From Candidatus Iainarchaeum sp. (lineage in GTDB: Archaea > Iainarchaeota > Iainarchaeia > Iainarchaeales > JAAZKV01): a stretch of DNA of 33,460 nucleotides. The stretch lies in NCBI GenBank assembly GCA_012799645.1, contig JAAZKV010000011.1, forward strand, positions 1 through 33,460. Reading direction: 5' to 3'. The notes below the pieces were generated by a model, which saw only the letters and a program-made list of their open reading frames with translations, did no database searches and had not been told where the DNA came from. Positions within the stretch are counted from its first letter, which is position 1; each line of letters starts with the position of its first letter. The translations under genes and the position numbers were made by a program. Of this stretch, positions 1-33,460 are shown piece after piece.

Positions 1-127
1 GGGTTGTTATCTCTGGCGAGATAACACATTTTTTTAATGGGGGATGAGTGTATTTCACGCCAATTCCTTTTGGCGATGGGGGTTGTTATCTCTGGCGAGA
101 TAACACATTTTTTTAATGGGGGATGAG
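1..127. repeat. Direct repeat, 48 bp, two visible copies, 79-bp period
   Basis: Positions 1-48 and 80-127 are identical over 48 bp and are separated by 31 bp. Each copy holds a perfect hairpin (GTTATCTC, loop TGGC, GAGATAAC) and a T-run. The 31-bp spacer holds a smaller inverted repeat (CGCCA/TGGCG). The right copy ends inside the tRNA-Pro gene, so the last 10 nt of the tRNA are duplicated at 38-47. The window starts at the edge of the first copy, so the array may continue to the left. The hairpins could act as terminators for the minus-strand tRNA. Confidence 0.85.
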
Positions 128-187
128 GGAATTGAACCCCCGCCTGACGCTCCCAAAGCGCCGATCATACCACTAGACTAATCCCCC
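118..187 (-). tRNA. tRNA-Pro (anticodon UGG)
   Basis: Read on the minus strand, the 70-nt sequence folds as a cloverleaf. The acceptor stem is GGGGGAT/ATCCCCC. The anticodon stem is GGCGC/GCGTC with loop TTTGGGA, giving anticodon TGG. The T arm has loop TTCAATT. The D stem is weak, with about three pairs. No intron is seen and CCA is not encoded. Downstream on its own strand lies the hairpin-containing direct repeat, which duplicates its last ten nucleotides. Confidence 0.93.
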
Positions 188-308
188 AGCTTCTCAAAGC
201 CAGTATCAGAAATCATCACTTTGTAATGCTCTTGACTAATTTTTGTTTAATTGTTCAGCTAAAATATTTTCTCTCACGAAAGTTTTTAATATTAGCTTTT
301 TTGATTTT

Positions 309-785
309 TTAATCTTTTTTTTCTTTTTCTTCTCTTTTTTCAATTCTTTGTTCAAGTTTGTTTTTAATGTAAAATATTCCTAAAAGTATAATCATCCATA
401 TCCAATTTATTGATGGATCCAAAAATATTCCTACCCCCATTATTAAAAACATTTGAACACAAAGTTTCAACCAGTGTTTTTTGTTCATTCCTTCTTTGTT
501 TTTTATTTTAAGTAACCATGTGAGGAATAAAGCGAGTGTCGCTATTATGTTTGGTAATTTTATTAATGTTGCAAACATTGCTAAAATAAATCCTGGTGCT
601 AGATCGTCAGCAATTTCTTCGTTAATATTATTCACTCTTCCGGTTTTTCCAACCCACACAAAAAAATAAAATAACACGCACGAGTATAACAAACCGAACC
701 AATCACTTCCCCACGGATTAAACAAAGCAAAACCGTGTATGTATTGACTAAAAATATCCAAAATTAAGGGATTCATTTTATTCAC
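309..785 (-). CDS. Small multi-pass membrane protein, function unknown
   Basis: The 158-residue product has about four hydrophobic segments (roughly residues 28-45, 65-92, 105-121 and 126-143). It ends in a strongly charged Lys/Glu tail (EQRIEKREEKEKKD), as expected for a cytoplasmic C-terminus. I do not recognise the family. The first ATG is used here; a second in-frame Met lies three codons in. No good ribosome-binding site is visible. It stands alone, convergent towards the tRNA-Pro gene and divergent from the KaiC-like gene. Membrane location is clear from composition; function is not. Confidence 0.7.
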   Translation of the reverse strand: MNKMNPLILDIFSQYIHGFALFNPWGSDWFGLLYSCVLFYFFVWVGKTGRVNNINEEIADDLAPGFILAMFATLIKLPNIIATLALFLTWLLKIKNKEGMNKKHWLKLCVQMFLIMGVGIFLDPSINWIWMIILLGIFYIKNKLEQRIEKREEKEKKD

Positions 786-837
786 TATTTTTTAATTAAC
801 TTATGTTTTTTGTTTTATCAAGTTATTCCACTTAAAA

Positions 838-879
838 TTCAATTGCGTTCAATTCAATTTGGTTCAATTGTATTCAATT
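838..879 (+). promoter_or_regulatory. Phased TTCAATT repeats upstream of the KaiC-like gene
   Basis: TTCAATT occurs five times in 42 bp, starting at 838, 848, 853, 863 and 873, so most copies are one helical turn apart. The cluster lies about 20-60 bp upstream of the TATA box at 898-906. It could be a regulator-binding array or one of the many intergenic tandem repeats of this genome. Confidence 0.4.
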
Positions 880-897
880 ATTATTACATAATATAAG

Positions 898-906
898 TTT
901 TATATA
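898..906 (+). promoter_or_regulatory. TATA box for the KaiC-like gene
   Basis: TTTATATAC lies 42-50 bp before the ATG at 948. Transcription would start near 930 and leave a leader of about 20 nt. It is the clearest TATA element in this spacer. Confidence 0.6.
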
Positions 907-947
907 CTTAAAATGCTTTAGTTTTTAGACATAGTTGGTTTTTTTTT

Positions 948-1787
948 ATGGCTGATGAAGTTATTTTTACAAAGAGTCAATCAGTGGAACCTATACAAAT
1001 AATTGAGCTTGGCTCTAAAAAAGAAAAAGTTCATACAAGTAGTGAAAAGGAACATAGTGAAGATTTGAGAGTGAGCGGAGAAAAAATTGAGGGCAGAGCA
1101 AAGACAGGGATTAAGGGTTTTGATGAATTAATTGAAGGAGGATTTGAAAGAGAATCAATTGTTCTTTTAGTTGGTTCTGCAGGAACAGGAAAAACACTTT
1201 TTGGGTTACAATTCCTTTATGAAGGAGTAACACAATTTAACGAACCAGGAGTATTCATTTCATTTGAACAAGATAAAGAATCATTGTATAAGCACTCACT
1301 AAATTTTGGTTGGACTTTTAAAGAAATAGAAGAGCAAGGGAAATTCAAATTGCTACAATTCAAACCTCATCAAGTAACAGCAATACTTGAAGAAGGGGGG
1401 GGACAAATAAGAGATGCGTTAGCGGAGATAAAAGCAAAAAGAGTGGTAATAGATTCAATTACTGCGTATGGTTTATTATTCACTGATGAGTACAAAAGAA
1501 GAGAAAAAATATTAGAGTTTTTTAATTTACTAAGAAAATGGGGAGTAACAGCACTTGTTATTTGTGAAGATGATCCAGTAAAAATAGAAAAACAAGAAGG
1601 AAGTATTGGTTTTATTAGTGATGCAATTATTACATTGCATTACCAACACGATGAAGAAAAAGGGATAAGAATACACGCACTAGAAGTACTAAAAATGAGA
1701 GGGACAAGACACACAAACAAATTATGTGCAATAAATTTTGAAGATGATGAAGGAATAGTAGTATACCCTGATGTTGAAGTGTTCTAA
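948..1787 (+). CDS. KaiC-like RecA-superfamily ATPase
   Basis: Single-domain KaiC/GvpD-type ATPase of 279 residues. A charged tail of about 50 residues precedes the domain. Walker A is GSAGTGKT at about 76-83. The FEQ segment at about 106-108 fits the catalytic glutamate region of KaiC. Walker B is RVVIDS at 165-170. The C-terminal KMRGTRH motif at about 249-255 is typical of KaiC proteins. Archaeal proteins of this family hydrolyse ATP as oligomers and act in signalling or in motor assembly, as ArlH (FlaH) does in the archaellum. The gene sits next to a degenerate RecA-fold protein and the pilus locus, so a role there is plausible but inferred. It has its own promoter. Codon use is A-rich compared with the T-rich pilus genes. 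Confidence 0.92.
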   Translation: MADEVIFTKSQSVEPIQIIELGSKKEKVHTSSEKEHSEDLRVSGEKIEGRAKTGIKGFDELIEGGFERESIVLLVGSAGTGKTLFGLQFLYEGVTQFNEPGVFISFEQDKESLYKHSLNFGWTFKEIEEQGKFKLLQFKPHQVTAILEEGGGQIRDALAEIKAKRVVIDSITAYGLLFTDEYKRREKILEFFNLLRKWGVTALVICEDDPVKIEKQEGSIGFISDAIITLHYQHDEEKGIRIHALEVLKMRGTRHTNKLCAINFEDDEGIVVYPDVEVF

Positions 1788-1850
1788 AAAAATTATTCTA
1801 AAAATAATTATTTTAAAAAAATTATTTTAAAATAAAAAAATTAGTTATTA

Positions 1851-2438
1851 TTAGTTATCAATTTCAATTGATGAAATAAAAATATTTGAGTAATCAAAAG
1901 TTTTTCCAGAAAATTGTTTTATTTTATCAAGCGCATTCTCATTCATTGAATCTTTAACAGAGAATAGTAATAATGAATTTTTTTGCAAACTTGTTTTGTT
2001 TATAAAAATGTAAAAGAATTTCGCAATGTTTTTTGGAGAATTGTGTATTGCAAGAGAATTTATTGAATCAAAAAATATTGTTACATCTTCAGGATTTTTT
2101 TTCAAAACACTCTCCACAGCGATTTGAATTCCTGTCAAATTTGATGGATTATTAATATTAAAAATTTGGTCCTTTTTTTCTCCATTTGTTTTATTAGTAA
2201 GGTTTATTACAAAAATATTTTTTGGGATTTCTTTTTCAAAATAATTTTGGTAAGGTTGGGTTGAAACAAAAATTAATGTTTTTTTTTCTTCAAAAAAATT
2301 TTGTAACACAAAATTAATTGAGGGTTTTAGTTGTTTTTGATTCAAAAGAACAAGCACACTATTTTTTTCTAAATTATTAATAGCTTCCTTGAGGAAAGGG
2401 GTTTGCACTACTTTAGTATCTCCACTCATTTTTATCAC
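1851..2438 (-). CDS. Degenerate RecA/KaiC-fold protein without Walker A
   Basis: 195 residues. The pattern SVLVLLN, then TLIFVSTQPYQNY, then VTIFFDSINSLAIHN (about residues 118-132), then SLLLFSVK follows the strand order of a KaiC/RecA core, with a Walker-B-like hhhhDS. No GxxxxGK[ST] loop is present, so ATP binding of the usual kind is unlikely. The layout matches the protein at 14205-14885 (VVVFDSLDVFSLYHD), and the two look like paralogues on either side of the pilus genes. It could be a structural or regulatory partner of a RecA-type ATPase. The gene is divergent from the first pilin-like gene at 2618. The family call rests on pattern recognition only. Confidence 0.72.
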   Translation of the reverse strand: MIKMSGDTKVVQTPFLKEAINNLEKNSVLVLLNQKQLKPSINFVLQNFFEEKKTLIFVSTQPYQNYFEKEIPKNIFVINLTNKTNGEKKDQIFNINNPSNLTGIQIAVESVLKKNPEDVTIFFDSINSLAIHNSPKNIAKFFYIFINKTSLQKNSLLLFSVKDSMNENALDKIKQFSGKTFDYSNIFISSIEIDN

Positions 2439-2546
2439 TAATTTAATTTTTTTAACAAATTTTTTGATAAATTATTTTTTTGACAAATATTTTGCTATTT
2501 ATAGTTAATTGTTAGTTATTTTCTTAATAAAAACCCTCGTATTTTT

Positions 2547-2557
2547 TATTTATAAAT
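2547..2557 (+). promoter_or_regulatory. TATA-like element before the pilus gene cluster
   Basis: The stretch TATTTATAAAT lies about 60-70 bp before the ATG at 2618. It would place the transcript start near 2580, leaving a leader of about 38 nt rich in TTAATTA repeats. The call is tentative because the spacer is AT-rich throughout. Confidence 0.4.
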
Positions 2558-2617
2558 CTCTTTTTTAAAATTTCAAAAATGATTAGTTTAATTAACTAGT
2601 TTTTGATTAATTAGTTT

Positions 2618-3688
2618 ATGTTTAAAAAAAAATTAAGGGGACAAACAACAATAGAGTTATTGGTGCTTTTATCTATTTCTATGGTTGCTTTAACAATAAT
2701 TTTTGCGATTTATATTGATCAAGTTAATTCATCTTATGATAATCAGGATTTTTTTTTGGCAAAATCAAGTGTTCAAAAAATAGTGTCAGCAGTGAATACT
2801 GTTTATTACGCGGGTCCGGGTTCAGAGATTAAAGTAGAGTTTGAATTTCCGCGGGACACTAATTTTTCTGCTACTCGTTTTATTGGTTCTGATCTTATTG
2901 TGCAACTAAAAAATGGCCATACTTATATTGGCGGGGCTGATGTTAATGTAGTTGGTAATTTTAAACCAATTTCTGGAAAAAACATGATATATTTGTTTTA
3001 TGATGGAAATTCAGTAAAAATTCATTACAATGATTTTGAAGTAAATAAACAAAACATTTCAGTTTCCGCAATAAAGGGTGATTCTGTTTCAACAAATTTT
3101 ACTATAAGAAATAATAGTTCTGGCAAAATAAAATTTTATTTGGATAAAAATTTTTCTCACAATTCTGTTGAGTTAAATGTTAATTCTGCTAATGATTTTA
3201 ATTTACCACCTGGAGAAGTAAAAAAAATAACTGTGGATTTTAATCAATTATTATTTGCTCAAGGAAATTATTCAGGGTATATTTTAGTAATTGGTGAGAT
3301 TAATGACATTAATTTTTCAAGAAAAATTAATGTATCGCTTGAAGTTTTGACAAAAAGTGATGGTTTAGTTATTTACCCAAAAGATCTTTCTTTTGAATCA
3401 AACCCTGGTCAATCTTCTACTAAATCTTTTTCTATTTGTAATTCAACTCAAGAAAAAATTTCAATAAATTCTTGGGGGGCTGATGGACCAGAGGACAGAA
3501 ATGCTGCTGGGTGGATTAGTGCGTTACCAAATATTGTTAGTGTTTCTCCAAGGGATTGTAATAGTTTTGATTTAACGTTTAATATTCCTAGTGAGGCAGT
3601 TAGTGGAAAGTATGATGCTAATATTTTTGCAGCATTAAATGATTCAAATGTTTCCTCAAATATTTCAATCACAATTCCTAATGAGTAA
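2618..3688 (+). CDS. Class III signal-peptide surface protein (pilin-like)
   Basis: 356 residues. The N-terminus is a class III prepilin signal: a basic head, then G8|Q9-TTIE followed by a hydrophobic helix to about residue 30. In this family a prepilin peptidase cuts before Gln, and the helix packs into a pilus or anchors the protein. Residues 40-110 resemble the equivalent part of the next protein, with a shared Y-x-x-GPG motif. The rest is Ser/Asn-rich beta-strand sequence, likely two Ig-like domains (about 140-245 and 255-355), with Cys at about 274 and 317. It opens a plus-strand gene series. Likely a minor pilin or a pilus-attached adhesin. Confidence 0.85.
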   Translation: MFKKKLRGQTTIELLVLLSISMVALTIIFAIYIDQVNSSYDNQDFFLAKSSVQKIVSAVNTVYYAGPGSEIKVEFEFPRDTNFSATRFIGSDLIVQLKNGHTYIGGADVNVVGNFKPISGKNMIYLFYDGNSVKIHYNDFEVNKQNISVSAIKGDSVSTNFTIRNNSSGKIKFYLDKNFSHNSVELNVNSANDFNLPPGEVKKITVDFNQLLFAQGNYSGYILVIGEINDINFSRKINVSLEVLTKSDGLVIYPKDLSFESNPGQSSTKSFSICNSTQEKISINSWGADGPEDRNAAGWISALPNIVSVSPRDCNSFDLTFNIPSEAVSGKYDANIFAALNDSNVSSNISITIPNE

Positions 3689-3856
3689 TTAATTGTGTTG
3701 TGATTAGTGGTTTTGTTTTAATTAGTAGTTGTGTTGTAATTGGTGATTGTGTTTAATATTATTTTTTTAAATTGTTTTTTTTTTGTTCATTTTTTCCAAA
3801 AATAGTGTTATTTTTTTCTAAAAAACATTTTTTAACTCAAAAATTGTTATATATGC
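3689..3856 (+). other. G/T-rich intergenic spacer
   Basis: This 168-bp spacer is almost free of C on the plus strand in its first 70 bp and repeats elements such as ATTGTGTTGTGATT and AATTGGTGATTGTG. Similar G/T-rich spacers lie before the genes at 6326, 15006 and 15791. A TATA-like string at about 3845-3852 sits too close to the ATG at 3857 to drive that gene in the usual way. Confidence 0.5.
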
Positions 3857-6133
3857 ATGGTTTTTGGTAAAAAAAGAGCAAAATTATTTCACAAAAATGC
3901 GTTATTGGGTCAAACTACTATTGAAACTTTAATTATTTTTTCTGTATCTTTACTAATTATTACAGTAATTTTAGGGATGGCTTTTAATCACCTTCAAACC
4001 CAAAGAGATTTTGAACAAAGAAAACTTGGGGAATTTGCGTTAAATACTCTCGCGACAGAAATAAATGATGCTTATTTTTTGGGTCCTGGAACAACAAAAA
4101 CAATAGTGCTTACTTTACCTGAACTAACCAATCTCAGAAAATCATTTATTCACAAAAATGATTTAGTTCTTAATGTTGCAGGCACTGATTTGTTTAAAAC
4201 CACAGTGGTTGATGTTAAAGGAAATTGGCCAACCACTACAGGCGAGTATTCGTTTAGAATTGTGGCTTTCCCTGATTTTGTTTCAATTAATGTTGATTCA
4301 ATAGAATTTAATCCAAAAAAAATTCAAGAAAAAATATTACAATCTTCTGAAAAAAAAATTAATTTAACTATTACTAATAATTCTGATTCAGTAAAAACAT
4401 TCAATCTTTCAGTTATTCCTTTTAGTAGTAATAAAGCAACTATTTCTATTGATAATAGCTATGGAAATTTTTCAATTAATCCTTCGGAATCAACAACCAT
4501 TCCAATAACTTTACATTGTTTGTATGATTCTTCAGGAACTTATGTTGGTGGAATTAATTTTGTTTCAGATTTAACAATGACTTATCCAATTGTTGTTACT
4601 TGTGAATCAGCTCAAGAAAAATTATCGATTTATCCAGGAACAAGATCTGTTACTAATTATGCTGAGTTAAAAAATAAACAAATTTTTTCAGTGTGTAATA
4701 ATTCAGCAAATGATCTTTTTGTTGATACTTTAATTGATGGTAATTTATATCTTGTTTCTTCAACAGCAAAAAAAGTTTTTGTTCCAAAACATTCTTGTAC
4801 TCCTCTTGATTTGAATTTATTTTCAAACAATGCAGGGTTTTTTTCAGGAAAGTTAAAAATTTTTTCAGCGGGGTATAATTCTTTTTCAAATATTGATTCA
4901 AATTTTTTACCACTTCCAATACACTATTTTTTCAAATCAGTTCTTGACAATAATTTGAACAATTGGTTTTCTTTTGGAAATAACACTAAACAAAGAGAAA
5001 ATGATTTTGTGTGGATAGCAACAGGCGAACTTGATTGGAATAAAGACAAAAATTTTGCTGTGAATGGTGATGGGTGGGATCAAAATTTAATTGCTTATTA
5101 CAATTTTAATACAAAAATCCAACAAGATGGGAATTGGGTTGTTTTGGATTTAGCAAGGGGGAATGATGGGAATTTGATGAACGAAGCAAATATTGTTGAG
5201 GGTGGAGTGTGGGATTCTAACGCAATTGAATTTGATGGTGTGGATGATTATTTTGATTTAAACTATGAATCACTAATTGTTGTTCCTGATGGAACTTTTA
5301 GTGGGTGGGTTTTTAGAAAAGATAATTCACGTTCAATGATATTTTCTCTCACAGGGACACAAAATAGTTTTAACGAATTTTCTATTGATGTTGATGATTC
5401 AAACAGATTTGGACTTTCAATAAAAAAAGACAATTCTTTTTCTCTTTCATTAGATGTAAATTATCCCAGAATAGATTCAAATAAATGGTATCATTTTGCA
5501 GTGGTTTGCGGGAATGGAGGAAATAAGGTTTTTATTAATGGGGAAAAAATTTCTTCAGAGCATTTAATTTACTCTAATGGAAATTCTTCTACAACCTCTT
5601 GTTTTAGTACTCCAAACGATATTAATTCTGCAAGGATAGGGTCAAGAGATACTGGTGTTCACACTGGTCCAGGAACAACTTATGACACTTACTTTAATGG
5701 ATTAATTGATGAGGTTAGTGTTTGGGATAGAAATTTGAGTGATGGGGAAATATTTGCATTATACAATTCTAGTGTTGTTGCAAAATTTGTTGATAAAAAC
5801 ATAGTTGATGCGGGGGTGGTTGTTGATTGGAATTCTATTCAAATAAACTCAAATTTTGATTATGGTTTTGGTGATACTGTGGGAGTTTCAAGTGTTGATA
5901 TGAATGTTTATTCTTGTGATGATCCTTTTTGTGAAGTAAAAACTTCGTTTAATTATTTGGCTGATTTGAATAGTGGTTCGTTCTTTCCAATCACTATAAA
6001 TGACTCACAATACATTGGGTTTGATGTTTATTTTAAATTGATTGAAAAATATTCAAGTTATGGGGATTATAATTATGCAGGATCTTTTTTAAAAGATTTA
6101 AATATTGCATATAAACAACGAACGGAGCAATAG
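3857..6133 (+). CDS. Large class III signal-peptide protein with LamG-like domain
   Basis: 758 residues. The N-terminus has a class III signal with G18|Q19-TTIE and a hydrophobic helix to about residue 40. A pilin-like region with the motif YFLGPG follows. Residues about 150-375 are beta-rich and Ig-like. Residues about 405-640 form a laminin-G/concanavalin-like jellyroll: IAYYNF, AIEFDGVDDYF, W-YHFAVVC, VFINGEK and NGLIDEVSVWDRNLSDGEI are hallmark segments. A last beta domain of about 100 residues ends the protein. LamG domains commonly bind glycans or proteins, so this is a good candidate for a pilus-tip or surface adhesin. It follows the other long pilin-like gene on the same strand. Adhesion is inferred from domain type. 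Confidence 0.87.
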   Translation: MVFGKKRAKLFHKNALLGQTTIETLIIFSVSLLIITVILGMAFNHLQTQRDFEQRKLGEFALNTLATEINDAYFLGPGTTKTIVLTLPELTNLRKSFIHKNDLVLNVAGTDLFKTTVVDVKGNWPTTTGEYSFRIVAFPDFVSINVDSIEFNPKKIQEKILQSSEKKINLTITNNSDSVKTFNLSVIPFSSNKATISIDNSYGNFSINPSESTTIPITLHCLYDSSGTYVGGINFVSDLTMTYPIVVTCESAQEKLSIYPGTRSVTNYAELKNKQIFSVCNNSANDLFVDTLIDGNLYLVSSTAKKVFVPKHSCTPLDLNLFSNNAGFFSGKLKIFSAGYNSFSNIDSNFLPLPIHYFFKSVLDNNLNNWFSFGNNTKQRENDFVWIATGELDWNKDKNFAVNGDGWDQNLIAYYNFNTKIQQDGNWVVLDLARGNDGNLMNEANIVEGGVWDSNAIEFDGVDDYFDLNYESLIVVPDGTFSGWVFRKDNSRSMIFSLTGTQNSFNEFSIDVDDSNRFGLSIKKDNSFSLSLDVNYPRIDSNKWYHFAVVCGNGGNKVFINGEKISSEHLIYSNGNSSTTSCFSTPNDINSARIGSRDTGVHTGPGTTYDTYFNGLIDEVSVWDRNLSDGEIFALYNSSVVAKFVDKNIVDAGVVVDWNSIQINSNFDYGFGDTVGVSSVDMNVYSCDDPFCEVKTSFNYLADLNSGSFFPITINDSQYIGFDVYFKLIEKYSSYGDYNYAGSFLKDLNIAYKQRTEQ

Positions 6134-6325
6134 TGAGTTAAGTTTTATTGTATGAATGATTGTTGTGTGGGGAAGTGTTGCGTGGAATAATTTTTGTATG
6201 AGTAATTGTTGTGCAGGAGTGTTGCGCGGAGTATTGTTGTGTAAGTAATATTTTGTGTGAATAATTGTTGGGTTGAAATATTGTTGTGTGTGGTATTGTC
6301 GGTAGGAATGATTGTTGTGATTGTT
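6134..6325 (+). repeat. Degenerate GT-rich tandem repeats
   Basis: Units resembling ATTGTTGTGTG and AATAATTGTTGTG recur about every 15-20 bp and mutate gradually. The reading frame of the next gene happens to stay open through part of this stretch, giving a hydrophobic upstream extension (residues MNNCW...) that I regard as non-coding. Confidence 0.6.
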
Positions 6326-6853
6326 ATGGAAAAAACATTTTTTATTAAAAATCTCATCAAAAACTTCATCAAAAACTTCATCAAAAATCTCATCAAAAAC
6401 TTCATCAAAAACCCTATCAAAAATTTCACCAAAAATTTTGTCAAACATTTTAACAAAAATAGTTCCGGTCAAGTTTCGATGGAATTTATTGTGAGTGTAA
6501 TGATGGTGTTAATTATTTTTTTGTTTGGTTTAATGGTTTTCCAAGATAGAACCGATTTTAATTCAACCAAATTCATTAATTGGGATTCGGATGTGGTTGC
6601 AACTAGAATTGCAAGGAATATTAACAATGTTTATTTAAGTGATGAAAATACTGTTGTGTTGGATTATATTTCTTGGGTTGGGAAAAACAGATCAGTTTCT
6701 TTTACAGAGAAAGCAGTGAATGTTTGGAACGAATTCGGTTATATTGATGCTCCCATTCTTGCAAAAATAAATAACCAAGTAATTGATTTTAATGGCCCTA
6801 TTATTTTTGAAAAAACAAAAGGGATTGTAGTTGTGAGGTATCCTGATGAATAA
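6326..6853 (+). CDS. Class III prepilin with repetitive Lys/Asn N-terminal tail
   Basis: 175 residues from the ATG at 6326; an upstream in-frame ATG at 6257 would add 23 residues read from a degenerate repeat and is less likely. Residues 8-46 are a tetrapeptide repeat of the type IKNF, encoded by a 12-bp tandem repeat. The class III signal follows (G48|Q49-VSME53) with a hydrophobic helix to about residue 70. The mature part of about 125 residues has a region like the start of the two preceding proteins (RNINNVYLSDENTVVLDY). The long basic head before the cleavage site is unusual, since prepilin heads are normally short. It overlaps the next gene by 8 nt. Likely a minor pilin. Confidence 0.82.
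   Translation: MEKTFFIKNLIKNFIKNFIKNLIKNFIKNPIKNFTKNFVKHFNKNSSGQVSMEFIVSVMMVLIIFLFGLMVFQDRTDFNSTKFINWDSDVVATRIARNINNVYLSDENTVVLDYISWVGKNRSVSFTEKAVNVWNEFGYIDAPILAKINNQVIDFNGPIIFEKTKGIVVVRYPDE
6347..6460 (+). repeat. 12-bp tandem repeat inside the prepilin gene
   Basis: About eight to nine units of the form AAAAACTTCATC, with variants AAAAATCTCATC and AAAAACCCTATC, decay towards the 3' end. Read in frame they give K-N-[FL]-I. The copies nearest 6350-6410 are the most alike, which suggests recent expansion there. Confidence 0.9.
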
Positions 6854-7379
6854 TCACAATTATAATCACAATTTTTTTGTTGGGAAAAAAGGTCAATTTT
6901 TTTCTCCGGATATGATAATTGCAATATTCATTTTTGTTGTAACAATTAGTTTCTTTTTTATTTCTTCAGAAAATATATACCAACAAATAGCGTTGTTTGA
7001 AGAGAGAAAAAAAATTGATGAAATCGCTCACTCCACAATGAATTTTTTAATTTATTCACAAGGGATTCCAAGTAATTGGGAATACGCTTCGTTTGAGGAC
7101 ATAAATTTTTTTGGATTAGCGAGTGAAAGGAATACTCTTTCTAAAAATAAACTTTCTACTTTTTTTAGTTTTTTTAATCAAGATTATGAGAAGTCAAAAG
7201 AAAAATTGGGGATTGGCGGGTTTGATTTTAAATTAATTGTTTATGATTCACAAAACAATGTTATTTTTTCAGGAGGGGTTGCAAAAGAAAACTCAAAAAA
7301 AGTATATTACTATGATCGGGTTGTTTTGTATGATAATTCACCAGTGTTATTAAGAGGGGTGTTTTATAGTGCGGATTAA
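6846..7379 (+). CDS. Pilin-like membrane-anchored protein
   Basis: 177 residues. KKGQFFSPDMIIAIFIF at about 14-30 resembles an archaeal type IV pilin N-terminus (basic, G-Q, then a long hydrophobic helix to about 40), though the Glu of the class III motif is missing and Asp stands nearby. The rest is a soluble domain with no motif I recognise. The start overlaps the previous gene by 8 nt and the end overlaps the next by 11 nt, so three genes are translationally coupled. Probably a minor pilin or pseudopilin-like component of this locus. Confidence 0.8.
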   Translation: MNNHNYNHNFFVGKKGQFFSPDMIIAIFIFVVTISFFFISSENIYQQIALFEERKKIDEIAHSTMNFLIYSQGIPSNWEYASFEDINFFGLASERNTLSKNKLSTFFSFFNQDYEKSKEKLGIGGFDFKLIVYDSQNNVIFSGGVAKENSKKVYYYDRVVLYDNSPVLLRGVFYSAD

Positions 7380-7800
7380 TAAAAAAGGATTATTCATTTC
7401 AACAGATTCTTTTGTTGCTTCAGTTTTAGTATTTATTTTAGTATTAACTTCAATGGTTTTTTTGTCCCAAGTTTCTTTCAATTCTTGGAACTCAATTGAT
7501 TTAATTAATGCTTCAAGAGATGTTGCGTCGGTTCTTGAAAAATCAAATATTTTAAAAAACGCGATTAATCAAAATTCAGCAGAACTTATTTCATCTTCTT
7601 TAATAAATACTCCTCAATCTTTTTGTTTTGAGGTAACAATTTTTGAAAATACAAATTTGTCTCTTCCAATTATTAGTACAATAAAACCAGGGTGTGTGAA
7701 GTACTCAAAAGAAATTAGTTCAGTTGAGCGAACAATTGTTGTTAATCAAAATAATTCAAATAAATATTACATTGCGAGGGTGAGTGGGTGGAATCAATGA
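7369..7800 (+). CDS. Small pilin-like membrane protein
   Basis: 143 residues, starting with GTG inside the end of the previous gene. Residues about 1-35 (basic KKG, then a hydrophobic helix) match the pattern of the neighbouring pilin-like proteins. The short extracellular part contains two Cys (about residues 84 and 106) that could pair. The stop codon TGA overlaps the next ATG (ATGA). No family recognised; the operon position and architecture suggest a minor pilin. Confidence 0.75.
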   Translation: MRINKKGLFISTDSFVASVLVFILVLTSMVFLSQVSFNSWNSIDLINASRDVASVLEKSNILKNAINQNSAELISSSLINTPQSFCFEVTIFENTNLSLPIISTIKPGCVKYSKEISSVERTIVVNQNNSNKYYIARVSGWNQ

Positions 7801-8669
7801 TTAAAATTAATTCAAAAGCATTCTTTTTTACTTTTGCAGTAATATTATTCGCTTCAACTCTTGTTTTTTTAACACAATCTTTTTCATCAAAAAGTGTGCT
7901 TGATGAAAGAGAGATTATTTCTTCTTATCGTTCAACAATTATTCCTTTTCTTAATGATGATATTGGGTGTGATTTGAAAAATATTTTAGGGTTTGAAACC
8001 AGTGTTGATTATAACGGAGTTGTTTTAGAACTTAGAGTGAGTGATTCGATTTCAAAAGACACTAATGTTAGAACAGAGTTGAACAATTATTCATTGTTTT
8101 TAGATAATTATTTTAAAAGAAATCAAGGACATAAAGAAATTGATTTTTCAAACGCTCTTGATGGTAATTATGAAATATTTTATGGAGATTATGAGGAATA
8201 TTTTACTTATGTAAATGATTTTGATAATAATTCAATAAAACTTTATCCAAACACTAGTTATCCAAACACTACTAACGTTTTAGAAAAAATTGATTTGAAT
8301 ATTTTTGTGAAAGATAAACAATTAGTTGATTATAATTGGTATTCAATCGAGTCAAGTGGGGCTGTCCCAGTTTTGATTAATTATTTTGGTGATTACAATA
8401 CTTTTGAAATTTCTAAAATAATTAACCCTAGTGCGAGTTCTTCTCTTGTATTAGAGTTTGAGGATGGGGTGGTGGATATTAATTTTGGTTTAATTGGGGA
8501 AAACAGTTCTTCATTTTTAATTGATTCAGGTATTAATTCAAAAATTGATTTTAGTATTTATTCAAAGTATGTTTTTGATAAAAACGAACTCCCTATTTAT
8601 TTTAATTCAAATTTAGTTGTTTTGTTACCAGAAATTGAGTATAGTTCTTTAATTGGTTTAAAAAAATGA
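7797..8669 (+). CDS. Membrane-anchored surface protein of the pilus cluster
   Basis: 290 residues from the ATG at 7797, which overlaps the previous stop as ATGA; a GTG at 7788 would add three residues. An N-terminal basic head and hydrophobic helix (about 8-28) are followed by an Asn/Ser/Tyr-rich, beta-strand-rich region with no recognised motif. It is the last gene of the plus-strand series starting at 2618. The composition fits an extracellular protein held by one helix, most likely another pilus component. Confidence 0.75.
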   Translation: MIKINSKAFFFTFAVILFASTLVFLTQSFSSKSVLDEREIISSYRSTIIPFLNDDIGCDLKNILGFETSVDYNGVVLELRVSDSISKDTNVRTELNNYSLFLDNYFKRNQGHKEIDFSNALDGNYEIFYGDYEEYFTYVNDFDNNSIKLYPNTSYPNTTNVLEKIDLNIFVKDKQLVDYNWYSIESSGAVPVLINYFGDYNTFEISKIINPSASSSLVLEFEDGVVDINFGLIGENSSSFLIDSGINSKIDFSIYSKYVFDKNELPIYFNSNLVVLLPEIEYSSLIGLKK

Positions 8670-8760
8670 TTTTGTGAATATTTTTTGCTTTTCTCTTAAT
8701 CTAAAAGTTTTTTTTTACTCTATTTTTTTTAGAAAAAATTTTTTAGAAAAAAAATTAATT

Positions 8761-8779
8761 TGTGGGGATGTTCCCCACA
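8761..8779 (-). terminator. Hairpin terminator of the major pilin gene
   Basis: TGTGGGGA, loop TGT, TCCCCACA form a perfect 8-bp stem just past the minus-strand stop at 8791. On the minus strand it is followed by AATTAATTTTTTTTC. It is GC-rich against a very AT-rich background. It would mark the end of the pilin transcript and may protect its 3' end. Confidence 0.7.
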
Positions 8780-8790
8780 AAAAAAGAGGT

Positions 8791-9243
8791 TTAGTTGCAT
8801 GTTCCTACAATATCTGCAACTCCATTTTGTCGCATATTGGCTAGGGTTCCTTTGTTGTAATCAATGTAGATATCATTTTTTGGAAATGCGTATCTTGAAC
8901 CAGCTTCGCAAGTATAATCTATTGTTATGTTGTTTTGTGCATTTTGTTCAATATTCTTGATTGGTGTGGTATTACAATCAGTTGGACTAACACATATTTT
9001 GTTTAATTGTAGTGTTTCTGAGGTTTGGTTTTTCAGAACCAAGGTTAATTTACCATTGTTTAATGTCCAATCATCTATTGCGAATGGTGATGCTGTTTTC
9101 CAAGAAACTTTTACTGAGTTTTCGTTTGTTACTCCGAAACCGGATGTTATTTGTAATAATAATCCTACTACTACTAGTGCTATTACTACTACTATTGCAA
9201 TTATTACTAAGTATTCAATTGTTCCTTGTCCTCGTGTTTTCAT
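8791..9243 (-). CDS. Class III prepilin, probable major pilin
   Basis: 150 residues. The short head MKTRG is cut before Q6, followed by GTIEY (E10) and a hydrophobic helix to about residue 32. This is a textbook class III prepilin. The mature part of about 145 residues is Thr/Asn-rich with four Cys (about 83, 89, 111 and 149) that could form two disulfides. It is the only gene of the locus with a perfect GGAGG ribosome-binding site (minus strand, about 9251-9255), a good TATA box and a strong hairpin terminator. These signs of high, separate expression make it the best candidate for the main pilus subunit. It lies just downstream of the two platform-protein genes on the same strand. Confidence 0.88.
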   Translation of the reverse strand: MKTRGQGTIEYLVIIAIVVVIALVVVGLLLQITSGFGVTNENSVKVSWKTASPFAIDDWTLNNGKLTLVLKNQTSETLQLNKICVSPTDCNTTPIKNIEQNAQNNITIDYTCEAGSRYAFPKNDIYIDYNKGTLANMRQNGVADIVGTCN

Positions 9244-9291
9244 TTTACTACCTCCTTTTTAGTTAAAACTTTTATCAATTAATATCTTTTT

Positions 9292-9302
9292 AATATATAA
9301 AT
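9292..9302 (-). promoter_or_regulatory. TATA box of the major pilin gene
   Basis: On the minus strand ATTTATATATT lies about 50-60 bp before the ATG at 9243, giving a leader of about 27 nt that contains the GGAGG site. The pilin can therefore be transcribed apart from the upstream platform genes. Confidence 0.6.
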
Positions 9303-9327
9303 CTATTTATGAAGGGTTTTTTTACTA

Positions 9328-10374
9328 TTAAAATGTTCCGATTAGTCCCCCTACTGCTTGTATTAGAATATTGAATAAAATTATTCCAATTATCGCTATT
9401 ACGGGCGCGTATTTTATTCCTTCTCTTATTTTTCCCCCTCCAAGCACTCCAATAAATACACTTGCCAAAAATGCATTTACTATAATAATTATGTGTCCCA
9501 TTGTTATCATAAATTCTGGTGTTATTGTTACTCCTGATCCTATTACTCCAATTCCTACACTCATTCCTGCTGCGCTAGTATTGAATCCGCTTGTTTGTGC
9601 TTGGATTGAGGTTAGGATATTCAAGAATTGAACACTTACTGCGAGAAGCATTGGGGATGCGATTATTACTACAAATATAATGAATAAACTATACATTCTT
9701 GTAGCTGTCACTAGTTCTTTTTTTAGTTGGTTTGTTTGTTTGATATCATTCGCACTTGTTTCAATTAGTTGGGCAAGTTTTCCCCCTGATTTTAGTGCTT
9801 GGGAAAAAAATCTCGTAGTGTCTGCGAGTATTTTTGAATCAATTCTTTGAGCAATATCTTTTAGTGCATCAGAAAATGATTCTATTCCTAAACTTTTTTG
9901 AGTAGCGATTTGTATTTCTTCACTTAGTGGTCCAAACTCTGGTCTTACTGCTGATCGAAAAGCATAGAAGGGAGTCATTCCACTTTTCAAGTTGTTTCCT
10001 ACTAAAAACAAAAAATCCGGTAAAATATTTTCAACCATTTTTTTTCTTCCATCAATAACATAAGATAAGTGTAGGTAGAACAAAATCATTGTTCCAAAAA
10101 AACCAATTAATCCTAGCATTATCATTAGAGTCAGTGTTATGTTTGGGGTGAAGTAAAGGTTTGTGTTAAAGAGTGTGTTTAGTATTGGGAATACACTGAA
10201 GGGTATTAAAAATCCAATTAATCCAATTAGGGTTGAGAAAAATATTCTAACCCCTATCCATCTTCTTTCATTATCTCTTGATCCAGCATATCTCAACCAG
10301 GGTTTTATTTTTTGGTCAAGTATTTGTTTTGGAACAATTATTGATGATAAAATATAGATTTTGTCAAGTATCAT
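9328..10374 (-). CDS. Type II/IV secretion membrane platform protein (TadC/FlaJ type)
   Basis: 348 residues. T2SSF-type architecture: hydrophobic segments at about 45-62, 82-105, 228-250 and several at 270-345, with a cytoplasmic helical domain between (about 110-220) holding LPDFLFLVGNNLKSGMTPFYAF and RFFSQALKSGGKLAQLIETSANDI, both characteristic of the family. Such proteins form the inner-membrane platform that couples the ATPase to pilin assembly. The start overlaps the stop of the second platform gene by 4 nt, so the pair is coupled. Paired platform genes next to one ATPase recall TadB/TadC of tight-adherence pili. Confidence 0.88.
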   Translation of the reverse strand: MILDKIYILSSIIVPKQILDQKIKPWLRYAGSRDNERRWIGVRIFFSTLIGLIGFLIPFSVFPILNTLFNTNLYFTPNITLTLMIMLGLIGFFGTMILFYLHLSYVIDGRKKMVENILPDFLFLVGNNLKSGMTPFYAFRSAVRPEFGPLSEEIQIATQKSLGIESFSDALKDIAQRIDSKILADTTRFFSQALKSGGKLAQLIETSANDIKQTNQLKKELVTATRMYSLFIIFVVIIASPMLLAVSVQFLNILTSIQAQTSGFNTSAAGMSVGIGVIGSGVTITPEFMITMGHIIIIVNAFLASVFIGVLGGGKIREGIKYAPVIAIIGIILFNILIQAVGGLIGTF

Positions 10375-11264
10375 TTTATCACCTTTGGAACTTTAGCTCT
10401 TACAAGTAATATTAATCCTCCTTGGATTAAGAAAGCAATTAGTACTATTGCTATTACAGCGTTTTGTCCAATTCCGCCCCCACTAATTGAAGAAGCAATT
10501 ACTAGGAATGTTACTCCTAGTGAAGGGAGTGCTGCAGCTACTATTAAGTAAATAAGAGTCCACAAGTTTAGTTCTGCAGAGTATCTTTTGATTGATTCTC
10601 TTTGTTGTTCAACAAGGGAATCAACTTGTGCGTGGAGTGCATTAGTTAGTGATCCTCCGCTTTTTAGTGTGGTAATAATTTGCCAAATAGTTTTTTTGAG
10701 TACTTCGGATTTTGTTTTGAATGCAAGTCTTTCAAGTGCTTTGGTTTCACTCATTCCTGAATTAATGTCTTTCACTACTAGTTCAAATTCTTTTGAAACT
10801 TGTCCATAGTTTGATTTTGAAATTGATTTTATTGTTTCGAACAAACTTGTTCCTGAACTAATTTGGATTAGCATTGTTCTCAATGCGAATAATAAATCTT
10901 GTTCTATTAATCCTGCGAGTTGTTTTGAAGCAATTTTTGGGTATGATAAGTGAAAAGTCATTGCGCCAAAAAAAGCCATTATTGAAAACACTAACATAAC
11001 CATTATGGTGGTTGAGTTTATTGTTCTGGTTATTAGCACCCCAAACACCATTCCAATAAACAAAAACACAAAACTGTATATTAGTGCAGAGAATAATGAA
11101 GCTAAACAATACGCTCCTGCTGAATAATTAATGTTTGATTTTTGTAAATCGTATTTTATTTCAAAAAATATTTTGGCTATGAATCTTCCTACGGATTTTA
11201 AAAATCCTGGTACGTGCTCTGCTTTATCTATTGGGAAAAGCATCATTAATGGGTTTTTGTTCAT
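10371..11264 (-). CDS. Type II/IV secretion membrane platform protein (TadB/FlaJ type)
   Basis: 297 residues. Family landmarks are LLFALRTMLIQISSGTSLFETIKSIS at about 124-149 and KKTIWQIITTLKSGGSLTNAL at about 190-210, flanked by hydrophobic segments at about 52-75, 80-105, 232-256 and 265-288. It is coupled to the gene at 9328-10374 by a 4-nt overlap and follows the ATPase gene on the same strand after a repeat-filled gap of about 158 bp. Together the three genes supply the motor and platform of the pilus. A weak GTGA ribosome-binding site precedes the ATG. Confidence 0.87.
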   Translation of the reverse strand: MNKNPLMMLFPIDKAEHVPGFLKSVGRFIAKIFFEIKYDLQKSNINYSAGAYCLASLFSALIYSFVFLFIGMVFGVLITRTINSTTIMVMLVFSIMAFFGAMTFHLSYPKIASKQLAGLIEQDLLFALRTMLIQISSGTSLFETIKSISKSNYGQVSKEFELVVKDINSGMSETKALERLAFKTKSEVLKKTIWQIITTLKSGGSLTNALHAQVDSLVEQQRESIKRYSAELNLWTLIYLIVAAALPSLGVTFLVIASSISGGGIGQNAVIAIVLIAFLIQGGLILLVRAKVPKVIK

Positions 11265-11279
11265 AAAATTTCACTTTCA

Positions 11280-11420
11280 ACAATTTTTTGTTATAAATTA
11301 ATAATATTAATTTCTTATAAATTATTATTTCATAAATATTATTTTTTGTAAATTATTATTTCTTATAAATTATTATTTTTCATAAATCATCATTTTTCAT
11401 AATTTATTATTTTTTATTTT
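11280..11420. repeat. AT-rich degenerate tandem repeats between ATPase and platform genes
   Basis: About six units resembling CATAAATTATTATTTTT, spaced 17-21 bp apart, fill the gap between the two minus-strand genes. No promoter or hairpin stands out from the repeat. Confidence 0.6.
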
Positions 11421-11422
11421 TA

Positions 11423-14059
11423 TTACGCGTGTTTTTGATCAATTATTCTTTTCACTTCTTCAAATGATTTTTTTTCTTTAGCAAATTTTTTTATGGTTTC
11501 TGGGTATGAGTAAAACATTTTCACGATGTATCCTATATCATTTAGTTCGTTCAAATTTATTTCTTTTAACCATTCAAGTATTCGTTTTCTTTCTTTAATT
11601 TCTCTATTAATGTCTTCTTCTGTCATTCCTGTGTGTGCGTTTAGGAGGGTTATTAGTTTTGTTGGTTTGTTTAGTTTTTCCCACCCATCAGTTCTTGGCA
11701 CCCATTTGTAGATAGTGTTTATTTGTAGTCCTTGTCCGGTGCTTGTTTTTTCTATTTCAGCTATTTCGTAAGTTCTTCTTTTGTTTGTTTTTCTATCACG
11801 ATATTGCACAACAATTAAATCAATTAATTCTATTTGCATTAGTGGAATATTTATTGGTGGTTCTGCTAATCTTCTTAGCACTTGGTAACTTGAGTTTGCG
11901 TGGATTGTTGAGTAAATACTGTGTCCTGTTTCAATTGCTTCCATTAATACTTCTGCTTCTTTTTTTCTTCTAATTTCTCCCACAATTATTCTATCGGGTC
12001 TCATTCTTAGTGAAGTGATCATTAGATCAAGCATTGTTACCTCTCCGAGTCCTTCAGAGTTTGGGGATCTGGTTACTAGTGGTATCCAGTTCCATTCTAA
12101 AAATTTTGGTAAAACTATTTCTCTAACATCTTCTATAGAAATGATTCTGTGATATGATGGAACGAGTGCTAGCATTGAGTTTAGTGCACTTGTTTTTCCA
12201 CTTGCTGTTCCTCCTGCAATTAGTATGTTGAGTTCGTATTGCATTGCGAGCCATAGTGTTGCAGCCATTTCTGAATTCATTGTGTGTGCTTTTCCAATGA
12301 AATCAACTATTGTCCAAGGTTTTCTTGCAAATCTTCTAATAGTGATAGTGTTTCCTTCTGAAGAAATTGGTGAAAGAGTTGCATTTACTCTGTCTCCTGA
12401 AAGTAAGTGAGCATCAAGTATTGGGGTTAGGTTTGTGATTTCTCTCCCAATTTTTCTTCCAATTTGTGAAGCGTAATTTAGTATTTCTTCTTCATCTCCT
12501 GGAAGCATATTTGTTTTTAACCATCCGTGAACTCTGTGATACACTGTGATTGGGGTTTTTGCTGAATTGATCGCGATTTCTTCAAGCATCTCATCCCCAA
12601 TTAGTATTTCTATTTCTCCAAGTCCATACATTTCGTGTAATACTACCCCACTAAGCATATCAATTGTTTCTTCGTTAAGGTTTGGGAAGTGTTGAGTTAA
12701 TCTTTTTTTTGATTCTTCAAAAAATCTATCTTTTAATCTTTGAGCTTTTTGTGGGTCAATGATTTCTTCAAGTTCAATAGGCATTGTTTCTGCAATTTCT
12801 GTTTTAATAAAATCCAAATATTTTTTTGTATAAGTTCCAACAGAAACCAATTCAATATTATAAACCAATCTATTTTCTTCACTAGATAAGATTATGGAAA
12901 TTGTGGCCGGAACTTTATCGACTAGTAAATTGTATTTTTCAATAATTTTTCCTTCCGGTTTTTTTTCTAATCTTGGTTTTACTCCTTTTTTTAAAGTGAC
13001 AGTGGGTTTTCTGTTTAAACTTGTTGGATAATCTATTTCAACAATTCCTTCCCCTTCAAACATTTTTGTTATTTTTTCTACTTCAGAATAACTAAGTTTT
13101 GTGTGTTTTGCTAATTCATCCAAACCAATTTTTTGATAGCTTTCTATATATTCAAAAATCTCATCAACAGGGGTTTTATAGTTTTTATTAGTTAGTTCAA
13201 TTTTTTTGTTTAAGTTCTCCATTTGTATTATTGGGACAAATTCTGCATCTTCTTCATTAATTATTTCGTCCTCTTGGCTTGGAATAAATTCTGTGTTATC
13301 TTCATTAATTATTTTGTTTTCTTGGTTTATTATTCGTGGTTCTTCCACTACCTCATTCACAATTTTGTTTCTTTTTGGCCATTTTAATTCTTTATTTTCA
13401 CTAGGTTCTTCAGTTATTTCTTCTTTTATCCATTCAAGATCTTTTTGATCATTTGTTCTTGTTTCAAAAATTGGGTCAATTTCATCGGAATCAATTTTAT
13501 TAGAATTATCTTTATTAGAATTAACTTTTTTAGAATTAATTTCATCTTTAAAATTCAATTCTTTTTCAATATCTCTTTCTTCTTCATTATTTATTTTTTT
13601 TTCAACATTCTTTTTTTCAACACTTTTTTTTTCAACATTTTTTTCATCTTTAATGTTTATTTTTATTTCTGGTTGTTTTGTTGTTTCTTCGTTATTTGGA
13701 AAATAATTTTTTGAGTTTTGATCAACATTTTGGGTTTTAGAAGGATCCAATCCTGTTTCTTTTTGTTTTTCTTCGTTTTCACTATTTTCTTTTTCGTTAG
13801 TTTTTTTATTTTTTTCACTAATTTCTTTTAATTTTTCAAAAGCACTTTTTTCATCATTTTTGTAAGGAATTATTGAGCTTTTTGTTTTTTCGTTTTTTGT
13901 TATTTCATTTTTTGTTTTTTTTTCTTTTTTTTCTTTGTCATCCTTTTTTTCTTTTTCCGTGTTTTCTTCTTTTTTGTTGTTGTTCGTGTCTTTTATTATG
14001 TCTTCTTTTAGTTGTTTAAAGTAATCATTTGTGTCAGAATTTGTTTCGTTTTCGGTCAT
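11423..14059 (-). CDS. Pilus assembly/secretion ATPase with disordered tail and winged helix
   Basis: 878 residues, much longer than the roughly 500-550 usual for archaeal FlaI/TadA-type ATPases. Residues 1-290 are low-complexity Lys/Glu/Asn sequence, probably disordered. Residues about 295-360 look like a winged helix (GLDELAKHTKLSYSEVEKI, then GEGIVEIDYP). An N-terminal ATPase-family domain follows, with LHEMYGLGEIEILIGDE at about 475-490. The motor core has Walker A GGTASGKT at about 614-621, an Asp-box IISIEDVREI, a Walker B region RPDRIIVGEIRRKKE and a His-box STIHANSS. It should power pilin assembly from the cytoplasmic face together with the two platform proteins downstream. The charged tail may be a docking or tethering region. 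The ATG at 14059 has only a weak GGTA upstream. Confidence 0.92.
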   Translation of the reverse strand: MTENETNSDTNDYFKQLKEDIIKDTNNNKKEENTEKEKKDDKEKKEKKTKNEITKNEKTKSSIIPYKNDEKSAFEKLKEISEKNKKTNEKENSENEEKQKETGLDPSKTQNVDQNSKNYFPNNEETTKQPEIKINIKDEKNVEKKSVEKKNVEKKINNEEERDIEKELNFKDEINSKKVNSNKDNSNKIDSDEIDPIFETRTNDQKDLEWIKEEITEEPSENKELKWPKRNKIVNEVVEEPRIINQENKIINEDNTEFIPSQEDEIINEEDAEFVPIIQMENLNKKIELTNKNYKTPVDEIFEYIESYQKIGLDELAKHTKLSYSEVEKITKMFEGEGIVEIDYPTSLNRKPTVTLKKGVKPRLEKKPEGKIIEKYNLLVDKVPATISIILSSEENRLVYNIELVSVGTYTKKYLDFIKTEIAETMPIELEEIIDPQKAQRLKDRFFEESKKRLTQHFPNLNEETIDMLSGVVLHEMYGLGEIEILIGDEMLEEIAINSAKTPITVYHRVHGWLKTNMLPGDEEEILNYASQIGRKIGREITNLTPILDAHLLSGDRVNATLSPISSEGNTITIRRFARKPWTIVDFIGKAHTMNSEMAATLWLAMQYELNILIAGGTASGKTSALNSMLALVPSYHRIISIEDVREIVLPKFLEWNWIPLVTRSPNSEGLGEVTMLDLMITSLRMRPDRIIVGEIRRKKEAEVLMEAIETGHSIYSTIHANSSYQVLRRLAEPPINIPLMQIELIDLIVVQYRDRKTNKRRTYEIAEIEKTSTGQGLQINTIYKWVPRTDGWEKLNKPTKLITLLNAHTGMTEEDINREIKERKRILEWLKEINLNELNDIGYIVKMFYSYPETIKKFAKEKKSFEEVKRIIDQKHA

Positions 14060-14204
14060 AAAAATACCTTTTTTAGCTTTTAATTAGTAGTTCTTTCTTA
14101 TTTAATAACTTGTCTTCTTTAATTCAGGGTTTTTTTAATAGCAATTCTTAATGTTTATTCTTTAATGGTAATTCTTTAATATAGCTTAATTCAATAATAC
14201 AAGT

Positions 14205-14885
14205 ATGTATAATTCTAGTCTTGAGAAACTAAAAAAGATGCTTGAAGAAAAAAAAGGCGAGTCCACAGAGTTTCAAAAGTCACTAAATCAAGATAAATTT
14301 GATGAAATAAATTTTTTTCTTTCAAAAGAAAAAAAAATAATTGATGAATTGGAGAAACAAATTAGTTTTTCTAAAAATACTCAAACAATTATTGGGTGTG
14401 ATTCAGTAAATAACAAAGATGTTTCTCTTGCTTTGATTAAATTTATTTTAAACTCTAACAAAACCCCTATTTTTATTTTAACAACAACTAATTATAATCA
14501 ATTTTTGAGTTATTTGTCAGAAAATAAGATTGATTCTGATAAAATATTTTTGATTGACACGATTTCTAAAAGTATTTCAAGAGTTGCAAACACGAGTAAT
14601 ATTTTTTTTGTTGATTCTTTAAGAAATTTAACTCAATTGCAAATAAAATTAGTTAAATTGATTGAGGGAAAAAATTCTTCTGACCAAGAGTGTGTTGTGG
14701 TTTTTGACTCGTTAGATGTTTTTTCTCTGTATCATGATGATCAAATAATACTAAAATTTGTTTATTCAATGACTAAACTTTTGCACAAACATTCTGTTTC
14801 TGGTTTCTTTTTATCAAGCAAAAATCCGTTTTTACCAAAACTGGTTCAATTTTTTGATGATTTTGTTGAATTAAAAAAATTCTAA
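14205..14885 (+). CDS. Degenerate RecA/KaiC-fold protein with N-terminal coiled coil
   Basis: 226 residues. The first 60 are charged and helical (coiled-coil-like). The rest follows a RecA-like strand order: TQTIIGCDS, TPIFILTTTNYNQF, then VVVFDSLDVFSLYHD at about 168-182 as a Walker-B-like segment, then GFFLSSK. There is no Walker A loop. The same pattern occurs in the protein at 1851-2438. In archaella, ArlH is a RecA/KaiC-family partner of the motor ATPase ArlI; a nucleotide-independent analogue next to the ATPase gene is an attractive but unproven reading. A TATA-like TTTAATATAG about 20-30 bp before the ATG suggests a leaderless transcript. Divergent from the ATPase gene. Confidence 0.72.
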   Translation: MYNSSLEKLKKMLEEKKGESTEFQKSLNQDKFDEINFFLSKEKKIIDELEKQISFSKNTQTIIGCDSVNNKDVSLALIKFILNSNKTPIFILTTTNYNQFLSYLSENKIDSDKIFLIDTISKSISRVANTSNIFFVDSLRNLTQLQIKLVKLIEGKNSSDQECVVVFDSLDVFSLYHDDQIILKFVYSMTKLLHKHSVSGFFLSSKNPFLPKLVQFFDDFVELKKF

Positions 14886-14930
14886 TATTTTGTTTTTAGA
14901 AAACTATTAATACTCCTTAAATAGTTAGTA

Positions 14931-15014
14931 TTAGGTGTGGGTTATTAAGTATGGGTTATTAGGTGTGGGTTATTAGGCGAAGTTATTTGGTGAAGGTTAT
15001 TAGGTATGGGTTTT
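14931..15014 (+). repeat. 14-bp tandem repeats running into a start codon
   Basis: Six units related to TTAGGTGTGGGTTA follow one another. The ATG of the next gene at 15006 lies inside the last unit (GGTATGGGTT), so the repeat makes up its whole translation-initiation region. Earlier units read ATG-GGT-TAT-TAG, a two-residue stop. Confidence 0.8.
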
Positions 15015-15716
15015 GTAATTAATCTTATTTCTAGAAGAAAAGTAATTTATCCTTTTTTTGTAATAATGATTTGTTTAGTTATTTTAACCTTGATTTTTTT
15101 GTTTTTTTTTACAAAACCATTAGAGGTGTATGATTCTTCTATTTCTGTTTCTGGGGAAAATTTGATTTTGACACTTGGGGTAGAAAATGTTTCTAACCAT
15201 TTAGTTAAAGATATTGAAGTGGTTGTTCTTTTTGGTGGTGAAAAAAAATTCTTTAAACTTAAACCCGAAAATAATTTCTTGTTGCCAGGAGAAACATACT
15301 CTGGTTTGTATGAGGTGCCAATAGTTGATTCAAATTTGTATGATGTTGTTGTTCAATCCCCATTTAATAGGCCTGCAAAATTGTTTTTTGAACTTGAAGA
15401 ATCCACTCTAAAACCGGTTAGGGTTGATGTGTTGTTGCCTGAAAATATGGTTGTTGGTAAAAAGTATGATGTTGTGTATAAGCTTTGTAATGTTTCTAAC
15501 AATAATTTGCATGATGTTTCTTGGCTTGAAACTGTTGATAAAAGATATTTTTCCGGCGATTATTTTTTGAAAACAATTTCCTTAAATGTTAATGAATGCA
15601 TAAACTTATATTCAACTTTAACTCCAATTAAATCTGGGGAGTCAAGAATTTCTTTTTTGTTAAAAGTGGGTGCGTTAGAACAAAAACTTTCACAAGAAGT
15701 GGTAGTTGGGGAGTAG
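15006..15716 (+). CDS. Membrane-anchored beta-rich extracellular protein
   Basis: 236 residues. A basic start (SRRK) and one hydrophobic helix (about 14-36) anchor the protein. The remainder looks like two beta-sandwich domains: about 40-135 (LILTLGVENVSNHLVKDIEVVV resembles CARDB-like or NEW1-like Ig repeats) and about 136-236 (KYDVVYKLCNVSNNNLHDVSW). Two Cys (about 163 and 198) could pair. One helix plus beta-sandwich is also the plan of the archaellum stator proteins ArlF/ArlG, so a stator or periplasmic support role in the pilus is possible. The start codon lies within a tandem repeat. Confidence 0.78.
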   Translation: MGFVINLISRRKVIYPFFVIMICLVILTLIFLFFFTKPLEVYDSSISVSGENLILTLGVENVSNHLVKDIEVVVLFGGEKKFFKLKPENNFLLPGETYSGLYEVPIVDSNLYDVVVQSPFNRPAKLFFELEESTLKPVRVDVLLPENMVVGKKYDVVYKLCNVSNNNLHDVSWLETVDKRYFSGDYFLKTISLNVNECINLYSTLTPIKSGESRISFLLKVGALEQKLSQEVVVGE

Positions 15717-15790
15717 GTTGTGTTAAGTAATTAATTGTGTTAGTGGTTGGGGGTTAGTTAATTGTTGTTTGGTTGTTGTGTGGTGTGTTT

Positions 15791-16435
15791 ATGAAAAATG
15801 AATCAATAATTCAAGTTATTCAAAAAATGGTTCAAGAGGGCCAATCGAGAGAAAAAATTGTTTCAACTCTTAAAGATCTAGGAGTTAATGATGAGCAAGC
15901 AAAAAAATTATTGTTGATTGCTGAAGCAGATACTTTTACTTTACTAAAAAAAGAAATAAATTCAATGGTTAGAGAAGAATTTTCAAATAATAAAAAAGAT
16001 TTTGACAATTTGATTCGCAGTGAATTAAAAAAAATTGAGGATAATGAAAAAGAAAGAGTGGAACAAGTTGCGTTGGCTCAATTGGGTCAAGTTGAAAAAG
16101 ATGTTCTTGATAAAACAAAAGCTTTTGAAACAAGAGTTAATGAGGTGGTGGGGTCTTCACAAAAAACTGTGGGTATGGTAAAAATTGCTCTTGATTCTGT
16201 TCACGAAAAACTATCACAAGTTGAGCTTGACATAGAACAAATAAAAGTTCATAAGTACAGAAAAAAAACAATGTTATTTTCTTACGGGTTTTTGGTTTTA
16301 GGTCTTTTAATATTACTATTTTCGTTCGGTTTATTTGTAGTAAAACTCAATGAACTTGATCTTCAACAAATGCTCATAATTGGTCTCGCAATGCTTACAA
16401 GCATAGTGTTTATGTTTGCTTCAATAGTGAGTTAA
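15791..16435 (+). CDS. Coiled-coil protein with two C-terminal membrane helices
   Basis: 214 residues from the ATG at 15791; a TTG at 15773 would add six residues read from a GT-rich spacer. Residues about 10-45 look like a small helical domain (QKMVQEGQSREKIVSTLKDLGVNDEQAKKLL, a UBA/CUE-like pattern). Residues about 50-155 are charged coiled coil. Two hydrophobic helices follow at about 160-182 and 190-212. The bulk should be cytoplasmic. It follows the stator-like gene on the same strand and may link the membrane to cytoplasmic pilus parts. Function not known. Confidence 0.78.
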   Translation: MKNESIIQVIQKMVQEGQSREKIVSTLKDLGVNDEQAKKLLLIAEADTFTLLKKEINSMVREEFSNNKKDFDNLIRSELKKIEDNEKERVEQVALAQLGQVEKDVLDKTKAFETRVNEVVGSSQKTVGMVKIALDSVHEKLSQVELDIEQIKVHKYRKKTMLFSYGFLVLGLLILLFSFGLFVVKLNELDLQQMLIIGLAMLTSIVFMFASIVS

Positions 16436-16710
16436 AGTTTAGTGCGGAGTTAAGTTTTTGGTTTTTCTCATTGGGGGGTGGATTTTTTGGCTTTTAAACA
16501 AATCAAAAATAATGTTGTTCAAATAAAGAGTTATTTAAAGGGTTATTTTTTTAGTTTTTTTGAATTTTTTTAAAAATTTTAATGCTTTTTTATATCTTTT
16601 TTTATCTTTTTTGAACATTTTTAGTAATTTTTGTAATAACCAATGCCTTTATATTTTATCCGTTTTAGATAATATTTACTAATTTAATAGGGTGTTTAGG
16701 GGTTATTTGT
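16436..16710 (+). other. T-rich spacer with promoter of the histone-fold gene
   Basis: This 275-bp gap holds poly-T tracts at 16540-16620. A TATA-like element, CCTTTATATTTTA at 16646-16658, is placed to start a transcript near 16680. GGGG at 16698-16701 may serve as a weak ribosome-binding site. I see no gene in it. Confidence 0.5.
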
Positions 16711-17532
16711 ATGACTAGTATTGAGGCAAGAACTAAAGAAGTTAATGAAATTGTTGAAGATATTAAAGAAATTGATGAAAAGATTGATGAAGTAAATGAT
16801 GAAGAATTGGATAAAGAGTTTGATGAAGAAAATGAAGAAAATGAAGAAGTTGCTGTGGATAGTGGTGCAGGGGCCGAGAATAAATTGCCTTTTCCTAGGG
16901 CTACAATAACTAACCTTATTAGAAAAAATGTTTCAAAAGGTAAGCAAATTAAGGGCACTGTTAAGGATGAAATGAATATTTGGGTTGATTCTTTAATAGA
17001 AAAAATAACCAAAAAAATGGATTCTCAACCGTATACCTTTGTTAATTATGATATGTTAAAAGAAGCAATTGGTCCTTATGAAGGAATGAAAAATTTGAAC
17101 GAACAAAGGGTTGAACTTTTAACAAAAATTAATTCTATCAAAACTCAGTGTGATGAAGTTATTGCAAAAATTGATTCTGATGCAAAGTCAAACACTGTTT
17201 CATTAAATATTAATAATACTGATTTGCCTTTTCCAAAAGCTACAATAACTAACAAAATTAGACAAAATCTTTCACCAGGAAAAACAATTAAAGGTCCTGT
17301 TAAAAGAGGATTGAATGTTTGGCTTGGGGGGATTGTTGAAAGAGTGTCAAAAAAAATGGATTCATATAATTATCCTTACATTGATAGAAGTATGTTCAAA
17401 GAAGCGATTGAACCATATGATACAATAACAGAAATTGAATTGGAGAAAGAAAGAATAATTCAACAAATGCAATCAATGAAAACAATTTGTGATATACTTT
17501 CTTTAGAAATTGATAGAAAATTTAAATTATAG
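16711..17532 (+). CDS. Tandem histone-fold protein with coiled coils
   Basis: 273 residues. The first 57 residues are acidic. Two internal repeats follow. Each starts LPFP[RK]ATITN-IR (about 59 and 172), has a long central helix (about 83-104 and 196-217), then a third helix ending MLKEAI or MFKEAI (about 114-120 and 227-233). Each is followed by a coiled coil (about 122-157 and 234-268). The helix-strand-helix-strand-helix order and the LPF start match archaeal histones such as HMfB. Histone folds joined to coiled coils have been described in DPANN genomes as coiled-coil histones. Two folds on one chain would make a built-in dimer. DNA binding is inferred; Lys/Arg are frequent in the folds. 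Own promoter upstream. Confidence 0.78.
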   Translation: MTSIEARTKEVNEIVEDIKEIDEKIDEVNDEELDKEFDEENEENEEVAVDSGAGAENKLPFPRATITNLIRKNVSKGKQIKGTVKDEMNIWVDSLIEKITKKMDSQPYTFVNYDMLKEAIGPYEGMKNLNEQRVELLTKINSIKTQCDEVIAKIDSDAKSNTVSLNINNTDLPFPKATITNKIRQNLSPGKTIKGPVKRGLNVWLGGIVERVSKKMDSYNYPYIDRSMFKEAIEPYDTITEIELEKERIIQQMQSMKTICDILSLEIDRKFKL

Positions 17533-17705
17533 TTGCTCTGTCGAAATTGAGTAATCTAAAATTTGGGTTGTTGTTTTTATTTATTTTATTCCGCAGGATG
17601 CCCTTTTTGGGCATCGTGCTTCGTATTGCCCTGCCGAAACTGGGCAATTGATAGAAAATTTAAATTATAATTGCTCTGTCGAAACTGGGTAATTGTCAGA
17701 AAATT
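17511..17705. repeat. Hairpin repeat cluster with duplicated gene end
   Basis: Three 22-nt hairpins lie at 17533-17554, 17626-17647 and 17671-17692. Each has a 6-bp stem and the loop TG[TC]CGAAA[CT]T. The stems differ but still pair (TTGCTC/GAGTAA, TTGCCC/GGGCAA, TTGCTC/GGGTAA). The last codons of the histone-fold gene plus the first hairpin recur 138 bp downstream. Between them at 17593-17619 is an 11-bp GC-rich stem (GCAGGATGCCC, loop TTTTT, one mismatch). It resembles REP-type palindromic elements. Confidence 0.8.
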
Positions 17706-17749
17706 TAAAATTGCGATTTTTATAATTTAAATTGTGATTCAAATTTAAT

Positions 17750-18322
17750 TTATAATTTTAAATTCAATTTTTCTCTTATTTTTTTTGCAACTATTCCATG
17801 GGGGTTGTAGAAAAGAAAACTTTCAATTTGTCCAATGTTTTTTGTTTTATTGTTTTTTTTAAGGGTGGCTTTTTCAAAATCAATTATTGTTGGAAAAAAT
17901 TTTCGTTCACCATTAATTATTTTTTCTTGTACTAAAATATTTTTGCCCACTTGGAGTTGGTTGTGGCTTAAATTTATTTTATCAAGCAAAAACAATTGTT
18001 CATACAATTCTTTAATTAATTCGTAAAGTTCTTTTTTTGTAACATCATCAAATTTTTTTCCCAAAACAAAATCAAAAAGTTTTGTCCCGTTAATATGTTC
18101 CATTATTACATAATTTTTTTCAAAATTAATTTCTTCAATTTTTGGTCCTACTCCAACATTATTCGCGCGGATTAGCATTTTTCCTTCGCGCTGTGCAAGA
18201 TCTTTTCTTGGAGATTTTTCTCTAACTTCTTTTAACACAAATTTTTTTCCGTTTTTGTTTTCAATTAACCAAATGTATGAACTCCACCCTTTAGAGAGTT
18301 GGATAATTTTTTTACATTCCAT
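17750..18322 (-). CDS. Small protein-kinase-like protein
   Basis: 190 residues from the ATG at 18322; a GTG at 18331 would add three. Kinase-fold landmarks (numbered from the GTG) are a Gly/Ser-rich loop KGWSSYIW at 14-21, the ATP-lysine in FVLKEV (K34), a hinge-like IMEHINGTKL at 76-85, HNQL at 123-126 where the usual kinase has HxD, N131, and IIDFEKA at 149-155 with D151 as the metal-binding Asp. The loss of the catalytic Asp in the HNQL loop is shared by some archaeal atypical kinases (COG2112-like), as far as I recall. It lies 28 nt downstream of the CARF-HTH gene on the same strand, so the two are probably co-transcribed. Substrate unknown. Confidence 0.78.
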   Translation of the reverse strand: MECKKIIQLSKGWSSYIWLIENKNGKKFVLKEVREKSPRKDLAQREGKMLIRANNVGVGPKIEEINFEKNYVIMEHINGTKLFDFVLGKKFDDVTKKELYELIKELYEQLFLLDKINLSHNQLQVGKNILVQEKIINGERKFFPTIIDFEKATLKKNNKTKNIGQIESFLFYNPHGIVAKKIREKLNLKL

Positions 18323-18350
18323 AAATTTCACAAATGTGTTTGAATTGAAT

Positions 18351-19145
18351 TTAATTGAAAGGGTGTTCGTTTTCTATTTTTTTTATTTTTAGTTTGGTTT
18401 GTTTTGGATCAATTGGGCGTTTGTTTTTTAGAGTGGTTTTAAGAAAACTTCCTGTGGGAGTGAGAGAAATTAAAAGTTCTTTTTGTTTTACTTCCATTTC
18501 TATTAAATTTTTTTCTTTAAGTTTTTTTAAATTATAAAATAATCCTGATTTTAGTTGTTTCATTTTATCAGGGTTTAGTTTAATGTTTTTGTTTTTAGCG
18601 AATTCTTTTGTTAATTGAGTAAAAGTTTTTTGGTTTTTTTCTAAAAGCAAAATTAGTTCTTTTTGTTTTTTTGCAGGGAGTGCGATTTTGCTTAAATTTA
18701 TTGAAGGGAGATCTACAAGCGCACGAGCTCCTGTTGTGATTATTTCTCCAGGGTGAGTGTATTGGGTTGGGATTACATAAAATAATTTTATTGGATAGTA
18801 TTGTGCTGCAAGCATCATTGACATTTTTAGGATAGTGGTTCCTGAAGAAATATTGACATTGATTTCATCATATTCTTTTGATAGTTTTTCAAGAAGGGCG
18901 GTTGTTTTTTCAATACATTCTTCAAGATTGTGAAAATCAAACAACATAATTTCATAATCAATAATTTGTTTTAGTGATTCCCCAATTTTTTCGGCAATGC
19001 TTGTTGTTGCTTCTCCCCATTTCTCATCATGGGATTTTTGAGAATCAGAAGAAATAAAAATCACTTTATTTGGGGGTTTTTGTTTAATCCCATAAATAAA
19101 TCTGTCAAACTCCCAACCCATTAAAATTATTTGAACTGACTTCAT
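18351..19145 (-). CDS. CARF-domain winged-helix regulator
   Basis: 264 residues. Residues 1-150 form a CARF-type Rossmann domain: VQIILMGWEFDRFIYG at the start and INVNISSGTTILKMSMMLAAQYY at about 95-117, whose SSGTT is the ligand-loop motif of this superfamily. Residues about 160-235 look like a winged helix (TFTQLTKEFAKN, SGLFYNLKKLKEKNLIEME, ELLISLTPTGS). The architecture matches Csa3-like and DUF6293-type archaeal regulators. CARF domains bind cyclic oligoadenylates or related nucleotides in type III CRISPR signalling. No cas gene or array is in this window, so it may sense another nucleotide or act with distant loci. The kinase-like gene follows 28 nt downstream. Confidence 0.83.
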   Translation of the reverse strand: MKSVQIILMGWEFDRFIYGIKQKPPNKVIFISSDSQKSHDEKWGEATTSIAEKIGESLKQIIDYEIMLFDFHNLEECIEKTTALLEKLSKEYDEINVNISSGTTILKMSMMLAAQYYPIKLFYVIPTQYTHPGEIITTGARALVDLPSINLSKIALPAKKQKELILLLEKNQKTFTQLTKEFAKNKNIKLNPDKMKQLKSGLFYNLKKLKEKNLIEMEVKQKELLISLTPTGSFLKTTLKNKRPIDPKQTKLKIKKIENEHPFN

Positions 19146-19315
19146 AAAATATCGCCAAAATCAAAAACAATAAAATTACATTAAATTTTTTAAATTTTTT
19201 AAATTATGTTAAATTACACTAAAATTACATTAAAAATTGCACTAAAAATGATATTAAAATATTTTTAAATCATATTAATTAATTTTTAATATACAAAATA
19301 TTTTTTCAATAATGC

Positions 19316-19330
19316 TTTTATATATATCTA
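19316..19330 (+). promoter_or_regulatory. TATA box of a probably leaderless regulator gene
   Basis: TTTTATATATATCTA lies 14-28 bp before the ATG at 19344. At the usual archaeal distance, transcription would start at or next to the ATG. Confidence 0.65.
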
Positions 19331-19343
19331 GGCATATTATTAG

Positions 19344-19700
19344 ATGCAAAAATTTCTTGATTTTAATTTCAAAAATATTAGTGTTCTTGATTTAAAAGAT
19401 CCTGTTTTTAGTGAGCTTTCCTCTTCTTCTGTTAGGGAACAAATTGTTTCTTTGATTGGTTTTCAACCAGGGTTGTCTTGTATTCAATTAACCAAAATAA
19501 TTAATTCTTTTAGAGAGAAAAAGGTGACAAATCAAGCTGTTTTTCACTTGTTGAATGAACTTTGTGCTGATGGGGTTTTGTTGAAGAAGGATAGGAAATA
19601 TTTTGTTAATCGTGAGTGGATTTCTAAACTAAAAAACACTATTTGTGAAATAGAAGAAAAATTATCCGGTTCGCAAGAACAAGTAATTATTCTTTGTTAA
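19344..19700 (+). CDS. Winged-helix transcriptional regulator
   Basis: 118 residues. The segment VREQIVSLIGFQPGLSCIQLTKIINSFREKKVTNQAVFHLLNELCADGVLLKKDRKYFVNREW (about 30-92) has the helix pattern and wing of an ArsR/TrmB-type winged helix. A short C-terminal helix follows and could dimerise. It is divergent from the CARF-HTH gene across 198 bp of AT-rich repeats and upstream of the thermosome. Its target is unknown; the thermosome promoter about 240 bp downstream is one possibility. The call on fold is fairly safe. Confidence 0.8.
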   Translation: MQKFLDFNFKNISVLDLKDPVFSELSSSSVREQIVSLIGFQPGLSCIQLTKIINSFREKKVTNQAVFHLLNELCADGVLLKKDRKYFVNREWISKLKNTICEIEEKLSGSQEQVIILC

Positions 19701-20015
19701 TTTTTTTGTTAGTATTTTTTGTTAATTTTTGTATTAGTGTTTTTCTGTGTTGGCAAGTAATATTTTTTTGTCAGAATTTTTTTGTCAAAGTTTTTTTGTT
19801 AGTGTTTTTTTGTTTTTGTTTTGTATTTTTGTTATTATTTTTTTTTGTTATTTTATTTTTTTATTTATTAGTGGTTTTTTTCATTATTTTTTCATTATTT
19901 GAATTTATTTTGTTCTCTTTTTTTGCGTTCCACAAGCTTTATATAACTTTTTTTGGAGTATTATTTTAGTGTTGACTAATTGTTTTGAATTATTTTTACT
20001 AAGGGGGATTATAGT
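19701..20015 (+). other. T-rich spacer with thermosome promoter
   Basis: This 315-bp gap is dominated by TTTTTTGTTAGT-like degenerate repeats up to about 19920. It holds the thermosome TATA box at 19936-19946 and GGGGG at 20003-20007. A Phe-rich open frame across it (19694-19969) is a composition artefact, in my reading. Confidence 0.6.
19936..19946 (+). promoter_or_regulatory. TATA box of the thermosome gene
   Basis: GCTTTATATAA lies about 70-80 bp before the ATG at 20016, giving a leader of roughly 48 nt that includes a GGGGGATT ribosome-binding-like site. Confidence 0.65.
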
Positions 20016-21647
20016 ATGGCTGAAAATGGACAAGATAATGCTTTCATGGGTGAGGGCACAAAAAGAACCAGAGGAAAGGATGCTCAAAGAATGAATATTT
20101 TGATTGCACGAGCGGTGGCTCATGCAGTAAAAACAACTCTTGGTCCTAAAGGAATGGACAAAATGATTGTTGATGATTTGGGGGATGTTACTATCTCTAA
20201 TGATGGGGCAACTATTTTATCAGAAATGGCGATTGAACACCCTGTTGGAAAAATGATGGTTGATGTTGCAAAAACTCAAGATAAAGAAGTTGGGGATGGA
20301 ACAACATCAGCAGTGGTGTTAGCTGGAACTTTTTTAGAGAAAGCAGAAAAATTAATTGATGATTCAATTCATCCAAGTGTAATAATTAATGGGTACAGAA
20401 TGGCTGCTCAAAAATCAAAAGAATTTTACACAGAGATCGCTGACCCGATTGATTTTTCTGATAAAAAATTAATTAAAACAGTAGCACTGACTTCAATGAC
20501 TGGTAAAGCTGCAGAATCATCAGAAGTATTAGCTGATATTGTGGTTAATGCTGTTACTTCAGTTGTTGATAATGTTGACAAAAAAATGATTATTAATGAA
20601 GATAATATAAAACTTGAAAAAAAAACAGGGGGATCACTAAAAGATACTCAACTTGTGAGTGGAATTGTTATTGACAAAGAAATTGTTCATTCTGCAATGC
20701 CAAGAAATATTGCTGATGCAAAAATCGCTTTGCTTGATTTGGCTCTTGAAGTGAGAGAACCAGAGAGTGATGCAAAAATTGAGATCAATACTCCTGAACA
20801 ACTTCAAGCATTTATTGATGAGGAAGAAAGACAACTAAAACAAATGGTTACACAAATAAAAAATGCTGGGGCTAATGTTGTGTTTACTCAAAAAGGAATT
20901 GATGATCTTGCACAACACTACTTGGCTAAAGAAAAAATCATTGCGGTGAGAAGAGTAAAAAAATCTGATATGGATGCACTAGCAAGAGCAACAGGAGCAA
21001 GTATTGTGACAAGCATTAAAGAACTAAATTCAAAAGATTTGGGGTACGCAGGAAAAGTTCTTGAAAGAAAAATTGCAGGGGACAATATGGTGTTTGTGGA
21101 AGGGTGCAAAAACCCAAAAAGTGTATCAATCCTAATAAGAGGGGGAACAGAACACGTAGTTGATGAAGCAGAAAGAGCACTAGTTGATTCAATTGGAGCA
21201 GTGGCTTCAGCAATTGAAATGGGAAAAATACTAGTGGGGGCAGGTTCTTGCGAAATAGAAGTTGCAATGAAATTAAGAGATTATGCAAAAACTGTTGGAG
21301 GAAGAGAACAACTAGCAATAGAAGCATTCGCTGAAGCACTAGAAATAATTCCTAGAACACTAGCAGAAACAGCAGGAATGGATCCAATAGACACTCTAGT
21401 AAATTTGAGAAGTATGCACACAAAAAAAGACGGAAAATATGTTGGGGTAAATGTATACAAATCAAAAGTAGAGGATATGAAAAACGCAAAAGTGCTAGAA
21501 CCACTAAAAGTAAAAACCCAAGCAATAGATTCAGCAAGTGAAGTAGCAGAAATGATACTAAGAATTGATGACATAATTTTAGGATCATCAAAAGCAAAAA
21601 TGCAACCAGGAATGGGCGGAATGGGCCCAAACGGAATGGAAATGTAA
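20016..21647 (+). CDS. thsA: Thermosome subunit (group II chaperonin)
   Basis: 543 residues, the usual length. Hallmarks are [29 protein letters not shown] at about 41-69, [13 protein letters not shown] at about 91-103 with the catalytic Asp of GDGTT, a helical-protrusion apical domain at about 215-370, [16 protein letters not shown] at about 374-389, [10 protein letters not shown] at about 408-417, and a flexible [10 protein letters not shown] tail ending in the Met-rich motif of archaeal subunits. It forms double-ring cages that fold proteins using ATP. A GGGGG site lies 8 nt before the ATG and a strong hairpin terminator follows. Leucine codons shift from TTA/CTT/TTG to mostly CTA in the last third. 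The alpha/beta assignment cannot be made from one gene, so the symbol is generic. Confidence 0.97.
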
Positions 21648-21667
21648 ATTCCAAAAAACTATTGAGG

Positions 21668-21701
21668 AATAATTGAGCTCTCCTTTTAGAGTTCAATTAT
21701 T
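21668..21701 (+). terminator. Hairpin terminator after the thermosome gene
   Basis: A stem of about 14 bp (AATTGAGCTCT with AGAGTTCAATT plus flanking A/T pairs, one G-T wobble, 6-nt loop) is followed by a T-rich tract. It begins 21 nt after the stop codon. Confidence 0.75.
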
Positions 21702-21877
21702 TTAATTTTTTTATTTTTGTTTTTTTTTTCATTTTATTTTATTTCTTCTGTTTTAATTAATTTTGTTTTTTGATTTTTCTGTTTTATTTTTTTTATTAAA
21801 CTAAAAATTAATTTAATTAAATTCGCCCAAATTATTATAGCGTAATTTGTTGGACACTTTTTTGAGCCAACTAAAAA

Positions 21878-21910
21878 CCATTGTTGGAACCATTGTTGGA
21901 ACCATTGTTT
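21878..21910 (+). repeat. 12-bp tandem repeat upstream of guanylate kinase
   Basis: CCATTGTTGGAA occurs two and two-thirds times. It is in an open frame with the kinase gene (TIVG units) but lies upstream of the likely ATG. Confidence 0.75.
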
Positions 21911-21987
21911 TTCCATTGCACTTTTTTAGAAATGTTGGTTTCATTTTTGACAATATTGTTTTTATTCTCTTCTTCTCTATTTGTTTT

Positions 21988-22701
21988 ATGGTTTTGAAAA
22001 AAAAAGTAAAGAAAGTGAATTGTAAGAAAAAAATTGAGAATAAAATTGGTCAAAAAAATATTCCAAAAAATATTCCAAAAAATATTCCAAAAAATGTTAT
22101 AAAAAATGTTACAAAAAATATTGCAAAAAAGAAGGGGCGTGTTTTTGTAATAACTGGCCCTTCGGGAGTGGGTAAAACTTCTGTTGCTGTTGGTGTTATG
22201 AAGGATCTTAAGAGTAAATTCAAAAGGGTAATAACTTGTACTACTAGAGCTCCGCGTGTGGGTGAAAAAAATGATGTTGATTATCATTTTTTATCAAAAA
22301 GCGAGTTTGAAAAATTACTAAAAAATAATGCTTTTTTTGAGTGGGCCAAAGTTTATGATAATTATTATGGTTCGTTAAAAAAAGAAATTAATGCTGTGGT
22401 TAATTCTGGTAAAAATGTTTTATTAGTAACTGATAATCAGGGGGCAATTTCTATTCAAGAAAAAAATAAAGGGGTGGTAACAATTTTTATTAAACCTCCA
22501 ACAATTGATGATTTGCGTGCTCGTTTAGAAAAAAGGGGAAAAGATACTCCTGAAGTGATTGATAAAAGAATTTCACTCGCAACAAATGAAATAAAACAAA
22601 TGGGGTTATTTAATTTTGTAGTAGTAAATGATGTGTTGAGTGATGCAATAGTTGAAACAAAAAACATTATTTTGAATAGATCTAAAAAAGTTCAAAGTTA
22701 A
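21988..22701 (+). CDS. gmk: Guanylate kinase, bacterial type, with repetitive basic tail
   Basis: 237 residues from the ATG at 21988. It phosphorylates GMP to GDP with ATP. The catalytic core starts near residue 50: P-loop GPSGVGKT (57-64), CTTRAPRVGEKNDVDYHF (84-101) with the GMP-binding Arg and Tyr, YDNYYGSLKKEI, and the lid segment RLEKRGKD followed by R in IDKRISLA. Residues 22-48 are a K-N-[IV]-x tetrapeptide repeat from a 12-bp tandem repeat. A TTG at 21847 would add 47 residues including a hydrophobic stretch; a membrane-anchored form would be odd, so I prefer the ATG. Gmk of this type is widespread in bacteria and patchy in archaea, so transfer is possible. Confidence 0.9.
   Translation: MVLKKKVKKVNCKKKIENKIGQKNIPKNIPKNIPKNVIKNVTKNIAKKKGRVFVITGPSGVGKTSVAVGVMKDLKSKFKRVITCTTRAPRVGEKNDVDYHFLSKSEFEKLLKNNAFFEWAKVYDNYYGSLKKEINAVVNSGKNVLLVTDNQGAISIQEKNKGVVTIFIKPPTIDDLRARLEKRGKDTPEVIDKRISLATNEIKQMGLFNFVVVNDVLSDAIVETKNIILNRSKKVQS
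22052..22125 (+). repeat. 12-bp tandem repeat in the guanylate kinase gene
   Basis: Three near-perfect AAAAAATATTCC units are followed by three variants (AAAAAATGTTAT, AAAAAATGTTAC, AAAAAATATTGC). They encode K-N-I-P and K-N-V-x. Confidence 0.9.
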
Positions 22702-22809
22702 TATATTTGAAAAAATTTAATAAATTTGAAGAAATTTGAAAAAATTTTGGAATTAAAAACAATTAAATAGGATGAAATTCATAGTATTAGAGTTTGAGGT
22801 GTGATTTTT

Positions 22810-23457
22810 ATGATGGGAGTTGTTTCTGAAGTATTTGCAAATTATTACACTGCTTTTGTTAATTCAATTCCTGTGCTTACTTTTGTTTTTGTGTTAGTTG
22901 TTATTGGTTATTTGTTTGGACTTCTTGTAAAATTTTTGGCTATTAGTTTACTAAAATATGTTGGTCTTGATGATTGGTTTGAAAATCAAAACCTTTTAGC
23001 AGCGCTTGGAAATAGGGATTTGTCAGAAATTATTGGATCAATTTTAAAGTGGTATGTGTTTTTTATTTTCCTAAAACAAGCAGTGGAATTAATTAATTTA
23101 TTTACTATACAAGAAATGCTTGGTTTTTGGATAAGTTTTATCCTAACTCTAATTGCGGCATTTGTTGTGCTTATATTTGGGATGATTGTTGGTAGGTATG
23201 TAAGAAATGCGGTTGAGGCAACAAAAGTTGCTATGAAAAAAATGTTAGGGTTAGTTCTAGAACTAATGATAGTTTATGTATCTTTTGTAATGGGAATTAA
23301 AATGGTGGGACTTCCAACCCAACTATTAGAATACACATTTTTGATCGCAGTATTCGGAGCAGTGTTCGCAATGAGTTTAATGATGGGAATAGGGTTTGGA
23401 TTAGCACTAAAAGATGAAGCAAAAACAATAGTAAAAGAAATAAAAAAGAAAAAGTAA
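22810..23457 (+). CDS. Membrane protein with MscS-like TM helices
   Basis: 215 residues from the ATG at 22810; a GTG at 22801 would add three. Four to five hydrophobic segments lie at about 20-42, 72-90, 100-130, 143-163 and 172-200. The motif SLLKYVGLDDWFE and the paired pore-lining-like helices with Gly/Ala spacing resemble the conserved TM-helix family of mechanosensitive-channel relatives (PF05552-like) that lack the cytoplasmic MscS beta domain. The basic C-terminus (KEIKKKK) should be cytoplasmic. It may form a small channel. The last third of the gene is strikingly rich in A-ending codons. Confidence 0.75.
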   Translation: MMGVVSEVFANYYTAFVNSIPVLTFVFVLVVIGYLFGLLVKFLAISLLKYVGLDDWFENQNLLAALGNRDLSEIIGSILKWYVFFIFLKQAVELINLFTIQEMLGFWISFILTLIAAFVVLIFGMIVGRYVRNAVEATKVAMKKMLGLVLELMIVYVSFVMGIKMVGLPTQLLEYTFLIAVFGAVFAMSLMMGIGFGLALKDEAKTIVKEIKKKK

Positions 23458-23966
23458 AACAAATGTGGGAAAGCAAGAAAAGAAATGCGAAAATGTAAAC
23501 AAAGGAATACAAAAAGCTAAAAGAAGGAAAACAAGAAAGCGAATAAAGGAATAAAAAGCTGGTGTGGATAACGAGAAGGTAAGAAATAATTTTGAATAAT
23601 TAAAAAAAAAGAAAAATTAAATTCACAGTTTTTTCTAATTTTTTTAATTTTTTATTCAACCCTTTATTTTTTAAACTCTACTAGTTAATTGTTTTTTATG
23701 AATTCTAGAAGGGATTTAGCCATACTTGAATAATTTGCAAAATTCACTATTTTTAACAAAAATCATTTTTTTGAATTATTTTTTTCAATTATGTTCAATT
23801 AAGTTCTTTTTTAAATCTTCATTTACTAGAATTATTAGGGTTTACTATAATTGTTAGGAGTTAATTAAAAAAATTGGTTTTAAAAAATTAGTTGATTAAA
23901 AATTAGTTGATTAAAAATTAGTTGATTGAAAATTAGTTAATTAAAAATTAATTATTTGGGGTTTAT
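23458..23966. other. Gene-free spacer: purine-rich then AT-repeat
   Basis: Up to about 23590 the plus strand is purine-rich with a loosely repeated AAAGGAATA-AAAAGCT. The middle is plain AT-rich sequence. From about 23880 to 23950, AAAATTAGTTGATT recurs four times with drift and runs up to the tRNA. I find no convincing coding frame. Confidence 0.6.
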
Positions 23967-24041
23967 GGACGATTAGCTCAGCCTGGTTAGAGCATTAGTC
24001 TTATACACTAGGGGTCAGCGGTTCAAATCCGCTATCGTCCA
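23967..24041 (+). tRNA. tRNA-Ile (anticodon UAU)
   Basis: Acceptor GGACGAT/ATCGTCC (23967-23973 with 24034-24040), D stem GCTC/GAGC, anticodon stem TTAGT/ACTAG with loop CTTATAC giving anticodon TAT, T stem AGCGG/CCGCT with loop TTCAAAT, discriminator A at 24041. No intron and no encoded CCA. UAU reads AUA, the job most archaea give to a CAU tRNA with agmatidine. It lies 68 bp before ileS on the same strand. Confidence 0.94.
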
Positions 24042-24108
24042 TTTGATTTCAAAAAATAAAAAATGATTAGTAAATTATTAAAAATTATTTTTGGGTTTTG
24101 TGAGTAAT

Positions 24109-26976
24109 ATGTCAAGATTTGAAATTGAAAAAAAGATTTCCGATTTCTGGGAAGAAAATAAGTGTTTTGAAAAATCTGTTTCAATGCGTCCAGTGGATAA
24201 ACAGTATGTTTTCTATGATGGTCCGCCTTTTGCTACAGGAGTTCCTCATTATGGACACATTTTGGGTTTAACTAGTAAGGATGTTTTTCCAAGGTATTGG
24301 ACAATGAAAGGGTATAGAGTTGAAAGAAGGTGGGGTTGGGATTGTCACGGTCTCCCAATAGAAAATATTGCTGAAAGAGAATTAGGAATTAAAGATAAAA
24401 AAGAAATTGAAACAATGGGTGTTGATAAGTTTAACGAGTTTTGTAGATCAAAAGTTTTCTTTTTTGAAAAAGAGTGGAAAAAAACTGTTAGATCAATGGG
24501 TAAGTGGATTGAGTTTGATAATTCTTACAAAACAATGGATAACACGTATATGGAATCAGTTTGGAATATTTTCAAAACACTTTATGATAAAAACTATATT
24601 TATGAAGGAAAAAAAATTTTGATGTATTGTCCTCATTGCCAAACTCCTCTCGCAAATTCAGAAATTGCGATGGATAATAGTTACAGAGATGTGACAGAAA
24701 AAACAGCAACAGTTGCTTTTGAAGTAAAAGGAAAAGAAAACGAATACATTTTAGCTTGGACAACCACTCCTTGGACTTTGATAGGAAATGTGGCTCTTGC
24801 AATAAACCCAGAACTTGATTATGCAAAAATTAATGTGTTTGGGAAAAAATTTATTTTAGCAAAAGAATTAGTAGAAAATTTTTTCAAACAATATGAACTA
24901 ATTGAAGAATTCAAGGGAAGTAAAATTTTGGGGTTAGAGTATGTTCCACTTTATGAAATGAATTTGAACGGAAAAAAAGGACATTATGTAATTGATGGTG
25001 GAAAAGAAGTAACAGCAGTGGATGGAACAGGAATAGTTCACATGGCAATTTACGGGGAATTTGATTATCAAATGATTAGAAAATATGATTTGCCAATAGT
25101 TCAACACATTGGAAAGGACGGGACACTAATTGAAGGGCCAAAGAATTGGATAGGGAAATGGTTCAAAAAAGTTGATGATGATGTTTTAGGTGATTTACAA
25201 GATAGAGGAATTTTGATTGAAGAAAAAAGTTACACTCACTCTTATCCATTTTGTTATAGGTGTGAAACTCCTCTAATTTACAATGCAGTGGATTCTTGGT
25301 TTGTGGATATAACAAAAATAAAGCCACAATTAATGAAAGCAGCAGAAACAATTAATTGGTATCCCGAAAATATTAAAGAAGGAAGATTCAAATATATTTT
25401 AGAAACAGCTCCTGATTGGAGTATTTCAAGAAACAGATTTTGGGCAACTGCTATTCCTGTGTGGAAATGTGATAAGTGTGGAGAAATAAAAGTTGTTGGG
25501 AGTGTTGCTGAATTAAAACAAAACGCTGTTGAAAAACTTGAAGGGGAAGTTGATTTACACAAACACGTGGTTGACAAAATTCATTTGAAGTGTTCTTGCG
25601 GAGAAGTAATGAATAGAATTCCTGAAGTTCTTGATTGTTGGTTTGAATCAGGAAGTATGCCTTATGCAGCAAAGCACTATCCTTTTGAAAACCAAGAGTG
25701 GTTCAAAACAAATTTTCCTGCAGATTTTATATCAGAGTATATTGCACAAGTTAGAGCATGGTTTTACTACATGCACGTATTATCAACTTTATTATTTGGA
25801 AAAGCCCCTTTCAAAAATGTTGTAGTGTCAGGAACAATTCTTGCAAGTGATGGAACAAAAATGTCAAAATCAAAAGGAAACTTTCCTGATCCTGAAAAAA
25901 TATTTGAAACTTACGGAGCGGATTCTTTAAGATTATACTTAATGGCTTCCGCACTAATGAGAGCAGAGGATTTGAACTTCTTTGAAGAAAATGTAAAAGA
26001 AATGCACAGAAAAGTAGTGATGATTCTTGCTAATGTAAAAAACTTTTACGAATTATTCTCCGCAACAGAAATTGATCCAAATAATGATTCTTCAACAAAT
26101 ATTTTGGACAAATGGATGATTAGTAAAACAAACAATTTAGTAAAAAACGCCACAAAATATTATGATGATTATAATACAATAAATTTGTGTTCTGAAATAA
26201 TAACTTTTGTTGATGATTTATCCACCTGGTTTGTTAGAAGAAGCAGGGATAGATTCAAGAGTGATGATGTTAAAGAAAAAAACCAAGCAATCACTACACT
26301 CGCATTCACTTTAACTAATTTATCAAAAGTAATGGCGCCAATTGCTCCCTTCATTTCTGAAGAAGTGTACCAATCTTTGAAAAAATCTTGCAACGGTTTA
26401 AAAGAATCAGTGCATTTGGATGATTGGCCATTATTTAATGAAAAATTAATTGATAATGATTTAGAAAAAACAATGCTTGTTGTTAGAGAGGTTTGTAGTA
26501 AAGCGCTTGATGAGAGAAAAAAAGCAAACATTCCAATTAGACAAGCACTCGGAAAATTATCTTTCAGTGGAGCAAAAATAAATTTGGCAAACGAATTATT
26601 GGATTTAATAAAAGATGAATTAAATGTTAAAGAAGTAATTCAAGGAGAATTATCAGATAAAGATAATTTGGAATTAGTGGTGACACTTGACACAACAATT
26701 ACTCCTGAATTATTAAGAGAAGGAATTTCAAGAGAACTAATTAGAAAAATAAACGATTATAGAAAAGAACTAAAATTAACAATAAAAAATAAAATAAATT
26801 TAATAATTGAAACAAATGATGATACAATAAAACAAAGTGTTAATGAATTTTCTTCTGAAATAAAAAAATCCGTGCAAGCAATAGAAATTGTTCAAAACAC
26901 TTGCACTAGTGATAAAGCAAAAGAAGTTGAACTAAACAAAGCAAAAATAAAACTACAAATAAATTTAGTTGAATAA
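24109..26976 (+). CDS. ileS: Isoleucyl-tRNA synthetase
   Basis: 955 residues from the ATG at 24109; TTG at 24091 or GTG at 24100 would add a few residues and align less well. Class I synthetase: signature HYGH in PPFATGVPHYGHILG at about 41-55 (HIGH motif), the editing domain with TTPWTLIGNVALAINP at about 220-235, the Cys cluster CDKCGE / CSCGE at about 455-505 that suggests zinc binding, WFESGSMPYA in the active site, and KMSKS at 584-588. A tRNA-binding anticodon domain follows from about 640. It charges tRNA-Ile and edits valine. The tRNA-Ile(UAU) gene lies just upstream. It is shorter than many archaeal IleRS (over 1000 residues). Ile codons shift from mostly ATT to mostly ATA towards the end. 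Confidence 0.96.
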   Translation: MSRFEIEKKISDFWEENKCFEKSVSMRPVDKQYVFYDGPPFATGVPHYGHILGLTSKDVFPRYWTMKGYRVERRWGWDCHGLPIENIAERELGIKDKKEIETMGVDKFNEFCRSKVFFFEKEWKKTVRSMGKWIEFDNSYKTMDNTYMESVWNIFKTLYDKNYIYEGKKILMYCPHCQTPLANSEIAMDNSYRDVTEKTATVAFEVKGKENEYILAWTTTPWTLIGNVALAINPELDYAKINVFGKKFILAKELVENFFKQYELIEEFKGSKILGLEYVPLYEMNLNGKKGHYVIDGGKEVTAVDGTGIVHMAIYGEFDYQMIRKYDLPIVQHIGKDGTLIEGPKNWIGKWFKKVDDDVLGDLQDRGILIEEKSYTHSYPFCYRCETPLIYNAVDSWFVDITKIKPQLMKAAETINWYPENIKEGRFKYILETAPDWSISRNRFWATAIPVWKCDKCGEIKVVGSVAELKQNAVEKLEGEVDLHKHVVDKIHLKCSCGEVMNRIPEVLDCWFESGSMPYAAKHYPFENQEWFKTNFPADFISEYIAQVRAWFYYMHVLSTLLFGKAPFKNVVVSGTILASDGTKMSKSKGNFPDPEKIFETYGADSLRLYLMASALMRAEDLNFFEENVKEMHRKVVMILANVKNFYELFSATEIDPNNDSSTNILDKWMISKTNNLVKNATKYYDDYNTINLCSEIITFVDDLSTWFVRRSRDRFKSDDVKEKNQAITTLAFTLTNLSKVMAPIAPFISEEVYQSLKKSCNGLKESVHLDDWPLFNEKLIDNDLEKTMLVVREVCSKALDERKKANIPIRQALGKLSFSGAKINLANELLDLIKDELNVKEVIQGELSDKDNLELVVTLDTTITPELLREGISRELIRKINDYRKELKLTIKNKINLIIETNDDTIKQSVNEFSSEIKKSVQAIEIVQNTCTSDKAKEVELNKAKIKLQINLVE

Positions 26977-27111
26977 TTGTTTTGTTGAATAGTTGTTTTA
27001 TTGATTAATTATTTTTGCGGAACAATTTTGTTGATTAGTTTAGATAATTAGTTCAATTGATCAATTATTAATTATTTTTGTTTTTCTTCGTTTAGTTTTT
27101 TTTGAATTGTT

Positions 27112-27282
27112 TTACATCATCATTTGTAAAACAATCATTCCTACTACAATAATTATTATTGTTGCCATTACAAAGTAAGGGTTTAGTTGTGGACTTTTTG
27201 TATTCGCATCAAAAAATCTCATTATTCCTATTGCAGAACTTGGACCTGTTCCTGTGGATTTATTTTTAATGAATTTAACCAT
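27112..27282 (-). CDS. Sec61-beta (SecG-type) preprotein translocase subunit
   Basis: A 56-residue protein read on the minus strand. It starts MVKFIKNKSTGTGPSSAIGI, has the conserved RFFDAN segment at about 22-27, and ends in one hydrophobic helix (about 37-54, ATIIIIVVGMIVLQ). This matches archaeal Sec61-beta: a short Gly/Ser-rich head, the [IL]-x-RFF motif and a single C-terminal membrane helix. The subunit associates with SecYE in the membrane. A TATA element at 27302-27313 is placed for an almost leaderless transcript, and TAGGTGAAG before the ATG could also act as a ribosome-binding site. Convergent with ileS. Confidence 0.88.
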   Translation of the reverse strand: MVKFIKNKSTGTGPSSAIGIMRFFDANTKSPQLNPYFVMATIIIIVVGMIVLQMMM

Positions 27283-27301
27283 TTTTTCTTCACCTATTAA
27301 C

Positions 27302-27313
27302 TTTTATATATCT
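27302..27313 (-). promoter_or_regulatory. TATA box of the Sec61-beta gene
   Basis: On the minus strand GATATATAAAAG lies about 20-30 bp before the ATG at 27282, so transcription would begin at or near the start codon. Confidence 0.6.
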
Positions 27314-27449
27314 TAATTTACATATTTTATTATAACATTATTATTACTAATATTATGTAATAATTAATTTGGGGTTGTTTTAAAAAAGTAGTGTTTTTTG
27401 ATAATTTTTTTTGAGAGTTTTTTTGGTTGGTTTTTAGTGGTTGATTTTT

Positions 27450-28379
27450 ATGAATACTGAACAATTAGATCTTGTTTTCAAATTTCTCGGAGTAGTAGTG
27501 TTGGTTTTGGTTATTCTTTTTGTAGCCACTTGGGGTGGATTAATTAAGTGTGGTAGTATTCCGTATTTTTGTGATTTGTATGATTTGGTTCTTGGCTCTC
27601 CAAGAGTTGCGATTGTTTTTGGGGATAGTGGGCTTGGGAATCCAGAAAAATTAAGAGAATTATTGCTTAGTCCTGATACTGTTAATGCACAATCAGTGGA
27701 TTTAGTTCATATTGATAGAGTTTCTCAAGGTAATTTAAAAAATTATAAATTAGTTATTGTAGAAAAAGCAAGAGTGTTGTCATTTGATCAAATGAAAATG
27801 TTTGTGGATTATGTTAGTGGGGGAGGACGTCTTGTATGGATTGGTGATGCTGGGGTAGAAACAATAGAAGATGAACAAAAAAACTATAATGATGTTAACG
27901 AACTAAAAGGGTTAGTGACAAACCCTTGGGTTAGAATTAAAGAAACAGTTGGTGAATACGAACCACTTTATTTTGATGAATTTTTAGGATTAAGATACAT
28001 AAGTAATTTTTGTGAAGAAAAACCTTGCAACACAAATCCTTTTTCAGTGGGTGCGATAAAAACAGAGCCCACAGGAAACCACACTTTAATTTATGGATTA
28101 AGTCCAATTTTGGGTTTAAAAGTTGCAAAGGATAGAGATTTTGCAATAGTTAAACAATTCCCAAATTCTTCAAATAGTAATATAGTATTAACACTTGATT
28201 TTGGTGGAAGTCTTATTGGTGAATCAGGAAATCTTGGAAAAAGTTTTCCTTTAATTGTTTCTTCAGGGGTTGGGGAAAGAGTAGCATACTATGCATATCC
28301 CCCAGAATATTATGTAATGGATAACAATTATTACAATCTAATAACAAGAATGTATTACGGAATGCTTGGAAGAAATTAG
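27450..28379 (+). CDS. Membrane-anchored GATase-like protein
   Basis: 309 residues from the ATG at 27450; a TTG at 27441 adds three. One hydrophobic helix (about 10-30) is followed by an alpha/beta domain with SPRVAIVFGDSG, LKNYKLVIVEKARVLSFDQMKMFVDYVSGGGRLVWIGDAG at about 105-145 and later AYYAYPPEYY. The strand-helix order and GGGRLVWIG turn resemble class I glutamine-amidotransferase-like domains (DUF4350 or ThuA-type). I do not see a clear catalytic Cys-His-Glu triad. Four Cys at about 35, 42, 198 and 203 could form disulfides outside the cell. The protein at 29137 has the same layout and is likely a paralogue. Confidence 0.75.
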   Translation: MNTEQLDLVFKFLGVVVLVLVILFVATWGGLIKCGSIPYFCDLYDLVLGSPRVAIVFGDSGLGNPEKLRELLLSPDTVNAQSVDLVHIDRVSQGNLKNYKLVIVEKARVLSFDQMKMFVDYVSGGGRLVWIGDAGVETIEDEQKNYNDVNELKGLVTNPWVRIKETVGEYEPLYFDEFLGLRYISNFCEEKPCNTNPFSVGAIKTEPTGNHTLIYGLSPILGLKVAKDRDFAIVKQFPNSSNSNIVLTLDFGGSLIGESGNLGKSFPLIVSSGVGERVAYYAYPPEYYVMDNNYYNLITRMYYGMLGRN

Positions 28380-28600
28380 ACAAATTTATTAAAAACAATT
28401 AACAAAATTTGTAAAAATAAAATTGTCAAACTTCAAATTAATCAAATTAATGAAAAATTAATAAATTAAAATAAATTATTAAAAATAAATTACTAAAAAT
28501 AATTTATTAAAATAAAAATAATTATTAAAAGTAAATTTATAAAAAATTAATAAATAAAATAAAAATAATTATAAAAGTAAATTAATCCAAATAACAAATT
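28380..28600. repeat. AT-only degenerate repeats
   Basis: About 220 bp of A/T sequence with recurring AAAAATAAATTATTA and AAAATAAAAATAATT units. No hairpin, promoter or coding signal stands out. Confidence 0.6.
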
Positions 28601-28601
28601 A

Positions 28602-28952
28602 TTGAAAATAAAATTAGTACTATTGAAAATAAAATCAATATTGATTTCTTTATTAATAAAATTTATTTTCTTAAGATTTTATTTTGTTTGGGTGGAGTGG
28701 TTTGGTTTGAGTAAAGATATTAGTGTTTTAACTTTGTTTTGGTTTAGTATTTTGACTTTTATATTGGTTGTTGGTATTTTTCTTTATTTTTTGATTCCAT
28801 ATTTTGTGATTGGGTTAATAATATACATTGGGTACAAGAAAATAAAAAAAATATTAGAAGAGAGAAGAGACAAAAAAGAAGAAATAAATAAAAAAGGGAA
28901 TGGGGTTATAAAAAAGAAAAAAAAGAAAAAAACTAAACAAAAAAAGAAATAA
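28602..28952 (+). CDS. Possible small membrane protein with poly-lysine tail
   Basis: An open frame of up to 116 residues without any ATG start; TTG at 28602 or 28623 would have to be used. Two hydrophobic segments (about 12-35 and 44-76) are followed by a basic tail rich in Lys (KKKKKKKTKQKKK). Membrane segments in sensible order and a C-rich-free composition favour a gene; the lack of a normal start, of a ribosome-binding site and of any known motif speak against it. It lies between two paralogous GATase-like genes on the same strand. Confidence 0.4.
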   Translation: MKIKLVLLKIKSILISLLIKFIFLRFYFVWVEWFGLSKDISVLTLFWFSILTFILVVGIFLYFLIPYFVIGLIIYIGYKKIKKILEERRDKKEEINKKGNGVIKKKKKKKTKQKKK

Positions 28953-29064
28953 AACAAAAAAAGAACAAAAAATAATTCGTTTTTTTTATTTTTTTATTAA
29001 AAAGGTTTATTAACTCTAAAATTGTATGTTTTTGTAGTTTTTTGTTTTTAGGGGGTTAAGCGAA

Positions 29065-29121
29065 ATGATTAAAAACTCCGAGAAACAAGATTTTATTAAC
29101 CGCTTAATTCGGTTAAGTTAA
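29065..29121 (+). CDS. Possible 18-codon leader ORF
   Basis: ATG at 29065 to TAA at 29121 encodes MIKNSEKQDFINRLIRLS. GGGGGTT lies 8 nt before it. TTAAGCG at 29056-29062 is complementary to CGCTTAA at 29101-29107, and CTTAA/TTAAG at 29103-29117 forms an alternative hairpin. It ends 15 nt before the ATG of the GATase-like gene. A leader-peptide or attenuator role is possible but the ORF could be chance. Confidence 0.35.
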   Translation: MIKNSEKQDFINRLIRLS

Positions 29122-29136
29122 AAAGAGGGTGAATTG

Positions 29137-29985
29137 ATGTATCCAGATGATGGTGGAGCCGATGTTGTAGCACCTATGGGTGGGGCAGTTAGGCGATTTA
29201 ATTTAGAAGGGCTAGTGCCTTTGATTCTTTTAGTAATCATTGGTATTGCTTCTTTGAATTATTTTGGAGTAATAGATGTTCCTCTTTTACCAAAAGGAAG
29301 TTCCCATATGCAAGTGCTTTTTATTGGGAATCCTTCTCCAGGTGAAAGAACAGTTTTAGACAATTTGTCATATATGTTAAATTATAGAATTAGAGACGCT
29401 GCAACTTTTGGTAATGCGGCTTCAGAAGAATTACACCAATATGATATAGTAATATTGGATCAAAGTACTACTGATAAAAGTGTAACAGTTGCTTTAGGTC
29501 AAGCTATCCAAAACTATGTTAATAAAGGTGGAAAATTAATTGTAGTGTTAAATTCAGGAATTTACCAAAATGTTGGTTTAATGGGTTTAACCGCTACTGA
29601 TGTTATTGGTTGGAAAGCAACTTTTGGTGACATAATGCCACAAGATTGTGTGCTTGGTCCTGATATGGTTCCTACTTGTCATCCAAGTAGAAATTTAACA
29701 ATGGTTGGAAGAATATATAGACAAGATTATGACCATCCAATAATGGCAGGAGTAGAATTAACTCCTCCAGCAACAGAACCACCATATTCATTAACTACAC
29801 TAGCTATCCAAGCTGATGCTGGGTCAAAACAAATTGCGTACATAAAAGCAGAGAATATTCCACAAACATATCCAGCAATAATTGAAAAGAAAAAATTTGG
29901 ATTGGGTGGAACAGTAGTATATTTCAACTATGATCCTGGTAAAACTCCAGGGGTATTAGTGAATACAATAAAGTATTTGAAATAA
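29137..29985 (+). CDS. Membrane-anchored GATase-like protein, second copy
   Basis: 282 residues from the ATG at 29137 with GAGGGTGA just upstream. A short Gly/Asp-rich head with RR at about 19-20, a membrane helix at about 27-45, then an alpha/beta domain: MQVLFIGNPSPGERTVLDNLSYMLNY, YDIVILDQS at about 102-110, VNKGGKLIVVLNSGIY at about 128-143. This order matches the gene at 27450. Two Cys (about 171 and 180) are in a predicted extracellular loop. GATase-like or DUF4350-type fold is likely, with no catalytic triad seen, so a sensing or structural role is as likely as an enzyme. A leader with a possible small ORF precedes it and a strong terminator follows. Confidence 0.75.
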   Translation: MYPDDGGADVVAPMGGAVRRFNLEGLVPLILLVIIGIASLNYFGVIDVPLLPKGSSHMQVLFIGNPSPGERTVLDNLSYMLNYRIRDAATFGNAASEELHQYDIVILDQSTTDKSVTVALGQAIQNYVNKGGKLIVVLNSGIYQNVGLMGLTATDVIGWKATFGDIMPQDCVLGPDMVPTCHPSRNLTMVGRIYRQDYDHPIMAGVELTPPATEPPYSLTTLAIQADAGSKQIAYIKAENIPQTYPAIIEKKKFGLGGTVVYFNYDPGKTPGVLVNTIKYLK

Positions 29986-29998
29986 ATAGATAATTAAA

Positions 29999-30035
29999 AA
30001 GCAAAGGACACCCTCCCTTTGCTTCTCTTTTTTTT
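29999..30035 (+). terminator. Hairpin terminator after the second GATase-like gene
   Basis: AAGCAAAGG pairs perfectly with CCTTTGCTT across an 8-nt loop and is followed by CTCTTTTTTTT. This is the most typical intrinsic-style terminator in the window. The 240 bp after it, up to the Alba gene, are T-rich with no gene. Confidence 0.8.
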
Positions 30036-30271
30036 AATTTTTTGTTTTTTGTTTTACTATTTGGTTTCTATTTGGTTTTTTGTTTTTTACTTTTCTTGTT
30101 TTTTTTGTCCGATTTGTTTTCAATTTTTTTGTTTTAATTATTTTATTCTCTTTTTTTAATTCTATTTTTTTAGTGTTTTTTTTATTCAATTTTTGTTTTT
30201 TATTTTTTCAATAATTGGGTTTTTAAAGTTTTTTAAGTTTGTTTTAGTAAATAATTTCGGAGGAATTCAGT

Positions 30272-30613
30272 ATGGCAGAAAAGAAAGAAGCAAAAGAAAC
30301 CAAAGAGACAAAAGCAACAAAAGGTGAAGCAAAAGCACAAGAAGAGCTTGGTGGAAACTATGTTTTCATTGGGAAAAAAGGAGCAATGGCTTATGTATTA
30401 GCAGTTGTTACTCAATTTGGTGCTGGAGCAAAAGAAGTAATAGTTAAAGCAAGAGGAAAATCAATTTCTCACGCTGTTGATGTTGCAGAAATTGTTAAAA
30501 ACAAGTCTCCTGAAGTTTCTATAAAATCAATAAGTACTTCAACAGAAGAGGTTGTAACAATGGATGGACGACCACTAAAAGTTTCAGCAATAGAAATTGT
30601 TTTGAAGAAATAA
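30272..30613 (+). CDS. alba: Alba chromatin protein with charged N-terminal tail
   Basis: 113 residues. The Alba core spans about 29-113: [46 protein letters not shown], the flexible loop [15 protein letters not shown] and SAIEIVLKK. Alba dimers bind DNA and RNA and help organise archaeal chromatin. The Lys in the IGKKG segment is the usual nucleic-acid contact and target of acetylation. A tail of about 26 residues rich in Lys/Glu/Ala/Thr precedes the core; typical Alba proteins have only a few residues there. A perfect GGAGG site lies 8 nt before the ATG, suggesting strong expression. A hairpin terminator follows. Confidence 0.95.
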
Positions 30614-30644
30614 ATTTAGTTGTGAACAAGTTTTTAATTAAAAG

Positions 30645-30677
30645 CAAGAGAGAAAAAATATTCTCTCTTGACTAATT
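30645..30677 (+). terminator. Hairpin terminator between Alba and RuBisCO
   Basis: CAAGAGAGAA pairs perfectly with TTCTCTCTTG across a 6-nt loop and is followed by ACTAATTTTTTT. It lies 31 bp after the Alba stop and separates two convergent genes. Confidence 0.78.
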
Positions 30678-30754
30678 TTTTTAATAGTGTTTTAATATTT
30701 TATTTTAGTATTTTTTTGTTTGTTATTGTTTCATTTTTTTTAATTTCATTTTTT

Positions 30755-32278
30755 TTATTTTTTCTTTTTTGAAAAGAATTTTATTGCTTCTGCTAGTTCT
30801 TTATGGGTTTTTGCATATTTTTCTATTGGTATTTTTTTTGTGTATGCTTCGCAGGCTTGTACAAGTGCGCGTGCTCCTGCGGTTGTTCCTTTTGGGTGTG
30901 CGTGGCATCCTGCTCCCATTGTGGTAATAAAATCAGTGTTTTCCATTACATCAATGAATGGTTTTAGTAGGGTTGGGTTTAGTCCTCCTGAAATTATTGG
31001 ACAACACTTTTTCATTCCTCTCCATTCATCATCTTCAAGTATTGATTGTTGTGAGCGATCAGTGTTTATCATTTTGATTGCGTCCTTATCCATTATTGGT
31101 ATTTTTGACCAATTTTGTTCAAAGAAGTGTCCTTTTGCTTGTACTCTTGAAATATTTTGTGCGGCAGTAATATCTTCTTCTGGTGTTCCGCTCATTTTTC
31201 CTACTCCTGCTGTTCCTGTGTGTACTCCGCTTGCTCCTGCAAGTCTAGCAAATTTTGATAGTACTAGTACTGAGTATCCAATTGGGTTTTCTTTTCTAGT
31301 GAACGCTCCGTGTCCTGCTCTGTGAAAGTGAATAAACACATCAGGGTATTTTCTTCGTAGTGTTTGCACTGCCATCCACCCTGCTGTGATTCCATCAATT
31401 AAAAACGCGTAACTTCCTTTTTCAAATCCTGCGCTACGAATCATTTCACACCTTTGAATCATTGTATCATAATCCGGTGCGGATACATTGAATGAGTGAA
31501 TTTTTTTTTGTCCCGTTTCTTTCACTGCTTTATCCATTGCTTTTTTTACGTGCTCTACCATTTTTTCGTATGGACAAAAATCTTGGTTTGCTTGTGGCTC
31601 ATCATTTTTAACAAAATCTCCTCCTCCAACCCAAAAGTCATAGCACACTTCGGCATACTCCGAGCTTGTTAAACCCATTTTTGGTTTTATTATTGTTCCA
31701 AGAATTGGTCGATTGTACACTCCTAAATATTTTCTCATATCATCAATAGTATAACTTGGACCATCGTATTGTTCTAGCATTGCTGGGGGGAACCAAACAT
31801 CAAGTAATTTTAGTGCAATAATTTCTTTCATGCCGAGAGTGTTTCCCACAATGTAGGTTAAAATATTTTGCACATTTCCTATTCTATCGAACAATCTTGT
31901 TGGGTATGCAATCCAAACAAGATTTTTTTTCAAATCAATTTTGTACACGAGTGCGTTTAGTTTTTTAGAAAAAGGGGTTTCTGTTAGTACAGGAAAGTTT
32001 GTTCCTGTTGATGATTCCGCACTAACTTCAGCACTTGCTTGTAAAAAGTTTAAATTTTTTCCAGGAATTAAATGAAACACACAAAGCATGTATTCTCCAT
32101 TTTGTGGATCTTTCAAATCCAAATTAACATATGCTAATTGGTGCGAATTAAGTGTGCGAACAAGTTTATTTGCACTATTCATAGTTTGTTTGTTTGTTTT
32201 ATTTTTTTTACTAACTGGTTTCTTTTTTTTAATATTTTTTGATTTAATTTTCACGCTTTTTGATTTATTTTTATTCAT
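30755..32278 (-). CDS. rbcL: RuBisCO large subunit, probably form II/III
   Basis: 507 residues. Catalytic landmarks are GTIIKPK (K198 and K200), GGGDFVKNDEP with the carbamylated K224 and metal ligands D226 and E227, FHRAGHGAFTR with H319, GVHTGT with H353, K361 in GVGKMSG, and IISGG at 428-432. The GHGA variant after the active-site His and the inserted segment at about 365-415 fit form II/III rather than form III (which has HAA-type). In archaea such enzymes work in the AMP pathway, converting ribulose-1,5-bisphosphate and CO2 to 3-phosphoglycerate; the partner genes are not in this window. Residues 1-32 are a Lys-rich tail absent from typical RuBisCO. GGTGGTGGAAG precedes the ATG and supports this start. 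It has a long repeat-filled leader. Confidence 0.95.
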   Translation of the reverse strand: MNKNKSKSVKIKSKNIKKKKPVSKKNKTNKQTMNSANKLVRTLNSHQLAYVNLDLKDPQNGEYMLCVFHLIPGKNLNFLQASAEVSAESSTGTNFPVLTETPFSKKLNALVYKIDLKKNLVWIAYPTRLFDRIGNVQNILTYIVGNTLGMKEIIALKLLDVWFPPAMLEQYDGPSYTIDDMRKYLGVYNRPILGTIIKPKMGLTSSEYAEVCYDFWVGGGDFVKNDEPQANQDFCPYEKMVEHVKKAMDKAVKETGQKKIHSFNVSAPDYDTMIQRCEMIRSAGFEKGSYAFLIDGITAGWMAVQTLRRKYPDVFIHFHRAGHGAFTRKENPIGYSVLVLSKFARLAGASGVHTGTAGVGKMSGTPEEDITAAQNISRVQAKGHFFEQNWSKIPIMDKDAIKMINTDRSQQSILEDDEWRGMKKCCPIISGGLNPTLLKPFIDVMENTDFITTMGAGCHAHPKGTTAGARALVQACEAYTKKIPIEKYAKTHKELAEAIKFFSKKKK

Positions 32279-32456
32279 ACTTCCACCACCAACAAAAAAA
32301 CTTCACTCTAAAAATAATTTATCTCAAAAATATTCTACTCAAAAAATATTTTACTCCAAAAATGCTCCTCTCAAAAAATGCTTAATCCCAAAATGCTTTG
32401 TTCCAAAATACTTTATTTCAAAAATATGTTTCTCTAAATTTAGTATCTTTTTTTTC

Positions 32457-32465
32457 TATATAAAT
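32457..32465 (-). promoter_or_regulatory. TATA box of the RuBisCO gene
   Basis: On the minus strand TTTATATAG lies about 180 bp before the ATG at 32278. Transcription would start near 32432 and give a leader of about 150 nt, unusually long for this window. Confidence 0.55.
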
Positions 32466-32799
32466 CTATCTTACTCGTAAAAAAATGTTGAGAAAATATT
32501 AATAAAGGAGAAATGCTATTTAGTAATGTTAGTGGTTGGTAATAATTAATTTAATGATTAATTTAATGATTAATTTAATGATTAATTTGGTTAATGTTGA
32601 TTAATTTGAGTAATGGTTTGGGAGTAGTTGATTTATTTAGTGTTAGTTAATTTTGGGAGTGTTATTTTAAATAGGAGTAGTTCGTTTAGTGTTTAATTAG
32701 GTTAATTTTGGGTTAAATTTGACATATTTTGGGGATTATAGCGGGTTTGGATTTTTAATTTTTTGAATAAAAGTGGTTTTCTTTTATTAAGTAGAAACC

Positions 32800-32808
32800 T
32801 TTATATAT
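32800..32808 (+). promoter_or_regulatory. TATA box of the leaderless regulator at 32833
   Basis: TTTATATAT is centred about 29 bp before the ATG, so the transcript should start at or next to the start codon. Confidence 0.7.
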
Positions 32809-32809
32809 G

Positions 32810-32846
32810 TCATGATACTATCATGATATTGTATGACTGATCATGA
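32810..32846 (+). promoter_or_regulatory. Operator-like TCATGA repeats over the start
   Basis: The palindrome TCATGA occurs at 32810, 32821 and 32841, that is 11 and 20 bp apart, all on nearly the same helix face. The first two lie between the TATA box and the expected start and extend to TCATGATA; the third is inside codons 3-5. Binding here would block initiation, which fits autoregulation by the encoded winged-helix protein. Confidence 0.55.
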
Positions 32847-33324
32847 TTTATCAAACTACGATTCTCAAAAGTTGTTAAACGATCTTAACGCAGTTAAGCG
32901 TATTTCTCCCGAGTTTAACACACTTTCAATGGATATGCAAGAAATCATGAAAGAATCAAGCAACCCAGCATTTTTAGCTGCCTTGCTTTATAGATTAACA
33001 AAAGAGAGAGAAGAAACAAACCAAATCCTTAAAAGATTAGAAGAAAAATTTGCTAAAATCCAAGAACTATTACAAAATCAAACTAACACATCCTCTAACC
33101 CCAACACAGAGGATAACATTTTGTCAGAACCTGACCAACACATAATGCAACTAGTAAGCACAGTTGGAATGGTTTCTGCACAAGATGTTCAATTAAGGTT
33201 ATCCTATAAGAACTCAAACGCTGCAAGCCAACGTTTGAACAATTTAGTGAGAAGAGGTCATTTGAAGAGAATACGTTCAGGAAAAAGAGTAATGTTCATG
33301 CCCCAACACCCAAACAAAGCATGA
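32833..33324 (+). CDS. Winged-helix DNA-binding protein with coiled coil
   Basis: 163 residues. Residues 1-50 are helical without known motif, about 52-82 form a charged coiled coil (RLTKEREETNQILKRLEEKFAKIQELL), a Asn/Thr-rich linker follows, and residues about 98-158 are a winged helix (HIMQLVSTVGMVSAQDVQLRLSYKNSNAASQRLNNLVRRGHLKRIRSGKRVMFMP) with the recognition helix at about 125-140. Likely a dimeric transcription regulator. The gene is leaderless and carries operator-like repeats over its start, so it probably regulates itself. It uses more C-ending and A-ending codons than its neighbours. Confidence 0.82.
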   Translation: MTDHDLSNYDSQKLLNDLNAVKRISPEFNTLSMDMQEIMKESSNPAFLAALLYRLTKEREETNQILKRLEEKFAKIQELLQNQTNTSSNPNTEDNILSEPDQHIMQLVSTVGMVSAQDVQLRLSYKNSNAASQRLNNLVRRGHLKRIRSGKRVMFMPQHPNKA

Positions 33325-33384
33325 GTAATATAACTTCCCTGCAATCTAATTTTTCTAAAAAATGACCTCTCCTCCTTTGCCTGC

Positions 33385-33420
33385 ACTTTTTTTCTTTCTG
33401 CGAAAGAAAAAACCTGCACT
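33385..33420. repeat. Hairpin flanked by CCTGCACT direct repeats
   Basis: TTTTTTCTTTC, loop TGC, GAAAGAAAAAA is a perfect 11-bp stem. CCTGCACT stands directly before it and again after it. It may be a terminator for the regulator gene or the edge of a repeat element; the window ends soon after. Confidence 0.5.
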
Positions 33421-33460
33421 AAAAAAGAAAGGCTGGAATTGTATTTTTTTGTGAGAGAAA

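Follow-up and report, generated by a model that had tools for sequence, protein, structure and literature searches.

A conserved type IV pilus locus of DPANN archaea in Candidatus Iainarchaeum, with a candidate winged-helix partner of its motor ATPase

Introduction

What kind of machine is encoded by a cluster of pilin, platform and ATPase genes in Candidatus Iainarchaeum sp., and which of the neighbouring genes belong to it? Pili are leading candidates for the contact of DPANN archaea with other cells, and few of their parts have been characterised. The cluster lies in a stretch of 33,460 nucleotides, analysed here as a whole and called the window, from a genome available as a 0.78 Mb (779 kb) assembly that is 89% complete. 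The comparison reported below delimits a set of pilus genes that is conserved throughout one DPANN order, and suggests a partner of the ATPase that previous censuses had not picked out.

Results

Gene content of the locus

A preliminary description of this DNA had listed pilus genes on both strands between positions 2618 and 16435, and all of them are indeed found where it had placed them, as confirmed by the sequence and, for the ATPase, the platforms, the signal of G and the LamG domain, by Pfam. This gene content lends good support to its proposal of a pilus that has a motor, pilins and probable adhesins of its own. Two further genes outside that interval are also members of the locus, namely a KaiC-family RecA ATPase that is likely a regulator (948-1787, + strand; Pfam KaiC E 9e-58, with an intact Walker A, GSAGTGKT) and a DUF835-like degenerate RecA protein without Walker A (1851-2438, − strand; DUF835 E 7e-7, under the Pfam cut-off). 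The same description had spoken of archaellum-like RecA partners, which is not borne out, since KaiC is far nearer to the KaiC_arch_3 model (7e-47) than to ArlH (4e-7) and the two other RecA-like proteins lack Walker A.

The plus strand then carries A (2618-3688), a large class III pilin with the signal GQTTIE and Ig-like domains seen as weak Pfam matches, and B (3857-6133), a class III protein with the same signal and a LamG domain (Laminin_G_3, E 1.4e-15, aa 460-632), a candidate adhesin. These are followed by C (6326-6853), a small class III minor pilin (GQVSMEF) with an uncertain start and a long repetitive leader, and by three minor pilin-like proteins, D (6846-7379; GQFFSPD), E (7369-7800; KGLFISTD, two invariant cysteines) and F (7797-8669; assigned from the alignment and an AlphaFold model), of which D and E represent order-wide families and F is the largest of the minor set. 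D, E and F each open with a short charged stretch and then a single hydrophobic helix.

The minus strand encodes G (8791-9243), the probable major pilin (KTRGQGTIEY; Pfam class III signal E 5e-6), two TadC/T2SSF platform proteins, H (9328-10374; Pfam T2SSF E 2e-13) and I (10371-11264; E 2e-16), and the pilus ATPase J (11423-14059; Pfam T2SSE E 3e-32). Likely start corrections place C at 6326, F at 7797 and the downstream gene M at 15791 (alternative M start 15773). Two A24 prepilin peptidases score over the cut-off in the same genome. Genomic features by which an archaeal type IV pilus is recognised are found: a secretion ATPase with intact motifs, a T2SSF platform, class III signals together with a predicted pilin fold, and a prepilin peptidase.

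The leader of C contains a 36-bp (12-bp) tandem array (6341-6460) that codes for IKNFIKN repeats ahead of the signal site, and many short tandem arrays occupy the intergenic gaps of this contig.

Conservation of the locus

Across the order, the locus is built from two recurring gene runs, KaiC-A-C-D-E-F and J-I-H-G, often joined in one co-directional run (L045, L048, L049, L060, L061), and the same genes lie together in most families that have an ATPase of the DPANN clade described below and enough flanking sequence. In another locus of the window's own family (f1) the whole set forms one block (L041). KaiC adjoins pilin A in many of the order's families, relatives of the DUF835-like protein recur near KaiC in pilus loci, and relatives of C sit between A/B and D. 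The core is likewise found in GW2011_AR10, a member of the same order that has been placed in Diapherotrites (PMC8407392), and the same content occurs outside the order, for example in Micrarchaeum (L111, Micrarchaeota). A chance cluster is ruled out by this conserved synteny in many other families.

Thus, the core does not scatter in relatives, and the preliminary statement that the locus matches no standard one had to be given up: conservation of the core extends through the order and outside it, its ATPase belongs to a DPANN-wide clade, and such loci have already been published. The variable part is decoration, consisting of the LamG domain, K, and the neighbouring L-M pair.

In the family of the window (L036, L037, L041) a thermosome gene (20016-21647 in the window) is found within a few kb of the pilus genes; a GroEL gene was drawn in one cluster 2 DPANN pilus locus by Hamm et al. 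(PMC11291902).

Genes K, L and M beside the motor

Downstream of the ATPase on the plus strand are K (14205-14885), a Walker-less RecA-like protein between J and L (Pfam DUF7504 E 1e-5, and alignment), L (15006-15716), a single-pass protein with one TM segment and a beta-rich outside part, and M (15791-16435), with a helical N-terminal domain, a coiled-coil-like region and two C-terminal TM segments. L and M are conserved neighbours order-wide (L in 45 and M in 62 of 68 genomes), and the tie of both to the pilus is uncertain.

L, M and perhaps K might be integral to the pilus, with L acting outside the cell as an Ig-like anchor and M as a membrane-bound coiled-coil tether of the ATPase, in a stator-like base; we consider this arrangement possible and hold it only tentatively. 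Several observations speak for it. The order J-K-L is kept in those f1 loci that cover the stretch, followed by M wherever the contig extends that far, and in two other families (f20 and f3) a few kb separate the L-M pair from pilus genes. The N-terminal domain of M also recurs at the start of the protein encoded just upstream of a related pilus ATPase (66 bits in L188, 59 bits in L190), and in L189 the ATPase itself matches this domain weakly (24 bits). Of the 47 genomes with a DPANN-clade ATPase, 46 contain M, as do 16 of the 21 that lack one (p 0.009, counted by hand, with the clade taken as an ATPase match below 1e-100 and kinship ignored).

However, the pair abuts the pilus locus only in f1, and K adjoins J only there. 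In most families L-M stands in unrelated surroundings, with a GTPase, Hjc and a Toprim protein as neighbours, and is usually remote from pilus genes; in GW2011_AR10 the distance to the pilus locus is about 130 kb. In the families examined other than f1, K was not observed next to L-M, and several near-complete genomes have M and lack the DPANN-clade ATPase. The gene that precedes L-M in other families is not K; it encodes an MMR_HSR1 GTPase. A role of L and M in pili is possible, and a dependence on this pilus type is unlikely. The stator suggested in the preliminary description is thus hypothetical, given the position of L-M away from the locus outside f1, and keeps some plausibility from the recurrence of the M N-terminal domain beside a related pilus ATPase.

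Further along the window, protein N (16711-17532, + strand) consists of two tandem domain copies (LPFPRATITNLIRK...VKDEMN...FVNYDMLKEAI) followed by helical segments, and has single-copy relatives of 130-190 aa order-wide; by eye, its domain resembles the archaeal histone fold. Two RuBisCO-like large-chain proteins also appear, by eye, to be encoded in this genome (window 30755-32278 and L196:42-1328).

Pilins and the predicted fibre

G is preceded by a TATA-like box, TTTATATA, and by a strong AGGAGGT ribosome site, which make good expression plausible. In an alignment of 18 relatives, two cysteines are invariant and the signal reads KGQGTTEYL, with 17 of the 18 matching the class III signal family. 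The AlphaFold model of G (pLDDT 89.8) starts with a long helix at the N terminus and continues as a beta-rich domain. When it was searched against the PDB with Foldseek, the top match was the type IV pilin of Pyrobaculum calidifontis (8fk7, E 8.7e-4), with Sulfolobus pili lower; VIA-align also puts 8fk7 first (Z 8.3, barely over unrelated beta domains). G is thus predicted to have an archaeal pilin fold.

Four of 15 members of the D family match DUF7287, weakly. The AlphaFold model of F (pLDDT 82.7) shows a 59-residue N-terminal helix and a large beta domain, for which a fold search against the PDB gave no clear match. F is the biggest of its set and its aligned sequence is missing the acidic residue at +5, by which it possibly recalls GspK.

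Relatives of A throughout the order are 500-840 aa long. The LamG domain is present in the window and in a second locus of the same genus (L038), and was not found in ten A/B-type proteins; these came from eight loci, of which seven belong to other families of the order. General adhesion would fit the one LamG domain and the weak Ig-like matches.

The preliminary description had suggested attachment to a host cell. Surfaces and biofilms are the usual targets of pili of this class, which counts against a dedicated organ for attachment to a host archaeon, as would be expected of a symbiotic DPANN. Such a role would agree with the candidate LamG adhesin in the same gene run and with the small genome (0.78 Mb), and type IV pili have been proposed to aid DPANN-host contact (PMC11291902, PMC6142677). 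Nevertheless, the core locus is common to GW2011_AR10, the label putatively free-living is often given to this phylum (PMC12892359, PMC8561730), no host is known, and the sequence offers no specific support, so that we regard host attachment as unlikely.

A secretion system, with a short pseudopilus that exports proteins such as A and B and makes no surface fibre, appears less likely still. The four small pilin-like proteins in a row do resemble the minor pseudopilins of type II secretion, and T2SSE and T2SSF parts are present; yet A and B themselves carry pilin signals, and G combines the modelled fold of archaeal surface pilins with an unusually strong ribosome site.

The ATPase J and its relatives

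J consists of a K/E/N-rich region (about aa 1-285), a winged-helix domain (aa 296-361) and then the motor core. Its motifs are intact (Walker A GGTASGKT, and RPDRIIVGEIR), the motif columns are invariant in the alignment, and the nearest solved relative is Archaeoglobus GspE (E 2e-65). J scores 263 bits with the archaellum motor model (cut-off 550) and 171 bits with the TadA model (under the cut-off of 373).

A phylogeny of the ATPase had been named as a check by the preliminary description. In maximum-likelihood trees J falls within a 41-row DPANN clade (ultrafast bootstrap/SH-aLRT 100/99), inside a subgroup of 21 rows from Iainarchaeota, Micrarchaeota and Altiarchaeales (99/96), apart from a separate clade of FlaI and euryarchaeal ATPases (100/99), the archaellum being represented in these trees by one solved FlaI fragment and clade 1 by no named sequence. 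J is thus not within the euryarchaeal clade, that is, it does not belong to clade 2 pili. A rotary archaellum-like motor, for which one could cite the match of J to the archaellum motor model and the membership of KaiC in the ArlH superfamily, has a negligible chance and is rejected on account of the different, supported clade of FlaI (one fragment in the tree) and of the lack of any ArlH over the cut-off in this 89% complete genome, as is further indicated by two platform proteins in place of one ArlJ.

The same genome encodes four further T2SSE-type ATPases (G000:C24, L055 and L056; G000:C10, L057; G000:C12, L058), and the pilus-type ones among them on C24 (twice) and C10 are placed elsewhere in the tree. 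A second complete pilus locus, L056, includes a large A24 prepilin peptidase of its own, and this paralog may be closer to Makarova clade 1 pili than J is.

A winged-helix domain at the motor

The domain at aa 296-361 gives weak but concordant matches to several winged-helix families in relatives of J. A profile built from it was used to scan 1,889 ORFs of the window and of the collected loci, which had been gathered via their ATPase and in which genes were called mechanically. Among loci of the DPANN clade, the domain is fused to the ATPase in 35, encoded by the gene immediately upstream in 30 and absent in 12, with two more loci cut by a contig end. A fused or immediately upstream copy is thus found in 65 of 77 DPANN loci and in none of 45 euryarchaeal and other control ATPases (Fisher p 1e-22, which ignores kinship and is a guide only). 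At least some of the 12 loci without an upstream winged-helix gene are cut by contig ends or contain spurious small ORFs. Conversely, 34 proteins other than ATPases carry the domain, and 30 of these are direct upstream neighbours of the ATPase. In the window there is no separate coiled-coil protein gene beside the ATPase; the domain is fused to J instead.

Fusion in one branch together with adjacency in others is a classic sign of interacting partners. The distribution over the DPANN loci and the controls therefore suggests that the winged-helix protein or domain is a partner of the ATPase. The stand-alone proteins begin with helix-turn-helix matches, continue with coiled-coil-like sequence and are mostly without a predicted TM segment, and they look cytoplasmic. 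The third helix of the domain is acidic in most rows of the alignment, which makes a protein contact likelier than DNA binding, so that a DNA-binding element appears less likely. Taken together, we lean somewhat towards the view that DPANN pilus ATPases nearly always have a winged-helix protein, in many cases with a long coiled coil, as a cytoplasmic subunit, that the other archaeal pili sampled lack this protein, and that it has fused to the motor in the lineage of the window.

A literature search for winged helices together with archaeal pilus ATPases found nothing relevant among the papers available; the N-terminal winged-helix domain of J, and its separate upstream gene elsewhere in DPANN, are new here.

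In two loci a C2H2 zinc finger adjoins the winged-helix domain (L049:14849-15148 and L054:9712-10044), one being fused to the pilus ATPase and one lying in a small upstream protein.

Discussion

As a whole, the locus is best explained, with a high degree of probability, as a DPANN-specific type IV pilus assembly locus of Diapherotrites/Iainarchaeota, known from genes alone. In such a machine, prepilins would enter the membrane and be cut ahead of the hydrophobic helix by an A24 peptidase encoded elsewhere. The minor pilins C-D-E-F would begin the fibre, F possibly forming a cap similar to GspK. Ig-like and LamG domains would be borne outward, as adhesive parts, by the two large pilins, A and B. 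J would power the paired platform I-H, extruding a fibre made mainly of G, while KaiC and the DUF835-like proteins would probably regulate the pilus and the winged-helix domain, fused to J, would serve as a cytoplasmic partner or scaffold of the ATPase. If the last point is true, the coiled-coil proteins beside DPANN pilus genes would act as scaffolds or regulators of the motor and would not belong to the surface. Whether they are located at the motor within the cell or on its outer surface can now be tested directly.

Among the closest published systems are those of Hamm et al. (2024), who described, across cluster 2 of the DPANN, two pilus loci accompanied by coiled-coil proteins that are similar to viral attachment proteins (PMC11291902). 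Like the window, these loci have a CpaF-type ATPase, a TadC platform and pilins, in their case with a coiled-coil gene nearby, and several of the cluster 2 lineages also appear in the ATPase clade of J. In the cluster 1 locus described here, by contrast, the winged-helix domain is fused to the ATPase, and the KaiC-A-C-D-E-F set and the paired platform are described for Iainarchaeota. Their coiled-coil proteins, discussed as attachment-like, are probably the same as our winged-helix coiled-coil proteins, whereas the equivalents here look cytoplasmic.

DPANN pilus islands rich in unrecognised pilins have been reported (Makarova et al. 2019, PMC6393860), and the available part of an earlier census (Makarova et al. 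2016, PMC4858521) describes archaeal pilus loci that combine a single ATPase with two TadC proteins, several minor pilins, adhesin-like proteins and, near some, KaiC. Clades 1 and 2, as given in that part, share with our locus the ATPase with two TadC, at least five minor pilins, large adhesin-like proteins and the occasional nearby KaiC; they differ in that J lies outside the euryarchaeal clade and LamG stands in place of DUF2341, and the same part of the text does not mention a winged-helix partner for these loci.

With the bacterial Tad/Flp pilus the locus shares paired platform proteins and a TadA/CpaF-like ATPase, but J stays under the TadA cut-off, the pilins are archaeal class III and no outer-membrane parts are expected. 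With the archaellum it shares the ATPase superfamily, a RecA-fold neighbour and class III signals, and it differs in its ATPase clade, in having KaiC and not ArlH (none scoring over the cut-off in the genome) and in its two platforms. The locus is a real and well-conserved DPANN type IV pilus locus, and its new element is the winged-helix domain, the suggested partner of the motor.
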